From positions 203,319-267,318 of the forward strand of contig NZ_JANYMP010000009.1 in the NCBI RefSeq assembly GCF_025061645.1: DNA of 64,000 nucleotides. Direction: 5' to 3'. Below the pieces are notes generated by a model. The model saw only the letters and a program-made list of their open reading frames with translations, was not told the DNA's origin and did not search any database. A program made the position numbers and the translations under genes. Each line of letters opens with the position of its first letter. Position 1 is the first letter of the stretch. Positions 1 to 64,000 of this stretch are shown here, one piece after another. The stretch is from Umezawaea endophytica. GTDB lineage: Bacteria; Actinomycetota; Actinomycetes; Mycobacteriales; Pseudonocardiaceae.

Positions 1-31
1 CGGTCGCGAGTGGACAGTCCACTCGCGACCG
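1..31. terminator. Perfect 14-bp inverted repeat after the oxygenase operon
   Basis: Positions 1-14 pair perfectly with 18-31 around a 3-nt loop (CAG). The hairpin lies 10 nt past the stop codon of the minus-strand oxygenase gene. There is no clear U-tract, which is common for actinomycete terminators. It starts at the window edge and may be longer. Confidence 0.6.
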
Positions 32-40
32 GCACCGGTC

Positions 41-1381
41 TCACGTGTCCGCGATCCAGCTCCCGTGGATGCCGCCGGGCACGCGGTGCGGCAGTTCCAC
101 GGTGGCGACGGGTGGCGCGCTGATGTCGTGGGCGTCCAGGACCACGAACTCCGACGTGTTGTCCTTGGTGTTGTTGACGATGGTGAGGAGGTAGCCGTCG
201 TCCTCCGCCGTGCCGTCCTGGGCGGCGACGAACACGGCCTCGCCGGGAACGCGGTGGGCGCCCAGTTCGCTGAGCTGCCGGTGGCCGGTGGTGTTGTCGT
301 ACTTGACCACCGCGTGCTGGTGGAGTCCGCCGCCGGGGAACGCGACGGCGTAGCTGTAGCGGTTGCGGCGGCCCAGCACGGCGTCGTTGATGGTGGGGAA
401 GTCGGTGGGGAGGCCGTCCAGCAGTTCCTCCTTCGCGCGGCGGGTGCCCGGTTCCAGGGTCCAGCGGTGGTGGACGGCGCCCGCCAGCGGGGTTTCCGGG
501 TGGCCGGGGGCGCCGGTCCACCACTTCCACGAGGTCTCCCAGGCGGTGCGGTCGAAGCGGGGGCCTTCGACGTGGACGCGGCCGGTGCCGTCCTCGTAGG
601 CGTTGGCGACGTGGAGCAGCGCGCCCGGTTCCACGTCGTACCAGGTGACCCCGGTGCCGCTGGTGCGAGGCATGACGCCGATGCGCGGGGCGTAGTCGTC
701 GTGCCAGCGGTAGGGGATGCCGGACCGCTCGGCCTGGTCGAAGACCACGGACATGTCCAGCCACACCACGTGGTTCTCGGTGATGGCGAAGTCGTGCATG
801 AGGGAGGGACCCGCCCCATCGACGACCTCGCCGCGGGTGATCTCGCCCGCAGCGTCGGCGACGTAGTAGACGAGGTGCGGCGGGAACGGGGAGTAGGCGA
901 AGAAGTGGAGTTCGCCCGTGGCCGGGTCCTCCTTGGGGTGGGCGGTCATGGCCGTGGTGAGCTTGCCGCCGAAGTCGTGGGCGCCGACGGTGTCGAGTTC
1001 CGCCGTCAGCTCGAACGGGAGGTTGGCCTCCTGCAAGGCGAGGATGCGGCCCGCGTGCTCGATGACGTGCGTGCCCGCGACGCTGGCGGTCAGGTCGATA
1101 GTCCCGTCCGGCCGTTGGAGCGGGGCGCCGTCCAGCGCGGGGGTGCGGACCCAGCGGTTGCGGTACCACTCGGCCTTGCCGTCGCGCAGGCGCAGGCCGT
1201 GGACCATGCCCGCGCCCTTGAACCAGTGGGTCGGCACGACGCCGGGTTTCGGGTTGTGGCCGTTGCGGAAGTAGCGCCCGGTGAGTTCCGGCGGGATGGT
1301 GCCGTGCACGGTCAGCCCGTGCGCGGTGTGCTCCTGTGCGACGGGGGTGTAGTGGTCGCTGATGAAGGGCATGGTCGTCAT
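41..1381 (-). CDS. Carotenoid oxygenase family protein (RPE65/lignostilbene dioxygenase type)
   Basis: A 446-aa protein of the carotenoid cleavage oxygenase family: non-heme Fe(II) enzymes that split C=C bonds of carotenoids, apocarotenoids or stilbenes with O2. The four expected iron-ligand histidines are visible: H148 (TAMTAHPKED), H196 (LMHDFAI), H257 (LLHVANAY) and H439 (GGIHGSW). The N-terminal GRYFRNGHNP and THWFKGAGMVHG stretches are also typical. The ATG start overlaps the upstream MFS stop codon as ATGA, implying translational coupling. There is no signal peptide, so it is probably cytosolic. The substrate cannot be read from sequence. No carotenoid genes lie nearby, so a stilbenoid or aromatic substrate brought in or exported by the neighbouring MFS protein is equally possible. 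Confidence 0.9.
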   Translation of the reverse strand: MTTMPFISDHYTPVAQEHTAHGLTVHGTIPPELTGRYFRNGHNPKPGVVPTHWFKGAGMVHGLRLRDGKAEWYRNRWVRTPALDGAPLQRPDGTIDLTASVAGTHVIEHAGRILALQEANLPFELTAELDTVGAHDFGGKLTTAMTAHPKEDPATGELHFFAYSPFPPHLVYYVADAAGEITRGEVVDGAGPSLMHDFAITENHVVWLDMSVVFDQAERSGIPYRWHDDYAPRIGVMPRTSGTGVTWYDVEPGALLHVANAYEDGTGRVHVEGPRFDRTAWETSWKWWTGAPGHPETPLAGAVHHRWTLEPGTRRAKEELLDGLPTDFPTINDAVLGRRNRYSYAVAFPGGGLHQHAVVKYDNTTGHRQLSELGAHRVPGEAVFVAAQDGTAEDDGYLLTIVNNTKDNTSEFVVLDAHDISAPPVATVELPHRVPGGIHGSWIADT

Positions 1382-2724
1382 CTGCTCTGTCCTTTGTAGA
1401 GGGAGAAGGGGATGAGGATGGTGATGAGCGCGGCCGCCGTGAGGAACGCGGCCCGGTAGCCGTTCGCGAGCGAGGCCGGGTCGGTCGCGCCGCCGGTGCG
1501 AGCGGCGGCCACGGCGCTGAGCACGGCCAGGCCGACGGCTCCGCCGACCTGGCGGGTGGCGTTGGTGAGGCCGCCCGCCAGGCCCAGGTCGGGGGCGGGC
1601 ACGCCGTCCACGGCGGCGGCGGTCAGGAGGACGAACGCGGTGCCCAGTCCGGCGCCGATCAGCAGGGACGGACCGAGGACGTCCGCGGTGAACGTGCCGT
1701 CCACCCGTGCCCGGCCCAGCCAGGCGAGGCCGGTGGCGAGCACCGCCAGAGCACCCGCCAGGCCCGCTCGTCCGCCGACCCCGGCGGCCAGCCGGGGAGC
1801 GAGCGCGGCGGCGGCGATGTTGCTCAGCGAGAGCGGGAGCTGCGTCAGGCCCGCGGCGAGCGGCGTGAAGCCGAGGACCTGCTGCTGGTAGAGCGGGAGG
1901 AAGAAGAACAGGCCGACCCACACCGCGCCGACGACCGTCATGCCGACGCTCGCGGCGCCGACGCCACCGGTGGTGAAGAGGCGGAGCGGCACCAGGGGGT
2001 TCGCGGTGCGGTGCTCGACCACGACGAACGCCGTCAGCAGGACCACCGCCGCGCCGAACAGCCACGGGCCACCGCCGGAGAGCGCCCAGACCAGGGCGGA
2101 CAGGCCGGCCGTCACGGTCAGCGCGCCGGGCACGTCCACGCCCTTCGCCCCGGACCCGGTGTCCGCCGGGACCGCCGCCAGGGTGGCGACGCCGACCACG
2201 ACACCCACCGGCACCACGGCGATGAACACCGACGGCCAGCCGAACGCGCTGGTCAGGACGCCGCCCAGCAGCACGCCCGCGGCCCCGCCCGCGCCGGACA
2301 CCGCGCCCCACACCGCCAGTGCGCGCCCGGTCGGGTAGAGGGCCACGACCAGGGACAGCGCCGCGGGGGCCAGGGCCGCGGCGCCGAAGCCCTGCACTGC
2401 TCGGGCGGCGACCAGGACCGGGGCCGACGGGGCCAGTCCCGCCACGAGCGCGGCGGTGGTGAAGACGCCCAGTCCGGCGAGGAACACCCGGCGCCTGCCC
2501 AGCACGTCGGCGGCCCGGCCGCCGAGGAGGAGCAGGGCGCCGAACGCGAGCACGTAGGCGTTGACGACCCACGACATCCCGGCGGGGGAGAGGCGCAGGC
2601 CCGCGCGGATCGACGGGAGGGCGACGTTCACGATCGACGTGCTCAGCACGACCAGGAACTGGGCGGTGGCCAGGACCACGAGTCCCAGTGATGTGTGTGA
2701 CCGCTCACTCACTTCCGCGGGCAC
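1378..2724 (-). CDS. MFS transporter, DHA2/EmrB-QacA-like
   Basis: A 448-aa, strongly hydrophobic major facilitator protein with a GTG start. The N-terminal helix is followed by the family loop motif (GGRAADVLGRRRVF, about residues 68-81) and an antiporter-type motif C region (AVSGAGGAAGVLLGGVLT, about 139-156), which points to a proton-coupled drug or small-molecule exporter. Roughly 12-14 membrane segments are expected. It sits 4 nt after the oxidoreductase stop and overlaps the oxygenase start by 4 nt, so the three genes form one transcription unit. Likely role: efflux (or uptake) of the compound handled by the two enzymes. The substrate is unknown. Confidence 0.88.
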   Translation of the reverse strand: MPAEVSERSHTSLGLVVLATAQFLVVLSTSIVNVALPSIRAGLRLSPAGMSWVVNAYVLAFGALLLLGGRAADVLGRRRVFLAGLGVFTTAALVAGLAPSAPVLVAARAVQGFGAAALAPAALSLVVALYPTGRALAVWGAVSGAGGAAGVLLGGVLTSAFGWPSVFIAVVPVGVVVGVATLAAVPADTGSGAKGVDVPGALTVTAGLSALVWALSGGGPWLFGAAVVLLTAFVVVEHRTANPLVPLRLFTTGGVGAASVGMTVVGAVWVGLFFFLPLYQQQVLGFTPLAAGLTQLPLSLSNIAAAALAPRLAAGVGGRAGLAGALAVLATGLAWLGRARVDGTFTADVLGPSLLIGAGLGTAFVLLTAAAVDGVPAPDLGLAGGLTNATRQVGGAVGLAVLSAVAAARTGGATDPASLANGYRAAFLTAAALITILIPFSLYKGQSR

Positions 2725-2728
2725 GACG

Positions 2729-3763
2729 TCACGCGCCGGTGGCGGGCACGAGCACGACCTTCCCGGCGACCGTGCCGGACTCGGCGAGCGCGAGCGCCGC
2801 CGCGGCCTCGGTCAACGGGAACGTCGCGGCCACCCGTGCGGTCAGCGCGCCGTCGGCGAGCAGGGTCAGTACGTGGCCGAGGTCCTCCGACAGCCTGGCG
2901 CGGAACGCCTTCGCACGACGCTTGCCCGCCCAGACGTTGAAGAAGGAGGCGTTGCGGCCGTTGGGCGCGGAGTTCCACCACAGCAGCCTGCCGATCAGCT
3001 TCAGCACCGGGAGCCGCTTCGACCCGCCGTCGTCGCGGGTGGAGGCGCTGCCGTACGACACGAGGGTGCCGCCCCTGGCCAGGAGCTTGAACGAGTCGAC
3101 GATGCCGGGGCCGCCCACGTGGTCGAACACGGCGTCGACGCCGTTCGGGGCGAGCGCCCGCACCCGTGCCGGGAGGTCGGCGGCGCGGTAGTCGACCGGG
3201 GTCGCGCCGAGTTCCTCGACCGTCCCGTGGTGGCGGGGCGACGCGGTGCCGATCACCCGGATCCCGGCATGCCTGGCGAGTTGCACGAGCGTCGAGCCGA
3301 CACCGCCGTTGGCGCCGTGCACGAGGATCGTGCCGCCTTCGCGGACCTTCGCGACGCGGTGCAGCATCTGCCACGCGGTGATGCCGTTGACCACGACGGT
3401 CTCCGCGGCGACCGGGTCGACGCCCGCCGGGACCGGCACCAGGTCGGCGGCGTCCAGCACGACGTGGCCCGCCCAGCCGCCGGTCTTGGTCAGCGCGGCG
3501 ACGCGCGTACCCACCAGCGAGGCCGTCACGTCGTCGCCGACGGCCGTGACCGTGCCGACCAGGTCGTAGCCCGGCACGAACGGGAACGGCGGCTGGTCGT
3601 AGTACTTGCCCCGGCGCATCTGCTGCTCGGCGAACGAGACCCCGGAGGCTTCGACGCGGATCGCGGCCTGGCCGGGAGCGGGCGCGGGCACGGTGGTCGT
3701 GCGCACCTGGAGGCCGGTCGGCTCGACGACGCCGGGGAGGACGATCTCGATGGTCCTGGTCAT
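2729..3763 (-). CDS. Zinc-independent medium-chain alcohol dehydrogenase / quinone oxidoreductase family protein
   Basis: A 344-aa NAD(P)H-dependent MDR-superfamily protein. The GroES-like N-terminal half contains FVPGYDLVGTVTAVGDDV, and the Rossmann half has a nucleotide motif (VHGANGGVGSTLVQLA). Catalytic-zinc cysteines are absent, as in quinone oxidoreductases and enoyl reductases. The ATG at 3763 is preferred because GGAG lies 6 nt upstream; an in-frame ATG 10 codons earlier falls inside the operator and lacks an SD. It is the first gene of a three-gene operon (oxidoreductase, MFS, oxygenase) directly downstream of a TetR gene. The predicted operator at 3782-3797 ends 19 nt before this start, so TetR repression is likely. 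Confidence 0.87.
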   Translation of the reverse strand: MTRTIEIVLPGVVEPTGLQVRTTTVPAPAPGQAAIRVEASGVSFAEQQMRRGKYYDQPPFPFVPGYDLVGTVTAVGDDVTASLVGTRVAALTKTGGWAGHVVLDAADLVPVPAGVDPVAAETVVVNGITAWQMLHRVAKVREGGTILVHGANGGVGSTLVQLARHAGIRVIGTASPRHHGTVEELGATPVDYRAADLPARVRALAPNGVDAVFDHVGGPGIVDSFKLLARGGTLVSYGSASTRDDGGSKRLPVLKLIGRLLWWNSAPNGRNASFFNVWAGKRRAKAFRARLSEDLGHVLTLLADGALTARVAATFPLTEAAAALALAESGTVAGKVVLVPATGA

Positions 3764-3781
3764 GAGGGGCTCCTTATGTTT

Positions 3782-3797
3782 GTGAGTGGTCACATAC
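3782..3797. promoter_or_regulatory. Predicted TetR operator upstream of the oxidoreductase operon
   Basis: GTGAGTGGTCACATAC: an imperfect palindrome with 7-bp half-sites around a 2-bp centre. It matches the site in front of the tetR gene (4408-4423) at 13 of 16 positions, including all of GTGAGTG, CAC and TAC. Two matching sites flanking one TetR gene strongly suggest autoregulation plus control of the operon. Confidence 0.7.
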
Positions 3798-3839
3798 TTC
3801 TGCGGGCGTACGAAAGAGCCAGGTGGGGAAGGGTGTGGA

Positions 3840-4403
3840 TCAGGACGGGTGGCGCATCCCGGCCGTCAGGACGCGGGCCCAGTCCGCGTCGACCGACTCC
3901 AGCCCCGCGGCGACGATCAGGTGGCAGAGCTGGCCCAGCGCGATGAACCGCTGCACCTCGGCGTCGGTGCCGCCGGACAGCTCCTTGGCCTGCTCGACGA
4001 CGGACGCGTAACCGCGCCGCATCGCGTCGCGGATCTCCGGGATGTCCGACGCGCTCTGCGCGTGGATCTGGAGCATCAGCAGGTCGCGGTCGGCGATCAG
4101 CCCCGCGTACGCGTCGCCCATCACGTCCAGGACCTCGGCCGGGGTGCCGTCCGGCACCTGCGCGGCGCCCGCTGCGAGGGCTTCGCGGATCAGCAGGTAG
4201 CAGCGGTCGAGCGCGGCGGTGAACAGGCCGAGCTTGCCGCCGAACAGCCGGAGCACGTACGCCTGGGAGATCCCGGCGGCGGCGGCGATGTCCGTGACCG
4301 GCGTCGCGTGGTACCCACCGCGGCCGAAGACGGTCACCGCCTTGGCGACGACCGTTGTGCGACGGGCGTCGGCGGTGGAGCGGGGCGTCTCGGTGAGCGG
4401 CAT
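3840..4403 (-). CDS. TetR/AcrR family transcriptional regulator
   Basis: A 187-aa regulator. The N-terminal HTH (about residues 18-60) shows the TetR pattern: VVAKAVTVFGRGGYHATPVT, then DIAAAAGISQAYVLRLFGGK. A helical ligand-binding domain follows. The ATG at 4403 is preferred over the longer frame opening 33 codons upstream, because the TetR fold begins about 15 residues after it and the upstream part would cover the operator. It lies directly upstream of, and in the same direction as, the oxidoreductase-MFS-oxygenase operon. The paired palindromes at 4408-4423 and 3782-3797 fit autorepression plus operon control. The ligand is probably the oxygenase substrate or product, which is inference. 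Confidence 0.9.
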   Translation of the reverse strand: MPLTETPRSTADARRTTVVAKAVTVFGRGGYHATPVTDIAAAAGISQAYVLRLFGGKLGLFTAALDRCYLLIREALAAGAAQVPDGTPAEVLDVMGDAYAGLIADRDLLMLQIHAQSASDIPEIRDAMRRGYASVVEQAKELSGGTDAEVQRFIALGQLCHLIVAAGLESVDADWARVLTAGMRHPS

Positions 4404-4407
4404 GTAT

Positions 4408-4423
4408 GTGAGTGAACACTTAC
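4408..4423. promoter_or_regulatory. Predicted TetR autoregulatory operator
   Basis: GTGAGTGAACACTTAC: an imperfect palindrome (half-sites GTGAGTG and GTAAGTG on opposite strands) 4 nt upstream of the tetR ATG. It is the partner of 3782-3797. Confidence 0.7.
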
Positions 4424-4460
4424 AACGCGCTGTAGTCAAGTCGGCTACGGAAACCGGCTG

Positions 4461-4494
4461 GCGGGTGCCCCTCGCCCCACTGAGGGGCACCCGC
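4461..4494. terminator. 13-bp stem-loop terminator of the methyltransferase gene
   Basis: 4461-4473 pairs perfectly with 4482-4494 around an 8-nt loop, about 60 nt beyond the stop of the minus-strand methyltransferase and upstream of tetR. There is no T-tract. Confidence 0.6.
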
Positions 4495-4552
4495 TCGGCC
4501 AAACGGACGCAAACTTCACCCGATCGTGTTTACCCAGGCGCGGTGACGTCTA

Positions 4553-5392
4553 CTAGGGCTTCCGGCCGACCGCGCCGACGATGCAGTGCGACACCTGGTC
4601 CAGCGGCTTGATCTGCGGACCGTCCGGCCACCACTCGGCGCACAGCGTCAGGCCGGGGTCGATCAGGTCGAGGCCGGGGAACATGGCCAGGATCTGGTCG
4701 TGGGTGCGGAAGACACCGGTGCCCATCGGGCTGTGCAGGAAGGTGTCCTCCATGCGCCGGGCCAGCTCGCTGTGCTCCTCGGTCTGCGGGTCGAAGAAGT
4801 GCGACAACCCCACGTAGGAACCGGACGGCAGCGCGTCGACGTACGTCTTCATGATGTCGGCCGGGGTGCGCTCGCCGTCGTAGTGGTGCAGCGTGCCCAT
4901 CTGGAACAGGGCGACCGGCCTGCTGAAGTCGATGTGCTTCTGCACGACCTCGTTGGCCAGGATCTTCTCCGGCTCGAAGATGTCCTCGGCGGTGAAGTGG
5001 GTCTGGTCGTTCTCCTCCAGCAGCGCCCGCCCGTGCGCCAGCACCACCGGGTCGTTGTCGACGTAGACGACCGTCGCCTCCGGCTGGAGCCGCTGCACGA
5101 CCTGGTGGGTGTTCTCGGCCGTCGGCAGGCCCGAGCCGAGGTCGAGGAACTGCGTGATGCCCGTCTGGCTCGCGATGAACCGGCTCGCCCGGATCAGGAA
5201 CGCCCTGTTGTCCCACGCCAGCGTCGCCGCTTCGGGCGCGACCCGCTGCACGCGCCGGAGGACCTCGCGGTCGATCTCGTAGTTGTCCTTCCCGTAGAGG
5301 AAGGCGTCGTAGACCCTGGCGATGCTCGCCTTGGTCGTGTCGATGTAGACGGGTGCGGCGACGTCCGACGACGGGGACGAGCTACCAGGCAT
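4553..5392 (-). CDS. SAM-dependent methyltransferase, SAV2177/DUF574 family
   Basis: A 279-aa protein of the actinomycete-specific SAV2177-type S-adenosyl-methyltransferase family. Signature parts are IDTTKASIARVYDAFLYGKD near the N-terminus, the SAM-binding segment QFLDLGSGLPTAENTH, VVYVDNDPVVLAHGRALL, and the C-terminal LCAEWWPDGP. The ATG at 5392 is chosen because GAGG lies about 9 nt upstream and the family starts just before the IDTTKAS block. Such genes are often multicopy in Actinobacteria and sit beside XRE/DUF397 pairs, as here. Natural substrates are mostly unknown. It is transcribed divergently from the XRE regulator, and TGCAC repeats in the shared gap suggest co-regulation. Confidence 0.9.
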   Translation of the reverse strand: MPGSSSPSSDVAAPVYIDTTKASIARVYDAFLYGKDNYEIDREVLRRVQRVAPEAATLAWDNRAFLIRASRFIASQTGITQFLDLGSGLPTAENTHQVVQRLQPEATVVYVDNDPVVLAHGRALLEENDQTHFTAEDIFEPEKILANEVVQKHIDFSRPVALFQMGTLHHYDGERTPADIMKTYVDALPSGSYVGLSHFFDPQTEEHSELARRMEDTFLHSPMGTGVFRTHDQILAMFPGLDLIDPGLTLCAEWWPDGPQIKPLDQVSHCIVGAVGRKP

Positions 5393-5428
5393 CTGGGGCC
5401 TCACAGAGCGTTGATATTCGGGGGAGTT

Positions 5429-5450
5429 TGTGCACCAGATCACAGTGCAC
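5429..5450. promoter_or_regulatory. Paired GTGCAC elements in the methyltransferase/regulator gap
   Basis: Two GTGCAC hexamers (5430-5435 and 5445-5450) lie 9 nt apart, about 40 nt upstream of the methyltransferase start. They contain the core of the TGCACGTGCA palindromes found downstream in front of the DUF397 gene, so the XRE regulator may bind here. The match is short. Confidence 0.35.
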
Positions 5451-5623
5451 CTAGCGTAAGCATATGGGCTCGAAGTGCGAGCATCAGGCACGAAGTTGAC
5501 CATGGGGACACGCGGTGTACGTTCAGTTACCGGGATTTCGCGCCTTCACTGAGCGCTACCGCTGTTCGGGTGGAGCGGCCGTCACGGTTGGGCTCACGTG
5601 CCGGGAAACGCAGGAGGACGCTT

Positions 5624-6496
5624 ATGACCACGGTTGATCCCGCTGCTTCATCCGGTGGGCCCACCGCTCTGCGGATCGTGCTCGGGTCCCAGTTGCGGCG
5701 ACTGCGGGAGGCCGCGGAGATCACCCGCGCGGACGCCGGGTATTCGATTCGGGGTTCCGAATCGAAGATCAGCAGACTGGAGCTCGGCCGGGTCGGGCTC
5801 AAGGAGCGCGACGTCGCCGACCTCCTCACGATGTACGGCGTCACGGACCAGACCGACCGCGAGACGTTCCTCCAGATGGTCAAGCGCTCGAACCAACCGG
5901 GCTGGTGGCACCGGTTCAACGACCTCATGCCGGACTGGTTCCAGGACTACGTCGGCTTGGAGGAGGCGGCCACCCGGATCCTCACCTACGAGCTCCAGTT
6001 CCTGCCCGGTCTGATGCAGACCGAGGACTACGCGAGGGCCATCGCGAGCCACGGCAGACCGGACTCCGCGGGGCAGGACGTCGAGCGTCGCGTCGGGCTC
6101 CGGATGAACCGCCAGAAGATCCTCAACAGGCCCGGCGCACCGAGGCTGTGGGCGGTCATCGACGAGTCCGTGCTGCACCGCCCCATCGGCGGACGCGACA
6201 TCATGCTCGCCCAGTTGGACCACCTGCTCACGCTCACCCGTCAACCGCAGGTCACTCTTCAGGTGGTGCCCTACCAGCTCAGCGGTTACGCGGCGGAAGG
6301 CCCCTTCACCATGCTCCGCTTCGGCGAGCCGGAGCTGCCGGACCTGGTGTACATCGAACACCTCGCCGGTGCCCTCTACCTGGACAAACGTGACGAGGTG
6401 GAGCTGTACAGCCGCGTTTTCGACCGGCTGACCGTAGACGCCCTGACCCCCGACCGCACCCGCCAGATGCTGGCAAAGGCCCGCGCGGAAATTTAA
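5624..6496 (+). CDS. XRE-family regulator with DUF5753 domain (WhiJ/Scr1-like)
   Basis: A 290-aa protein. The N-terminal XRE helix-turn-helix spans about residues 20-75 (LGSQLRRLREAAEITRADAG, then ESKISRLELGR). A C-terminal DUF5753 ligand/partner domain includes VGLEEAATRILTYELQFLPG, LMQTEDYARA, DESVLHRPIGG and VVPYQLSGYAAEGPF. AGGAGG at 5612-5617 is 6 nt from the ATG. This is the regulator half of the widespread actinomycete WhiJ/BldB-like pairs, in which the XRE protein is antagonised by a small DUF397 protein; that partner is encoded 120 nt downstream. It is divergent from the SAV2177 methyltransferase, another common companion. Likely role: developmental or stress control at TGCACGTGCA-type sites. 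Confidence 0.92.
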   Translation: MTTVDPAASSGGPTALRIVLGSQLRRLREAAEITRADAGYSIRGSESKISRLELGRVGLKERDVADLLTMYGVTDQTDRETFLQMVKRSNQPGWWHRFNDLMPDWFQDYVGLEEAATRILTYELQFLPGLMQTEDYARAIASHGRPDSAGQDVERRVGLRMNRQKILNRPGAPRLWAVIDESVLHRPIGGRDIMLAQLDHLLTLTRQPQVTLQVVPYQLSGYAAEGPFTMLRFGEPELPDLVYIEHLAGALYLDKRDEVELYSRVFDRLTVDALTPDRTRQMLAKARAEI

Positions 6497-6515
6497 CCCG
6501 TTCGGGCTACGCACG

Positions 6516-6589
6516 GCATCTGCACGTGCATTTACCCGTGCAAAATTGGGTGCTACCTTCTGTGCTCAGTCGAATGCACGTGCAGATGC
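6516..6589. promoter_or_regulatory. Perfect 16-bp inverted repeat with TGCACGTGCA palindromes upstream of the DUF397 gene
   Basis: 6516-6531 is the exact reverse complement of 6574-6589, with a 42-nt gap. Each arm contains the 10-bp self-palindrome TGCACGTGCA (6521-6530 and 6575-6584), and a further CGTGCA half-site lies between them. The array occupies the gap between the XRE regulator stop and the DUF397 start, so it is the best candidate operator for the regulator. Confidence 0.7.
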
Positions 6590-6615
6590 ACTTCTGGGCT
6601 TCTGAGGGTGGTGTC

Positions 6616-6855
6616 GTGGTGAACGAGATCCGCAACGGAATGCCGGCCGCACAGCTCGCCGGGATGACGTGGACGAAGAGCAGCTACAGCGGCGCGCTGG
6701 GCAACTGCGTGGAGGTAGCGGCTCTCGCGGACGGCACCATCGCCATGCGCAACTCGCGCTTCCCCGAGGGACCCGCGCTGGTCTACACCCGCGCGGAGCT
6801 CACGGCGTTCCTGGCGGGCGCTAAAGACGGCGAATTCGATGACTTCGCCCGTTGA
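6616..6855 (+). CDS. DUF397 domain protein (partner of the XRE regulator)
   Basis: A 79-aa protein matching the DUF397 signature: MTWTKSSYSGALGNCVEVA, then DGTIAMRNSRFPEGPALVYT and a C-terminal AELTAFLAGAKDGEFD. Known DUF397 proteins (BldB-neighbour/Scr2 type) bind and modulate an adjacent XRE regulator. The GTG at 6616 has GAGGG 7 nt upstream; GTG 6619 is an alternative, and a longer start at 6526 would run through the operator. It overlaps the next small gene by 17 nt. Confidence 0.85.
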   Translation: MVNEIRNGMPAAQLAGMTWTKSSYSGALGNCVEVAALADGTIAMRNSRFPEGPALVYTRAELTAFLAGAKDGEFDDFAR

Positions 6856-7144
6856 CACGGCCGCGCGAGCAGAGGTTCGCCTACGCGAACTCATCGCGCG
6901 CGGCTTCCAGTTCCTGCACCCCACCGACGCCCGCGGCGAGCTGGCCGCCGTGGTCGGCGTGCGAGCGCACGACAACGTGATCGACGTCGTCAGGCTCCAC
7001 ACCGAGGACGACGCCGTAGCGACCCGCATGCCCTCGGACGAGCAGAACGTCCTCGCCCCGGTCAGGTTCTCCTGGAGGAGGCGCGGACCAGCGTGTTCAG
7101 TCCTGGAAGAGCTGTTGGAGCTCCCGGACGACAGGATCGCCTGA
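6839..7144 (+). CDS. Small hypothetical protein coupled to the DUF397 gene
   Basis: A 101-aa protein with no family I recognise. It starts at an ATG inside the last codons of the DUF397 gene (17-nt overlap), so it is probably translationally coupled. It is charged and soluble, has no signal peptide or membrane segment, and keeps high G/C third positions. The middle reads as a beta-rich segment (AAVVGVRAHDNVIDVVRLHT, followed by an acidic EDDAVATRMP) and the C-terminus as an acidic helix (LEELLELPDDRIA). Position suggests a third component or target of the XRE/DUF397 module; that is inference. Confidence 0.65.
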   Translation: MTSPVDTAARAEVRLRELIARGFQFLHPTDARGELAAVVGVRAHDNVIDVVRLHTEDDAVATRMPSDEQNVLAPVRFSWRRRGPACSVLEELLELPDDRIA

Positions 7145-7496
7145 CCGATCTGCTGGGATAGCACCCGTGGCGGATGGCGTGGCAAGCGGAAGAACGACCG
7201 GACCCTGCGTGGTGAACGCGGCAGTCGTGCGGGAAGCCCGCAACACCGTCTGCCTGACCAGACCAGAACACCACGGCAGAACCCGCCCATCCGCAGTCCG
7301 CCCAGCGGCCTGGGGCAGACCAGCGGCAACAGCCCGCCCCTGACACCACGCGAGGACACAACCACTAGCCGCCGGGTCGAGCGACTGAGGGGTTCGCTCG
7401 ACCCCAGGACAAAAGTCAAGAGACGTAGTTCCCACCCGCGGCGCCGGTGGGCTGGTGGGCAGTACGCCCATCGGCGCCGCACATCCTCGCGACAGT
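7145..7496. other. Gene-free stretch after the DUF397 operon
   Basis: I see no supported coding region, RNA gene or clear terminator here. Open frames on both strands lack start signals and recognisable products. Confidence 0.5.
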
Positions 7497-7763
7497 CAAG
7501 GTGGGGTGGGCAGCCACGGTGCGGTGGGTTGGCACGGCAAGGTGGGTTGGCGCAGGCAAGGCGGGGTGGGACAGCCGATGGGGCGGCCACAGCCAAGGTG
7601 GGTCGGGACAACCAGCGGGTTGGCGCAGCAAGTGGGTTGGGACAGCCACGATGCGGTGGGTTGGGACAGCCGAGGTGGGTTGGGACAGCAAGGTGAGTTG
7701 GCACGGCTAAGTAGTTTGGGACAGCAAGGCGAGTTGGTGCAGCAGGTGGGTTGGCGCAGCAAG
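7497..7763. repeat. Degenerate 18-19-bp minisatellite (GTGGGTTGG-type units)
   Basis: About 13-14 imperfect tandem copies of an 18-19-bp unit whose best form is GTGGGTTGGGACAGCAAG, for example around 7675-7692 and 7746-7763. Because 18 is a multiple of 3, several frames stay open, giving LAVPTH-like hexapeptide repeats on the minus strand. No start signals or family support make these genes. Confidence 0.8.
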
Positions 7764-7787
7764 ATGGATGATCGGCTGGCAACCCCT

Positions 7788-8145
7788 GAGCGACCCACAG
7801 CCTGAGCAAGGCAGTGGAGCGACCCGCAGCACGAGCGAGTCGGTGGTGACCCAGCAACTCAACTAAGTCGGCTCGGTGACCCAAAGCTTGGGCGAGTCAG
7901 CTTGGCGACCCACAACCTGAGCGAGTCAGCTTGGTGACCCGAAACTTGGTCGAGTCGGCTTGGTGACTCGCAGCCCAACCGAGCTGGCGTAGTGACCCAC
8001 AGCCCACTCGAGTCGACTTGGTGACCCACAGTCCAACCGAGCCGACCGAGCCACCCGCAGCCCGACCGAGCCAGCGTGGTGACCCACAGCCCGACCGAGC
8101 CAGCGTGGTGACCCACAGCCCGACCGAGCCAGCGTGGTGACCCAC
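7788..8145. repeat. 29-bp tandem repeat array (GTGACCCACAGCCCGACC-type)
   Basis: About 12 contiguous units, nearly all exactly 29 bp, most beginning GTGACCC or GCGACCC. The last two full copies (8079-8107 and 8108-8136) are identical, while copies toward 7788 become progressively divergent. There are no spacers, so it is not a CRISPR array. The polarity from decayed to identical copies suggests recent expansion at the right end. Confidence 0.85.
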
Positions 8146-8175
8146 CACGAACTTGGGACAGGGGGTACGGAACGT

Positions 8176-8288
8176 GGCCGATTTTACTTGGGGATTTGAG
8201 CCTTAAACTCGTCGATCGGGTAGGTCTTCAGCCTGCCCTTTTGGCCCGATCCAAGGCTCAAATGAGGGGCCCCCAAGTCAAATCGGCC
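8176..8288. repeat. Long imperfect hairpin, possible MITE-like or structured element
   Basis: The left arm 8176-8204 pairs with the right arm 8253-8288, with a few bulges. The loop itself holds a nested pair (GATCGGG at 8214-8220 with CCCGATC at 8245-8251). It is the least G/C-rich part of this gap. No gene abuts it closely: the ligase stop is 120 nt downstream and convergent. Confidence 0.65.
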
Positions 8289-8289
8289 A

Positions 8290-8375
8290 CCCACGCTGGA
8301 AGCCGAAGCCGCCCTCCCAACCACGCTGGAACCGACAGCCACCCCCGACCCACCCACGCTGGAACCGCCAGCCAC
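8290..8375. repeat. Three short tandem copies around CCACGCTGGAA
   Basis: Three imperfect units of about 30 bp, each carrying CACGCTGGAA followed by a CC-rich tail, lie between the hairpin and the ligase stop codon. This is a minor minisatellite. Confidence 0.5.
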
Positions 8376-8409
8376 ATCCCCAGCCCCCAAAAACTCACCC
8401 CCAAAAAAC

Positions 8410-9486
8410 TCACCCCCCAAACAACATCCCCAACTCCGCAGGCGCCACAACCTCCAACTGCCCGTACGTACAAGACTCCGGCGTCCGATCCACCCGAAAC
8501 CGCACCAACCGACTCATGTGCCGAAACCTCCCCCCGGCCACGTGCTCATACCGAACCTCAGCCACCCACTCCGGCCTCAACGGCTCCCACGACAAATCCT
8601 TCCCCACACTCCACCGACTCTGCCCCCCAGGCATCCGCCCACTCGCCTCCCCCCAAGCCCGCCACGGATGCCCCTCCAAAGCCCCTTCCCGCAAAGGTTC
8701 CAACTCCCCGACCAACTCCACCCGCCGAGCCGCCGTAAAACTGCTGGCCACCCCAACGTGATGCAAAACCCCAGCCTCATCGAACAACCCGAGCAACAAC
8801 GACCCGACCCCCATCCCATCCTTGTGCCACCGAAACCCAGCCAGCACACAATCGGCGGTCCGCTCGTGCTTCACCTTCCACATGACCCGCTTGTCCTGCT
8901 CATAAGGCACATCGGGCTTAGCCATCACCCCGTCGAACCCGGCCCCTTCGAACCGCGTGAACCAATCCCGCGCCACAACCGGATCAGCCGTCACCGGCGT
9001 GAGGTGTACCCGAGCCCCACCCACCCCGCCCCCACCCACCCCGCCCCCACCCACCACATCCGCCAACAACGCCCGCCGCTCCGAGAACGGCAGCCCCGTC
9101 AAATCCCGATCCCCCAACGCGAGCAGGTCGAACGCCACGAAGCTCGCTGGCGTCTCCTCCGCCAGCTTCCGCACCCGTGAAGCGGCCGGGTGCAGCCGCA
9201 ACTGGAGCGTGTCGAAGTCCAACCCGGTACCGGTCACCAGGACGATCTCGCCGTCCACCACGCACCGCTCCGGCAGCACGGCCGACAGCACCTCCACCAA
9301 CTCCGGGAAGTACCGGGTGAGCGGCCGGTCGTTGCGCGACCCGAGTTCGAGTTCGGCGCCGTCGCGGAACACGACGCAGCGGAACCCGTCCCACTTCGGC
9401 TCGTACGACATCCCCGGCGCCTCGGGCACCTCGGGCACGGATCGCGCGAGCATCGGCTTCACCGGCGGCATCACGGGCAGGTCCAC
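8410..9486 (-). CDS. ligC: ATP-dependent DNA ligase (LigC-like)
   Basis: A 358-aa ATP-dependent ligase with adenylation and OB-fold domains but no polymerase or nuclease domain, as in mycobacterial LigC rather than LigD. The nucleotidyl lysine is K31 in the motif I sequence EPKWDGFRC. Further motifs are ELGSRNDRPLTRYFPEL, VVDGEIVL, SFVAFDLLALGDRDL, GVMAKPDVPYE and the motif V region VMWKVKHERTADCV. Family role: nick sealing in base-excision or backup repair. The start is a GTG at 9486, and M6 (nine bases from a second GTG) is an alternative. A Gly/Val-rich insert at residues 146-157, encoded by a CCCCCACCCACCCCG-type microsatellite (9028-9055), is unusual. Confidence 0.88.
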   Translation of the reverse strand: MDLPVMPPVKPMLARSVPEVPEAPGMSYEPKWDGFRCVVFRDGAELELGSRNDRPLTRYFPELVEVLSAVLPERCVVDGEIVLVTGTGLDFDTLQLRLHPAASRVRKLAEETPASFVAFDLLALGDRDLTGLPFSERRALLADVVGGGGVGGGGVGGARVHLTPVTADPVVARDWFTRFEGAGFDGVMAKPDVPYEQDKRVMWKVKHERTADCVLAGFRWHKDGMGVGSLLLGLFDEAGVLHHVGVASSFTAARRVELVGELEPLREGALEGHPWRAWGEASGRMPGGQSRWSVGKDLSWEPLRPEWVAEVRYEHVAGGRFRHMSRLVRFRVDRTPESCTYGQLEVVAPAELGMLFGG

Positions 9487-9681
9487 CCCCGGAGCCTAGG
9501 ACCGCCCCGACGAACGCACCGCCTGAAACCCGCGCCCTGAAACCTGCGCGCCGATCGGGACACCTCCCCCGGCCGTTACCCGGTAGGGGGAACCGTGACC
9601 CGTTCGTAGCGCACGGTAACGACCTGCGCGCCCCGCCGATGGTCAGGCATACGAACGTCCGCTGAGCGTCTGGAGTGCACG

Positions 9682-10635
9682 GTGATCGAGAATTCGGCGG
9701 CGGGACTGGTGAAGTTGGACGCCGAGGTGTCCGTCACGGTCACCCGCGAAGAACACCACCAGCTCGCGCTGGCCCGCTACACCGTGACCGACGGTCAGCA
9801 GCGCCACGTCGCCGTCGAACTGGCGTGGTGCACCATCGGCGCGGGCAAGTACCGCGGCGAACGCGGCGTCGAGGTCCGGCTCGACGGGCAGCGGGTGGGG
9901 GAGCTGACCTTCCTGATGTCCCGGCGCTACGCCCCGCTCGTCACGCAGGTGATCGCCCGCGGCGGCCGTCCCGGCTGCTCGGCCACGGTCCAGCGCGGCG
10001 CCAGGGGCCTGGAGGTCGTGCTCAGCCTGCCCCGCCACGGCGACGGCGTCCTCCCGCTGCCCGCACCCACCGAGACCGGCCCCGAGACCGGCTTCACGCC
10101 CCCGGTGGTCCCGCTGCCCGCACGCCCCGCGAACCCGTTCACGAAGCACCGTCCGGCGTGGATCGTCGCCGCGGCCGTCGTCGGCCTGATGGTGATCATC
10201 GGCCTGGCCAACGGCGGCGGCAAGCAGCCGTCGACCACGAACACCGCCGCCGAGGTCTCCGCGAGCGCGACGACGACCAAGGCCGCACCGACCACCACCA
10301 CGACGACCGCTCAGCCGACGACGACCACCACGACCACCACGACGACGACCACGCAGCCGACGACCACCACCACGACGGTGGAAAAGCCCGTCGTCGCGCC
10401 CCCGGCCCCGCCCGTCGTGCCGCAGCCCGTGCCGAAGCCCGCCCCCGCACCCGCACCGGAACCCGTGTCGGACTGCGACAAGAACTACTCCGGCTGCGTC
10501 CCGATCGCCAGCGACGTCGACTGCGCGGGCGGCAGCGGCAACGGTCCCGCGTACGTCAGCGGCCCGGTCAGGGTGATCGGCTCCGACATCTACAAGCTCG
10601 ACAACGACGGCGACGGCATCGGCTGCGAGTCGTAG
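9682..10635 (+). CDS. Membrane protein with Thr-rich linker and C-terminal Excalibur calcium-binding domain
   Basis: A 317-aa protein with a GTG start and GGAG 6 nt upstream. Residues 1-150 are a cytosolic region resembling an actinomycete 'hypothetical' domain. One membrane helix follows (about 158-175, PAWIVAAAVVGLMVIIGLA), then a linker of nearly uninterrupted threonines (about 195-232), a Pro/Ala/Val segment (235-262) and a C-terminal Excalibur domain. That domain contains the DNDGDGIGCE signature (308-316) and paired cysteines. Excalibur domains bind Ca2+ like a minimal EF-hand and are usually extracellular. Inference: a cell-surface sensor or envelope protein whose Thr/Pro linker spans the wall and may be O-mannosylated. 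A strong terminator follows. Confidence 0.8.
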   Translation: MIENSAAGLVKLDAEVSVTVTREEHHQLALARYTVTDGQQRHVAVELAWCTIGAGKYRGERGVEVRLDGQRVGELTFLMSRRYAPLVTQVIARGGRPGCSATVQRGARGLEVVLSLPRHGDGVLPLPAPTETGPETGFTPPVVPLPARPANPFTKHRPAWIVAAAVVGLMVIIGLANGGGKQPSTTNTAAEVSASATTTKAAPTTTTTTAQPTTTTTTTTTTTTQPTTTTTTVEKPVVAPPAPPVVPQPVPKPAPAPAPEPVSDCDKNYSGCVPIASDVDCAGGSGNGPAYVSGPVRVIGSDIYKLDNDGDGIGCES

Positions 10636-10646
10636 TACCCCCGAAC

Positions 10647-10689
10647 GCCGAACACCGCGGGACCCGAATCGGGTCCCGCGGTGTTCGGC
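10647..10689. terminator. Perfect 20-bp stem bidirectional terminator
   Basis: 10647-10666 pairs perfectly with 10670-10689 around the 3-nt loop AAT. It lies between the convergent Excalibur gene (stop 10635) and the beta-helix gene (stop 10704), so it can serve both. Confidence 0.85.
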
Positions 10690-10703
10690 TGCCAACAACA
10701 GGA

Positions 10704-13352
10704 CTACGGGTAGCTGACCACGTAGCTGATCTGGTTCGCGAGGTTGGCCGTGGCACCAACGTTGTTGATGACGTTGGTGATCGTGCCGACGCCGCCCAGC
10801 GAGACCGTCACCAGGTCGCGGAACTGGACACCCGGCTTGTTGGGCACCTCGAACCCGCGACTGGCCACGACGGCCGGGTTCGCCTGGAAGAACGCGTAGC
10901 TGCCCACGCCCCACGCCTGGTGGGTGTTCACCGAGTCGGCCACCTTGTACGCCGCCCAGCCCTGGTTGCCGTTCCCGCTGCTCCAGGACGCGTTGTTCGG
11001 CGGGTCGTACGGCAGTTCGTTCTGGTAGAAGTACGTCTTGCCGCCGTTGCCGTTCCAGATGGTCTGGTACTCCTGGTAGTGCTCGACGAACAGGCCGTAC
11101 ATCGTCACGTCGTTGCCGTTGACGACGAGCCCGTTGGCCGCGGTGTTCTGCGTCCAGCCGACGTGGTCGCCGTGGTCGGCGCGCCACAGCCACATGTGGT
11201 CGCCGATGACGTTGTTGCTGTTGACCCGCAGGCTGACCGAGGCCCGTCCGAGCGTGCCCGTGCCGCCGATGCGGATGAACACGTCGTGCAGCGAGGTCGG
11301 GTTCGCGGCGTGGTTGGCCGACGACCCGGCCTGGCCGACCTCGACGAGGACCGGCGAGTTGACCGGACCGGCGTCGACCAGCAGACCGGCGAGCTTGACA
11401 CCGTCCACATCGGACACCGAGATGGCCGCGGTGCCGTTGTCGGGCAGCAGGGTCGCCAGGCCGAGGCCGAGCACGACGGTGTTCGGGCGGGTGACCCTGA
11501 TGGACTCGCTGAGGTGGTGGATGCCGGGGGTGAACAGCAGGTTCCGGCCCGCCGCCAGCGCCGCGTTGATGGTCGCCGTCGACGAACCCGGCTTCACCAC
11601 GTAGAACTGGCTCAACGAGATCGACTCGCCGGCGGGCGCGCCGTTGCCCCACGTGGTGCCGCGGGAGTTGGTCCGCAGCGCCGGGACGAAGACGTTGTAG
11701 TCGCCCGCGCCGTTGATGTAGAGGAACGGCTTCTCGCGGACCTGCGGGGTCTGGTCGATCGTGGTGTGCGACGGGTTCGGGAAGTGCTGCGGCGGAGCGC
11801 CGTTCGTCCCCTGGAACACCATGTTCCACACCGAGCCCGACCAGCCGCCGTTGAGGTCGCTGTTGCGGGTGTAGAACTGCTGCTGCGAGCCGGACTCGAT
11901 GACGCCGTCGATGCGCGAGTCGGCGATGAAGCCGCCGGACGCCCAGCCGTCGCCGCCGTTCCAGAGTTGCGCCTGGCCGCGGAGGTGCATGCGGCGGTAC
12001 GGCGCGGCCTGCGACACGGCCCAGCGCTCGATCTGCCCGGCGGGCAGCGTCACCGAGAGGTTCTCGGCGGAGCGCCAGAAGTTCTGCGTCGCGTTGCCCT
12101 TGTTGTTCGGGTTGTCGCCCTGCTGGAGCCAGTCCGCCTCGACGCGCACGTGGCCGTTGAGGTTGACGTCGTCCGGCGAGAGGCCCAGACCGGCGACCTG
12201 GGTGTAGAAGCCCAGGTTCACGTCGGCGTTGTAGCTGCCCGGCTTGAACAGCAGCGCGAAGCGCTCGGGGCCGAACTGGTTGGTGTGCTGCTGGTTCGCG
12301 ACCGCCGTCAGCTTCGCCTGGATCTCACCGGCGGGGGTGCTGGGGCTGAAGACCGACACGTTCGGACCGAGGTCCGGGTTGCGCGGGTCGGTCACGGGCA
12401 CGTCCACGGTGCCACCGACGGTGTTCACCGAGAACTCCCAGAGGGAATAGCCGAAGTTGGTTCCGCGCACCGTACCCAACACGCGCACGTAACGGCCAGT
12501 CCCGCTGACGTCGAATCCCTGGTTGCCGCCAGTTCCGGTCGTCGTCGTGTAGACCGTCGTCCACGCGGACGCGTTCTCCGAGACCTGGACCTGGAACGAC
12601 CTGCCGTAGGCGGCCTCCCAGCTCAGTCCGACCTTGCACACCTGTTGAGACGAGCCGAGGTCGACCTGGAGCCACTGCAGGTCGCTCGCGGCGCTGGACC
12701 AGCGGGTGCCCGCGTTGCCGTCGACGGCGGCCGAGGCGGGTGTGCCCGCGTTCTCGGTCGAGGACGCCGTGGCGGTCTTGTTCTGCGCGACGTTCGCCGT
12801 GCCGCAGTTCGGCGGCGGGGGAGTGCCGCCCTGCGTGCCGAGGACCTGGAACTCCCACAGCGAGTAGCCGTAGGCGGTGGCACGGGCGGTGCCGAGCACC
12901 CGGACGTAACGGCCTGTGCCAGTCACGTCCAGGGTCTGCGCACCGCCCGTGCCGGTGGTCGTCGTGTAGATCGACGTCCAGGTCGAGGCGTTCTCGGAGG
13001 TCTGGATCTGGAACGACCGCGCGTAGGCGGCTTCCCAGTTGAGGACGACCTGGTTCACCGTGGCGGTGGAGCCGAGGTCGACCTGGAGCCACTGCGGGTC
13101 GCTGGCCGCGCTGGACCAGCGGGTGCCCGCGTTGCCGTCGACCGCGGCCGTGGCGGGCGTGCCCGCGTTCTCGGTCGAGGACGCGGTGACCGGCTTGCCC
13201 TGCGACAGCAGGACGGGCGCGGCGTTCGCGGGTGGGGCGGAGTCGGTGGAGGAGAGGGCGCCGAGCAGGGTCGCCGTGGCGACCACGAGCACGGACAGCC
13301 TGCGCAGGGAGCGGCGGCGGGTGGACGGTGATGACGCGTCAGCGAGTCTCAT
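10704..13352 (-). CDS. Secreted beta-helix protein with two F5/8 type C (discoidin) domains
   Basis: An 882-aa exported protein. The ATG at 13352 has AGGA 5 nt upstream. A basic N-terminus (STRRRSLRRLSVLVV) and hydrophobic core end near ANAAP (about residue 45), giving a Sec- or Tat-like signal peptide. Two tandem discoidin/CBM32-like domains follow (about 47-165 and 178-300); both carry the TASSTENAGTP and TRWSSAASD blocks. The remainder (about 330-882) is Asn/Gly-rich with repeated short strands, typical of a right-handed parallel beta-helix of polysaccharide lyases and hydrolases. Database homologues are often labelled 'adenylyl cyclase' or 'coagulation factor 5/8 type', which I would not trust. 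Likely role: binding and cleavage of an extracellular polysaccharide. The exact CAZy family is unresolved. Confidence 0.8.
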   Translation of the reverse strand: MRLADASSPSTRRRSLRRLSVLVVATATLLGALSSTDSAPPANAAPVLLSQGKPVTASSTENAGTPATAAVDGNAGTRWSSAASDPQWLQVDLGSTATVNQVVLNWEAAYARSFQIQTSENASTWTSIYTTTTGTGGAQTLDVTGTGRYVRVLGTARATAYGYSLWEFQVLGTQGGTPPPPNCGTANVAQNKTATASSTENAGTPASAAVDGNAGTRWSSAASDLQWLQVDLGSSQQVCKVGLSWEAAYGRSFQVQVSENASAWTTVYTTTTGTGGNQGFDVSGTGRYVRVLGTVRGTNFGYSLWEFSVNTVGGTVDVPVTDPRNPDLGPNVSVFSPSTPAGEIQAKLTAVANQQHTNQFGPERFALLFKPGSYNADVNLGFYTQVAGLGLSPDDVNLNGHVRVEADWLQQGDNPNNKGNATQNFWRSAENLSVTLPAGQIERWAVSQAAPYRRMHLRGQAQLWNGGDGWASGGFIADSRIDGVIESGSQQQFYTRNSDLNGGWSGSVWNMVFQGTNGAPPQHFPNPSHTTIDQTPQVREKPFLYINGAGDYNVFVPALRTNSRGTTWGNGAPAGESISLSQFYVVKPGSSTATINAALAAGRNLLFTPGIHHLSESIRVTRPNTVVLGLGLATLLPDNGTAAISVSDVDGVKLAGLLVDAGPVNSPVLVEVGQAGSSANHAANPTSLHDVFIRIGGTGTLGRASVSLRVNSNNVIGDHMWLWRADHGDHVGWTQNTAANGLVVNGNDVTMYGLFVEHYQEYQTIWNGNGGKTYFYQNELPYDPPNNASWSSGNGNQGWAAYKVADSVNTHQAWGVGSYAFFQANPAVVASRGFEVPNKPGVQFRDLVTVSLGGVGTITNVINNVGATANLANQISYVVSYP

Positions 13353-13459
13353 GTTCCTGCCTGTCGGAATGAGGAGACGGCCAGAAGCCCAGTGAGGGCA
13401 GGGTTTTGGGCGCGGTGCTTCCGGCCTGCGTGGTCCTCCACGGTCGGCCGGGCGTATCT

Positions 13460-13475
13460 GAGAGAGCGCTCTCTC
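13460..13475. promoter_or_regulatory. Perfect 16-bp palindrome, LacI-family operator-like
   Basis: GAGAGAGCGCTCTCTC, about 110 nt upstream of the beta-helix gene. A centre of GAGCGCTC is typical of actinomycete LacI-family sugar regulators (CebR/BxlR-like sites). The regulator is not in this window. Confidence 0.65.
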
Positions 13476-13483
13476 GTGGTGGT

Positions 13484-13507
13484 GGAACCGGTCCCGGAAC
13501 CGGTTCC
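13484..13507. promoter_or_regulatory. 12-bp direct repeat GGAACCGGTYCC, second operator-like element
   Basis: Two adjacent 12-mers: GGAACCGGTCCC (13484-13495) and GGAACCGGTTCC (13496-13507). The second is a perfect palindrome. They lie just upstream of the LacI-like palindrome in the promoter of the beta-helix gene. Confidence 0.55.
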
Positions 13508-13782
13508 AGGGGTGTTGTGGTGGAGTTAACATCGCCGAAATAACGGCCGTCAAGGTTCTCTCCCGAGTTTCCCGGACCGGTACTCGCGCTAGGCCTTCAG
13601 GCGCAGTGGAAACGTGGTGAACGGCCTAGTCGATGCGTGCTCGGCGATCTTGTGTTGCCCGATCGTGACGCCGTTTTCCGTTATTCGACGGCGTGGTTCC
13701 AGTCGTTGGTGGAGCGCGCGTCGCGCCTCGACCGGTACCGGTTCCGATTAGCATCGTCCGTGGTCCAGGGAGAGGTGTCGTG

Positions 13783-14478
13783 GTGCGGTCCACCGTCGTC
13801 GAGCGCTTGGTCCGCTCGCCATGGCCACGGCCGGTGCTGCTGGTCGTCCTCCTGGTGGCGGCGGTCGCGCTGGCGCTGACGAACGGCCTCGACGCCGTCG
13901 ACGCGGCCAAGGCCTGGGTCGCGGACCTCGGCGTGCTGGGGCCGGTGGCGTTCGTCGTCCTCTGCGCCGTGGCGACCATGGGCTTCCTGCCCGTCTCCGT
14001 CCTGTGCGCCGTGTCGGGCCTGCTGTTCGGTCCGGTGCTCGGCGTCCCCGTCGTGTGGACCGGCGCGGTGCTCGGCGCGGCGGGGTCCTTCCTCGTCGGC
14101 CGCGGCCTGTCCAAGGACGCGGTCGAACGGTTGGCGGGCAAGCGGATGGCGAGTGTCAACGCCCTGCTCGACCGGTACGGCGCGGCGACCGTGTTCGTGC
14201 TCCGCCTGCTGCCGCTGGGGCCGTTCGCACTGCTCAACTACGTGCTGGCGGTGACGAGCCTGCCGCTGCGGGCGTTCCTGCTCGGGACCGGCGCGGGCAT
14301 CGTGCCCGGAGTCGTCGTCTACACCGCGCTCGGCGGCACGGCGGAGGACCCGTCGTCGCCGGTGTTCCTGCTCTCGGTCGGCGCGCTGGTGGCCATGACC
14401 GTCGTGGGCGCCGTGGTGGCCCGCCGTGTGGCGAAGCGGACCCCCGTGGTCGAACCGGCGCCGCAAGAGATCGCGTGA
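13783..14478 (+). CDS. VTT/TVP38-TMEM64 (DedA-related) family membrane protein
   Basis: A 231-aa integral membrane protein. GTG 13783 is chosen because GGAGAGG lies 7 nt upstream (GTG 13780 is an alternative); the longer frame from 13693 is unsupported. The first helix is about residues 15-31. The VTT domain includes VLCAVSGLLFGPVLGVPVVW, GAAGSFLVGRGLSKDAVERL and the conserved FVLRLLPLGPFALLNYVLAV segment. About six hydrophobic segments are visible. Family role: membrane homeostasis or lipid scrambling-like functions; bacterial members are poorly characterised. It is divergent from the beta-helix gene and a single-gene unit. Confidence 0.85.
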   Translation: MRSTVVERLVRSPWPRPVLLVVLLVAAVALALTNGLDAVDAAKAWVADLGVLGPVAFVVLCAVATMGFLPVSVLCAVSGLLFGPVLGVPVVWTGAVLGAAGSFLVGRGLSKDAVERLAGKRMASVNALLDRYGAATVFVLRLLPLGPFALLNYVLAVTSLPLRAFLLGTGAGIVPGVVVYTALGGTAEDPSSPVFLLSVGALVAMTVVGAVVARRVAKRTPVVEPAPQEIA

Positions 14479-14787
14479 CGCCTTAACCGGCAATCCGCGG
14501 GCGGCTGTCCGCCGTTCGGTCGTCCCGCCTGGACCGAACGGTCCTCGGCGTGCGCGAGGGGTGACCCGGCGGTCGCGCAACCGTTGACGTAGCTGTAGCG
14601 CGTCTGTAACTCTTGCTCAACTCGACGCAAAAAAGTTGCATGATCTTGGAAATTACTAGCAGAGCTTCGTAATTCCGCCTGGACGCCGTTTCATCCCCCG
14701 ACGACCGGTCATTCCCCCTGCCCCTGACCGGCAGCCCTCCCACCGGCATGTCCAGAGGTGTCTCCCTCCCCTGTAGAGAGGACAGCG

Positions 14788-17700
14788 ATGAGAACCAAAA
14801 GCCTGATCACGCGGCTCACCGCCGCGTTGCTCGCGAGTTGCCTCGTGGCACTCGCCGGGCCGGGCCTCCCGGCACACGCGGCGCCCGCCCAGGAGAACGC
14901 CCTGGGCGCCCGGCTCGCCGCGGCAGCCGTCTCCATCTCCGCCAGCAGCGCGCACGGCGAATACCCGGCGTCCAACGTGAACGACGGCAACCAGGCCACC
15001 TACTGGGAGAGCGGCGGCTCGTTCCCGCAGTGGATCCAGGCCGACCTCGGGGCGTCGGTCGCCACGAACAAGGTGGTGCTGAAGCTGCCGACGGGCTGGG
15101 AGGCCAGGACGCAGACGCTGGCTGTGCAGGGCAGCACGAACGGCAGCGCGTTCTCCGACCTCGCCCCCTCCAAGGGTTACGTGTTCTCCCCGTCGAGCGG
15201 GAACTCGGTCACCATCGACGTCGCCGCCACCACGATCCGGTACGTGCGCCTGACGATCACGGCGAACACCGGCTGGCAGGCCGGGCAGCTCTCCGAGTTC
15301 GAGGTCTACGGGCCGACGAGCGGTGACACCCAGGCGCCCACCGCGCCGTCCAACCTCTCGTTCACCGAGCCGGGCACCGGCCAGATCCGGTTGGCGTGGA
15401 GCGGTTCCACCGACAACGTCGGCGTGACGGGCTACGACGTCTACGCCAACAACTCGTTGCGCACCAGCGTCGCGGGCAACGTCCTCACCTACACCGACAC
15501 GCAGCCGGGCACCGCGACGGTGGCCTACTACGTGCGGGCCAAGGACGCCGCGGGCAACCAGTCGGCCAACAGCAACACCGTGACCCGCAACGGGACCGGC
15601 GGTCCCGGCGGCACGAACCTGGCCGTGGGCAAGCCGATCACCGCGTCGTCGTCGGTGTTCTCGTTCGTCGCGACCAACGCGAACGACAACAGCACCTCCA
15701 CCTACTGGGAAGGCGCGGGCGGCGCGTACCCGAACACCCTCGCGGTGAGCCTCGGCGCGAACGCCGCGGTCGACTCGGTCGTGCTGAAGCTCAACCCCGA
15801 CAGCGCGTGGGGCACCCGCACGCAGAACATCCAGGTGCTGGGCCGGGAGCAGAGCGCGTCGGGCTTCGGCAACGTGGTGTCGGCGGCGAACTACGTGTTC
15901 AACCCCGCGTCGAGCAACATCGTGACGATCCCGGTCGGCGGCGCGGCCCTGGCGGACGTCCAGCTCCGGATCACCTCCAACACCGGCGCCCCGGCGGGCC
16001 AGATCGCCGAGTTCCAGGTCATCGGCGTCCCCGCGCCGAACCCGGACCTCACGATCACCGGCGCCTCCTGGTCGCCCAACGCCCCCGTCGAGAACGACGC
16101 CGTCACGCTGTCGGCGGTGGTCCGCAACGCGGGCGCGGTCGCCTCCGGCACGACGAACGTCAACTTCTACCTCGGCTCGACGAAGGCGGGCACCGCCAAC
16201 GTGGGCGCGCTGGTCGCGGGCGCCTCGGCGACCGTGTCGGTCAACGTCGGACCGCGCGACGCGGGCAGCTACGCGGTGACCGCCAAGGTCGACGAGGGCA
16301 ACGCCGTCATCGAGTCCAACGAGACCAACAACAGCTTCGCGGGCTCCAGCCCGCTCGTCGTGACCCCGGTCGCCAGCTCGGACCTGGTCGCCGTCGTCGG
16401 TTGGACGCCGGGCAACCCGTCCGCGGGCAACGCGGTCGCGTTCTCCGTGGCGATCAAGAACCAGGGCACGGTCGCCTCGGCGGGCGGCGCGCACGGCATC
16501 AGCCTCCAGGTGGTCAACTCCACCACCGGTTCGGTCGTGCAGACGCTGACCGGTTCCTCCAGCGGCGCCATCGCCGCGGGGGCGACCACGGCCCCGGTGA
16601 ACCTGGGCTCGTGGACGGCCGTCAACGGCAAGTACACCGTCAAGGTCGTGCTGGCCAACGACGCCAACGAGCTGCCGGTCAAGCAGCCCAACAACACCAG
16701 CGAACAACCGTTCTTCGTCGGCCGCGGCGCGAACATGCCGTACGACATGCTGGAGGCGGAGGACGCGGCCGTCGGCGGCGGCGCCACCGTGGTCGGCCCG
16801 AACCGCAAGATCGGCGACCTCGCGGGCGAGGCGTCCGGCCGCAAGGCCGTCACGCTGAACTCCACGGGCAGCTTCGTCGAGTTCACCACCAAGGCGAGCA
16901 CCAACACGCTCGTCACCCGCTTCTCCATCCCCGACGCGGCCGGTGGCGGCGGCATCAACGCCACGATCAACGTGTACGTCAACGGCACCTTCCACAAGGC
17001 GCTGCCCCTGACGTCCAAGTACGCGTGGCTCTACGGTCCCGAGGCCGGTCCGGGCAACTCGCCCGGCGGCGAGGCGCGGCACATCTACGACGAGGCCAGC
17101 GTCATGCTGAACTCCTCGTTCCCCGCCGGGACGAAGATCAAGCTCCAGAAGGACGCGGCCAACACCACCAACTACGCGATCGACTTCGTCAACACCGAAC
17201 AGGTGTCCGCACTCCCGAACCCGGACCCGGCCAAGTACGCCGTACCGACCGGCTTCGGCCACCAGGACGTGCAGAACGCCCTGGACCGCGTCCGGATGGA
17301 CACGACCGGCACCCTGGTCGGCGTGTACCTGCCCGCCGGTGACTACCAGACCGCGAGCAAGTTCCAGGTCTACGGGAAAGCCGTGAAGGTCGTCGGCGCG
17401 GGCCCCTGGTACACCAGGTTCCTCGCACCGTCCACTCAGGACAACACCGACGTCGGCTTCCGCGCGGAGGGCACGGCGAACGGCTCGACGTTCGCGAACT
17501 TCACCTACCTCGGCAACTACACGTCGCGGATCGACGGGCCGGGCAAGGTGTTCGACTTCGCGAACGTGGCCAACATGGTGATCGACAACATCTGGGTCGA
17601 ACACATGATCTGCCTCTACTGGGGCGCCAACACGGACTTCGTGACCATCAAGAACTCGCGAATCCGCAACCTGTTCGCCGACGGCATCAACATGACCAAC

Positions 17701-18399
17701 GGCAGCACGAACAACCACGTCGTCAACAACGACGCGCGCGCCACCGGCGATGACGCCTTCGCCTTGTTCTCCGCCATCGACGCGGGCGGCTCGGACATGA
17801 AGGACAACATCTACGAGAACCTGTCGACCACGCTCACCTGGCGCGCGGCGGGCGTCGCGGTCTACGGCGGCTACGCCAACACCTTCCGCAACATCTACAT
17901 CGCGGACACGCTGGTCTACTCGGGCATCACGATCAGTTCGCTCGACTTCGGCTATCCGATGAACGGCTTCGGCGCCGACCCGCCGACGAAGTTCGAGAAC
18001 ATCTCGATCGTGCGGGCAGGCGGGCACTTCTGGAACGGCCAGACGTTCCCCGGGATTTGGGTGTTCTCCGCGTCGAAGGTGTTCCAGGGGATCAGGGTGA
18101 GCGATGTGGACATCGTTGATCCGACTTACTCCGGGATCATGTTCCAGACGAACTACGTCGGGAACCAGCCGCAGTTCCCGGTGAAGGACACCATCTTCAC
18201 CAACGTGTCGATCAGTGGGGCGCAGAAGAGTGGTGACGCGTTTGACGCGAAGTCCGGGTTCGGGCTTTGGGCGAATGAGCTGCCTGAGCTTGGGCAGGGT
18301 CCGGCGGTGGGGTCGGTGACTTTTAACAACCTGCGGTTGAGCAACAACGCGCAGGATGTCAAGAACACCACGTCTACGTTCACCATCGTGCGTAACTAG
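14788..18399 (+). CDS. Secreted multidomain GH87 alpha-1,3-glucanase (mutanase/mycodextranase-like)
   Basis: A 1203-aa exported enzyme; the ATG at 14788 has GAGAGGA just upstream. Architecture: signal peptide (1-32, ends PAHA-AP), discoidin domain (45-180), fibronectin III (185-270), second discoidin domain (280-410), two CARDB-like repeats (420-640), CBM6-like domain (655-810), then a right-handed beta-helix (820-1203). The helix holds LFADGINMTNG (D965) and ARATGDDAFALFS (D988, D989). The three aspartates have the same 23+1 spacing that I recall for the catalytic aspartates of characterised GH87 alpha-1,3-glucanases. Likely substrate: alpha-1,3-glucan of fungal walls or bacterial biofilm. 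Codons in the last 100 residues have noticeably more T/G third positions than the rest. Confidence 0.85.
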   Translation: MRTKSLITRLTAALLASCLVALAGPGLPAHAAPAQENALGARLAAAAVSISASSAHGEYPASNVNDGNQATYWESGGSFPQWIQADLGASVATNKVVLKLPTGWEARTQTLAVQGSTNGSAFSDLAPSKGYVFSPSSGNSVTIDVAATTIRYVRLTITANTGWQAGQLSEFEVYGPTSGDTQAPTAPSNLSFTEPGTGQIRLAWSGSTDNVGVTGYDVYANNSLRTSVAGNVLTYTDTQPGTATVAYYVRAKDAAGNQSANSNTVTRNGTGGPGGTNLAVGKPITASSSVFSFVATNANDNSTSTYWEGAGGAYPNTLAVSLGANAAVDSVVLKLNPDSAWGTRTQNIQVLGREQSASGFGNVVSAANYVFNPASSNIVTIPVGGAALADVQLRITSNTGAPAGQIAEFQVIGVPAPNPDLTITGASWSPNAPVENDAVTLSAVVRNAGAVASGTTNVNFYLGSTKAGTANVGALVAGASATVSVNVGPRDAGSYAVTAKVDEGNAVIESNETNNSFAGSSPLVVTPVASSDLVAVVGWTPGNPSAGNAVAFSVAIKNQGTVASAGGAHGISLQVVNSTTGSVVQTLTGSSSGAIAAGATTAPVNLGSWTAVNGKYTVKVVLANDANELPVKQPNNTSEQPFFVGRGANMPYDMLEAEDAAVGGGATVVGPNRKIGDLAGEASGRKAVTLNSTGSFVEFTTKASTNTLVTRFSIPDAAGGGGINATINVYVNGTFHKALPLTSKYAWLYGPEAGPGNSPGGEARHIYDEASVMLNSSFPAGTKIKLQKDAANTTNYAIDFVNTEQVSALPNPDPAKYAVPTGFGHQDVQNALDRVRMDTTGTLVGVYLPAGDYQTASKFQVYGKAVKVVGAGPWYTRFLAPSTQDNTDVGFRAEGTANGSTFANFTYLGNYTSRIDGPGKVFDFANVANMVIDNIWVEHMICLYWGANTDFVTIKNSRIRNLFADGINMTNGSTNNHVVNNDARATGDDAFALFSAIDAGGSDMKDNIYENLSTTLTWRAAGVAVYGGYANTFRNIYIADTLVYSGITISSLDFGYPMNGFGADPPTKFENISIVRAGGHFWNGQTFPGIWVFSASKVFQGIRVSDVDIVDPTYSGIMFQTNYVGNQPQFPVKDTIFTNVSISGAQKSGDAFDAKSGFGLWANELPELGQGPAVGSVTFNNLRLSNNAQDVKNTTSTFTIVRN

Positions 18400-18418
18400 C
18401 GACTGGGGGACGGCAGCG

Positions 18419-18460
18419 GCCGGTGGTGTCCATTGGGGACACCACCGGCTGTTGTCTTTG
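18419..18460 (+). terminator. Stem-loop terminator after the GH87 gene
   Basis: 18419-18431 pairs perfectly with 18437-18449 (13 bp, 5-nt loop), followed by a T-rich run (TGTTGTCTTTG). It starts 20 nt after the stop codon. Confidence 0.8.
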
Positions 18461-18575
18461 GGCTGGCGTGCCCTGTAGTTCGAATTGAACCGGCGGCTGA
18501 TCGCATCTTTGAACTGGCGGGCCTCGTAGTTCGAATTAAACCGGCGGACGGGGTAATGGACTGGCGTGCCCGGCG
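18457..18575. repeat. About 51-bp degenerate direct repeats with GTTCGAATT core
   Basis: CTGGCGTGCC-like blocks recur at 18463, 18514 and 18561. The first two are followed by GTAGTTCGAATT and an AACCGGCGG block, so roughly 2.5 imperfect copies of a 47-51-bp unit are present. No coding potential is supported. Confidence 0.6.
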
Positions 18576-18636
18576 GTGCTGGAGGCATCTCTTGCCCCAT
18601 CCGCACCCCTGGCGGCCCCCGGCTCGTTTCGCACCT

Positions 18637-18695
18637 CATGCCCGTTTTGGTTTGTCAAGGCATCTTTCCCGCCTTGACAAACCAAAACGGGCATG
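18637..18695. repeat. Dispersed hairpin element, copy A (inverted)
   Basis: A perfect 25-bp stem (18637-18661 with 18671-18695) around the 9-nt loop ATCTTTCCC. It is the reverse-complement orientation of copies B and C. The inner stem TTTGTCAAGGC is shared with copy C, while the outer stem differs but stays fully paired. Confidence 0.9.
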
Positions 18696-18793
18696 GAGAT
18701 ACTTGTGCGAGCGGGGATGGTGCTTTTGCTCTTCTGCCCGTTAGGGCATGTTTTCAAGATCCCCCCGCCACCCCGCTGCGCAATTATCTCGAT

Positions 18794-18846
18794 GCTTCGT
18801 TTTGCTTGTCAAGGCGGGAAAGATGCCTTGACAAGCAAAACGAAGC
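18794..18846. repeat. Dispersed hairpin element, copy B
   Basis: A perfect 22-bp stem (18794-18815 with 18825-18846) around the loop GGGAAAGAT. Left flank ATTATCTCGATGC and right flank CACGACG match copy C. It is surrounded by C-rich left and G-rich right flanks (CCCCCGCCACCCCGCT and GCGGGGGGAGGTG) that extend the dyad symmetry. Confidence 0.9.
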
Positions 18847-18885
18847 ACGACGGCGCAAAGCATCGGGGCGGCGGGGGGAGGTGTG

Positions 18886-19200
18886 GGTGAAGAAAAAGCA
18901 GTTGGCACCGGGTCGGGTGGGGTGGGTTGGTTGCCAGTGCGGTGGGGGAGAGGTGCGGGGGGCGGTGTGCGGGTTCAGGGAACGCCGGGTGGGTTAGGTG
19001 GGGGTCTCGGCGAAGGATGCCGGGTGCGGGGGTGCTGTGGGGCGGTTGAGGGAACGCCGGGTGGGGAAGGTGGGAGGCCGGGCGAAGGAAGCCGGGTGCG
19101 GTGAGGCGGTGGAGGAGGGCTGGCCGCGAAAGACAAAGGACGAAGGATGCCTGGTGCGGTGGGGCAGTGAAGGAAGGCTGGCCGCGTAGGGCGAAGGATG
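18886..19200. repeat. G-rich degenerate tandem repeats
   Basis: GAAGGATGC/GAAGGAAGC blocks recur at 19012, 19084, 19142 and 19193, each followed by a GGTGCGG-type segment. They form imperfect units of about 50-70 bp. Together with the two hairpins they fill the gap between the GH87 terminator and the glutaredoxin leader. No gene is supported here. Confidence 0.55.
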
Positions 19201-19260
19201 CGGGGGTACCAGGGGCCTGGTCGAAAGCAGCGGGGCCGCCCGGACCTGAGCGTCACCGTT

Positions 19261-19321
19261 CAGATTTCTAATCTGACGTGCGAATCACCCCCGTCGTGGG
19301 GTAACGATGGGGGTGATTCGC
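19261..19321 (+). promoter_or_regulatory. Two stem-loops in the glutaredoxin leader region
   Basis: CAGATT pairs with AATCTG (19261-19275, 3-nt loop). Then 19280-19292 pairs perfectly with 19309-19321 (13 bp, 16-nt loop). Both lie 50-110 nt upstream of the glutaredoxin ATG. They could be an upstream terminator, a regulator dyad or a 5'-leader structure. Confidence 0.5.
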
Positions 19322-19371
19322 GCGTTGCACCTGCGGAACCGATCTCCCCCTACCCGAGGAGCGACAACCCG

Positions 19372-19620
19372 ATGTCCGCTGCGCCCGCGACCCTGACGAT
19401 GTACTCGACCTCCTGGTGCGGCTTCTGCTACAGCCTGAAGAACCAACTGAAGCGTGAAGGCATCGAGTACATCGAGGTGGACATCGAGCGGACTCCCGGT
19501 GCCGCTGACTTCGTCGAGAGCGTCAACGGTGGGAATCAGACCGTGCCCACGCTGCACTTCCCCAACGGCGAGACCTTGACGAACCCCTCGATCGCCCAGG
19601 TCAAGTCGCAGTTGGGCTAG
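19372..19620 (+). CDS. Mycoredoxin-like glutaredoxin
   Basis: An 82-aa thioredoxin-fold protein with an N-terminal CxxC redox centre (C16-G-F-C19 in TSWCGFCYSLK), the cis-Pro segment NQTVPTLHF and the C-terminal LTNPSIAQVKSQL typical of mycoredoxin-1 (Mrx1). Mrx1 reduces mycothiol mixed disulfides, which fits an actinomycete. GAGGAG (19356-19361) is 10 nt before the ATG. It is a short single gene, convergent with the MocR gene. Upstream stem-loops may regulate it. Confidence 0.9.
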   Translation: MSAAPATLTMYSTSWCGFCYSLKNQLKREGIEYIEVDIERTPGAADFVESVNGGNQTVPTLHFPNGETLTNPSIAQVKSQLG

Positions 19621-19746
19621 TGCCGGACCGCTGGTCGGGCGTGGGGGTCCCTCCCCGTGCCCGGCCCGGTTCGAAGCCTAGGAACGTGCGGTGCGCGGTG
19701 GAAGTACCAGGAACGGTCCGAACGGACTGGGCCAATGACGGCGTGG

Positions 19747-21168
19747 TCACGTGAACGCCGAGCGCATGCGGCGCAGGCCTTCCTCGACGTCGTCGGTGGC
19801 GATCAGGCCGTAGCCGAACACGAATCCCTGCCTGGGGACGCGGTCGACGCCGCAGAGCGCCATGGAGTGCATCGCGACGTCCTGCTCGCGGGCCCGAGCG
19901 ATGATGGCCGCGTCCTCGCCGGGGCGATCGGTGCGGAGCCACGCGGTCATGTGCAGGCCCGCCGCGCTGGTGATGGGTTCCAAATGTTCGGTGAAGTCCT
20001 GGTCGAAGGCGATCGCCATCCGGTCGCGCCGCGCTCGGTAGACGCGGCGCATCTTCCGCAGGTGTCCCGCCAGCAGGCCCGCGTCGATGAACTCCGCGAG
20101 CGCCCCCTGCACGGGGCTGGCGGAGTGCCAGTCGGCCAGGTGCTTGGCCTTGCGCAAGGCGGCGTGCAACGACGGGGGAGCGACGCAGAAGCCGACTCGC
20201 AGCGTCGGCAGGAGGACCTTGGAGAACGAGCTGACGTAGACGACGCGGCCGGTGCGGTCCAGGGCGTGCAGGGGTTCCACGGGGCGGCCGGTCCAGCGGA
20301 ACTCGCTGTCGTAGTCGTCCTCGACGATCACGGCGTCCACCCGGTCCGCCCACGCGAGCAGCGCGAGGCGTCGGGACAGCGAGAGGGCGTAGCCGAGCGG
20401 GAACTGGTGCGACGGGCTGGTGTACACCAGCTTCGCGTCCTCCGGGAGCTGGGAGACGACCAGGCCCTCCGCGTCGACGGGGACGCCGACGAGGCGCACG
20501 CCCATCGCCTGGAACAGCCGCTTGACCGGCGGGTAGCAGGGGTCCTCCACGGCGACCACGTCGCCGGGCGCGAGCATCACCCGTGCGATCAGGTCGACGG
20601 CCTGCTGCACGCCCGCGGTGACCATGACATCGGCCGCGGTGGCCCGCACGGCGCGCGAGAGGCCGACGTGGCGGGCGATCGAGGCGCGCAAACCCGCGTG
20701 CCCCATGGGTTCGCCGTACATCCCGAGCCTGGTGGCCGAGTCGCGGAGCTGGCGGGACAGCATGGCCCGCCAGGTGGCGAACGGGAAGGAGCGGGCGTCC
20801 GGCATACCCGGTCGGAAGTCGTACCTGGTGCCCATCGCGGAGAGGTCCGGCGGGTCGGGCATGCCGTCCCACATCGGCCGCGGGCGCAGCGGTGACGTGG
20901 GCACCTCGGGTTCGGCCCCGCCGTGGAACGGGAGGTCGCTGACGAACGTGCCGACGCCGACCCGGCTGGTGAGGAAGCCCTCCGCGGCGAGCTTCTCGTA
21001 CGCCGCGTTGGCCGTGTTGCGGGACACCGAGAGCGCGGCGGCCAGCTCCCTGGTGGGCGGCAGGGCCTCGCCGGGCCGCAGCCGCCCGTCCAGGATGGCG
21101 GCGCGGACCTGAAGGTAGATCTGGGCGGTCAGCTCACGACGTCCGTCCAGGCTCACGTGCAGGTCCAC
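19747..21168 (-). CDS. MocR-family (GntR HTH + aminotransferase domain) transcriptional regulator, PdxR-like
   Basis: A 473-aa protein. The N-terminal GntR winged helix (about 10-78) reads LTAQIYLQVRAAILDGRLRP, PTRELAAALSVSRNTANAAY and EGFLTSRVGVGTFV. The rest is a fold-type I PLP-binding aminotransferase-like domain with the aldimine lysine in SSFSKVLLPTLRVGF and an Asp in VIVEDDYDSEFRW. The start is a GTG with AGAGGTGG about 10 nt upstream. MocR proteins sense PLP or amino-acid adducts and usually control vitamin B6, GABA or transport genes. No such divergent target is adjacent: the upstream neighbour is the co-directional GH92 gene, 35 nt away with no terminator, so it may be co-transcribed with it. 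The target is unknown. Confidence 0.9.
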   Translation of the reverse strand: MDLHVSLDGRRELTAQIYLQVRAAILDGRLRPGEALPPTRELAAALSVSRNTANAAYEKLAAEGFLTSRVGVGTFVSDLPFHGGAEPEVPTSPLRPRPMWDGMPDPPDLSAMGTRYDFRPGMPDARSFPFATWRAMLSRQLRDSATRLGMYGEPMGHAGLRASIARHVGLSRAVRATAADVMVTAGVQQAVDLIARVMLAPGDVVAVEDPCYPPVKRLFQAMGVRLVGVPVDAEGLVVSQLPEDAKLVYTSPSHQFPLGYALSLSRRLALLAWADRVDAVIVEDDYDSEFRWTGRPVEPLHALDRTGRVVYVSSFSKVLLPTLRVGFCVAPPSLHAALRKAKHLADWHSASPVQGALAEFIDAGLLAGHLRKMRRVYRARRDRMAIAFDQDFTEHLEPITSAAGLHMTAWLRTDRPGEDAAIIARAREQDVAMHSMALCGVDRVPRQGFVFGYGLIATDDVEEGLRRMRSAFT

Positions 21169-21203
21169 GCTCGGTCCACCTCTTCACACCGGGGAACCGC
21201 CCA

Positions 21204-24200
21204 TCAGACCAGGGTGACGGCGTACACCTCCACACGGGGGTCGTCGGGCAGCGTGACCGACTGGAGCACCTTGGCCGGGTCGACGGGCAGCGACTGGCCG
21301 AACAGCCGCACCGGCGGCCCGTCCACGCCCTGGCCCGCCTTGATGCGGTGCGGCATGTCGAGCACGACCGTGCTGCCGGGCGGGGTCGAGCCCGCCCAGT
21401 CGCCGACCGTGACCGACACCTGGGTGCTGGTGCCGTCCGCGTACCGCAGCGTCACCGCGCCTGTCACCGGACCGTTGTGGGAGGCCGAGACGAGCTTGAC
21501 CGCGCTGTAGTTCCCCTGCGGCAGCAGCACCGCTTGGCCGCGGGTCTCGACGAAGTTGTTCGCCGTGCCGGTGGGGTCCGGCGTCGAGTACGTCACGCCA
21601 CCCCAGGAGACCGTGCCCGCTGCGGGCAGCAGGGCGCCGTCGTAGCTCCAGCCGCCGCCGTCGAAGTTCCCCTGGGAGGACTGGGAAACCGTGGCCGCGC
21701 CGTCGTGGTTGCGCTCGCGGCCGAGGTCCACGGCGCACTGGCCGCCCACCACGGTCGCGCAGCTCCCCGCCGCCCGGATCTCCACGGTGGCGATCCGGGT
21801 GACCGCCCCGGCGGTGACCTTCACCTGGTACGTGCCGGGAGCGGTGTTGGCCGGGACGGTGATGGGCAGCGTCACGGTCTTCTGCACCGGCAGCCGCTTC
21901 GACTCGATCAGCAGCGGAGCCCGTTGCAGCGTCGAGCCCCAGCCGGGCGGCACGACGGTCTTGAGCGGCACCGACAGCGTGCCGGGGGACTGGCCGAGGA
22001 CGTCCAGGCTCAGCGTCAGGGTCTGCGCGGAACCCTTGGTCGGCAGGATCGCCGACGCGGGCCGCACGGACGCGTCCACGTGCTCGCGGCCGTCGGCGGG
22101 AGCCTTGTTGATCGACGGCGGTTCCGACCCGGCCTGCGTGCCCCACGCCGACGGCGTGGCGCCGACCTGGTAGGCCAGCGTGCCGCCCTTGGCCATCGCC
22201 TTCCAGTCCAGCCACGTCTTCGTGTGGTTGGCGCCCTTGAACTTCACCGCCTGCACGTACCGGTTGGCGTCGGTGACGCCCGGCGCGGTCACGGTCAGCG
22301 TGCCGCCCTGCGACGACGCGTACTGTCCGATCCGGACGGTCGCCGTCTCGAACTGCGGGCTGGACAGCGCCATGAAGTCGCCGCCGCTCATCGTCGGGTA
22401 CATCCCGAGCGAGGAGAACACGTACCAGGCGGACATCGTGCCCAGGTCGTCGTTCCCGGTCATGCCGTCCGGGCCGGTGGTGAACAGCGTCATCGCCGCC
22501 CGCACGACGGTCGCGGTCTTCGCGGGGGCACCGGACCACAGGTACACGTACGGCGCGAGCAGGTCGGGCTCGTTGTTGGGGTTGTACGTGGGCTTGCCGT
22601 AGTAGTCGTAGGGCTGGGTGATCCAGTCGCGGCGCGCGGTGCCCGCGGGGTCGGCGAGCAGCTTGTCGTAGACGAAGAAGTCGTCCAGCCGCTTGGTCGT
22701 GGCCGCCTTGCCGCCCATCAGGGCGACCATCCCGGCCGGGTCCTGCGGGACCAGCCACTGGTACTGGTACGCGCCGCCCTCGTGGAACTGGTGCCCCGCC
22801 TCGACCGGGTCGTACGGCGCGAGCCAGGTGCCCTCGGCGGTGCGCGGGCGGAACTGGGAGATCGACGAGTCCCACAGGTTGCGGTACCACTGGCCGCGAC
22901 CGGCGAACAGCGTGGCGTCGGCGGTCTTCCCGAGCCCCTTGGCCATCAGCGCGAGCGAGGCGTCGGCCGCCGCGTACTCCAGCGTCGCCGATGCCGGGTG
23001 CACGCAGTCGTTGTCGCCGCCCTTGTGCGCGCAGTCGGTGCCCAGCTTCAAGCCGGACGGGACGTAGCCGCGGTCGTTGTAGAACTCGACGCCGGAACGG
23101 CCGTTGTACGGCGAGGAAGCGGGCGGGAGGCTCGTGGCGTTCTTGCGCAGCAACGCGTACGCCTCCTCCTCGTACCCGGCGAGCAGGCCCTTCGACCACG
23201 CCTCCACCAGGAACGGGGTGACCGGGTCGCCGGTCATGATGTTGGTCTCGCTGTTGGCGAGCGCCCAGCGCGGCAGCCAGCCGCCGTCGCGGCCCGCCGC
23301 CACGAGCGACAGGGCGACGTCCCGCGCCACGTCCGGGCGGAGCATCTCCAGGAGCTGGTTCTGCGGCCGGTAGGTGTCCCACAGCGAGAAGTTCTGGTAC
23401 GGCGTGAACCCGGACGCGGTGTGCACCGCGCCGTCGAACCCGACGTACTTCCCGTCGACGTCACCGGCGAGGTTCGGGTGCAGCAGCGAGTGGTAGAGCG
23501 CGGTGTAGAACGCCGTCCGCCGCTCGACCGAGCCGCCGCCGATGGTGATCGCCCCGAGCTGCGCGACCCAGTCGTCGTGCGCCTTCTGCTTCGTGGCCTC
23601 GAAGTCGTGGTTCGTCGTCTCGGCCGCGAGGTTCTTCCGCGCGCCCTCGGCGCCGGTGTAGGACAGGCCGACCTTCACGACGACGTCGCGGTCGGCGGTG
23701 GCGTCGAACGTGACCCACGCGCCGTTGGAGCCGGTGCCCGCCGCGTCACGGCTGCCGGGCGTCGTGGTCGACCCGCGCCACGACCCGAAGGACGCGAACG
23801 GGCGGTCGAACGTGGCGGTGAAGTACACGGTGTGCTCGTCGCGGCCCGCGCAGAACCCGCCGGCCTTGACCCGGCCCTCGACCGTGCGGTCGCCGACGAC
23901 GTGCACCTCGGAGTCGAACACGTTCTGGTTGGCCTTGCCGGTGTTGAAGAGGATGTTCGCCGCGCCCGTCGCCGGGAACGTGTGCCGTTGCCAGCCCGTG
24001 CGGGTGGTGGCGGTCAGCTCCGAGTTCACCCCGTACTTCGACAGGCCGACGCGGTAGTAGCCGGGCGTCGCGGCCTCGTCGGAGTGGGAGTACGGCGACC
24101 GGTAGACGTTCGGGTCGACGCTCGTGACGGCGCCGGTCGTCGGCATCATCGGCAGCTCGCCCGCGACCCCGCAGCCCACGCCGGACAGGTGCGTCTGGCT

Positions 24201-24449
24201 GAACCCGTAGATCGTGCCCTGCTGGTAGTCGTACCCGCCCTGGCCGCCGGTGTCCGGGCTGACCTGCACCATCCCGAACGGCGCGCTGGCGCCGGGGAAG
24301 GTGTTGCCGAAGTTCTGGGTGCCGACGAACGGGTTCACCAGCCCGGTCGGGTCCTCCGCGGGGGCCGCCGTCGCGGGCGGCGTGGCGAGCAAGCCCGCCA
24401 CGAGCGCTCCGGCGAGCACCCCCGCGACACGGGTTCGTCTGCTGCGCAC
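21204..24449 (-). CDS. Secreted GH92 alpha-mannosidase-like glycoside hydrolase
   Basis: A 1081-aa exported protein. GTG 24449 is preferred because AGGAGG is 6 nt upstream; an in-frame GTG 12 codons earlier precedes the operator. The signal peptide (RSRRTRVAGVLAGALVAGLL) ends near TAAPAE. The GH92 catalytic region begins at LVNPFVGTQNFGNTFPGASA and carries TGNDDLGTMSAWYVFSSLGM (about residue 665), holding family-conserved acidic residues. GH92 enzymes are Ca2+-dependent exo-alpha-mannosidases acting on N-glycans or fungal mannan. A C-terminal beta-sandwich plus an NPCBM/NEW3-like region follows (about 780-1081). An ATGACA-N4-TGTCAT palindrome abuts the SD, suggesting sugar-responsive repression. 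Confidence 0.92.
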   Translation of the reverse strand: MRSRRTRVAGVLAGALVAGLLATPPATAAPAEDPTGLVNPFVGTQNFGNTFPGASAPFGMVQVSPDTGGQGGYDYQQGTIYGFSQTHLSGVGCGVAGELPMMPTTGAVTSVDPNVYRSPYSHSDEAATPGYYRVGLSKYGVNSELTATTRTGWQRHTFPATGAANILFNTGKANQNVFDSEVHVVGDRTVEGRVKAGGFCAGRDEHTVYFTATFDRPFASFGSWRGSTTTPGSRDAAGTGSNGAWVTFDATADRDVVVKVGLSYTGAEGARKNLAAETTNHDFEATKQKAHDDWVAQLGAITIGGGSVERRTAFYTALYHSLLHPNLAGDVDGKYVGFDGAVHTASGFTPYQNFSLWDTYRPQNQLLEMLRPDVARDVALSLVAAGRDGGWLPRWALANSETNIMTGDPVTPFLVEAWSKGLLAGYEEEAYALLRKNATSLPPASSPYNGRSGVEFYNDRGYVPSGLKLGTDCAHKGGDNDCVHPASATLEYAAADASLALMAKGLGKTADATLFAGRGQWYRNLWDSSISQFRPRTAEGTWLAPYDPVEAGHQFHEGGAYQYQWLVPQDPAGMVALMGGKAATTKRLDDFFVYDKLLADPAGTARRDWITQPYDYYGKPTYNPNNEPDLLAPYVYLWSGAPAKTATVVRAAMTLFTTGPDGMTGNDDLGTMSAWYVFSSLGMYPTMSGGDFMALSSPQFETATVRIGQYASSQGGTLTVTAPGVTDANRYVQAVKFKGANHTKTWLDWKAMAKGGTLAYQVGATPSAWGTQAGSEPPSINKAPADGREHVDASVRPASAILPTKGSAQTLTLSLDVLGQSPGTLSVPLKTVVPPGWGSTLQRAPLLIESKRLPVQKTVTLPITVPANTAPGTYQVKVTAGAVTRIATVEIRAAGSCATVVGGQCAVDLGRERNHDGAATVSQSSQGNFDGGGWSYDGALLPAAGTVSWGGVTYSTPDPTGTANNFVETRGQAVLLPQGNYSAVKLVSASHNGPVTGAVTLRYADGTSTQVSVTVGDWAGSTPPGSTVVLDMPHRIKAGQGVDGPPVRLFGQSLPVDPAKVLQSVTLPDDPRVEVYAVTLV

Positions 24450-24462
24450 CAGGTCCTCCTCT

Positions 24463-24478
24463 ATGACATCGTTGTCAT
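24463..24478. promoter_or_regulatory. Palindrome ATGACA-N4-TGTCAT upstream of GH92
   Basis: A perfect 6-bp dyad with a 4-nt centre (TCGT), immediately upstream of the GH92 SD. The position suits a repressor of the LacI, ROK or GntR class. No adjacent regulator of that class is present. Confidence 0.55.
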
Positions 24479-24609
24479 GCCCCACGGTCCTTCACCTGCC
24501 ACGCACCGTGTCAGGGCAGGCCTCCGCCTGTCAACGACCCGAACGAGAACCGACAAGACAAAACAGGACCGCGCGCCAACCGTTCGCTCCACGACGAACG
24601 ACGGGACGG

Positions 24610-24876
24610 CTACGCCTGCCAGAGCTGGACGAGCCAGCGCTCGACGCCGGATTCGAAGGTCCCCTCGTCGAGTTCGGCGGCCTCGTCCCGGTTCCCGGCG
24701 TGGACGCGGGCGTGGTGGGCACCGGGCCGCGCGATCGGCAGCGCGTGCGCGGAGTGGGTCGCGGTGACGGACTGGAGACGGACCGCCGAGTCCTCCATCG
24801 GTCGGACGAGGACCGTAGCGCCACGGGCGACGGGCCTAGCTCGGGCCTCCTCCGACCGACGCGACCGCCGCCCCAC
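24610..24876 (-). CDS. Small hypothetical protein (possible remnant)
   Basis: An 88-aa reading frame with a GTG start; an internal ATG at 24798 would give 62 aa. The C-terminal half has protein-like composition with an acidic helix (NRDEAAELDEGTFESGVERW), and third positions are G/C-rich. I do not recognise a family and there is no strong SD. It could be a short real gene or the 3' remnant of a longer one. It lies between the GH92 promoter and the VOC gene, same strand. Confidence 0.4.
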   Translation of the reverse strand: MGRRSRRSEEARARPVARGATVLVRPMEDSAVRLQSVTATHSAHALPIARPGAHHARVHAGNRDEAAELDEGTFESGVERWLVQLWQA

Positions 24877-24947
24877 GACCTCCGGGTCCGGCGCGACGGC
24901 CGCCGGGGTGTGCGCCCCGGCGACCTCGGTTCACGCGCGGGACCGCG

Positions 24948-25331
24948 TCACGCCCCGCTGCCGTACGGCCGGGTGATGATCTCCAGCGCGTGCCCGTCCG
25001 GGTCGTCGAAGTACACGCCCCGCCCGCCGTCGTGGGTGTTGATCCGGCCCTCGTCCTGGTGGTGGGGATCGGACCAGTAGGTGAGCCCGCGTTCCCGGAC
25101 GCGGCCGAAGATCGCGTCGAAGTCGGGCTCGTCGACCAGGAACGCGTAGTGCTGCGTGGTGATCGAGCCCGGCGTGGTCATGTAGTCGAGGGTGGTGTCG
25201 CCGTCGGTCTGCACGGTGACGAACGGCCCGAACGGCACTGGTGCGGGCAGGCCCATCACCTCCGCCAGGAACTCGGCGGACGCCTTCGCGTCCCGCGCTG
25301 CCACGATCGTGTGGTTCAACCGCACTGCCAT
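24948..25331 (-). CDS. VOC-superfamily (glyoxalase/dioxygenase fold) protein
   Basis: A 127-aa single-domain vicinal-oxygen-chelate protein. The metal-ligand pattern is visible: H7 in RLNHTIVAARD near the N-terminus, H61 in TTQHYAFLVDE, and an acidic residue in the C-terminal VYFDDPDGHALEIITRP block. Functions of this class range from glyoxalase to antibiotic resistance or ring cleavage; the specific role is not evident. It is divergent from recQ with a 113-bp shared promoter gap. Confidence 0.85.
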   Translation of the reverse strand: MAVRLNHTIVAARDAKASAEFLAEVMGLPAPVPFGPFVTVQTDGDTTLDYMTTPGSITTQHYAFLVDEPDFDAIFGRVRERGLTYWSDPHHQDEGRINTHDGGRGVYFDDPDGHALEIITRPYGSGA

Positions 25332-25431
25332 GCTGGTGAAGCCCCCTTTTCGCGTTGTCCCGAACCGTTGAGGCTAGAACCTCCACCGCGCTGGAAGTCA
25401 ACTCGCCGGTCTTTCTGTCGGACCCCCCTCG

Positions 25432-25437
25432 TAGGAT
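25432..25437 (+). promoter_or_regulatory. -10-like hexamer of recQ (leaderless start)
   Basis: TAGGAT, 7 nt upstream of the recQ ATG. There is no Shine-Dalgarno in the interval, consistent with leaderless transcription. The -35 is not obvious. Confidence 0.45.
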
Positions 25438-25444
25438 CGCCGCC

Positions 25445-27283
25445 ATGTCCTCCCCCGACACCGGAACCGGCGTGAGCGAAGCCCGCGAAGTACTCCAGCG
25501 GGTGTTCGGGTACGCCGAGTTCCGCGGCAGCCAGCAGGACGTCATCGAGCACGTGGTCGCGGGCGGAGACGCGCTCGTGCTGATGCCGACAGGTGGCGGC
25601 AAGTCCCTCTGCTACCAGATCCCCGCGCTCGTCAGGCCGGGTGTCGGGGTGGTCATCTCGCCGCTGATCGCGTTGATGCAGGACCAGGTCGACGCGCTGC
25701 GCAACGTCGGCGTGCGCGCCGGCTTCCTGAACTCGACGCAGAACCCGGACGAGCGCAGCATGGTCGAGTCGGAGTTCCTGGCGGGGGAGCTGGACCTCCT
25801 CTACCTGGCCCCGGAGCGCCTGCGCCTCGAGTCGACGGCGCGCCTGCTGGACCGGGGGAAGGTCTCGCTGTTCGCGATCGACGAGGCCCACTGCGTTTCC
25901 CAGTGGGGCCACGACTTCCGCCCGGACTACCTGGCGCTCTCGGCCGTGCACGAGCGGTGGCCGGACGTGCCCCGCATCGCGCTGACGGCGACCGCGACGG
26001 AGGCGACGCACCAGGAGATCGCGACCAGGCTGAACCTCAAGAAGGCCCGGCACTTCGTCGCGAGCTTCGACCGGCCGAACATCCAGTACCGCATCGAGCC
26101 CAAGAACGAGCCGAAGAAGCAGTTGCTCGACCTGCTCCGCACCGAGCATGCGGGTGACGCGGGCATCGTCTACTGCCTGTCCCGCGCGTCGGTGGAGAAG
26201 ACGGCGGAGTTCCTGGTCCAGAACGGGATCCCCGCCCTGCCCTACCACGCGGGCCTCGACTCGGGCGTCCGCGCGGTCAACCAGTCGCGGTTCCTCCGCG
26301 AGGACGGCCTCGTCATGGTCGCGACCATCGCGTTCGGCATGGGCATCGACAAGCCGGACGTCCGGTTCGTCGCGCACCTCGACCTGCCCAAGTCGGTCGA
26401 GGGCTACTACCAGGAGACCGGCCGCGCGGGCCGCGACGGCCTGCCGTCGACGGCGTGGCTGGCGTACGGCCTCCAGGACGTGGTGCAGCAGCGCAAGATG
26501 ATCGACACGTCGGAGGGTGACCAGGCCCACCGCCGGATGCTCGGGCTGCACCTCGACGCGATGCTCGCGCTGTGCGAGACGGTCGACTGCCGCCGCGCCC
26601 GCCTCCTCGCCTACTTCGGCCAGGAGGGAACGCCCTGCGGCAACTGCGACACCTGCCTGTCCCCGCCGGAGTCGTGGGACGGCACCATCGCCGCGCAGAA
26701 GCTGCTGTCGACGGTGTACCGGTTGCAGAACGAGCGCAGGCAGAAGTTCGGCGCGGGCCAGTTGATCGACATCCTGCTGGGCAAGAAGACGGCCAAGGTC
26801 ATCCAGTTCGACCACGACTCCCTGACCGTCTTCGGCATCGGCGCCGACCTCCGCGAGACCGAGTGGCGCGGCGTGGTCCGCCAACTCCTCGCCCAGGGCC
26901 TCCTGGCGGTGGAGGGCGACTACGGCACGCTCGTCCTGACGCCCGCCAGCGCCGACGTGCTGGGCCGCAAGCGCGAGGTCGTGCTCCGCCGCGAGCCCGA
27001 ACGCGTCCGCGCCGCGAGGCCCGCCCGTGCGGCCAAGACCGCCGCCGCGGTCGTGGACATGCCCGCCGAGGCGGCCCCGGTGTTCGAGCGCCTGCGGGCC
27101 TGGCGCGCCGCGACGGCGAAGGAGCAGGGCGTGCCCGCGTACGTCGTCTTCCACGACGCGACGCTGCGGCAGATCGCGACGCTCTCACCCGGCTCCCTGG
27201 AGGAGCTGGGCACGGTCAACGGCGTCGGTGAGAACAAGCTCGCGAAGTACGGCCAAGGAATTCTGGACACGCTCGCGGAGTAG
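25445..27283 (+). CDS. recQ: ATP-dependent DNA helicase RecQ
   Basis: A 612-aa superfamily 2 helicase. Motifs: Walker [12 protein letters not shown] (K53), motif [16 protein letters not shown] (D146), TATAT, the aromatic-rich loop, motif [15 protein letters not shown] and [12 protein letters not shown]. Then come the RQC zinc cysteines ([21 protein letters not shown]), a winged helix and a C-terminal HRDC domain (about 540-612). It unwinds DNA in recombination and fork repair. A TAGGAT -10-like hexamer sits 7 nt before the ATG and no SD is visible, so a leaderless transcript is likely. A terminator follows at 27319. Confidence 0.95.
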
Positions 27284-27318
27284 GCGTCGCGCTTTAGCTT
27301 TTCCCCGCACGCAGAAGT

Positions 27319-27352
27319 CGAACCGCGCTCCCGCTGGCCGGGGCGCGGTTCG
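27319..27352 (+). terminator. Stem-loop terminator after recQ
   Basis: 27319-27328 pairs with 27343-27352 (10 bp, 14-nt loop), 35 nt after the recQ stop. Confidence 0.55.
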
Positions 27353-27709
27353 CTGCCATTATTCGTCACATCGTTCGACCCCGAATGTTTGTTAGCAGGG
27401 GTTCCACGCCGTTGTTGTGACGTGCGACCGACCCTCGATCCGCAGTGGTCCAGCCGGTACGCCCTTCGGCGTAGTTCCTGGCAGCAGGCGGTAACCGTGC
27501 CCTCATGGCCGGCTACTCACCGCACTTATCGGGGCTGTTCGAGATCAACAGGTGACCTAGGTTGCTCCAAACAGCCGTATTGAGCTACGCCTGAGAGACA
27601 TAGTGTGATTCGCCAAGCGCGGTTGCCAATGCCCAATTAGAGTGTGGTTGACTCGGCCCGCGCGTTCGCCCGACGTACACCTGATCGTTTATGAGGGGTC
27701 AATTTCTCC
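27353..27709 (+). promoter_or_regulatory. Leader/promoter region of the first Roadblock-like locus
   Basis: No gene is seen. The 3' part shares blocks with the gap before the second paralogue: CAGGTGAC, GGTTGCTCCAA, a GTGTGATTYGC block, and ACCTG...GGG.CA.TTTCTCC just before the ATG. The blocks are in the same order, so promoter and gene were duplicated together. Confidence 0.5.
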
Positions 27710-28078
27710 ATGAGCATCGACTTGGCGTTGAAGGAATCCATGTCCATCACGGGTGCGGTGGGGGTGGCGCTGGTCGACTACGACAGCGGCATGTCCCTCG
27801 GCTCCCTGGGTGGCGGTGACTGGCTCGACCTGGACGTCGCCGCGGCGGGCAACACCGAGGTGGTCCGGGCGAAGCTCCGGGTCATGGCGTCGCTCGCGCT
27901 GAACGACGCCATCGAGGACATCCTGATCACCCTGGCCCGCCAGTACCACCTGATCCGGCCGCTGTCCGCCAGGGGCAACTCGACGCTGTTCCTCTACCTG
28001 GTGCTGGACCGCGAGCGGGCGAACCTCGCCCTCGCACGGCACAGCCTCAAGCGCATCGAAGCCAACCTGTCCGTATGA
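27710..28078 (+). CDS. Roadblock/LC7-like small protein, paralogue 1
   Basis: A 122-aa protein resembling the Roadblock/LC7 fold: an N-terminal helix (LALKESMSI), a two-strand segment GAVGVALVDYDSGMSLG, AAAGNTEVVRAKLRVMASLA, IEDILITLARQYHLIRPL, then LFLYLVLDRERANLALARHS. It is about 90 percent identical to the protein at 29064-29432. Its stop overlaps the next Roadblock gene by 4 nt (ATGA), so the two are translationally coupled. Roadblock proteins usually regulate small Ras-like GTPases (MglB, conservon CvnB), yet no GTPase or sensor kinase is adjacent. No clear SD: GAGGGG is 12 nt upstream. Confidence 0.8.
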   Translation: MSIDLALKESMSITGAVGVALVDYDSGMSLGSLGGGDWLDLDVAAAGNTEVVRAKLRVMASLALNDAIEDILITLARQYHLIRPLSARGNSTLFLYLVLDRERANLALARHSLKRIEANLSV

Positions 28079-28611
28079 GCGCCGCCGAATCCCGCAGGCA
28101 GGACTCCGGCTCCCCGCTGCCGACACGCAGGCCGTCCTCGACGGCCACCAAGCCCCTGCCGATGGGACCGGTGGTCACGCAGCCGCCGTTCGACGCGGCC
28201 GGGATGACGGAGACGCTCCGGACGATCCGCGGCCAGGTCGACCGGGTGACCGGGCTCCTGGTGGCCACCCAGGACGGCCTGGTACTGGCCAGCGACACCA
28301 GGGACGTCGAGAACGAGGCCGTCGCCGCCATGTCCGCGGCGGCCGTCGGGCTCGCGGTGCAGTTCACCGGTCAGGCCGGGATCGGTGAGCCGCGCGCCGC
28401 GGTCTTCGAGGGCACCTCGGGCTACGTCTGCGTGTTCCCGGTCGAGGCGTCGCTCCTGCTCGTCGTCTTCGGCGAGCGGGACATCACCATGGGGTTGTTC
28501 AACATAGCGGCCAAGCAGGCGCTGTCACTGCTCCAGCACGTGGTCCTGCGCCAGCGGGTCCACACCGTGCGCGCGAACCGCCGCGCGTACTTCGAGGAAC
28601 CCCAGGGGTGA
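28075..28611 (+). CDS. Roadblock/LC7 domain protein (MglB/CvnB-like)
   Basis: A 178-aa protein. About 45 N-terminal residues are Pro/Ser/Thr-rich and probably disordered. The Roadblock domain follows (about 50-165): QVDRVTGLLVATQDGLVLAS, VAAMSAAAVGLAVQF, GYVCVFPVEASLLLVVFGER and AAKQALSLLQHVVL. It overlaps the upstream Roadblock-like gene by ATGA. Family role: GTPase-activating or scaffold partner of small GTPases in polarity or conservon signalling. Here two Roadblock proteins are coupled with no GTPase in sight, suggesting a heterodimer acting on a distant partner; that is inference. Confidence 0.85.
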   Translation: MSAAESRRQDSGSPLPTRRPSSTATKPLPMGPVVTQPPFDAAGMTETLRTIRGQVDRVTGLLVATQDGLVLASDTRDVENEAVAAMSAAAVGLAVQFTGQAGIGEPRAAVFEGTSGYVCVFPVEASLLLVVFGERDITMGLFNIAAKQALSLLQHVVLRQRVHTVRANRRAYFEEPQG

Positions 28612-29063
28612 GCTCCGTCCCTTCGCGGTGGACCCCGAGAAATGCGGGCGGAGTTCCGGTTCGCTCATTTCCGCCTTCGGGGCCTAATGGGGAACGTGGT
28701 CGTTCAGATTGTCGATAGGGCTTTTCGACGTCTTTTCCCGCATGGTCACGCCGATGTGACTCTCCGTGTCGGCGGTGTGGTGCGAGATGTGCGGTGTGGC
28801 GCGGGCCGATCCGCCCGGAGGGCGCAGTTGTGCTAGTCAGACGCTGTGTCACCTCGATCTAGCGGACGGTGACTCCTCGCTCTGGGTGTTACACACCGCA
28901 CTCATCTCGGCCGTCAGGTGACACGGTTGCTCCAATCGGTCGTTTTTCCGTGCGGCTTCGCGACGTGGTGTGATTTGCTAGGCGCCGCTGCTTTCACCCA
29001 TGCGGAAATGTCCGCTCGGTAACCCGGCACGCGTCCGATCACCTGTGAAGGGCCACTTTCTCC
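28612..29063. other. Gap between the two Roadblock-like loci
   Basis: No supported gene. The 3' 180 nt repeat the promoter blocks of paralogue 1 (CAGGTGAC, GGTTGCTCCAA, GTGTGATTTGC, ACCTGTGAAGGGCCACTTTCTCC in shortened form before the ATG). A 64-codon open frame at 28642 has no SD and unconvincing composition. Confidence 0.5.
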
Positions 29064-29432
29064 ATGAGCATCGACTTAGCCTTGAAAGAATCCATGTCCA
29101 TCGCCGGTGCGGTGGGGGTGGCGCTGGTCGACTACGACAGCGGCATGTCCCTTGGCACGCTCGGCGGGGGTGAGCTGGACCTCGACGTCGCCGCGGCGGG
29201 CAACACCGAGGTCGTCAGGGCGAAGCTCCGGGTCATGGCCTCCCTGGCGCTGAACGACACCATCGAGGACATCCTGATCACCCTGAACCGCCAGTACCAC
29301 CTGATCCGGCCGCTCTCGGCCGCCAAGGGGAACCCGACGCTGTTCCTCTACCTGGTGCTGGACCGCGAGCACGCGAACCTCGCGCTGGCGCGGCACTACC
29401 TGAAGCGCGTCGAGGCCAGGCTGACGGTCTAG
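29064..29432 (+). CDS. Roadblock/LC7-like small protein, paralogue 2
   Basis: A 122-aa duplicate of the 27710-28078 product. The same MSIDLALKESMSI start and IEDILITL-RQYHLIRPL core are present, with small differences (a GELDLDV versus GDWLDLDV loop and an extra Lys in SAAKGNPTLFLYL). The coupled second Roadblock gene is missing in this copy; the gene is followed directly by the convergent NlpC/P60 gene 22 nt away. The duplication therefore covers promoter plus first gene only, or the second gene was lost. Confidence 0.8.
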   Translation: MSIDLALKESMSIAGAVGVALVDYDSGMSLGTLGGGELDLDVAAAGNTEVVRAKLRVMASLALNDTIEDILITLNRQYHLIRPLSAAKGNPTLFLYLVLDREHANLALARHYLKRVEARLTV

Positions 29433-29454
29433 CGGCCCGTCCGCGACCGGGCCG

Positions 29455-30483
29455 TCAGCCCACGATCCGCCGGATCACGCTGATCGGGCCGATGTCGTCG
29501 ATGTCGGCGATCTTCACCGGGACGCCCTCGGTGGAGGCGTGCACGGCCCGGACGCCGTCCACGGCCATGGCCACGTGCGACTGGCCGGAGTAGTAGATGA
29601 TCAGGTCACCCGGCTGGACCTCGCCGCGCGACACCGCCCGTCCGGTGGTGGCCTGCGTGTAGGTGACCCTGGGGATGGTCACACCGGCCGCCCGGTACGA
29701 CGCCTGCGTCAGGCTGGAGCAGTCCCACGAGTTGGGGCCGTTCGAGCCGAAGACGTAGGGCTTCCCGCGCTGCTCCAGCGCGAACGCCAGCGCCTTCCCC
29801 GCGGCACCGGACGGCGTGGCGACCGCGGCCGTGTCGCCCTTGTTCGCGAGCACCGCCCGGTCTGAGGAGTTCAGCGAGTCGTACTGCCTGCGGGCCTCGG
29901 TCACCTGTGACACCAGCGCCACCCGCTTCTCCTCGATGTCCGTGACGAGTTCGTCCGCCGCGGCCGAGGCCTCCGACGCCCGTTTCTGGGCGTCCTTCGC
30001 CCCGGCCTTGGCCGCGGCGGCGTCGGCGAGCGCGGCCGACAGCGAGTCCAGCGAGGCCGCCTGGTCGGCGGCCAGCACGTCCATCGCCGACATCCTGGTG
30101 AGGAAGTCAGTCTGCGAGTCCGAGACGAGCATCGCCGACAGGCCGGTGAACCGCGCGCCCTGGAAGGAGGCCTCGGTCAGCAGGTCCACCTGACCCCGGA
30201 ACTGCTCCTCGGCCGCGGTCGCCCGGTCCAGCGCCTGCCCGGCCGTCACGAGGTCCTGGTTCGCGCGGTCCAACTCGCCCTGCTTCGCCCGCTTGTCCTC
30301 CTGGGCGCGCAGGTGGTCCTCGTTGAGGACCTCGGCGTCGTGCGTCAGACCGGTGTACCGCTTGAGCGCCTCGGAGGAGTTCGGGGGCAGCGGTTCGGCC
30401 GCCGCCGGGGCGACGGCGAGAGCGGCGATGACCGCCGCCGCGAGAACGGTCGCGGCGGTGCGCTTGACGGGCGACGACGTCAT
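29455..30483 (-). CDS. Secreted NlpC/P60 family peptidoglycan endopeptidase
   Basis: A 342-aa protein; ATG 30483 is preferred because the signal peptide (VKRTAATVLAAAVIAALAVA, cleaved near AAAEP) follows it directly. Residues about 40-215 form a long coiled coil (alanine/glutamate-rich heptads) as in RipA/Cgl2188-type proteins. The C-terminal NlpC/P60 domain (about 230-342) has catalytic C255 in NSWDCSSLTQASYRAAG, a His in SGQSHVAMAVDG and a second His in AVHASTEG. It cleaves the D-Glu-DAP peptide bond during septation or growth. It is divergent from the LPMO gene across a DasR-like site. Confidence 0.92.
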   Translation of the reverse strand: MTSSPVKRTAATVLAAAVIAALAVAPAAAEPLPPNSSEALKRYTGLTHDAEVLNEDHLRAQEDKRAKQGELDRANQDLVTAGQALDRATAAEEQFRGQVDLLTEASFQGARFTGLSAMLVSDSQTDFLTRMSAMDVLAADQAASLDSLSAALADAAAAKAGAKDAQKRASEASAAADELVTDIEEKRVALVSQVTEARRQYDSLNSSDRAVLANKGDTAAVATPSGAAGKALAFALEQRGKPYVFGSNGPNSWDCSSLTQASYRAAGVTIPRVTYTQATTGRAVSRGEVQPGDLIIYYSGQSHVAMAVDGVRAVHASTEGVPVKIADIDDIGPISVIRRIVG

Positions 30484-30576
30484 ACCCGGCTCTACGGCAT
30501 GTGGGGGTTCTCGGTTCAGAATTCGTCCATAGCTCACCAATGCGTCTTGACCGGTTTGTCCGAGGTCGCTAACGTT

Positions 30577-30592
30577 TCTGGTCTAGACCACA
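30577..30592. promoter_or_regulatory. DasR-responsive element (dre)-like site
   Basis: The 12-bp palindrome TGGTCTAGACCA (30579-30590) is the invariant core of the DasR consensus. It lies between the divergent NlpC/P60 and chitin-active LPMO genes, about 190 nt from the LPMO start. DasR links GlcNAc availability to chitinolytic genes, which suits the neighbour. Confidence 0.75.
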
Positions 30593-30782
30593 TGAACAAG
30601 TGACAACCTGGATCCGCTGACCAGCGGAAACCTCGTGGCCGAAAGAGAACCGTGCCAATTCCGCCGCGTTGGCACGGAGCGTGGATCACGTATCCGCTGC
30701 ATCGGGTTCCCACCCCTGCGGTGGTCGGCGCTCACGTCGTGCCCTCCACCTGGGAACTGCCGTTCACTCCAGAGGAGCTGTC

Positions 30783-31322
30783 ATGAGCATGAGGAGCAAG
30801 ATCGCCGCGGCGGCGGTCGCCATCGGTATCGCACCCCTGATCGTCGTCCTGTCGCCCGCGGGCACGGCGAGTGCGCACGGCTACATCTCGTCCCCACCCA
30901 GCAGGCAGGCGAACTGCGCCCAGGGCCGCGTCCAGAACTGCGGCGACATCGTCTGGGAGCCGCAGAGCGTCGAAGGGCCTAAGGGCGTCAAGAACTGCCA
31001 CGGCAACTCGCGCTTCAGCGTGCTGAGCGATGAGAGCAAGGGTTGGCCCGCGGCCTCGGTGGGCGGCACGGTCAACTTCAACTGGGTGCTGACGGCGCGC
31101 CACGCCACCAGCACGTGGGAGTACTTCATCGGCGGCACGCGCATCGCCGTCTTCAACGACGGCGGCAGGCAGCCGGGCGCGACCGTGAGCCACTCGGTCA
31201 GCCTCGGTGGTCGCACGGGCAGGCAGAAGGTCCTCGCGGTGTGGAACATCGCCGACACGGCGAACGCGTTCTACGCGTGCGTCGACTTGCAGGTGGGCGG
31301 GGCGAAGCTGGCCGCGGCCTAG
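30783..31322 (+). CDS. AA10 lytic polysaccharide monooxygenase (chitin/cellulose-active)
   Basis: A 179-aa exported copper enzyme. The signal peptide ends at SAGTASA so that H32 (HGYISSPPSRQANC) becomes the mature N-terminal residue of the copper histidine brace; the second brace His is H107 in LTARHATSTWEYF. Four cysteines and the C-terminal VWNIADTANAFYACVDL complete the single AA10 domain, without a separate CBM. GAGGAG precedes the ATG. AA10 enzymes oxidatively cleave crystalline chitin or cellulose. The upstream dre-like site argues for chitin. A terminator follows. Confidence 0.93.
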   Translation: MSMRSKIAAAAVAIGIAPLIVVLSPAGTASAHGYISSPPSRQANCAQGRVQNCGDIVWEPQSVEGPKGVKNCHGNSRFSVLSDESKGWPAASVGGTVNFNWVLTARHATSTWEYFIGGTRIAVFNDGGRQPGATVSHSVSLGGRTGRQKVLAVWNIADTANAFYACVDLQVGGAKLAAA

Positions 31323-31334
31323 CCACTCGCGTCG

Positions 31335-31368
31335 GGGACCCGCGCTCCGCGCGCGGGGCGCGGGTCCC
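31335..31368 (+). terminator. Stem-loop terminator after the LPMO gene
   Basis: 31335-31345 pairs perfectly with 31358-31368 (11 bp, 12-nt loop), 13 nt after the stop codon and before the DUF305 gene. Confidence 0.7.
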
Positions 31369-31398
31369 TCCCTTCTCGCGCTCACACCGTGGAGGACC

Positions 31399-31944
31399 AT
31401 GAACCGCCACCCGCTCGTCCTGCTGCTCGCGGGCTTCCTGCTGCTCGCCGGCTGCGGCACGGCACAACCGAACGCGAAGGCCGACTTCAACGCGGCCGAC
31501 GTGATGTTCCTCCAGATGATGCTGCCACTGCACGACCAGGGCATCGAGCTGACCGGCCTGGCGAAGGAACGGGCGGTCAGACCGGCCGTGCGCGACCTCG
31601 CCACCGAGCTGGACGCCGTGCAGCGCAAGGAGTCCGAGACCATGAAGGGGTGGCTGGCCGAGTGGGGTCAGCCGACGGCGGTGGACGCCGACCCCGGCGC
31701 GCACCAGCACCACGGCGGGCTGCACCAGACCAGTCCCGCCGAGATCGCCGCGCTCGAGTCCACACCGGACGCGGAGTTCGACACAGCGTTCCTCAACCTG
31801 ATGACCGGGCACCTGCACAACTCGGTCGAACTGACCAAGTCCGAAGTGGATGGAGGGGGCAACGCCGGGGCGAAGGAGTTGGCGACCTCGATCCGCGAGT
31901 CGCGGAGCAAGGAGATCAGCCGGCTGCTGGGCCTGGTCGGGTAG
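31399..31944 (+). CDS. DUF305 family lipoprotein
   Basis: A 181-aa protein with a lipoprotein signal peptide (lipobox LLAGC, Cys19). The DUF305 domain shows the metal-binding-like pattern: DVMFLQMMLPLHDQGIELT and FLNLMTGHLHNSVELTKSE, with a His-rich loop (GAHQHHGG) between. DUF305 proteins are ferritin-like four-helix envelope proteins often linked to copper handling. GGAGG lies just before the ATG. Adjacency to a copper-dependent LPMO is suggestive only. Its 3' end overlaps the convergent pseudouridine synthase gene by 29 nt. Confidence 0.88.
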   Translation: MNRHPLVLLLAGFLLLAGCGTAQPNAKADFNAADVMFLQMMLPLHDQGIELTGLAKERAVRPAVRDLATELDAVQRKESETMKGWLAEWGQPTAVDADPGAHQHHGGLHQTSPAEIAALESTPDAEFDTAFLNLMTGHLHNSVELTKSEVDGGGNAGAKELATSIRESRSKEISRLLGLVG

Positions 31945-32881
31945 CGGGCGGGCCCGCGAGCCAGGCCTCGTGCGACTGCCAGGCCAGCAGCGTCGACGGG
32001 CTCTCGAACCGCCGCGGCGCGCCCGTGAGCGGATCGGTGAACGCGAGCACCTTCGCCAGGAGCTGCAACGGTTTCCGGTAGTCGTCCAGTGCCGTCTCGG
32101 TGAGGACGGGGTAGAAGTCGTCACCGAGGATCGGCACGCCGAGCCCGGCCATGTGCAGCCGGAGCTGGTGCGTGCGGCCGGTCCTCGGCAGCAGGCGGTA
32201 CCGGCCGAGGCCGTCGCGGTGCTCGACGAGCTCCACGAGCGTCTCGCTGTTCGGCGGCCCGTCCGGTTCCTGCGCGGTGATGACGCCCTTCTCCTTGACG
32301 ATCCGGCTGCGCACCGTGCGCGGCAGTTCGAGGTCGGGGTCGAACGGTGCCACCGCCTCGTACTCCTTGTGCACCAGGCGATCCCGGAACAGCGTCTGGT
32401 ACGCGCCGCGCCGCGCGGGGTTCACGACGAACATGATCAGCCCGGCGGTCACCCGGTCCAGCCGGTGCGCGGGCACGAGGTCCGGCAGGTCCAGCTCGCG
32501 GCGCAGCCGCACCAGCGCCGTCTCCAGGATGTGCTTGCCGCGCGGGATGGTCGCGAGGAAGTGCGGCTTGTCCACGACCAGCAGGTCCGCGTCGCGGTGC
32601 ACGACGCCGATCTCGAAGGGCACCGCCACCTCGTCCGGCAGGTCGCGGTGGAACCACACCGACGAGTTCGGCACGAACGGGGCGTTCGGCGGCACCGGGC
32701 CGTCCATGTCCACGATCCGGCTCTCGCGCAGCATCAGGTCGATGCGCGCCGGGTCCACCTTCGGCAGCCGGTCGACCAGGTGGTCGCGCAGCGTCGCCCA
32801 CGGCCCCTCCGCGGGCATCCGCAGCCGGGCGGGGTCGAGTCCGTGCCGCTGGGGGAGCGGGGGCTTGAGCTTGCGTCTCAT
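31916..32881 (-). CDS. RluA-family pseudouridine synthase
   Basis: A 321-aa RNA-modification enzyme. The catalytic Asp lies in PAHRLDRVTAGLIMFV, preceded by the DLLVVDKPHFLATIP strand typical of RluA-type enzymes. The C-terminal half has RTGRTHQLRLHMAGLGVPILG (motif III). The N-terminus is not a clear S4 domain. The target (rRNA or tRNA uridine) cannot be assigned. It overlaps the DUF305 gene tail to tail. Confidence 0.92.
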   Translation of the reverse strand: MRRKLKPPLPQRHGLDPARLRMPAEGPWATLRDHLVDRLPKVDPARIDLMLRESRIVDMDGPVPPNAPFVPNSSVWFHRDLPDEVAVPFEIGVVHRDADLLVVDKPHFLATIPRGKHILETALVRLRRELDLPDLVPAHRLDRVTAGLIMFVVNPARRGAYQTLFRDRLVHKEYEAVAPFDPDLELPRTVRSRIVKEKGVITAQEPDGPPNSETLVELVEHRDGLGRYRLLPRTGRTHQLRLHMAGLGVPILGDDFYPVLTETALDDYRKPLQLLAKVLAFTDPLTGAPRRFESPSTLLAWQSHEAWLAGPPATRPGPAAG

Positions 32882-33093
32882 CGTGGGGGAGCGTAACCGT
32901 TCCCGGTCCCCGCGTTCGGCGCGGTGAACGGACCGGGATGAATTCGATTTCCGCGCCCGCCCTCCGGAATGGCGAACAATGGATGATCGACTCGTTCACG
33001 TCCATAAACATCCGTCGTCCTCTTGAAAGAGGTCGAGGAACGCCCTTACCGTTTGCCTTCCAAGTCGCCGCCGCGACCACGGAAGGGACAATG

Positions 33094-33711
33094 ATGTCAC
33101 GACTGCTTTCCCGAACGCGCGTGTTCGCGCTCGCGGCGGCCGCGCTCACCGGAATGGGGATCGTCGGCGCACCGGCCGCGCAGGCCCAGGTCGAATCGGG
33201 CAACTGGACCTCCTACTCGCCGTCGTTCACCGTCCAGGAACGCGGCTGCGGCACCGTCAACGGCCTCACGTTCCAGTTGACCTGCTCCACAGCCAGTGGC
33301 GACCAGAGGGCCGAACGCCGGTACGCGAACTACTCCGGCGGCGGCGCCCGCCAGTTCGAGGGCACCTTCCGGATCTCCAGCCTCGCGGGCACCCGGATCA
33401 GCCTGAAGCAGACGTTCAACGACTCCGAGCCCGGCCCGTTCTTCATGCTCGCGGTGGAGCGCGGCGGTCGGCTCTACGCCGTCCACGGCGGCGCGACGAT
33501 CGCCACCGGGGCCACTGTCGGCACGTCAGTGCGGGTGAACACGGTCCACCGGATCGGCAGCAACCACAAGACGTACGTCAACGGATCGCTGAAGCACACC
33601 TACGCCAGCCCCGGCGGGACCTTCTACGACAAGTTCGGCGCGTACCGGACGAGTTCGGGCCAGGGCCCCGCCACCGTCGTGTGGAGCGGCGTCAAGTTCT
33701 GGCGCCAGTAG
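33094..33711 (+). CDS. Secreted jelly-roll protein, polysaccharide-lyase-like
   Basis: A 205-aa exported protein; ATG 33094 is 6 nt from GGAAGGG, and ATG 33091 is adjacent. The signal peptide ends near AQAQVES. The mature part has one disulfide-like Cys pair and a pattern of alternating beta strands (ARQFEGTFRISSL, ISLKQTFNDS, FFMLAVERGGRLYAVHGG, YVNGSLKHTY, FYDKFGAYRT). The pattern resembles actinomycete polysaccharide-lyase/alginate-lyase-like concanavalin folds. The activity is not provable from motifs; it could be only a glycan-binding protein. A terminator follows. Confidence 0.7.
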   Translation: MSRLLSRTRVFALAAAALTGMGIVGAPAAQAQVESGNWTSYSPSFTVQERGCGTVNGLTFQLTCSTASGDQRAERRYANYSGGGARQFEGTFRISSLAGTRISLKQTFNDSEPGPFFMLAVERGGRLYAVHGGATIATGATVGTSVRVNTVHRIGSNHKTYVNGSLKHTYASPGGTFYDKFGAYRTSSGQGPATVVWSGVKFWRQ

Positions 33712-33722
33712 GTCCCCCGACC

Positions 33723-33756
33723 GCCCTGCCGTCCCGGTCGTGCGGGACGGCAGGGC
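33723..33756 (+). terminator. 14-bp stem-loop terminator
   Basis: 33723-33736 pairs perfectly with 33743-33756 (6-nt loop), 11 nt after the jelly-roll gene stop. Confidence 0.8.
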
Positions 33757-33782
33757 CCCACTCCGAACCCCAGGGGCGGCTC

Positions 33783-34493
33783 GTGACCAAGCTCCCGATC
33801 CTGTCCGCGCTCGTGCTCGCCGCGGCGCTCACCGCGTGTTCGAGAACGGATTCCCCGGCCGAGTTGACCGCCGTTCTGGATTCCCCGTTCAACGCGACGC
33901 TCACGTGGACGACGACGGATGCCCGTGCGGCGGGCCGAGCCGTGGAATTCGCCACCGAACCGGGCGGCGAGTACACGACGCTCCAGTACACGCCCGTCGA
34001 GCGGACGACCTACCGGCACCCGGACCTCATTCCCGACACGAACTTCCACTACCGCGTCCGCACGTATTCCGGCCCGACTTCCGAATCGCGCGAAATCACC
34101 CTCCCACCCGGCGAACTCGACGACGCGACCCAGGCGGAGGACCACGGGTGGATCACCCCGAAGACCGTCCCCGGAACCGTCGCGGACGTCTCGGCCCTCC
34201 GCGCGGGCGGCGGCGCGCCCACCGACCTCCAGGCGACGGTCGAGCACGCCAACGGCATCAGGTTCACCTGGACCGACCACGCCACCGACGAGGACGGCTA
34301 CCTCCTGGAGGTGAAGGCCGCGGGCGCCACGACGTTCACCCCGGCCGCCGTGCTCGACCCGAACACCAACTCGGCGGGCCTGATCACCCTGCCGGACGAG
34401 AAGACGGCCGCGTACCGGGTCCGCGCGTTCTTCTGGGGCGGGACGTCGAACGTCGCGCACGTCAAGACCGGGCCGGACCCGGACGGCCACTGA
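33783..34493 (+). CDS. Lipoprotein with fibronectin III-like repeats
   Basis: A 236-aa protein with a GTG start preceded by GGGGCGG. The signal peptide ends in the lipobox LTAC (Cys19). Two FN3-like beta-sandwich domains follow, with the ATLTWTTTDA, NFHYRVRTYSGPTSESREIT and then IRFTWTDHATDEDGYLLEVK and AAYRVRAFFWGGTSNVAHVK patterns. No catalytic domain is visible. It is probably a surface-anchored adhesion or carbohydrate-interaction protein; its function is not assignable. Confidence 0.75.
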   Translation: MTKLPILSALVLAAALTACSRTDSPAELTAVLDSPFNATLTWTTTDARAAGRAVEFATEPGGEYTTLQYTPVERTTYRHPDLIPDTNFHYRVRTYSGPTSESREITLPPGELDDATQAEDHGWITPKTVPGTVADVSALRAGGGAPTDLQATVEHANGIRFTWTDHATDEDGYLLEVKAAGATTFTPAAVLDPNTNSAGLITLPDEKTAAYRVRAFFWGGTSNVAHVKTGPDPDGH

Positions 34494-34562
34494 TTGTCCA
34501 CAGAGGACTGTCGGTCGTGCGGAGCCGTGGCGCTCCGGGCTTCGCCGCAGGGTGCGTCGGGA

Positions 34563-34623
34563 CCGGGCGGGAACGGGTGTCCCCGCCCGGAGCCCTGGTG
34601 CACCCCCCGCCGGGAACGGCGGG
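34563..34623. terminator. Two stem-loops between convergent genes
   Basis: 34563-34571 pairs with 34582-34590 (9 bp), and 34606-34612 pairs with 34617-34623 (7 bp, GGAA loop). They separate the FN3 lipoprotein gene from the minus-strand coiled-coil gene. Confidence 0.5.
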
Positions 34624-34643
34624 TCGGAGGGGTGTGAAGTTGG

Positions 34644-35333
34644 CTATTCCTCGCCGTTCTCCGGGTCCTTGTCCACCCCGCGCTTGCGCAGGAAGTTGAA
34701 GCCCGGAATGCCCAGGATCGCCTGGCGGACGTCGTTCGTGACCTCCAGGAGCTGGTGCACGTCCGGGCCCACCTTGTCGAGCGTCGCGAGGATCGGCAGC
34801 ACGTCCGAGAGCACGTGCTCGGTGATCACCGGGAGCTGGTCGACCAGTTTGATGGCCGCCTCGATCTCCTGCGGCGACAGCTCGTCGACGAACCGGCGCA
34901 GCAGCGGCATCGCCTGGCGGGCCAGCGGGGAGTAGGCCTCCAGCAGCTCGTGGGCCGTGCGGGCCGTCGACTCGGCCACCACGACCACGCCGTTGGCCTG
35001 CGAGGTGATGTCGACGACCTCGGTCACCACGGCCTCGGCCGCCGTCGACACGCGCCGCGCGTCGGCCACCACGACCTGCGCCGAGGCGCTGACCGCGCGG
35101 GCGTTCTCCACGACGGCGGTGACCTCGTCGACGACCGCTTCGGTTTTCCGCACCAGGGTGTCGGCGCGGGTGACCACGTCGTCCACCCGGCCCACCAGCG
35201 ACTCCGCCGCGTCGAGCAGTCCGAGCACCCGGCCGGGTACCGCGGCGACCGCGACGGCGGAGTCGACAGCCCATCCGACGGTCGATTTCGCCAGGCCGAA
35301 CAGCGCACCTGGATCGGGCAGTCGCAGTTCCAT
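34644..35333 (-). CDS. Hypothetical alpha-helical coiled-coil protein
   Basis: A 229-aa protein with no recognised family. After a short N-terminal amphipathic part (DPGALFGLAKSTVGWAVDSAVA) it is an almost continuous helix with heptad-like spacing of Val/Leu and Ala (about residues 40-130: TRADTLVRKTEAVVDEVTAV and similar), resembling apolipoprotein- or phasin-like proteins. A second helical bundle has a basic tail (FLRKRGVDKDPENGEE). It has no signal peptide. Such proteins in actinomycetes are often membrane- or granule-associated. Its role is unknown. Confidence 0.75.
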   Translation of the reverse strand: MELRLPDPGALFGLAKSTVGWAVDSAVAVAAVPGRVLGLLDAAESLVGRVDDVVTRADTLVRKTEAVVDEVTAVVENARAVSASAQVVVADARRVSTAAEAVVTEVVDITSQANGVVVVAESTARTAHELLEAYSPLARQAMPLLRRFVDELSPQEIEAAIKLVDQLPVITEHVLSDVLPILATLDKVGPDVHQLLEVTNDVRQAILGIPGFNFLRKRGVDKDPENGEE

Positions 35334-35364
35334 GCGTCCACTCTGCCCTACCCGGCGCGGATGT

Positions 35365-35712
35365 TCAGTCCTTGATCGTGAACACGGGCCTCGAGCCCGC
35401 GCCGGCGGCCTGTTCGGTGGTGCTCGCGATGCCGCCGATCCCGGTGCGAACGTTTGCGCCACCAACCGTGCGCAGCGGGTAGTCGATCGCTGGGAAATAT
35501 GCGACGCGGATGTTCTGGCCGCCGCCGTTGTGACCCTTCGAGCCACCGTGCGCGGACCCCGTGGCCGACCCGAAGGTGTAGGCCTCCGCGGAGCGGACCG
35601 GGTGTGGTCGGAGTGGGATGACGAGATGAGCCGAGATGTCGGTGTTCGGGCCGGAACGCGAGCGGGTGGTTCCGCAAAAGGAATGGGATGTCGTCGTGAG
35701 CGGGTGCTCCAC
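35365..35712 (-). CDS. Possible small hypothetical protein
   Basis: A reading frame of 115 codons with a GTG start. The C-terminal part (AYTFGSATGSAHGGSKGHNG, then IRVAYFPAIDYPLR, ending SRPVFTIKD) has G/C-rich third positions and protein-like composition, but the N-terminal 35 residues look less convincing. It lies 31 nt upstream of, and in the same direction as, the coiled-coil gene, so the two could be an operon. No family is recognised, and the start is uncertain. Confidence 0.35.
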   Translation of the reverse strand: MEHPLTTTSHSFCGTTRSRSGPNTDISAHLVIPLRPHPVRSAEAYTFGSATGSAHGGSKGHNGGGQNIRVAYFPAIDYPLRTVGGANVRTGIGGIASTTEQAAGAGSRPVFTIKD

Positions 35713-36405
35713 CTCGGCGATCGGCCGCCCGGTTGTTCAATTCCCCGCCGGGAAATCACGGTGGTCGTGGTGAAGTGGGGATAACCGCGTGGATAACCCG
35801 CAGATCACGAATCGGTCGCGGGCGTGAAGGCGCTGTGGTCGATGTCCGGAGTGAGCCGTGGCGGGCGGGGTGGCGGCGATGTCGGAAAGGGCCGCGTCGC
35901 TGGTGTACGGGGCTGTGCGCACGTGGGCGTGACGGCGTCATCGCCGTCCTTGCGGGGGTGGGAGGGGCTCGTGGGGTGGTCGTCCGCTGCCGGAACGACG
36001 ACGACCGTTACCTCGGCGAAATAGTTTCGCCGGGCAGTGGTCGGGGCGAATCAAAGCGCTGGGCGGAACCCGGCAAGGCCGTCGGGATGGTGTCTTCGAT
36101 AGGCGGCGGGAGAGGTTTTGGCCTGGAGTCGTGAGCGCCGGATGGTGATCGGCGAATACCGGATCGCTGTTCTCCCGGTGCGCTGTCGTATGTTCAGGTA
36201 CGTGAACTCGGCGCGTCTTGCCAGTCGGTGGCGATTTGCGGATTGGGCCGGGAGTGGTCCACTCCGACCCCCGGCGCGCCTTGCTGCGACGGGTGCCTGC
36301 GTCCCGAGTGGCGCGCAGCGGTAGCGCCGGGCGGGCGACCCTGATAACGGCTGCCCTCGAACGGGTGACGTTTGGCGGGGCGCGAAACCCCGAGTGGTGC
36401 GGTCG
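35713..36405. other. Gene-poor region upstream of lsr2
   Basis: No supported gene on either strand. Base composition is less G/C-rich than the flanks, and open frames are short with poor products. Confidence 0.45.
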
Positions 36406-36434
36406 TTGACTTTTTTCCGCAAGCCGACTATTAA
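36406..36434 (+). promoter_or_regulatory. Sigma70-type promoter of lsr2
   Basis: TTGACT (36406-36411), a 17-nt spacer, then TATTAA (36429-36434). This is a near-consensus housekeeping promoter, strikingly A/T-rich for this genome, about 60 nt upstream of the lsr2 ATG. Confidence 0.75.
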
Positions 36435-36496
36435 CTGCGTTTGGTTTGGTATTGTCGTGACATTCCGCCCGTTCGACTCGTTGTGAGGTTCGACCC

Positions 36497-36853
36497 ATGG
36501 CCCAGAAGGTTCTCGTCCAGCTGATCGACGACCTGGACGGCACGAGCAGTGAAGACATTTCCACGGTGCAGTTTTCACTGGATGGTGTTACCTACGAGAT
36601 CGATCTGAATGAGGCCAACGGCGCGAAGCTGCGCGATGGTCTGGCCAGTTTCGTGGCCGCCGCACGGCGCACCGGTGGTCGCGCGAAGCGCGGCACGGCC
36701 GCGGTCGTGGGGGGCAAGCCCGCCGGAGAGGGGCGGAGCAAGGAGCAGACGCGGGCCATCCGCGACTGGGCCAAGGCCAACGGGCACGAGCTCGCGGACC
36801 GCGGTCGCATCCCGGCGAGCGTGGTCGACGCCTTCGAGTCCGCTCACCGCTGA
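36497..36853 (+). CDS. lsr2: Nucleoid-associated protein Lsr2
   Basis: A 118-aa H-NS-like DNA-bridging protein. The N-terminal dimerisation domain (MAQKVLVQLIDDLDG, VQFSLDGVTYEIDLNEANGA) joins a basic linker to the C-terminal DNA-binding domain TRAIRDWAKANGHELADRGR (RGR at 102-104) and IPASVVDAFESA. Lsr2 silences A/T-rich, often horizontally acquired or secondary-metabolite genes. It is expressed from a strong promoter at 36406. Its location in a window holding a PKS cluster with an A/T-richer regulatory gap (45777-46519) is notable but does not prove regulation. Confidence 0.97.
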   Translation: MAQKVLVQLIDDLDGTSSEDISTVQFSLDGVTYEIDLNEANGAKLRDGLASFVAAARRTGGRAKRGTAAVVGGKPAGEGRSKEQTRAIRDWAKANGHELADRGRIPASVVDAFESAHR

Positions 36854-36868
36854 GCCGTTGATCTCGAC

Positions 36869-36910
36869 CGCGAGAACCCCTGGAACCGTTGAGGTCCGGG
36901 GGTTCTCGCG
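36869..36910. terminator. Bidirectional terminator between lsr2 and the marR-type gene
   Basis: 36869-36880 pairs perfectly with 36899-36910 (12 bp, 18-nt loop) between two convergent stop codons. Confidence 0.7.
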
Positions 36911-36912
36911 CG

Positions 36913-37392
36913 TCAGCCGTGCTCTGCCCGCGCGTCGTGCTCGGCCAGCGCCACCAGCACGGCCTCGCTCGCGTCCTCCAGCACCTCGAGGCGCTCCTTC
37001 CCGACGGCGTCGATGAACCAGGCCCGCACGTTCGCCGCGTGGTAGGGGGCCGCCTCGGCGATGGCCGCGCGCCCCTCGTCCGTCAGCACGATGTCCGCGT
37101 ACCGCGTGTCCTCGGCGCACGGCTCCCGCCGCACCAGCCCCCGCTGAGCCATCCGGGTCAGGTGGTGCGACATCCGACTCTTCTCCCAGTCGGTCGCCTC
37201 GCCCAGTTCGAACGCCCGCATGCGCCCGGTCGGCGCTTCGGACAGGTTCACCAGGATCTCGTAGTCGGACCCGGACAGCCCGAACTCGCGTTGCAGGTGT
37301 CGGTACAGGTGCGTGCTCAGTTGCCTCTGCATCGCGAGGAAGCTGCGCCAGGCTCGCTGCTCGTGCGCACTCAGCCACGGATCATCGCTCAC
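36913..37392 (-). CDS. MarR family transcriptional regulator
   Basis: A 159-aa winged-helix regulator: N-terminal dimer helix (AWRSFLAMQRQLSTHLYRHL), GLSGSDYEILVNLSEAPTGR, the recognition region ELGEATDWEKSRMSHHLTRM, the wing GLVRREPCAEDTRYADIVLT and C-terminal dimerisation helices. The GTG start has no strong SD, so translation may be leaderless. Its cognate operator and target are not identifiable: the upstream 570 bp contains no gene, so it is probably autoregulated or acts elsewhere. Confidence 0.9.
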   Translation of the reverse strand: MSDDPWLSAHEQRAWRSFLAMQRQLSTHLYRHLQREFGLSGSDYEILVNLSEAPTGRMRAFELGEATDWEKSRMSHHLTRMAQRGLVRREPCAEDTRYADIVLTDEGRAAIAEAAPYHAANVRAWFIDAVGKERLEVLEDASEAVLVALAEHDARAEHG

Positions 37393-37964
37393 GAAAGAAC
37401 ATACTACGCGCAGGTTGACGCATCATCCAGATTTGCGCCGGAAAATAGGCCGAACCGACGAGAACCCGCCGCCGGGCACCCACTGCCCCGAACTCACGCC
37501 GCGGTTGCCCGACACGTCGGGCAACCAGGTGGCGCACATTCCGGGAGCAATAGCCGATCCGCGAGGTGCCGCCTGCAGGGAATCGACTCACCGCGAGAGC
37601 GGGAGATCGCTGGTGAGCGGGCCCGCGGACGGAACCGGTGGTGCGCCCGGCGGTCTCCGCGGAGAACCGCTGGCACGCCCCGACGTGGTCGCGGGCCCGA
37701 CGCGCGGGTGGGAAAAAATAGGCCCGAGTGCCGCAACGTGACCCCCTCCGTCCGCCGTCGGCGCGAGAAGAGCGCCACGCCGGGGATTCGGGGCCGCGCA
37801 CTCGCGGAACGGGCGGCGTCCGGGTGAACGCGAAGAGCCGAATTCCCCTGCTTCCGGCGAATCGGTCACACCGCGGGCTCAAAGCGCCGGAGACGGGCGC
37901 GCGGTCCGGCGTCACGCCCTCCGATATTCCGAAACGGGCGGGCGTGACGACGAACGGGGTCGTC
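37393..37964. other. Gene-free stretch between marR-type gene and siderophore gene
   Basis: I see no supported coding region. Long frames on the minus strand lack starts, family features and normal composition. No clear hairpins were found. Confidence 0.45.
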
Positions 37965-38783
37965 TCAGCCCCCGGATTCGGCGGCCTTCACCTCGCGGAA
38001 CCCGTCCTCGCTCAACCCCCGCCGCCAATAGCCGGAGATCGACAGCCGGTCCTTGGTCACCCCGCGCTCGGCCATCACCGCCCGCAACTCCTTCACCATC
38101 GCGGCCTCGCCGTGCACGAACGCCTGCACGTCCTGCCCGGAGAACTCCATCTCCCGCACGACGTCGACCAGCGACCCGCCGGTGTCCCGGTGCACCCAGA
38201 CCAGCTCGACGACGCCGGGGCTGTCGAACTTCTGCTCCTCGTCGACGCCGGCCACCTCGATCACGACCCGAGCCCGCGCCCCGGCGGGCAGCCGCTCCAG
38301 CGCGGCCCCGATGGCGGGCAGCGCCGCCTCGTCGCCGAGGAGCAGGTGCCACCCGGCCGAGGCCGACGGCGCGTAGCCCCCGCCCGGCCCGAGCAGCGAG
38401 AACGTCTGCCCCGGCTGAACGGACGCGGCCCACGGGCCCGCCACGCCGACGTCGCCGTGGTGCACGAAGTCGATCGCCAGTTCCCCGGCTGCGGGGTCGA
38501 ACGAGCGGACCGTGTAGGTCCTCACGACGGGCCACTCGGTGCGCGGGAAGTCACGGCGGACCGCCTGCATGTCGAGCGGTTCCGGGTACTCGACACCCGG
38601 TATCGGGAACAGCACCTTCACGTACGCGTCGGTCCGGTCGTTGGGGACGAAGTCCGCCAGGCCGGGACCGCCCGCGACGACGCGGATCATGTGCGGGGTG
38701 ACTCGCTCGGTGCGCAGCACGCTGAGCGTGATGACCGAGCGGCGGGCGCGTTCGGGGGCGTCGTTCGCAGGGGCGTTGCTCAT
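37965..38783 (-). CDS. Siderophore-interacting protein (FAD/NAD(P)-dependent ferric reductase, ViuB/SIP family)
   Basis: A 272-aa flavoprotein that releases iron from ferric siderophores. The FAD-binding domain has VVRTYTVRSFDPAAGELAID and FVHHGDVGVAGPWAASVQPG; the NAD(P)-binding C-terminal half has LLGDEAALPAIGAALERLP, VWVHRD and SISGYWRRGLSEDGFREVK. The ATG at 38783 has GGGAGG 4-5 nt upstream (a TTG one codon earlier is unlikely). A near-consensus iron box lies 28 nt upstream, so IdeR/DmdR1 repression in iron-replete cells is predicted. Confidence 0.93.
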   Translation of the reverse strand: MSNAPANDAPERARRSVITLSVLRTERVTPHMIRVVAGGPGLADFVPNDRTDAYVKVLFPIPGVEYPEPLDMQAVRRDFPRTEWPVVRTYTVRSFDPAAGELAIDFVHHGDVGVAGPWAASVQPGQTFSLLGPGGGYAPSASAGWHLLLGDEAALPAIGAALERLPAGARARVVIEVAGVDEEQKFDSPGVVELVWVHRDTGGSLVDVVREMEFSGQDVQAFVHGEAAMVKELRAVMAERGVTKDRLSISGYWRRGLSEDGFREVKAAESGG

Positions 38784-38810
38784 CAAACCTCCCGGAAGTG
38801 GTTCATCCGT

Positions 38811-38829
38811 TTAGGTTAGCCTAACCAGG
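38811..38829. promoter_or_regulatory. Iron box (IdeR/DmdR1 site)
   Basis: TTAGGTTAGCCTAACCAGG: close to the 19-bp consensus TTAGGTTAGGCTAACCTAA, in the promoter of the siderophore-interacting protein gene. Confidence 0.85.
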
Positions 38830-38873
38830 CGGGTGGAGCCCGTGTGGCGTAGCACGCTCCCCCTGAAGATGTG

Positions 38874-38888
38874 CTAGGGGTCCCCTAG
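38874..38888. promoter_or_regulatory. 15-bp perfect palindrome CTAGGGGTCCCCTAG
   Basis: The dyad lies 52 nt upstream of the ABC transporter ATPase start. Its TAGGGG/CCCCTA half-sites recur in the PKS promoter region and near 45958, and it is similar to the LuxR-type CTNGGG-N4-CCCNAG pattern known from polyene clusters. Confidence 0.55.
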
Positions 38889-38940
38889 AAACGGCTTCGG
38901 CCATCGTCGCGAAACCGATCCAGCCCTAGCGTTTTGAGCC

Positions 38941-39852
38941 ATGACAGCAGACGGGCCCGCGATCGTCGTGAGCGACATTCGCAAGTCCTACGGCGACTTG
39001 CGTGCCGTCGACGGTGTGTCGTTCACCGTCGCGGAAGGAGAGTTCTTCGGTCTTCTCGGCCCCAACGGGGCAGGGAAGAGCACCACCCTGGAGATCGTGG
39101 AGGGACTGCGCAAACCGGACTCCGGTTCGGTGCGGATCCTCGGCGAGAGCCCATGGCCACGGAATCCCAAGCTACTGCCCAAACTGGGCGTCCAACTCCA
39201 GGCGTCGTCGTTCTTCGAGCGGCTGACGTCGAAGGAGCAGTTGCAGACGTTCGGGTCGCTCTACGGCGTGAGCCGGTCGGCGGCCGTCGACATGCTCGAA
39301 CTGGTCGGCCTCACGGACAAGGCCGACGTGCAGGACGTGGACCTCTCGGGTGGGCAGCGGCAGCGCCTCTCCATCGCGTGCGCGCTGGCGCACGACCCGG
39401 AGATCGTGTTCCTGGACGAACCGACCGCGGCGCTGGACCCCCAGGCCCGCCGCAACCTCTGGGACGTGCTGCGGGCCATCCAGGCGCGCGGCAAGACGAT
39501 CGTCTACACCACCCACCACCTCGACGAGGCCGAGATCCTCTGCGACCGGGTGGCGATCGTCGACAAGGGACGGATCATGGCGATGGGCCCGCCCGCGTGG
39601 CTGGTCCGCAAGCTCGACGCCCAGACCCAGGTCATCGTCGAGCACGGCACGGTGACGGCCGACGTGGCCCGCACGCTGCCCGGCGCCGACAACGTCGTGG
39701 ACGACGGCGTCTCCATCATCATCGCGACCAACGACGCCGGTCTCACGATCAAGGCGTTGGGGGAGCTCGACGCGTTGAACAAGGCGCAGGTCCGCACGGC
39801 CACCCTGGAGGACGTGTTCCTGCACCTCACCGGTCGCGCGTACCGCGAGTGA
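38941..39852 (+). CDS. ABC transporter ATP-binding protein (DrrA/CcmA-type)
   Basis: A 303-aa nucleotide-binding subunit: Walker A LLGPNGAGKSTTLEIV, signature DLSGGQRQRLSIACALAHDP, Walker B IVFLDEPTAALDPQ and switch His in IVYTTHHLDEAE. It has the C-terminal extension found in drug-export ATPases (DrrA, NodI). No SD is visible at the ATG. It is followed 74 nt later by an ABC-2 permease, so together they form a two-component exporter. Position at the edge of the PKS region and the upstream palindrome suggest product export or self-resistance, which is inference. Confidence 0.92.
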   Translation: MTADGPAIVVSDIRKSYGDLRAVDGVSFTVAEGEFFGLLGPNGAGKSTTLEIVEGLRKPDSGSVRILGESPWPRNPKLLPKLGVQLQASSFFERLTSKEQLQTFGSLYGVSRSAAVDMLELVGLTDKADVQDVDLSGGQRQRLSIACALAHDPEIVFLDEPTAALDPQARRNLWDVLRAIQARGKTIVYTTHHLDEAEILCDRVAIVDKGRIMAMGPPAWLVRKLDAQTQVIVEHGTVTADVARTLPGADNVVDDGVSIIIATNDAGLTIKALGELDALNKAQVRTATLEDVFLHLTGRAYRE

Positions 39853-39925
39853 CCCACCAACCAACTGGCGTCGCACCGGTGTTCGAGCCCCCTGCGTCGT
39901 CAGCACTTCGAGCGGAGACGGCGAC

Positions 39926-40972
39926 ATGAGAGCGTTTTCCAGCCTGTCTTTGGCCATGTTCAAGGCCTCTTACCGGGACAAGGCCGCACTCTTCTTCACC
40001 TTCATGTTCCCCCTGATGTTCCTCATCGTGTTCTCCCTGCTTTCAGGTGTGAAGCTGGGGTCCGAGGTGGAGATCGCCGTGGTCGGCGACAGCCGCGTCG
40101 TGGCCGCGCTGAAGAACTCCGAGGGCGTGAACCTCCAGGAGTTCAAGGACTCCACCACCGCCATCAACAGCCTGCGCGACGGCAACGTGGCCGCGATCGT
40201 CGTGTCGCAGGGCGACTCGATCGACGTGCGCTACGCCAACGGCGACCGCGCCGAGACCGGGCCCGCGCTGGCCAAGATCTCCGACGCGGTCGCCAGCGCG
40301 AACCTGGGCGCGGGCACCACCCCGCCGAAGTTCGCGGTGCGGCAGAAACCCATCGAGGAAACGGCTTTCGAGCCGATCCAGTACCTCACCCCCGGCATCC
40401 TGTCGTGGGGCGTGTCCACCGCCGCGGTGTTCAGCTCCGCGCTGACCCTGGTGGCGTGGCGCCGCAAGCAGGTCCTGCGGCGCATCCAGCTCGCCCCCAT
40501 CGGCCGCGGCTCGGTGCTCTCGTCCAGGCTGCTGCTCGCGATCGTGATCGCGCTGCTGCAGGCGGCCCTGTTCGTCGCGGTGGCGACCCTCCCGGTGTTC
40601 GGCCTCCAGCTCTCCAACCAGTGGTGGCTCGCGATCCCCTTGCTGATCCTCGGGACGCTGGCCTTCTTCTCGGTGGGCATGCTGCTCGGGGCGGTCTGCC
40701 GGACCGAGGACTCGGTCACCGGCGCGGCGAACCTCGCCGTGCTCCCGATGGCGTTGCTGGCGGGGAGCTTCTTCCCGATCGACAAGGCACCGGACTGGGT
40801 CAAGCTGATCACCAACGCGCTGCCGCTGCGGCACATGAACGAGGGCATGCTCGACGTCCTGGTGCGGGGCAAGGGCTTGGAGGCCCTGATCGTGCCCGGC
40901 TCGGTCCTCATCGGTTTCACGCTGGTCATCAGCACGCTCGCGGCGGTGTTCTTCCGCTGGGAGGACAAGTGA
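39926..40972 (+). CDS. ABC-2 type transporter permease
   Basis: A 348-aa permease with an N-terminal helix (about 21-41, ALFFTFMFPLMFLIVFSLL), a roughly 120-aa extracytoplasmic domain (VEIAVVGDSRVVAALKNSEG onward) and five C-terminal membrane segments. The last contains VLPMALLAGSFFPIDKAPDW, the ABC-2 signature-like hairpin. Partner of the ATPase at 38941. The UbiX-like gene begins only 6-33 nt after the stop, so exporter and decarboxylase genes probably share a transcript. Confidence 0.9.
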   Translation: MRAFSSLSLAMFKASYRDKAALFFTFMFPLMFLIVFSLLSGVKLGSEVEIAVVGDSRVVAALKNSEGVNLQEFKDSTTAINSLRDGNVAAIVVSQGDSIDVRYANGDRAETGPALAKISDAVASANLGAGTTPPKFAVRQKPIEETAFEPIQYLTPGILSWGVSTAAVFSSALTLVAWRRKQVLRRIQLAPIGRGSVLSSRLLLAIVIALLQAALFVAVATLPVFGLQLSNQWWLAIPLLILGTLAFFSVGMLLGAVCRTEDSVTGAANLAVLPMALLAGSFFPIDKAPDWVKLITNALPLRHMNEGMLDVLVRGKGLEALIVPGSVLIGFTLVISTLAAVFFRWEDK

Positions 40973-41005
40973 GCGCGGGTGCGGGCGTTCGCTGACGGGA
41001 TCCGG

Positions 41006-41617
41006 ATGCCGAGGCGCGTCGTCGTCGGCATGACCGGCGCCACCGGTGCCGCGATCGGCATCCGGATCCTGGAAACGCTCAGCGCCGTCGGGGTGGAGAC
41101 GCACCTGGTGCTGAGCAAGTGGGCACGCGCCACGATCGAGATGGAGACCGACTACACGGTCCGCCAGGTCCAATCCCTGGCGGACCACGTCTACGGGTCG
41201 CACGACCAGGCGGCGGCGATCTCCAGCGGTTCCTTCCGGACGGACGGGATGGTCGTGGCCCCGTGCAGCATGAAGACCCTGGCGGCGATCAGGGTCGGGT
41301 ACGGCGAGGGGCTGATCGCGCGCGCCGCGGACGTGACCCTCAAGGAGCACCGCAAGCTGGTGCTCGTGCCGAGGGAGACGCCGCTGAGCGAGATCCACCT
41401 GGAGAACATGTTGGGGCTGGCCAGGATGGGCGTCGTGATGCTGCCGCCCATGCCCGCGTTCTACAACCACCCCAAGGGTGTCCCGGACATCGTCGACCAC
41501 GTGACCAGTCGCGTGCTCGACCAGTTCGGTGTGGACAACGACCTCACGACGCGGTGGGACGGCGGGAAGTCTGCACGCCAGCACCGGAAGGACAACGGCG
41601 ATGAAGCACTTCACTGA
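41006..41617 (+). CDS. UbiX/Pad1-family flavin prenyltransferase
   Basis: A 203-aa flavoprotein that makes prenylated FMN, the cofactor of UbiD decarboxylases. Features: FMN loop VVVGMTGATGAAIGIRIL, FRTDGMVVAPCSMKTLAAIR, LKEHRKLVLVPRETPLSEIH and MPPMPAFYNHPKG-like LPPMPAFYNHPKGVPDIVDH. ATG 41006 matches the usual family start; GTG 40979 in frame is an alternative. It overlaps the UbiD gene by 17 nt. The pair resembles non-oxidative hydroxyarylic-acid decarboxylase (VdcB/VdcC) sets as well as generic UbiX/UbiD. Confidence 0.9.
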   Translation: MPRRVVVGMTGATGAAIGIRILETLSAVGVETHLVLSKWARATIEMETDYTVRQVQSLADHVYGSHDQAAAISSGSFRTDGMVVAPCSMKTLAAIRVGYGEGLIARAADVTLKEHRKLVLVPRETPLSEIHLENMLGLARMGVVMLPPMPAFYNHPKGVPDIVDHVTSRVLDQFGVDNDLTTRWDGGKSARQHRKDNGDEALH

Positions 41618-43061
41618 TCTGCGCGGGTACCTCGACGCGCTGCGGGACCTGGACGACCTGGTGGTGGTCGACCGCGAGGTCGACGGCGACATGGAGACCG
41701 CCGCGATCACCAGGCGGAGCTACGAGGTCCGCTCCCCGGCGCCGCTGTTCACCAACATCCGCGGCGCCCGACCGGGCTTCCGGATACTCGGCGCGCCCGC
41801 GGCCATGTCCTCGCGCGAGGACATGCCCTACGCGCGCATCGCCCTGTCGCTCGGCCTGCAACCGGACAGCACGGGCTTGCAGATCGTCGACGCGCTCGCG
41901 GACGCCCAGACCCGCGAGCCGATCCCGCCCGTCGTGGTGGAGAGCGGACCGTGCCAGGAGAACGTCCTGCTCGGCGACGACGCCACGCTCGACTCGTTCC
42001 CGATCCCGATCGTGCACGAGAAGGACGGCGGCCGGTACGCCAACACGTGGGGCGCGCTGATCGTGCAGACCCCCGACGGCGAGTGGACCAACTGGTCCAT
42101 CGCGCGGGTGATGAAGATCGACGGCAAGCGCATGACCGGCCTGGTCGCCGACGGCCAGCACATCGGGCACGTCTGGAACCAGTGGGTGGAGATCGGCAAG
42201 CCGATGCCCTACGCGCTGGTGCAGGGCGCGGAGCCGGGTGTCCCGTACGTGGCGGGCTTCCCGCTGCCCGACGGCGCCTACGACGCCGGGTTCCTCGGCG
42301 CGCTGGTCGGCGAGCCGATCGAGCTGGTCAAGGCCAAGACCGTCGACCTGCTCGTGCCCGCCACGGCCGAGGTCGTGATCGAGGGCCACGTGTCCATCGA
42401 GCGCGACGCGGTCGAGGGCCCGTTCGGCGAGGCCGCCGGCTACCACCCGATGGAGACCAGCAAGCAGCCCACCTTCCACGTGGAGGCCATCACCCACCGC
42501 AACGACCCGATCTGGCCGCTGGTCGCCGAGGGGCGCCCGCCGGACGAGTACCACACGGTCACCTGCGTCGGCGCCGCCAGCCAGTGCCTGGCGCGGCTGC
42601 GCGAGGTCAAGCTGCCGGTCAGCACGGTGTGGTCGCCGATGGACTCCGCGGGCATGTGGCTCGTGGTGACCGTGCCGCCCAACTGGCGCGAGATGATGGA
42701 CCCGGACACGACCAGCGACACCCTCGCCCAGTACATCGGGCAGACGCTGTTCTGGAACAAGGCGGGCCTGTACTTCCCGCAGATCTTCCTGCTCGACGAC
42801 GACATCGACCCGACCGACCTCGCCGAGGTCACCTGGGCCATCGCGACGCGCATCCACCCGGTCTCCAAGCGGGTGCAGATGGACAGCGTCATCCTGCCGC
42901 TGTTCGTCAGCCACACCGACATCGAGTACAAGCGCGGCTGGGGCCCCAGGGTCGTGTTCGACGGCCTGTTGGCCCCGATCGGCGAGCGGATGGCGCACAC
43001 GTCGTTCGCGGCGTCCTACCCGGAGGAGTTGCAGCGGAAGGTCATCGAGAACTGGGCCTGA
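41601..43061 (+). CDS. UbiD-family (de)carboxylase
   Basis: A 486-aa prFMN-dependent decarboxylase. Conserved parts are NWSIARVMKIDGKRMTGLVA, the core block VEGPFGEAAGYHPM with acidic catalytic residues, YHTVTCVGAASQ and a C-terminal dimerisation region. UbiD enzymes reversibly decarboxylate aromatic, heteroaromatic or unsaturated acids. The partner UbiX-like gene overlaps its start. Whether it acts in the adjacent polyketide pathway (for example on an aryl or unsaturated precursor) or in unrelated aromatic catabolism cannot be decided from sequence. Confidence 0.92.
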   Translation: MKHFTDLRGYLDALRDLDDLVVVDREVDGDMETAAITRRSYEVRSPAPLFTNIRGARPGFRILGAPAAMSSREDMPYARIALSLGLQPDSTGLQIVDALADAQTREPIPPVVVESGPCQENVLLGDDATLDSFPIPIVHEKDGGRYANTWGALIVQTPDGEWTNWSIARVMKIDGKRMTGLVADGQHIGHVWNQWVEIGKPMPYALVQGAEPGVPYVAGFPLPDGAYDAGFLGALVGEPIELVKAKTVDLLVPATAEVVIEGHVSIERDAVEGPFGEAAGYHPMETSKQPTFHVEAITHRNDPIWPLVAEGRPPDEYHTVTCVGAASQCLARLREVKLPVSTVWSPMDSAGMWLVVTVPPNWREMMDPDTTSDTLAQYIGQTLFWNKAGLYFPQIFLLDDDIDPTDLAEVTWAIATRIHPVSKRVQMDSVILPLFVSHTDIEYKRGWGPRVVFDGLLAPIGERMAHTSFAASYPEELQRKVIENWA

Positions 43062-43082
43062 GCGCCCCTCTGCCGCACCGGA

Positions 43083-43118
43083 AGGGCCCGCCCGGAGTCA
43101 TTGCTCCGGACGGGCCCT
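43083..43118 (+). terminator. 15-bp stem-loop terminator after the UbiD gene
   Basis: 43083-43097 pairs with 43104-43118, with one mismatch and a 6-nt loop, 22 nt after the stop. Confidence 0.8.
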
Positions 43119-43180
43119 CCTCGGCGTCCTGGGGCCGGGGGAAAAGGGAATCGCACCGTGTACAACCGTGCACAGTTCGC

Positions 43181-43221
43181 GGCGGAGCCCCCGGATCGCG
43201 TTGCGACACGGGGGCTCCGCC
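43181..43221 (-). terminator. 13-bp stem-loop terminator of the amino-acid oxidase operon
   Basis: 43181-43193 pairs perfectly with 43209-43221 (15-nt loop), 31 nt beyond the minus-strand oxidase stop. Confidence 0.75.
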
Positions 43222-43251
43222 GACAGGGTGTTGATGGCGACCGAAGTCACA

Positions 43252-44943
43252 TCAGAACTCTGGCAGCTCCAAGGGGGCGATCTCGCTGAAGACGTCTCCG
43301 GGGCCGGGGTTGCCGCGATGAGTGCGGCCGCCGAGGTGGTGCAGGACGCCCCACACCGCGTTGAGCGCGGTGGTGACGGCTCCTTCGGCGAAGCCGCCGC
43401 ACCAGGAGATGTCGTCGCCCGCGAGGAACAGCCCGCGCTGGGCGTCGGTCAGGTCGTCCTGCATGAAGTGCGTGTAGAGCTTGCGCTGGTAGCGGTAGTG
43501 GCCGGGCAGGTTCGACTTGAACGCGCCCATGAAGTGCGGCTCGGTCTCCCAGGTGATGGTGACCGGGTCGCCGATGATGTGCGTGCGGATGTCCACGCCG
43601 GGGTAGATCTCGGCCAGCGAGCCGAGGACGACCTCCAGGCGCTCCTCCAGGGTGAGGGTGGCGAGCTTCAGCGAGTCGTCGTTCCACGTGTACGACAGGC
43701 ACATCACGCCGGGCTTGTCCGGGCCGTCGTCGAACAGGTAGACGCCGCGCGGCATCCGGTCGGTGAGCGTCATGCTCATGACGTGCCTGCCGGTGCTCGG
43801 GTCGACGTCGAGCCAGAACGGTCGGTCCGTCACCACGAACAGCTTCGACGAACCCATGTAGTGCGTGCGCTCCACCGCGGTCCACAGCGCCTGGGGGAGC
43901 AGCGACTCGTCGCACTTGACCTTGGTCAGCAGCGCCCAGCTCTGCGCGGTGAACACCGCGGCGGGGTAGGTGCGGATGCCGTGCTCGGCGTCCTCGACGG
44001 TGATGCCCTGCGCGGTCCGGCGCATCCACTTCACCGCGGTCTTCGGCACCCCGCCCGCGTGCAGCGACGCGAGCGTCGTGCCCTCCGGCCAGTGGTCGAG
44101 GAACTCCGGCTCGTGCGTCCACAGCCTCGTCGGGAGCTGCTGGCTCCCGCCGGTGATGCGCTGCTGGTCGACGTCGGCCCCGTTGTAGACGACGCGCAGG
44201 ATCTCCAGCATGGAGTTGGGGAAGTCGGTGTCCCAGCCGCCCGTGCCGAAGCCGACCTGGCCGAAGATCTCGCGGTGCTGGAACGAGGCGAACGCGGGCG
44301 ACGCGGTGAGGAAGCCGTAGAACGACACGTCGTCGAGGCGCGGGACCAGGCGGTTCCAGATGGCCTTGATGGTCTCGACGTCACGTCGGCGGACGGCGTC
44401 CTCCATGGCGGACAGCTCCGCGGTCTCCTGGAGCGCCTTGTCCCACGCGTCGGCCACCTGCTGGTAGATCACCGGCAGCTCGGCCATCGTGTGGGCGAAG
44501 TGGCTCACGCCCTTGAGGTCGACGACCGTGCTGGGTGTGTTGGTGGACAACGGGTTCGGGAACGGCGTGGTCTTCAGGCCGACCTTGTCGATGTAGTGGA
44601 ACAGCGTGGTTGCCGCGACGGGGAAGCGCATGGCGCCCATCTCCGCGACCGACTCCGGGTGCTCCCGGAACGGGACCGACCGCATCCGGCCGCCGAGCTG
44701 CTCGGCCTCGTACAGCACCGGTCGCAGCCCGAGCTTCATCAGCTCGTAGGCCGTGACCAGGCCCGCGATGCCGCCGCCGATGACGGCGACCTCGGTGCCG
44801 TGCGCCGACGCGGGCACCGAGCCGAGGCCCGCCGGGTGGCGCAGCCACTCGTCGTAGGCGAACGGGAAGTCCGGGCCGAACATCGTGACCGGGGCACGCA
44901 GGCCGTTCAGGTCGTCGTGGTCGATCGGGCTGGTGTGGTCCAT
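43252..44943 (-). CDS. FAD-dependent amino-acid monooxygenase/oxidase (tryptophan/arginine 2-monooxygenase type)
   Basis: A 563-aa flavin amine oxidase family enzyme. The FAD dinucleotide fold is EVAVIGGGIAGLVTAYELMK (51-70), with a GGRMRS Arg finger, EMGAMRFPV, and C-terminal FAD contacts LFLAGDDISWCGGFAEGAV. Length and the N-terminal FAYDEWLRHPAGLGSVP segment fit bacterial L-amino-acid 2-monooxygenases (IaaM-like), which oxidatively decarboxylate an amino acid to an amide, better than 450-aa L-amino-acid oxidases. It is 59 nt downstream of a nitrilase-family amidase in the same operon, exactly the enzyme needed next. Next to a PKS with a bare loading ACP, an arginine-to-4-guanidinobutyramide role is attractive but unproven; Trp or Phe are alternatives. 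Confidence 0.85.
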   Translation of the reverse strand: MDHTSPIDHDDLNGLRAPVTMFGPDFPFAYDEWLRHPAGLGSVPASAHGTEVAVIGGGIAGLVTAYELMKLGLRPVLYEAEQLGGRMRSVPFREHPESVAEMGAMRFPVAATTLFHYIDKVGLKTTPFPNPLSTNTPSTVVDLKGVSHFAHTMAELPVIYQQVADAWDKALQETAELSAMEDAVRRRDVETIKAIWNRLVPRLDDVSFYGFLTASPAFASFQHREIFGQVGFGTGGWDTDFPNSMLEILRVVYNGADVDQQRITGGSQQLPTRLWTHEPEFLDHWPEGTTLASLHAGGVPKTAVKWMRRTAQGITVEDAEHGIRTYPAAVFTAQSWALLTKVKCDESLLPQALWTAVERTHYMGSSKLFVVTDRPFWLDVDPSTGRHVMSMTLTDRMPRGVYLFDDGPDKPGVMCLSYTWNDDSLKLATLTLEERLEVVLGSLAEIYPGVDIRTHIIGDPVTITWETEPHFMGAFKSNLPGHYRYQRKLYTHFMQDDLTDAQRGLFLAGDDISWCGGFAEGAVTTALNAVWGVLHHLGGRTHRGNPGPGDVFSEIAPLELPEF

Positions 44944-45002
44944 GTGCGCTACCCCCGTGTGACGGTGGTGACCCGCCGTCCGGCGGGCGTGGCGGAAGGG
45001 GG

Positions 45003-45776
45003 TCAGGGGAAGAGCTCGGGACGTCGGTCCGCCAAGTAGTCGTTGACCTGCTTGGCCTTCGTGATCCGGGTGGCGTCCAGGTCCGCCACGACGAGCTGTT
45101 CGCCGTGGACGTCCTCGTGCAGCGCGTGGCCGGACGGGCCCACCACGCGGGTGAGACCGCAGTACTCCAGTTCGCGCTCGGAGCCTGCCCAGTTCACGTA
45201 GGCGATGTAGAGCTGGCTCTCCAGCGCCCGCGAGTGGACGAGCGTCCTGGCCACGATGTCCCACGGCTTCATCAGCGCCGTCGGGACGACCAGCAACTGG
45301 GTGCCCGCCACCGCGTGGGCCCGCACCGATTCCGGGAACTCGACGTCGTAGCAGATGAGCATCCCGACGGTGAAGCCGTCGAGCTCGGCCTGGACGACCC
45401 CGACGTCACCGGGGCGGAAGATCGCCCGGTCGATGTCGCCGAACAGGTGCGTCTTGCGGTAGGTGGCCAGGGCGTTCCCGCCGCCGTCGACCAGGCGGAC
45501 CGTGTTGTAGACGTTGCCGCCGTCGGCCTCGGGCCAGCCGAAGACGATGGCCACGCCGGTCTCGGCCGCGATGGCCGCCGCCTCGTCGCACATCGGGCCG
45601 TCGTCGGGTTCGGCCAGGTCACGGAGTCGCCGCGGGCCGAGGTGGTAGCCGGTGAGGGAGATCTCGGGTGTGATCAGCAACTGGGCACCGGCTTCGGCGG
45701 CGTTCCGCGCCGCGGCTCTGAGCCGCGTCCGCGGCGGCTCTCCGCCCGCGACGGTCTGCCAGCAAGCGATCCTCAT
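45003..45776 (-). CDS. Carbon-nitrogen hydrolase (nitrilase superfamily amidase)
   Basis: A 257-aa amidase with the complete nitrilase-superfamily Glu-Lys-Cys triad: E38 (LLITPEISLTGY), K108 (ATYRKTHLFGD) and C142 (MLICYDVEFPES). The compact length fits aliphatic or omega-amidases rather than nitrilases. It is the first gene of the minus-strand operon with the amino-acid monooxygenase, so it probably hydrolyses the amide made by that enzyme to a free acid plus ammonia. In marginolactone clusters the equivalent step gives 4-guanidinobutyrate; that specific assignment is inference. Confidence 0.88.
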   Translation of the reverse strand: MRIACWQTVAGGEPPRTRLRAAARNAAEAGAQLLITPEISLTGYHLGPRRLRDLAEPDDGPMCDEAAAIAAETGVAIVFGWPEADGGNVYNTVRLVDGGGNALATYRKTHLFGDIDRAIFRPGDVGVVQAELDGFTVGMLICYDVEFPESVRAHAVAGTQLLVVPTALMKPWDIVARTLVHSRALESQLYIAYVNWAGSERELEYCGLTRVVGPSGHALHEDVHGEQLVVADLDATRITKAKQVNDYLADRRPELFP

Positions 45777-46519
45777 GCTCGTGGGTCCTTACTCCGCCGG
45801 TCGTTCTCCTTCGGCGGGGTTGTGGAGGCGCCCGGTTTTGACCGGAGTGATAACGTCATTATGAAACGGCATTATTGTTCGATTCGCAGAAACACGGAGT
45901 GCACCGAAGCTATGTAGTGCACTTGTGGCGCGGCAACCCCTGTCGTGCCCCTGTGCGCCCCTAGGGGGCTTGAGGCCCCTTATCTGGACTGGTAGCAATG
46001 TCCTCGCAGGTAAGGAGCCAGCGTTGATGTTTTGCCAGGCTAAACAAGTTCGGTGGTCCAGGAAGTTGCGCCGGATGTGCGAAAGGGCAGTAATCATTGC
46101 CCCCGTCTCAACTGGGCGTGCCCTGGTGAGAGCGATTCATGAATAACTTACAGGTTTTGTGTGGCGCCTGACCTGCGGTTTCAGAGTTGGCGAGGGTGTT
46201 TGATCGTCGATGCGAGTCGATCGCAACCCTACGGAAGTAGGGTCTTATGGATCGGTGTATTCATACAATTCTCACGATGGCGCGCGGATGTTGTGGGATG
46301 TAGTGCGCGAACTCGGTAACACCCGTGTTGCGCATGGTCCGGGTTACTCAACGGTTTCCCGAGACGTTATCGACAAGCTTCTAATTGTCCTGATACTGTC
46401 GTTGTGTGTTACCAGGACAGCCTGGTGGGACAACCCGACTTGAGTTGGCCACTGTTTGTTCACCGCGGGTACGTATGGGCGGGACAGGTGACCACACCGG
46501 GAAAGGAACGCGGTCTTAG
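45777..46519. promoter_or_regulatory. Long divergent intergenic region with A/T-rich DNA between amidase and LAL regulator
   Basis: 743 bp without a credible gene. It is clearly less G/C-rich than the roughly 70 percent flanks (around 50 percent by eye at 46200-46440). It contains the palindrome CCCCTAGGGG (45958-45967), a nearby GGCCCCTTATC, and the dyad ACCAGG-ACAG-CCTGGT (46411-46426). Such A/T-rich promoters are typical Lsr2 targets. It drives the oxidase/amidase operon leftward and the regulator rightward. Confidence 0.6.
46370..46397 (+). promoter_or_regulatory. Candidate promoter of the LAL regulator
   Basis: TCGACA (46370-46375), a 16-nt spacer, then GATACT (46392-46397). This is close to TTGACA/TATAAT-type promoters, with the ACCAGG/CCTGGT dyad just downstream of the predicted start site. 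Confidence 0.4.
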
Positions 46520-49321
46520 ATGTTGGTCGAACGGACTAGAGAACTGGCCACCCTCCAGCACGTGCTGGAGGACTGCCTCCGAGGCCGGTCCGGCGTGGCC
46601 ATGATCACCGGTGCCAGAGCCACCGGGAAGACCGCGCTGCTCCACGCCTTCGGGGAAGAGGTGCAGCGTTCCGGCGCCCTGCTCCTCAACGCCACCTGCA
46701 CCACGGGAGAGCGCTCCCTGCCACTGGGCGTGCTCAGCCAACTCCAGCGCAACATCCCCCTCGAATTCTGCTCGGGCGACCGGGCGGCGTACCTGGAGGG
46801 GCTGCTGGACGAGGCTTCGAGTCCTCTGAGGACCGCCGAGGGCGGGGTGGACGGCGCGGAGACCAAGCGCGGGCACGTGCTGCACCAGCTCGGCGCGGCG
46901 CTGCTGAACATCGCCGAGCAGCGGCCGATCGTCATCGTCGTGGACGACGTCCAGAACATGGACGACCTCTCCAAGGAGACCCTGCGGCACGTGCTCGGCA
47001 GGCTCCGCTCGGCGAGCGTCGCGGTGGTGTTCACCGAGTGCGTCGGTTCCCGCGAACCGCGCTCGCTGTTCCACACCGAGTTCCTCCGCCACCCGCACTG
47101 CCACAGCATCCGGCTCACGCTCCTCTCGGCCGCGGGCGTCGGCGAGATGGTCGCCTCCGAACTGGACCCGCGCATCGCGGAGGCGTTCGGAGCGCAGTAC
47201 TACGAGGTGACCGGCGGCAACCCGCTGCTCGTGCGCGCGCTGCTCGAAGACCAGCAGCGCCTGCGCCACGGCGACGGCGCGCCCGCGGAACCCGTTGTGG
47301 GCGAAGGGTTCGCCGAGGCGGTCATGAGCTGCCTGCACCGCGGCGACCCCGCCATCCGCGAAGCCGCCTACGCGCTCGCCGTCCTCGGCGGCGACTCGGA
47401 CCGGCCGAAGCTGTTCGGCCGCATGATGGAGCGCTGCCCCAAGACCGCGGCCAAGGACGTCGAGAGCCTCGTCGTGATGGGCCTGCTGCGCGGCGACACC
47501 TACCGCCACCCCGCCATCCGCGAAGCCGTCATCGACGACGCGCTCGCCAACGCCGACCTGCCCGACCTGCACCTGCGGGCCGCGTGGCTGCTCGCCCAGG
47601 ACGGCGCCGAGCCGCGCGTGGTCGCGAACCACCTCGTCGCCGCGGGCACCGCGTGCCCCGAGTGGGCGCTGCCGCTGCTGCGCGAAGCCGCCGAGTCGGC
47701 CCTGCTCGACGACCAGGTCGAGGAAGCCGTCGAGTACCTCGAACTGGCCATCCAGGACCGCGAGGAGGAGACGCCCATCGAGCTGGTCATGATGCTCGTG
47801 CGCCTCAAGCTCCGCCTCAGCCCCGCGTCCGCGCTCCAGCACGTCCCGACGCTCGGCGAGGCGATGCGCGAGGGCAAGCTCCTCGGCCGCGGCCTCCTCT
47901 GGTTCGTCCGCTTCCTCGTCGTGCACGGCCGCGTCGACGACGTCACCGAAGGCCTCGCGCGGCTGGTCGCCCGCATGGACGAGCTGGACGAGCACAGCAA
48001 GGCCGAGATCAAGATCACCCGCATGTGGGCGGCCGGTTCCTACCCCGAACTGGTCAGCAACCTCCCGCCGGTCCAGCAGGACACCGACCAGGTCTCGGTC
48101 GACATGGGCATGCGCGTCCAGGCGGCCACCGTGCTCACGCGCGTCATCGGCGGCGACTTCGACGACAGCGCCGTGATGACCGCGGAACGCGTGCTGCAGA
48201 GCGTGAACCTCATCGAGGAGCCGACCGAGGAGGTCAGCGCCGCCCTGCGGACCCTGCTGTACCTGGAGAAGCTCGACAGCGTGAAGTCCTGGTGCGACAC
48301 GCTGATGACCAGCAGGCACGAGTCCTCCAGCCCTCCCGGCTGGCTGGGTGAACTGGCCATGATCCGCGCCGAGGTCGCGCTGCGCATGGGCGACCTGGGC
48401 ACCGCGCGCCAGCACGCCAGGTTCGCCCTGGAGAAGGTCGACCCGCGCACGTGGGGCGCCAGCGCGGGCATGGTGCTCGGCACGCTGCTCCAGGCCACCA
48501 CCGCCATGGGCAAGTTCGACGAGGCGGCGGAAGCCCTGGCGCAGCGCGTTCCGCAGCACATCTACCGCGGCCGGTACGGCCTGCACTACCTGTACGCGAA
48601 GGGCCAGCACCACCTGGCCACCCGCCAACTCCCGGCAGCGCTCGGCGACTTCCTGTCCTGCGGCGAACTCATGGTCAAGTGGAAGCTGGACTCGCCGGGG
48701 TTGTTGCCCTGGAGGACCGGCGCGGCCGAGGTCTACCTGCGGCTGGGGAACCAGGCGAAGGCCCGTGAACTGGTCGACCAGCAGTTGGCGCTTCCCGTCA
48801 TGGGGCCGTCGTTGTCGCGTGGGATGGCCATGCGGGTGAAGGCGGCGACTCTGGACCTGCGGCAGCGCTCGCAGCTCCTGCACGGCGCGCTGGACGAGGT
48901 CCAGGCCGCTGGCGGGCAGTTGGAGGTGGCTCGGGTGCTGGCCGATCTCAGTCACACACATCACCAGTTGGGGGAGCCGGATCGGGCTCGGATGATGGTT
49001 CGGAGGGCTTGGAGGGTGGCGAAGGACTGCCAGGCGGAGCCGTTGTGCGCGCAGTTGATCCCTGATCAGAGTCGGGGGAGTGCCACGTCTACTACGTCGG
49101 AGTCCGCGGCTGAGTGTGGGGCGGCTACGTTGTCGGATGCGGAGCGTCGGGTTGCTGGGTTGGCGGCGCTTGGGCATACGAATCGGGAGATCGCCAACAA
49201 GCTGTATGTGACGATTAGTACTGTTGAGCAGCATTTGACCAAGGCTTATCGGAAGTTGAATGTTACTCAGCGGAAGGATCTGCCTGCGGATCTTTGGAGT
49301 GACGCGGCTTCTATCGCCTGA
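46520..49321 (+). CDS. LAL-type (large ATP-binding) LuxR family transcriptional regulator
   Basis: A 933-aa regulator. The N-terminal AAA/STAND ATPase has Walker A GARATGKT (31-38) and Walker B region IVIVVDDVQNMDD. A long alpha-helical TPR-like middle follows. The C-terminal LuxR HTH is LSDAERRVAGLAALGHTNRE, then IANKLYVTISTVEQHLTKAYRKLNV. LAL proteins are pathway-specific activators of macrolide and other PKS clusters (PikD/GdmR type). AAAGGA lies about 14 nt from the ATG. It is encoded between the putative starter-unit genes and the PKS. Codons in the last about 120 residues shift to T/G third positions, unlike the rest of the gene. Confidence 0.93.
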   Translation: MLVERTRELATLQHVLEDCLRGRSGVAMITGARATGKTALLHAFGEEVQRSGALLLNATCTTGERSLPLGVLSQLQRNIPLEFCSGDRAAYLEGLLDEASSPLRTAEGGVDGAETKRGHVLHQLGAALLNIAEQRPIVIVVDDVQNMDDLSKETLRHVLGRLRSASVAVVFTECVGSREPRSLFHTEFLRHPHCHSIRLTLLSAAGVGEMVASELDPRIAEAFGAQYYEVTGGNPLLVRALLEDQQRLRHGDGAPAEPVVGEGFAEAVMSCLHRGDPAIREAAYALAVLGGDSDRPKLFGRMMERCPKTAAKDVESLVVMGLLRGDTYRHPAIREAVIDDALANADLPDLHLRAAWLLAQDGAEPRVVANHLVAAGTACPEWALPLLREAAESALLDDQVEEAVEYLELAIQDREEETPIELVMMLVRLKLRLSPASALQHVPTLGEAMREGKLLGRGLLWFVRFLVVHGRVDDVTEGLARLVARMDELDEHSKAEIKITRMWAAGSYPELVSNLPPVQQDTDQVSVDMGMRVQAATVLTRVIGGDFDDSAVMTAERVLQSVNLIEEPTEEVSAALRTLLYLEKLDSVKSWCDTLMTSRHESSSPPGWLGELAMIRAEVALRMGDLGTARQHARFALEKVDPRTWGASAGMVLGTLLQATTAMGKFDEAAEALAQRVPQHIYRGRYGLHYLYAKGQHHLATRQLPAALGDFLSCGELMVKWKLDSPGLLPWRTGAAEVYLRLGNQAKARELVDQQLALPVMGPSLSRGMAMRVKAATLDLRQRSQLLHGALDEVQAAGGQLEVARVLADLSHTHHQLGEPDRARMMVRRAWRVAKDCQAEPLCAQLIPDQSRGSATSTTSESAAECGAATLSDAERRVAGLAALGHTNREIANKLYVTISTVEQHLTKAYRKLNVTQRKDLPADLWSDAASIA

Positions 49322-49322
49322 T

Positions 49323-49410
49323 CCCCGGATCCGCGCGGCTTGGCCGCGCGAATCCGGGGACGGGTGGGTGGATGGGTGGGTTTCCCCTTGGCTTGGGCCA
49401 AGGGGTTTTT
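49323..49410 (+). terminator. Tandem terminators after the LAL gene
   Basis: The first hairpin, 49323-49339 with 49343-49359, is a 17-bp stem with one mismatch immediately after the stop codon. The second is a canonical intrinsic terminator: CCCCTTGGC (49384-49392) pairs with GCCAAGGGG (49397-49405), followed by TTTTT (49406-49410). Confidence 0.9.
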
Positions 49411-49873
49411 GGTGTTTGGTCTTTGATCTTTGTTGCCCGCCGGTTACGGAGCGGGACGCCGTCTACGCATCGGCCACATCGCCGATGGGACTTCGGTACG
49501 GAACCTGCCTGCGCTGGGAGATGGAAACCCAGCTTGCGGCCGTCGTGGCCCACGGGTACGCCTGAGGTGGTGCTCCCCCGACACCCCGCTTCCGAGATTA
49601 TCTCGATGCCGCGTTTTCTTTGTCAAGGCGGGAAAGATGCCTTGACAAAGAAAACGCGGCACGACGTGCGAGAAGAAGCGGGCCGCCGGGGGAGGTGGGG
49701 TTTGATTTGATTGCGTGCGGAAGGTCTCGGGGCGAAGCGGCGCGGGTTGCATTACGGGCCGGGTTTCGTGGGGGGACCGGTCTCGTAGGGCCAGGTTGAG
49801 CGGGTGAGATGGGTGGGACTGGTGCGTAGGGCCAGGTTGATGGGGCTGGGTCGGGTGGTGTTGCTTTATACGG
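49411..49873. other. Gene-free region between LAL terminator and the next terminator
   Basis: Apart from the hairpin element copy C, only a degenerate repeat around GTAGGGCCAGGTTGA (49785-49799 and 49826-49840) is visible. No coding region is supported. Confidence 0.5.
49608..49660. repeat. Dispersed hairpin element, copy C
   Basis: A perfect 22-bp stem (49608-49629 with 49639-49660) with the loop GGGAAAGAT identical to copy B at 18794. Left flank ATTATCTCGATGC and right flank CACGACG are also shared, as is the outer C-rich/G-rich context (CACCCCGCT upstream, GGGGGAGGTGGGG downstream). The outer stem differs from copies A and B by compensated substitutions. Confidence 0.9.
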
Positions 49874-49922
49874 CCGAATGCCCTGTCTGCGGTGCCGCGC
49901 AGACAGGGCATTCGGGGTTTTT
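49874..49922. terminator. 18-bp stem terminator with T-tract
   Basis: 49874-49891 pairs perfectly with 49898-49915 (6-nt loop), followed by GGTTTTT. It stands 12 nt beyond the stop of the convergent small gene at 49934 and can work in both directions. Confidence 0.88.
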
Positions 49923-49933
49923 CTTGGTAGGTG

Positions 49934-50221
49934 TCAGCCGGTTTGGCGGCGGTAGCCGCCTACGCCTTCGTCGTCTGCTCCTTGCCAGAGTTCTGGGTTG
50001 TACGGTGCGTCTGGGATCATCACCACGTCTGCCAGCGTTTGTGTGCGGCGGGGGCGGGAGGTGTTTCCGTGTAGTTCGGTGATGTCGATGTCCAGGCGTT
50101 CCACGTCGTTCAGCAGCCTGCGTACGTCTGGTACGTCGCCGAAGTGGAAGCGCAGGGACGCTACTTTGCGGCGGAGTACGGTGACGATGCGCTGTACATC
50201 GGTGATCTCACTGTTCGGCAC
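49934..50221 (-). CDS. Small conserved-looking hypothetical protein divergent from the PKS
   Basis: A 95-aa protein with a GTG start and an excellent SD (AGGAGG, 7 nt upstream), so clearly expressed. Residues 1-50 are a charged helix (VQRIVTVLRRKVASLRFHFG, then VRRLLNDVERLDIDITEL), followed by a short loop and a C-terminal motif VMIPDAPYNPELWQGADDEG ending in YRRQTG. No signal peptide or catalytic motif. I do not recognise a named family. It is divergently transcribed from the PKS across a 298-bp gap with symmetrical TAGGGG repeats, so co-regulation with the cluster is likely. Possible roles are accessory or regulatory. Confidence 0.75.
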   Translation of the reverse strand: MPNSEITDVQRIVTVLRRKVASLRFHFGDVPDVRRLLNDVERLDIDITELHGNTSRPRRTQTLADVVMIPDAPYNPELWQGADDEGVGGYRRQTG

Positions 50222-50519
50222 GGTGTACCTCCTGATGGCGCAAAGGCTGGTTCGACTGTGTCCTCCGGAATGCTCACCCTAGGCAGGTGTGATCTGGACG
50301 ACAACCCCTAATCCTGCCCCTACGTGGCTGTCGAGGCTGCGGAACTCGTTGGGCTGCCTCGGATCGGGTTCTCGAAGAGTAGACCGAGGAGTTTTGGTGA
50401 TGGCAATAGTCGGCTGGAACGCAAGGGGCTGTTAGGGGGACGGTAGGGGTTTCTGCCTTCTGCTGCTGGGGAAACGATGAGCAACGGTCGCACATTCTGT
50501 CTGCGGATTGTGGAGCGTT
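50222..50519. promoter_or_regulatory. Divergent promoter region of the PKS and small gene, with paired TAGGGG repeats
   Basis: CCCCTA occurs at 50305-50310 and 50317-50322 (12-bp period). In the other orientation TAGGGG occurs at 50433-50438 and 50444-50449 (11-bp period). One-helical-turn direct repeats, once facing each divergent gene, are the layout expected for an activator bound as tandem protomers (SARP or LuxR type). The PKS SD GGAG is 5 nt before its ATG. Confidence 0.6.
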
Positions 50520-53500
50520 ATGTTGAACGAGTCCGAGCACATCACGTCCGCCACGTCCACCAGCGTTGACGGGGCGGAGCAGCCTTCGTCCTGGCAGCTT
50601 CTCGTCCAGGCGCCTGAAGCCGAGCAAGAGCGGCTGCTGGTGGAACTGGTGGGGCGGGCTGCCGCGGCTGTGCTGCGGCGCGCGCCCGGTGAGGTGGTTG
50701 CGGCTGAGCGGCCGTTCCTCGAGCTCGGATTCGATTCCATCGCCGCTGTCGACCTGCACGCGAAGCTGACCGAGGCGACGGGGTTGCACCTGCCGATCAC
50801 GTTGGTGTTCGACTACCCGACGCCAGCGGCGGTGGCGCGGTACCTGCGGGCGGAAGCGCTCGGGTTGTCGGCGGCGCCGATCCTGCCGCCCAGCGCCAAC
50901 ACGGCGTCGGACGAGCCGATCGCGATCGTGGCCATGGCGTGCCGGTTCCCCGGTGGGGTGTCGTCGCCGGAGGAGTTGTGGCGGTTCATCGCCGATGGTG
51001 GTGACGCGATCAGCGGGTTGCCGACCAACCGCGGGTGGGACCTGGACGCGTTGTACGACCCGGACCCGGAGCACCAGGGGACGACGTACACCCGTGAAGG
51101 TGGGTTCCTGCACGACGCGGACCAGTTCGACCCGACGTTCTTCGGGATCTCGCCGCGGGAAGCGGTCGCGATGGACCCGCAGCAGCGCCTGCTCCTCGAG
51201 ACGTCGTGGGAGGTGCTGGAGCGCGCGGGGATCGATCCCGGCACGTTGCGCGGCAGTTCGACGGCCGTCTACGTGGGTGCTGAGCAGCAGGAGTACGGGC
51301 CGCGGTTGGCCGAGGCGCAAGGGCATGAAGGGTCGTTGCTGACCGGGAACACGGCCAGTGTGGCGTCGGGGCGGATCTCGTACACGTTGGGGCTCGAAGG
51401 TCCGGCGGTCACGGTGGACACGGCGTGTTCGGCTTCGCTGGTGGCGTTGCACCTGGCGGTGCAGACGCTGCGGAGCGGTGAGTCGTCGCTGGCGTTCGCC
51501 GGTGGTGCCGCCGTGATGGCCAGCCCCGGTTCGCTGGTGGCGTTCAGCCGTCAGCGCGGGCTGTCACCCGACGGCCGCTGCAAGGCGTTCTCCTCCACCG
51601 CCGACGGGACCGGGTGGTCCGAGGGTGTCGGCATGGTGCTGCTGGAGCGGCTGTCCGACGCCGTGCGCAACGGGCACCCGGTGCTCGCGCTGGTGCGCGG
51701 CTCGGCGATCAACCAGGACGGCGCGTCGAACGGGCTGACCGCGCCGAACGGGCCCGCGCAGCAGCGGGTCATCCACCAGGCGCTGGTCGACGCGGAGCTG
51801 ACCACGGCGGACGTCGACGTGGTCGAGGCGCACGGCACCGGCACGGTGCTCGGCGACCCGATCGAGGCGCAGGCCATCCTGGCCACCTACGGCCAGAACC
51901 GCGAGACGCCCCTGCTGCTGGGGTCCCTCAAGTCCAACCTGGGCCACACGCAGGCCGCGGCCGGTGTCGCGGGCGTCATCAAGATGGTCATGGCGCTGCG
52001 CAACGGACTGCTGCCGCGGACCCTGCACGTCGATCGTCCGTCCCCTCACGTTGACTGGTCATCCGGATCGCTCGAGCTGCTCACCGAGGCGAAGCCGTGG
52101 CCCGCGTCCGAGCGCCCGCGCCGGGCGGGCGTGTCCGCCTTCGGCATCAGCGGCACCAACGCGCACACGATCATCGAGGAGTACACCGGCGAGGCCGTGG
52201 AGGTGCCGGAGCCCGCCCGTGTCGCGAGCGTGCTGCCGTGGGTGCTGTCGGCCAAGACCGCCGAGGCGCTCGGTGATCAGGCGCGGCACCTGGTGGCGCA
52301 CCTGGACGAGCGGCCCGAACTGTCCGAAGTGGACCTCGGGCACTCGCTGGCGACCTCCCGCGTCGCCTTCGACCACCGCGCGGTCGTGCTCGGCTCGTCG
52401 CGCGAAGCCTTCCGGCAGGCGCTCACGGCGCTGGCCGACGGCACGTCCTCGCCCGCCGTGATCAGCGGCGCCGCCACGGGCGGCAAGCTCGCGTTCCTGT
52501 TCACCGGGCAGGGGGCGCAGCGGCTCGACATGGGGCGTGAGCTGCACCGGGAGTTCCCGGTGTTCGCGGCGGCGTTCGACGACGCCTGTCGCCACCTCGA
52601 CGTGCACCTGGACCAGCCGCTGCGCACGGTCGTGTTCGGCGACGACCCCGACCTGCTGGACCGCACCGAGTACACGCAGCCCGCGCTGTTCGCCGTCGAG
52701 GTCGCGCTGTTCCGCACGCTGGAGGCGTGGGGCGTGCGCCAGGACTACCTGGCGGGCCACTCCGTCGGCGAGATCGCCGCCGCGCACGTCGCGGGGGTGC
52801 TGTCGCTGGACGACGCGTGCGCGCTGGTCGCCGCTCGTGGCCGGATGATGCAGGCGCTCCCCGGCGGTGGCGCGATGGTGGCGTTGCAGGCGTCCGAGGA
52901 CGAGGTGCTGCCGCTGCTGGACGAGGACGTCTCGCTGGCGGCGGTCAACGGGCCCATGGCCGTCGTCGTCGCCGGTGAAGAGGACGCCGTCGCGCGGGTC
53001 GTGGCGAACTTCCCGGACCGCAAGTCCAAGCGCCTCGCGGTGTCGCACGCGTTCCACTCGCCGTTGATGGACGCGATGCTCGAGGAGTTCACCTGGATCA
53101 CCGAGGTCCTGAAGTACCGGCCGCCGCGCCTGCCGATCGTCTCCACGGTCACCGGCAGGCTCGTGTCGGCCGAGGAGCTGTGCTCGCCGGAGTACTGGGT
53201 GCGACACGTCCGCGAGGCCGTGCGGTTCGCCGACGCCGTGGACACCCTGGTGGGACTGGGCGTGACGACGTTCGTGGAGCTCGGCCCCGACGCCGTGCTC
53301 ACCGCGATGGCCGCCGAGACCGCGCCGGACGCCGTCCTGGTCCCGACCGTCCGCAAGGGCCGTGCCGAGACCGACGGGCTGCTGCGGGCCGTCGGCAGGC
53401 TGCACGCCGGAGGTGTCCGCGTCGACTGGGGCCCGGTGTTCGCCGGGACCGGCGCGCGCCGCGTCGACCTGCCGACGTACGCGTTCCAGCGCGAGGGTTT

Positions 53501-56500
53501 CTGGCTGACCGGCGGGTCCTCGCCCGCCGCCGTCGACCGGCACGAAGCCGACTTCTGGGCCGCGGTCGACCGCGGTGACCTCGACTCCCTGGCCTCGGCG
53601 TTGTCACTCGACGACTCCGGGGCTCTCGCCGATCTGCTGCCCGCGCTGGCGAAGTGGCGGCGTGGTCGGGCGGACGCGTCCACAGTGGACGCCTGGCGCT
53701 ACAAGACCTCCTGGACCCGGTTGCCCGAGGGTGGCGGCCGGGCCACCGGGCGGTGGCTGCTCGTGTCCGCCGACGACGTCGCGGGGCTCGTCGAGCGCGG
53801 GCTGGACGTCGTGCGGATCGACCCGTCCACCGACCGCGCCGCGCTGGCGGAAACGCTGGCGGGTGCCGGATCCCTCGACGGTGTGCTGTCGCTGAGCGCC
53901 GACGTGGTCGAGACCGTCGTGCTGGTGCAGGCGCTGGGTGACGCGGGTGTCGCCGCGCCGCTGTGGTGCGCGACCCGCGGCGCGGTGTCGGCCGGTCGGG
54001 ACGACGCCGTGGACCCGGCGCTCACCCAGGTCTGGGGCGTCGGCAAGGTCGTCGCCCTGGAGCACCCCGAACGCTGGGGCGGTCTGGTCGACCTGCCCGC
54101 CGACGTGGACGACCGCGTGCTGGACCGGCTCGTCGCGGTACTCGGCGGCACGGAGGACCAGGTCGCGATCCGCGGGTCCCGCGTGTTCGGCCGCAGGCTG
54201 GCGCAGGCGCCCGCGAAGACCGGCGTCGGCGACTGGACGCCGCGCGGCACCGTGCTGGTGACCGGTGGCACGGGCGCGCTCGGCACGCAGGTCGCCCGCT
54301 GGCTGGCGAGCGCTGGCGCGGAGCGGCTGGTGTTGACGTCCCGTCGTGGTCTGGACGCGCCGGGTGCTGTCGATCTGGTGGAGGAACTGGACATCCCCGT
54401 GGTGGTGGCCGCGTGTGACGTGGCCGATCGGGAGGCGCTCAAGGCGTTGCTGGAGGAATACCCGCCGGACGCCGTGGTGCACGCGGCGGGCGTCGACTCG
54501 CTGGTGGCGCTGGACGTGCAGGACGTCGCCGAGTTCCGCCAGGTCGTCGCCGCCAAGGCGGCCGGTGCGGCGAACCTGGACGAGCTGGTCGGCGAGGTCG
54601 ACGCGTTCGTGCTGTTCTCCTCCATCGCGAGCACCTGGGGCAGCGGCGGGCAGGCCGCGTACGGCGCGGCGAACGCCTACCTGGACGGGCTGGCCGAATC
54701 GCGCCGGGCGCGTGGGCTGACCGCGCTGTCGGTCGCGTGGGGCGCCTGGGCGGGTGCGGGCATGGCGACCGTCGAGGACGTCGAGGAGCACCTGCGGCTG
54801 CGCGGTGTTCGGGCGATGGCGCCCGAGCTGGCGCTGTCCGCTCTGCGCCAGGCCATCGCGCTCGACGAGGGCCTGGTGACCGTCGCCGACGTCGACTGGT
54901 CGCGGTTCGTCCCCATCTTCACGTCCGAGCGCCTGAGCCCGCTGCTGTCCGACCTGCCGCAGGCCCGTGACGCGGTCGTGGGCGTTGCGCCGAGCGACGC
55001 GGCCACCGGTCTCACGGCCAGGCTGACCGGCCTGGCCGAGCCGGAGCAGCGGCACCTGGTGCTGGACCTCGTCCGCACGCACGCCGCCACCGTCCTCGGC
55101 CACTCGTCGGGCGGCGCGATCGAGCCGAGCAAGGCGTTCAAGGAACTGGGTTTCGACTCGCTGACCGCCGTGGAGTTCCGCGGTGTGATCGCGGCCGAGA
55201 CCGGGCTCGCGCTGCCCGCGACGCTGGTGTTCGACTACCCGACGCCCGTCGCGCTCGCCGAGCACCTGCGCGCCGAACTGGTCGGCTCGCGACCGGCGGC
55301 ACTGGCCGCCGCGGCGAACGCGATCCCGGTGGACGAGCCGATCGCCATCGTGGCGATGGCGTGCCGCTTCCCCGGCGGGGTCGTGACGCCGGAGCAGTTG
55401 TGGGACGTGGTGTTCGACGGCGTCGACACGGTCGGCGACTTCCCGACCGATCGGGGCTGGGACCTCGCGGGCCTGTACGACCCGGACCCCGACGCGCCGG
55501 GCAAGTCCTACGCCCGCGAGGGCGCGTTCCTCTACGGCGCGGGGGAGTTCGACCCGGCGTTCTTCGGGATCTCACCGCGTGAAGCGCTGGCGATGGACCC
55601 GCAGCAGCGGTTGCTGCTGGAGACGTCGTGGGAGGTGTTCGAACGCGCGGGCATCGACCCGGACTCGCTGCGCGGCGGGCAGGTCGGCGTCTTCGCGGGC
55701 AGCAACGGGCAGGACTACGGCACGCAGCTCAGTTCGCTGCCCGCCGAGATCGAGGGCTACTTCGGCACCGGCAACGCGGCCAGCGTCGCGTCCGGCCGCA
55801 TCTCCTACACGTTCGGCTTCGAGGGTCCGGCCGTCACGGTCGACACCGCGTGCTCGTCGTCGTTGGTGGCGCTGCACCTGGCGGTGCAGGCGCTGCGGTC
55901 CGGTGAGTGCTCGCTGGCGCTGGCGGGTGGTGTGACGATCATGTCGACGCCCGCCGCGTTCGTGGACTTCTCCCGCCAGCGCGGCCTCGCGGTCGACGGG
56001 CGCTGCAAGGCGTTCGCGGCGGGCGCCGACGGCACGGCCTGGGGCGAGGGCGTCGGCATGCTCCTGGTGGAGCGGCTGTCGGACGCCCAGCGCAACGGCC
56101 ACCAGGTCCTCGCCGTGGTCAAGGGTTCCGCGATCAACCAGGACGGCGCGTCGAACGGGCTCACCGCCCCGAACGGCCCGTCGCAGCAGCGGGTGATCCG
56201 CAAGGCGCTGGCGAACGCCGGTCTGTCCACTTCGGACGTCGACGTGGTCGAGGCGCACGGCACCGGTACGGCGCTGGGCGACCCGATCGAGGCGCAGGCG
56301 CTGCTCGCGACCTACGGTCAGGACCGGGGAACGCCGCTGCTGCTGGGTTCCGTCAAGACCAACATCGGCCACACCCAGGCCGCCGCCGGTGTCGCCGCCG
56401 TGATCAAGGTGGTCATGGCGATGCGGCACGGTGTCGTGCCCAAGACGCTGCACGTCGACGCGCCCTCGCCGCAGGTGGACTGGGCGGCCGGGGCGATCGA

Positions 56501-59500
56501 CCTGGTCACCGAGCGGGTCGAGTGGCCCGAGGTGGATCGACCGCGCCGAGCGGGCGTGTCGTCGTTCGGGTTCAGCGGCACCAACGCCCACGCGATCCTC
56601 GAACAGGCGCCGGTCGTCGTGGAGCGGCCGACGGCACGGACCACGCCCGCGGTTGTTCCGGTCGTGCTGTCCGCGAAGTCCCCGGAAGCGTTGCGGGCCC
56701 AGGCCTCCGCGCTGCTGGAGGCGGACGCGGACCTGACCGACCTCGGTTTCTCCCTGGCCACCGGCCGATCGCGGCTCGCGCACCGCGCCGTGCTCGCGGT
56801 GTCCGACCACGACGAACTGCGCCGCCAGGTGACCGCCGTCGAGTCCACCGAGGTCGTGGGTGGGCGGGTCGCGTTCCTGTTCACCGGCCAGGGGTCGCAG
56901 CGGGCCGGGATGGGGCGCGGGCTCTACGACGCGTTCCCGGTGTTCGCGGACGCGTTCGACGCCGTGGCGGGGCTGGTGGAGGTTCGGCACGACTCGTTGG
57001 ATCGCACGGAGTTCGCGCAGCCGGCGTTGTTCGCGCTGGAAGTGGCGTTGTACCGGCTGGTGGAGTCGTGGGGTGTCCGTCCGGACTTCCTGGCCGGGCA
57101 CTCGATCGGCGAGATCGCCGCGGCCCACGTGGCCGGTGTGCTGTCCCTCGACGACGCCGCCACGCTGATCAGCGCTCGCGGCCGGTTGATGCAGGCGCTG
57201 CCCGAGGGTGGCGCGATGGTGGCGGTGCAGGCGACGGAAGTCGAAGTGCTGCCCCACCTGACGGACCTGGTGTCGATCGCGGCGGTCAACGGGCCTTCGT
57301 CCGTGGTGATCGCCGGTGATGAGGCTGAGGTCGAGCGTGTGCTCAGCGAGTTCGCGGATCGGAAGTCCAAGCGGCTCGCCGTTTCGCACGCGTTCCACTC
57401 GCCGTTGATGGACCCGATGCTGGACGAGTTCCGTGCGGTGGTCTCCAAGCTCACCTTCTCCGAACCGAAGATCCCGATGTTGGGTGAGGTGACGGACCCG
57501 GAGTACTGGGTGCGACACGTGCGCGACGCGGTTCGGTTCGCCGACACGGTCACGACTTTGGAGGCCAAGGGCGTCACGACGTTCTTGGAGTTGGGCCCGG
57601 ATGGTGTGCTGACCGCGATGGGCGCGGAGAGTGTCACCGAGGCCGTGCTGATCGCCGGGCAGCGCAAGGATCGCGACGAGGCCAAGACCCTGGTCCAAGC
57701 TGTCGGTGCGGCTCACAGCCGTGGTGTCGAGGTGGACTGGGCGGCCTACTTCGCCGGGACGGGCGCGCGGCGGGTCGACCTGCCGACGTACCGGTTCCAG
57801 CGTGAACGCTTCTGGCTCGACGGGGTTGGCGCGGTCGGTGACGTGACGTCGGCGGGGCTCGGCTCGGCCGGGCACCCGCTGCTCGGCGCCGTGCTGCGCA
57901 CCCCCGACGGCGGAGTGCTGGGCACGGCCCGGCTGTCCGTCGCCACGCACGCCTGGCTGGGTGACCACGTCGTGGCCGGTGCGGTCGTCGTGCCGGGCAC
58001 CGCGCTGCTCGAACTGGCCATCCGCGCCGGTGATGAGGTCGGCTGCGGGCACGTGGACGAACTCCTGCTCCAAGCGCCGCTGATCCTGCCCGAGGGTGGT
58101 GCGGTCAACGTCCACCTCGTGCTCGACCCGGCCGACGCCTCCGGCCGCCGTGGCGTCACGGTGTCCGCGCAGCCGGACGGCGGCGAGTGGACCACGCACG
58201 CCGTCGGCGTCCTCACCGAAGCCGCGCAGGCGCCTGACTTCGACCTCACGACCTGGCCGCCCGCGGCCGAAGCGGTGGAGATCGGCTCCACGTACGAGGA
58301 CCTGGCCCGCGCCGGACTCGCCTACGGGCCGGTGTTCCAGGGCCTCAAGGCGGCCTGGCGCGACGGCGAGACCGTCTACGTCGAGGCCGAGTTGCCCGAG
58401 TCGGAGCACCGCGGAGCCGCCGAGTTCGGCGTGCACCCGGCCCTGCTCGACTCGGTGCTGCACGGCATCGGCGTCGGCGGCGCGCAGTCCGCGTCGCTGC
58501 CGTTCTCCTGGACGGGCGTGACCCTGTTCGCGGCGGGCGCTTCGGTGCTGCGGGCCCGGATCAGCGGTCGTGGTGACGCGGTGTCGGTCGAGATCGCCGA
58601 CGGGGCGGGAAGTCCTGTCGCCCAGGTCGGTTCGCTGGCGCTGCGGCCGATCGCCGCCGACCGGTTCGCCGCGGGCACCGATTCGCTGTTCCGCGTCGAC
58701 TGGGTGCCAGCTCCGACGGCAGCCGAGTCCACTGTGGACGACGCCACCGTGCTGGTCGTGCCGGACGGCGCGCTCCGCGACGTCACCGGCCACGTGCTGG
58801 TGGAGATCCAGTCGTTCCTCGCCTCCGGCGACGGCACGCTCGTGCTGGTGACCGGTGAAACCCCCGGCCAGGCCGGTGTCCCCGGTCTGGTGCGGTCCGC
58901 CCAGCAGGAGCACCCCGACCGGATCGTGCTGGTCTACGCCGGTTCCTGCGCCGAGATCCACGCCGCGCTCCCGTCGGTCCTGGCGACCGGCGAACCCGAG
59001 GTGGCCCTCCGCGACGGTCAGGCCCTCGTGCCCCGACTGGCGCGCGCGACCGCCGACGCCGACCCGATCGCGCTCGACGGCACCGTGCTGATCACCGGCG
59101 GCACCGGTGGGCTCGGCGCCGCGCTGGCCAGGCACCTCGTCGCCGAACACGGTGTGCGGCACCTGGTCCTGACCTCCCGTCGTGGTCCCGACGCGCCGGG
59201 CGCGGCCGAACTGGTCGCGGAGCTGGATGCGCGGGTCGACGTGATCGCCTGCGACGTGTCCGACCGCGCGGCCGTGGAAGCGCTGCTGGCGGGCATCCCC
59301 GACCTGACGGGTGTCGTGCACACGGCCGGTGTCCTGGACGACGGCATCCTGGAATCCCTGACCCCGCAACGCCTGGACGCGGTGTTCGCGCCGAAGGTCG
59401 ACGCCGCCTGGCACCTGCACGACCTGACCCGCGACCTGACGCTGTTCGCCCTGTTCTCCTCCATCTCCGGTGTCCTCGGCTCGCCGGGCCAGGCCAACTA

Positions 59501-62500
59501 CGCCGCCGCCAACACCGCGCTGGACGCGCTGGCCACCCACCGGCACTCCCTCGGCCTCCCGGCGGTGTCGCTGGCCTGGGGCCTGTGGGACCAGCACTCC
59601 GGCATGGGCTCGACGCTGTCCGACGCCGACCTGGCCCGCATCGCGCGCTCCGGCCTGCCCGCGCTGGGCATCGCCGAAGGCATGGAGCTGTTCGACCGCG
59701 GTCTCCGCGCGGGCACACCGGTCGTCGTGCCCGCGAAGCTCGACCTCCCGGCGCTGAAGGCGACCGGCGAGGTGCAGCACGCGTTGCGCGGGCTGGTCCG
59801 GATCCCGCGTCGGCGCGTCGCCGCCGGCGCGTCCGGTGCCGCCGCCGCGCCGTGGGTCGCCCGACTGGCGGGCCTCTCCGCCACCGACCAGGAGCGGCTG
59901 CTGGTCGACCTGGTGCGCGAGAAGGTCGCGACCGTCCTCGGCTTCGGTTCGGCCGACGAGATCAGCCCCGGTCGCGGCCTCGTCGAACTCGGCCTCGACT
60001 CGTTGTCCGCCGTCGAACTGCGCAACGCGCTCAGCGCCGCCACCGGTCTGCGGCTGCCCGCGACGCTGGTGTTCGACTACCCGACCGCCACCGCGCTCGG
60101 CGCCCACCTGCGGACCGAGCTGGTCGGTGACGACGAGGTCGCGGAGGAGTTCACCGCCGCCTCGGTCGGCACCGACGAGCCGATCGCGATCGTCGGCATG
60201 GCCTGCCGCTTCCCCGGCGGCGTGCGGTCGCCGGAGGACCTGTGGCGACTGGTCGACAGCGGCACCGACGCCATCTCCTGGTTCCCGACCAACCGCGGCT
60301 GGGACGTCGAGGGCCTGTACGACCCGGACCCGGACGCCGTTGGCAAGACCTACACCCGTGAAGGCGGGTTCCTGCACGAGGCGGGCGACTTCGACCCCGC
60401 GCTGTTCGGGATCTCCCCGCGCGAAGCCCTCGCGATGGACCCCCAGCAGCGCCAGTTGCTGGAGACGTCGTGGGAGGCCGTCGAGCACGCGGGCATCGAC
60501 ATCGCCTCGCTGCGCGGCAGCCGGACCGGTGTGTTCGCGGGCCTGATGTACCACGACTACGCCACCGGTCTCACCGAGATCCCGGAGGAGGTCAGCGGGT
60601 ACGTCGGCACCGGCACGTCCGGCAGCGTCCTGTCCGGCCGCGTGTCCTACACGTTCGGCTTCGAGGGCCCGGCCGTCACGGTCGACACCGCGTGCTCGTC
60701 GTCGTTGGTGGCGCTGCACCTGGCGGTGCAGGCGCTGCGGTCCGGTGAGTGCTCGCTGGCACTGGCCGGTGGCGCCACGGTGATGGCGACGCCGGAGACG
60801 TTCGTCGACTTCTCCCGCCAGCGCGGGCTGTCCGCCGACGGCCGTTCCAAGGCGTTCTCCGCCGACGCGGACGGCGTCGGCTGGGCCGAGGGCGTCGGTG
60901 TGCTGCTCGTCGAGCGGCTGTCCGACGCGCGGCGCAACGGCCACGAGGTCCTGGCCGTCGTGCGGGGCTCTGCGGTCAACCAGGACGGCGCGTCCAGCAC
61001 GCTCACCGCGCCGAACGGGCCGTCGCAGCAGCGGGTCATCAAGCAGGCGCTCGCCAACGCCGGTCTGTCCACAACGGACATCGACGTCGTCGAGGCGCAC
61101 GGCACCGGGACCAGGCTGGGCGACCCGATCGAGGCGCAGGCGGTGCTGGCCACCTACGGCCAGGACCGCGACCGGCCCGTGCTGATGGGCGCGTTGAAGT
61201 CGAACGTCGGCCACACGCAGGCCGCGGCGGGCGTCGGCGGGGTCATCAAGATGGTCGAGGCCATCCGCCGCGGCATCGCGCCGAAGACGTTGCACGCCGT
61301 CGAGCCCTCCCCGCACGTGGACTGGGCCGCCGGGTCGGTGGAGTTGTTGACCGAGGCGAAGCCGTGGCCGGAGACCGGGCGCCCGCGCCGGGCCGCGGTG
61401 TCCGCGTTCGGCATCGGCGGCACCAACGCGCACACGATCATCGAGCAGGCGCCGGAAGCCTCCGCGCCGGAGGTCGGACGTCGGCCGCTCGCCGCGGTGC
61501 CGGTGGTGCTGTCGGGCAAGACGGCCGCCGCCGTGCGGGCGCAGGCCGACCGGCTCCTCGCCGCGCTCGACCCGATGGTCGAGGTGGCCGATCTCGGCTT
61601 CTCGTCCGTGACGACGAGGACCGCCCTCGACCACCGCGCCGTGGTGGTCGCCACCGACCACGACGACCTGCGCAAGGGGCTGGAAGGCCTGACGACCGGG
61701 TCCGTCGTCGGTGGACGGTTGGCGTTCCTGTTCACCGGTCAGGGTTCGCAGCGGGCCGGGATGGGTCGGGAGTTGTACGGGACGTTCCCGGTGTTCGCGA
61801 AGGCGTTCGACGCCGTGGCGGCGCTGGTGGAGGTGCGGCACGATTCGTTGGATCGCACGGAGTTCGCGCAGCCCGCCCTGTTCGCGCTGGAAGTGGCGTT
61901 GTACCGGTTGGTGGAGTCGTGGGGTGTGCGGCCGGACTTCCTGGCAGGCCACTCGATCGGCGAGATCGCCGCGGCTCACGTGGCCGGGGTGTTGTCCCTA
62001 GAAGACGCGGCGACGCTGGTCGGTGAGCGTGGTCGGTTGATGCAGGCGCTGCCCGAGGGTGGCGCGATGGTGGCGGTTCAGGCGACCGAGGACGAGGTCA
62101 CGCCGCACTTGACCGACCTGGTGTCGATCGCCGCGATCAACGGGCCCGACTCGATTGTCATCGCTGGTGACGAGAACGCCGTGGACGGGGTGTTGACGCA
62201 CTTCGCGGACCGGAAGACCAAGCGGCTCGCCGTGTCGCACGCGTTCCACTCGCCGTTGATGGACCCGATGCTGGACGAGTTCCGCGCGGTGGTCTCGACG
62301 CTGACCTTCAACGAGCCGAAGATCCCGATGTTGGGTGAGGTGACGGACCCGGAGTACTGGGTGCGGCACGTGCGCGACGCGGTCCGGTTCGCGGACGCGG
62401 TCACGACTTTGGAAGCCAAGGGCGTCACGACGTTCCTGGAGCTGGGCCCGGACGGTGTGCTGACCGCGATGGGCCAGGACTCGGTTCGTGAAGCCGTTCT

Positions 62501-64000
62501 GGTGTCCGGCCTGAGGAAGGACCGGTCCGAGGTCGCCTCGCTGGTGCAGTCGCTCGGTGCGCTGCACGTGCGCGGCCAGGCCGTCGACTGGACCGCCTAC
62601 TTCGCGGGCTCCGGCGCGCGCAAGACCGCTCTGCCGACGTACGCGTTCCAGCACGAGTGGTTCTGGCTCAGCTCGCAGGTCGCGCCCGTGGTCGACGAGG
62701 CCGAGTTCTGGTCCATCGTGGACAACGGCGACCTGGCGGCCGTCGTGGACGCCCTGCCGGCGTTGGTGGAGCGGCGCAGCGGCTCGGCCTGGACGTACCG
62801 GGTCGAGTGGTCGCCGGTCACCGCGACGGGCCGGGTGACCGGTCGGTGGCTCGTGGTGGCGGACGGCGACGAGTCGGCGCTGGTCGACGGGTTGACCGCG
62901 CGCGGCCTGGACGTGCTGGTGGCCGAGCCGACGCTGCTGCCGGTGGGCGAGTCGTTCGACGGCGTCCTCTCGCTGGTCACCGACGTCCTCGACGCGCTGG
63001 AACTCGTGCGGAACGTCGACGCGCCCCTGTGGTTCGCCACTCGCGGAGCGGTGACGACCGGCCGGGACGACGTCGTCGTGACCCCGGAACTCGCGCAGCT
63101 CTGGGGGCTCGGCCGCGTTGTCGCCCTGGAGCACCCCGACCGCTGGGGCGGTCTGGTCGACCTCCCCGACCTGGACGACCAGGCCCTCGACCGGTTGGTC
63201 GCCGTGCTGGCGGGCGGTGAGGACCAGGTCGCCGTCCGACCGTCCGGCGTCTTCGGTCGCAGGCTCGTGCCGACCCGTGGCGGGACCGCCGACTGGACGC
63301 CTCGGGGGACGGTCCTGGTCACCGGTGGCACCGGCGCGCTGGGCAGCCGCGTGGCCCGCTGGCTGGCGGGCGCGGGCGCTGAGCGCCTGGTGTTGACGTC
63401 CCGGCGCGGCCTAGACGCACCTGGCGCTGCGGAACTGGTGGAGGAACTGGACATCCCGGTGGTGGTGGCCGCGTGTGACGTGGCCGATCGGGAGGCGCTC
63501 AAGGCGTTGTTGGAGGAGTACCCGCCGGACGCCGTCGTGCACGCGGCGGGCATCGAGGCCTTCTCGCCGCTGGCGGAGCAGGACCCGTCCGAGTTCGGGG
63601 GTGTGCTGGCGGCGAAGGTCGCGGGCGCGGCGAACCTGGACGAACTGGTCGGCGAGGTCGACGCGTTCGTGCTGTTCTCCTCCATCGCGGGCACCTGGGG
63701 TGCGGGCGGCCAGGGCGCGTACGCCGCGGCCAACGCCTACCTCGACGGTCTCGCCGAGTCGCGCCGGGCGCGTGGCCTGACCGCCACCTCGATCGCCTGG
63801 GGTGCCTGGGCCGACGGCGGCATGGCCACCGAAGGCGATGCCGAGGACCACCTGCGGGCACGCGGGATCCGGCCGATGGCACCGGAACGCGCGCTGGCCG
63901 CGCTGCGCAAGGCCGTGGGGTCGGACGTCGGTGTGCAGACGGTCGCGGACGTCGACTGGGAGCGGTTCGCACCGCTGTTCGCGTCGGTGCGGCCGAGCCC
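50520..64000 (+). CDS. Modular type I polyketide synthase, loading ACP plus modules 1-3 (3' end outside window)
   Basis: An open frame of at least 4493 codons from ATG 50520 to the window edge. Domains (active-site residue): loading ACP (S73, LGFDSIAA). Module 1: KS (C303, TACSASL), AT (S748, GHSVGE; HAFH 843-846), KR, ACP (S1547). Module 2: KS (C1778), AT (S2195; HAFH 2290), DH (H2483 in [12 protein letters not shown]2644), KR (LDD 2939-2941, Y2994), ACP (S3161). Module 3: KS (C3392), AT (S3812; HAFH 3907), KR (Y4401), continuing. HAFH in all ATs indicates malonyl-CoA. KR1 and KR3 lack LDD and have the A-type Trp (TWGSGGQ, TWGAGGQ); KR2 is B-type. Expected nascent chain: starter, hydroxyl, trans-ene, hydroxyl. 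There is no N-terminal docking coil and no loading AT, so it is the first PKS, charged in trans. Confidence 0.95.

Follow-up and report, generated by a model that had tools for sequence, protein, structure and literature searches.

The window (the whole 64,000-nucleotide stretch analysed here) carries the beginning of what we regard with high confidence as an arginoketide cluster, probably of the amino-marginolactone type, with a 4-guanidinobutyryl primer, 23 extension modules of which the last seven are all DH-KR, and a late de-amidination. The earlier note had proposed a polyketide primed by an amino-acid-derived acid, and 4-guanidinobutyrate as that acid is supported by the results below, from which we infer arginine rather than lysine as its source. 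None of the results that the note had named as refuting, which concern the kinship of the oxidase, the presence of a ligase and a discrete acyltransferase (AT), and an upstream loading AT, arose. Its description of the PKS as new applies to the member and not to the class, since the priming route has been published (PMC5082578, PMC4737276, PMC8944477): this kind of cluster is already known and the present one adds a member, for which our literature search found no product in print. The arginine-primed giant polyketides, an antifungal class, are thereby extended to a lineage of the Pseudonocardiaceae near Allokutzneria, with an almost full inventory of parts for efforts to detect the product. 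In a comparison with seven named genomes, none of them a named Kutzneria, a partial 16S sequence matches Allokutzneria at 96.2% over 1087 aligned columns.

In the proposed pathway, L-Arg would be decarboxylated and oxygenated by the oxidase to 4-guanidinobutyramide, which the amidase would hydrolyse to 4-guanidinobutyrate; a CoA ligase would activate this acid and a VinK-type discrete acyltransferase would load the 4-guanidinobutyryl group onto the bare ACP of the first PKS. Seven PKS genes, which in the present assembly hold 23 extension modules, would then build a polyol chain ending in a conjugated heptaenoyl thioester, predicted because seven consecutive DH-KR modules stand at the end of the line. 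A terminal thioesterase (TE) would release the chain, probably as a macrolactone, the amidinohydrolase would strip the guanidino protection at the end to give an amine, and a glycosyltransferase may add a sugar. The features located in the window are collected in Table 1.

Table 1. Features in and running out of the window, in window coordinates
Feature	Position	Strand	Evidence
FAD amino-acid monooxygenase, predicted arginine monooxygenase (L-Arg to 4-guanidinobutyramide)	43252..44943	-	PF01593, 3we0 match, tree group, Asp238 equivalent
Nitrilase-family amidase, predicted 4-guanidinobutyramide hydrolase	45003..45776	-	PF00795, triad E37-K108-C142
LAL-type regulator (AAA plus LuxR HTH)	46520..49321	+	PF13191 (AAA_16), PF00196 (GerE)
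Small ORF, 95 aa, no assigned function, between LAL gene and PKS	49934..50221	-	kept in two congeners
First PKS gene: bare loading ACP and 5 extension modules	50520..64000, on to 73748 (window-continued coordinates)	+	
Bare loading ACP (GFDSI), without preceding AT or KSQ	50613..50843	+	profile match, PF00550
Extension module 1, KS-AT-KR-ACP (AT motif HAFH)	50895..55319	+	
Extension module 2, KS-AT-DH-KR-ACP	55320..60152	+	
Extension module 3, KS-AT-KR-ACP, runs past the window	60153..64000	+	

The oxidase is matched by PF01593 at 8.2e-47 in a profile search, and its best solved relative is the L-amino acid oxidase/monooxygenase 3we0 (755 bits), against 228 bits for the Trp 2-monooxygenase 4iv9; with the Pseudomonas Lys/Orn/Arg enzyme it shares 57% identity over the aligned part. 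Of the earlier label, an 'IaaM-like' FAD amino-acid monooxygenase, the second half therefore stands and the first is too loose. A phylogeny of the oxidase, which the earlier note had suggested as a check, places it, with SH-aLRT 99, in a group of 26 rows, one of them the window's own, 23 cluster-linked and 2 others, apart from 55 lone rows. Here a cluster-linked locus is one that carries a CoA ligase, a VinK-type AT or a PKS, and a lone locus, probably catabolic, is one whose fetched flanks show none of ligase, AT and KS. At the Asp238 place, which binds the basic side chain of Lys, Orn or Arg, the oxidase keeps Asp, and it keeps Trp at the Trp235 place; an aromatic-type pocket would have Val or Leu at the former (Val in TMO, Leu in PAO, according to PMC5832979) and Phe at the latter. 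An aryl-acetate starter derived from Trp or Phe, the other option raised at the outset, is disfavoured because the Asp is kept. Gly at the Ala515 place is shared with TMO and PAO, but also occurs in all 80 relatives. Homology, tree group and active-site residues together predict an arginine monooxygenase serving the cluster. The choice of Arg over Lys or Orn is one that the oxidase residues alone do not decide, and PMC5832979 reports for the solved Pseudomonas relative a higher efficiency on Lys and Orn than on Arg.

The adjacent amidase (PF00795 at 1.7e-40) has all three places of the E-K-C triad filled, and stands beside the oxidase, the LAL regulator and the PKS just as the earlier note had described. 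Only 59 bases separate the end of the amidase gene from the start of the oxidase gene, so the two likely form one operon. As a CN-hydrolase with an intact triad and with cluster-linked homologues nearest to it, the amidase is predicted to be a 4-guanidinobutyramide hydrolase; NCBIfam gave no equivalog above cut-off for either enzyme. Could the two instead serve arginine (or lysine) catabolism and simply lie next to the PKS? An amidase does accompany the oxidase in 55 of the 57 loci whose fetched flanks lack ligase, AT and KS. We nevertheless consider this reading extremely unlikely, because cluster-linked homologues are nearer to the oxidase than lone ones are, and the same holds for the amidase with six of the seven cluster-linked ones (304-365 bits, with 258 for the seventh, L018, and 223-276 for the 55 in lone loci). 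The oxidase also has the Phe at place 516 found in all 23 cluster-linked homologues and in 2 of the 57 others, and the gene order is conserved in the congeners and in G212.

The CoA ligase, discrete AT and agmatinase-like amidinohydrolase, which had been expected beyond position 64000, are all present in the genome, in one gene run at the right end of another contig (C42), and all three are contiguous with the rest in a congener (G031). Against the Allokutzneria ligase, the ligase scores 665 bits and the second-best gene of the genome 137 bits; by homology it is predicted to be a 4-guanidinobutanoate:CoA ligase. It and the AT are 63% and 51% identical, respectively, to their counterparts in an Allokutzneria set, which immediately precedes a PKS with a bare ACP. 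The AT is of the VinK type (PF21124 match; 334 bits to 5czc). Next to these two genes lies the amidinohydrolase (P0005), a ureohydrolase-family gene with LGGDH, DAHPD and SLDIDVLDPAYAP, which fit the patterns xGGDH, DAHxD and SxDxDxxDPxxxP given for DstH/PriH in PMC4737276.

No sequence overlap was found between the end of the window's contig (C9) and that of C42, and the membership of the run in the window's cluster is suggested by linkage in relatives. In G031, a single-contig congener, oxidase (94.7% identity), amidase (93.8%), LAL, PKS (loading ACP 95%), ligase (92.6%), AT (96%) and amidinohydrolase (92%) are all contiguous; the last three stand just behind the PKS there and in two further genomes. 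The core set is common to G212 and is found in two pieces in the congener G069, with gene order kept in the congeners and in G212. The amidinohydrolase is not universal to the route, since two Allokutzneria genomes with oxidase, ligase and AT (G001 and G002) gave no match at 1e-20. Nor did the genome of Kitasatospora mediocidica (L022) at that threshold, and this species is not taken here to be the mediomycin producer.

The same gene run bears on the identity of the starter. The oxidase and amidase might act like DavB/DavA, which according to the literature convert lysine to 5-aminovalerate, so that the line would be primed by 5-aminovalerate; the Pseudomonas Lys/Orn/Arg enzyme is the closest oxidase of solved structure, and the Asp for a basic side chain is common to both. 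A lysine-derived chain, however, would make superfluous the predicted guanidine-removing amidinohydrolase, which four genomes (the window's own, G000, and G031, G069 and G212) carry within this run, and a free gamma-aminobutanoyl starter would cyclise, as argued in PMC4737276. We judge lysine priming very unlikely and retain arginine as the predicted precursor.

The PKS begins, as the earlier note had stated, with an ACP preceded by neither AT nor KSQ. The ACP (residues 36-112; PF00550 at 1.1e-12) directly precedes the first KS, and its identity is 95-96% in two congeners (G031, G069) and 71% in G212. The PKS runs from 50508/50520 (+). No AT was found before the ACP: the open frame reaches only 9 codons further up than the first start (7755 residues versus 7746), and the first AT on the window's contig in a genome-wide AT scan is that of module 1, which argues that no loading AT precedes the ACP. 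In the gap between regulator and PKS, where other open frames are also present, the 95-aa ORF is the only one picked for coding-like codon use; its identity is 85% in G031 (L153), 88% in G069 (L180) and 32% in L047.

The complete line comprises 23 extension modules in seven proteins, compared with 24 in a congener and 25 in another genus of the family, the two relatives read whole. The difference shows in the first PKS gene, which has five extension modules here and six in all three relatives read (G031, G069, G212). In module 2 the KS is nearer to module 2 of G031 and the rest nearer to its module 3, the changeover falling near 56.5 kb. The KRs of modules 10 and 12 have lost Lys and Asn, as in the orthologous lines; at the position of one of these, the 25-module line yielded no KR. 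We give even chances to a reading in which the orthologous giant lines form a natural 25/24/23 series, recombination within a KS or directly behind it having removed one KR module from the window's line and left a seemingly intact KS of mixed ancestry, and the product being a de-amidinated heptaene marginolactone whose polyol part carries ketones at fixed places. Were the mixed-ancestry KS active, the product chain would be two carbons shorter. The series would offer a natural test of single-module loss or gain and, of relevance to PKS engineering, of chain acceptance by a hybrid KS. Collapse of a 24-module line during assembly is a competing explanation that we hold to be unlikely: the draft consists of 65 contigs and the three relatives all have six modules in this gene, but in these relatives the second and third KS-AT regions share exact DNA stretches of at most 44, 50 and 86 bases, and the window's first PKS gene contains no exact repeat of 101 bases. 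A small PKS contig (C58) was tried as the missing module and rejected, at about 50% identity.

The terminal TE, which would release the chain, is recognised by position and a GHSSGG motif only. An amino marginolactone would have a macrolactone ring of at least 31 atoms. The run of seven DH-KR modules would fit a polyene end, and giant linear polyenes use the same priming route (PMC5704753, PMC8944477), so that release as a linear acid of the clethramycin/mediomycin/tetrafibricin type deserves some weight, though we see it as the less probable outcome. Identity between the amidinohydrolase and the agmatinase-like gene that lies near the oxidase (L021) of S. rubrisoli, a species with a published linear aminopolyol, is about 40%, versus 49-69% to the others found; a desertomycin amidinohydrolase was without effect on clethramycins, according to PMC5704753. 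Among those closer homologues, 69% identity is reached with genes of two genomes (L047 and L089), and one (G136) sits beside a PKS thioesterase. Amidinohydrolase kinship and the TE so recognised are the basis for preferring a macrolactone, as the probable product, to a linear chain.

The closest known systems share the priming logic and differ in the assembly line. Desertomycin (dst) and primycin (pri) are primed with 4-guanidinobutanoyl from arginine and have, within the cluster, an amidinohydrolase bearing the motifs seen here (PMC4737276), a likeness to DstH/PriH that is one of motifs and not of sequence alignment; primycin, however, is described as a 36-membered non-polyene lactone (PMC7522111), in contrast to a line of 23 modules ending in seven DH-KR. 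Azalomycin F/kanchanamycin has a CoA ligase, a hydrolase and a dedicated acyltransferase for a loading ACP that is likewise bare (PMC5082578), but 19 modules and an iterative first module with DH and ER, whereas module 1 of the window has neither; the transplanted azl cluster lacks an oxidase, which here lies with the PKS. The linear arginoketides clethramycin/mediomycin and neotetrafibricin use the same priming unit, and amidinohydrolysis in mediomycin and a proposed guanidine removal in neotetrafibricin parallel the amidinohydrolase here, but their products are linear, from 27 modules in nine PKS proteins as against 23 in seven (PMC5704753, PMC9421130). A predicted guanidinobutyrate-primed polyene of Amycolatopsis saalfeldensis shares the oxidase, CoA ligase and azalomycin-like loading ACP, but is a predicted pentaene whose product was not detected and whose guanidine removal the authors left undecided, as given in PMC8944477.

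UbiD/UbiX and ABC genes at 38.9-43.1 kb are kept in the congeners; since flanks such as recQ and rluA are also kept in G031, conservation leaves their membership undecided. An Rfam scan of the window returned three ASpks matches only, all antisense to PKS coding sequence.

The U. endophytica cluster is a further arginoketide locus of a known kind, the route of 4-guanidinobutyryl priming having already been published (PMC5082578, PMC4737276, PMC10322714, PMC8944477); among openly accessible main texts, no published paper was found tied to its product. The arrangement described in the earlier note, that is, a monooxygenase (the oxidase), an amidase, a LAL regulator, and a PKS opening with a bare ACP, was found in full, and the triad places of the amidase are indeed occupied by Glu, Lys, and Cys. 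The first PKS open frame extends just 9 codons upstream of its first start, and neither this frame nor an AT scan revealed an AT ahead of the loading ACP, as had been proposed. The 95-aa ORF that lies between regulator and PKS occupies the same place in two congeners (G031 and G069) and has a 32% counterpart in another oxidase/PKS locus (L047). The UbiX/UbiD pair adjoins a DrrA-like ABC transporter and is kept in two congeners; its best NCBIfam models are BagM/FevK and BagN/FevL (bagremycin/ferroverdin decarboxylases), with scores under the cut-offs.

Positions of features in the window and module composition of the seven PKS genes
Feature	Position	Strand	Remark
Hairpin repeat	18651-18681	minus	
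Hairpin repeat	18805-18835	plus	
UbiX/UbiD pair	40979-43061	plus	
Oxidase	43252-44943	minus	59 bases past amidase end
Amidase	45003-45776	minus	nitrilase family; upstream of oxidase
LAL-type regulator	46520-49321	plus	
Hairpin repeat	49619-49649	plus	
95-aa ORF	49934-50221	minus	
PKS gene 1	from 50520	plus	KR, DH-KR, KR, DH-KR, KR
Loading ACP	50613-50843	plus	first PKS domain; directly 5' of KS
ASpks match	51864-51932	minus	
ASpks match	56289-56357	minus	
ASpks match	61131-61199	minus	
PKS gene 2			DH-ER-KR, KR, KR
PKS gene 3			five KR
PKS gene 4			DH-ER-KR
PKS gene 5			DH-KR, KR, DH-KR, DH-KR
PKS gene 6			three DH-KR
PKS gene 7			two DH-KR

A genome search with Allokutzneria homologues as queries brought out a single strong ligase (665 bits, runner-up 137) next to a single strong discrete AT (330 bits, runner-up 45); the two lie ~0.5 kb inside the right end of another contig, C42. 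A PF21124 match and 334 bits to 5czc make the AT a VinK-type enzyme, 5czc and 5czd being VinK structures. Beyond ligase and AT come a gene of the ureohydrolase family (the genome has five PF00491 matches, this one included), a glycosyltransferase and, further along, an MMPL-family gene. The ureohydrolase motifs (LGGDH, DAHPD, and SLDIDVLDPAYAP) fit those given for the desertomycin and primycin amidinohydrolases DstH and PriH in PMC4737276. The ends of C42 and of the window's contig, C9, do not overlap, and linkage was therefore tested in relatives. In G031, a single-contig assembly, the oxidase, amidase, LAL, PKS, thioesterase, type II thioesterase, ligase, AT, amidinohydrolase, glycosyltransferase, and MMPL genes all lie within one ~133 kb stretch, with the compared parts 86-96% identical to U. 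endophytica and the first PKS protein 82-85%. The same set occurs in G212, of another genus of the family (with no MMPL match in the stretch searched), and, split over two pieces, in G069. Judged by these three genomes, the C42 genes belong with the PKS in relatives, and that they belong to the PKS of C9 in U. endophytica itself is a strong inference; the CoA ligase, discrete AT, and amidinohydrolase that the earlier note predicted are thus all accounted for. The amidinohydrolase is matched in 11 of 297 family genomes, U. endophytica included (E up to 1e-70), and at 1e-20 in 7 of the 10 genomes reached via PKS- or ligase-linked loci, with no match at that threshold in two Allokutzneria genomes or the genome of L022; it is absent from some loci of this type and not universal. 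A locus in Rhodococcus rhodnii (Nocardiaceae) holds oxidase, amidase, LAL, ligase, and an AT-bearing ORF, with no VinK-type AT found within its flanks.

The oxidase, a flavin amine oxidase, scores 755 bits against its best solved relative, the L-amino acid oxidase/monooxygenase 3we0, and far less, 228 bits, against Trp 2-monooxygenase 4iv9. Its relatives are represented by the best 80 out of 589 stretches confirmed in the named collection, and so by the near part of the family. Loci with a ligase (>500 bits), a VinK-type AT, or a KS in the fetched flanks were labelled cluster-linked (23 of these best 80) and the rest alone (57), with a ligase in 21, an AT in 21, both in 20, and a KS in 12. A quick midpoint-rooted tree of these sequences, with a long end branch for the window, places it in a 26-row group (SH-aLRT 99) with all 23 cluster-linked homologues and two loci labelled alone yet with a LAL-like gene close by (L019 and L032), separate from the other 55 alone rows; the phylogenetic check suggested earlier thus groups it with cluster oxidases. 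Members include Streptantibioticus rubrisoli (L021) and Streptomyces malaysiensis subsp. samsunensis (L039), the latter of the same species as, but a different strain from, the azalomycin/clethramycin producer DSM4137. Asp238, which binds the basic side chain in the solved relative (PMC5832979), is conserved in the window and in all of the best 80 of 589, as are Arg102, Trp235, Tyr416, Trp418, and Phe473. Within the same best 80, place 516 is Phe in the window, 23/23 cluster-linked and 2/57 other sequences, and Trp in the remaining 55; the Cys254 place is Ala in the window and 79/80 (one Thr); and the Ala515 place is Gly throughout, window included, a change tied to a wider pocket in Trp 2-monooxygenase and PAO (PMC5832979). 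There is good support for a basic amino acid as the predicted substrate. Trp or Phe is disfavoured, and with it the aryl-acetate starter offered as an alternative in the earlier note, given the retained Asp238 equivalent. Arg is proposed over Lys in view of the amidinohydrolase and of the kinship with arginoketide clusters; a counterargument is that the solved relative handles Lys and Orn more efficiently than Arg (PMC5832979).

C9 reaches 163837 in window-continued coordinates, and a search with domain profiles made from these PKS sequences themselves gave a loading ACP and 23 extension modules over seven genes. Of the AT motifs, 21 are HAFH and two, those of modules 15 and 22, are YASH, sequences that mark malonyl and methylmalonyl specificity, respectively; the AT of module 22 has GSSQG where GHSxG is expected. 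The Cys-His-His set is present in 23/23 KS. In all 12 DH the first His and Asp are retained; three of them read HxxxD rather than HxxxG. By position and GHSxG motif, the last PKS protein closes with a putative thioesterase of ~290 residues, and a 253-aa gene apart from it is a putative type II thioesterase. The predicted chain would comprise C4 plus 23 two-carbon units, its end made by seven consecutive DH-KR modules. In place of Lys-Ser-Tyr-Asn, the KR of modules 8, 9, 11, and 13 have Lys-Ser-Tyr-Ser and those of modules 10 and 12 Arg-Ser-Tyr-Asp, with identical changes in G031. Since these residues are altered and no KR was found in the G212 counterpart of module 12, ketones probably remain after modules 10 and 12. 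The three Rfam ASpks matches score above the gathering threshold; they run antisense to PKS coding sequence and are probably conserved coding DNA, not RNA genes.

The surprising part of the system is a single-module series, with 23 modules here, 24 in G031, and 25 in G212; in the first PKS gene, U. endophytica has five extension modules against six in G031, G069, and G212. Compared with G031 in 100-residue steps, window module 2 is nearer G031 module 2 over its first 400 residues (89-97% vs 82-93%) and nearer module 3 in all later steps. The parsimonious reading is that one KR module was deleted in the window line, leaving a KS of apparently mixed ancestry. Assembly collapse would also give 23 modules, and is less likely: the second and third KS-AT regions of the relatives share exact matches of just 44, 50, and 86 bases, and the window's first PKS gene has no exact 101-base repeat.

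Genes in the L047 and L089 genomes share 69% identity with the amidinohydrolase; those of G101, G155, G291, G136, and G192 share 56-61% (the one of G136 adjoins a PKS thioesterase), two further genes 49-52%, and the gene near the S. rubrisoli oxidase ~40%. A linear aminopolyol from S. rubrisoli is in the literature (PMC9421130). PMC5704753 describes a desertomycin amidinohydrolase as without effect on linear clethramycins. Together, this result and these identities lend moderate, indirect support to a macrolactone product.

Additional large modular PKS genes were noted by AT scan on two other contigs (C29 and C33), both with stand-alone AMP-binding genes. Three copies of an interspersed hairpin repeat lie in the window, and it recurs at the C9 end and, genome-wide, at 40 or more places; its core (TTGTCAAGGC GGGAAAGAT GCCTTGACAA) is invariant. 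An Rfam scan of the window copies gave no match. In 24/24 copies inspected the stem is prolonged by 13-16 pairs, with arms variable yet complementary, and the repeat may be a REP-like mobile hairpin.
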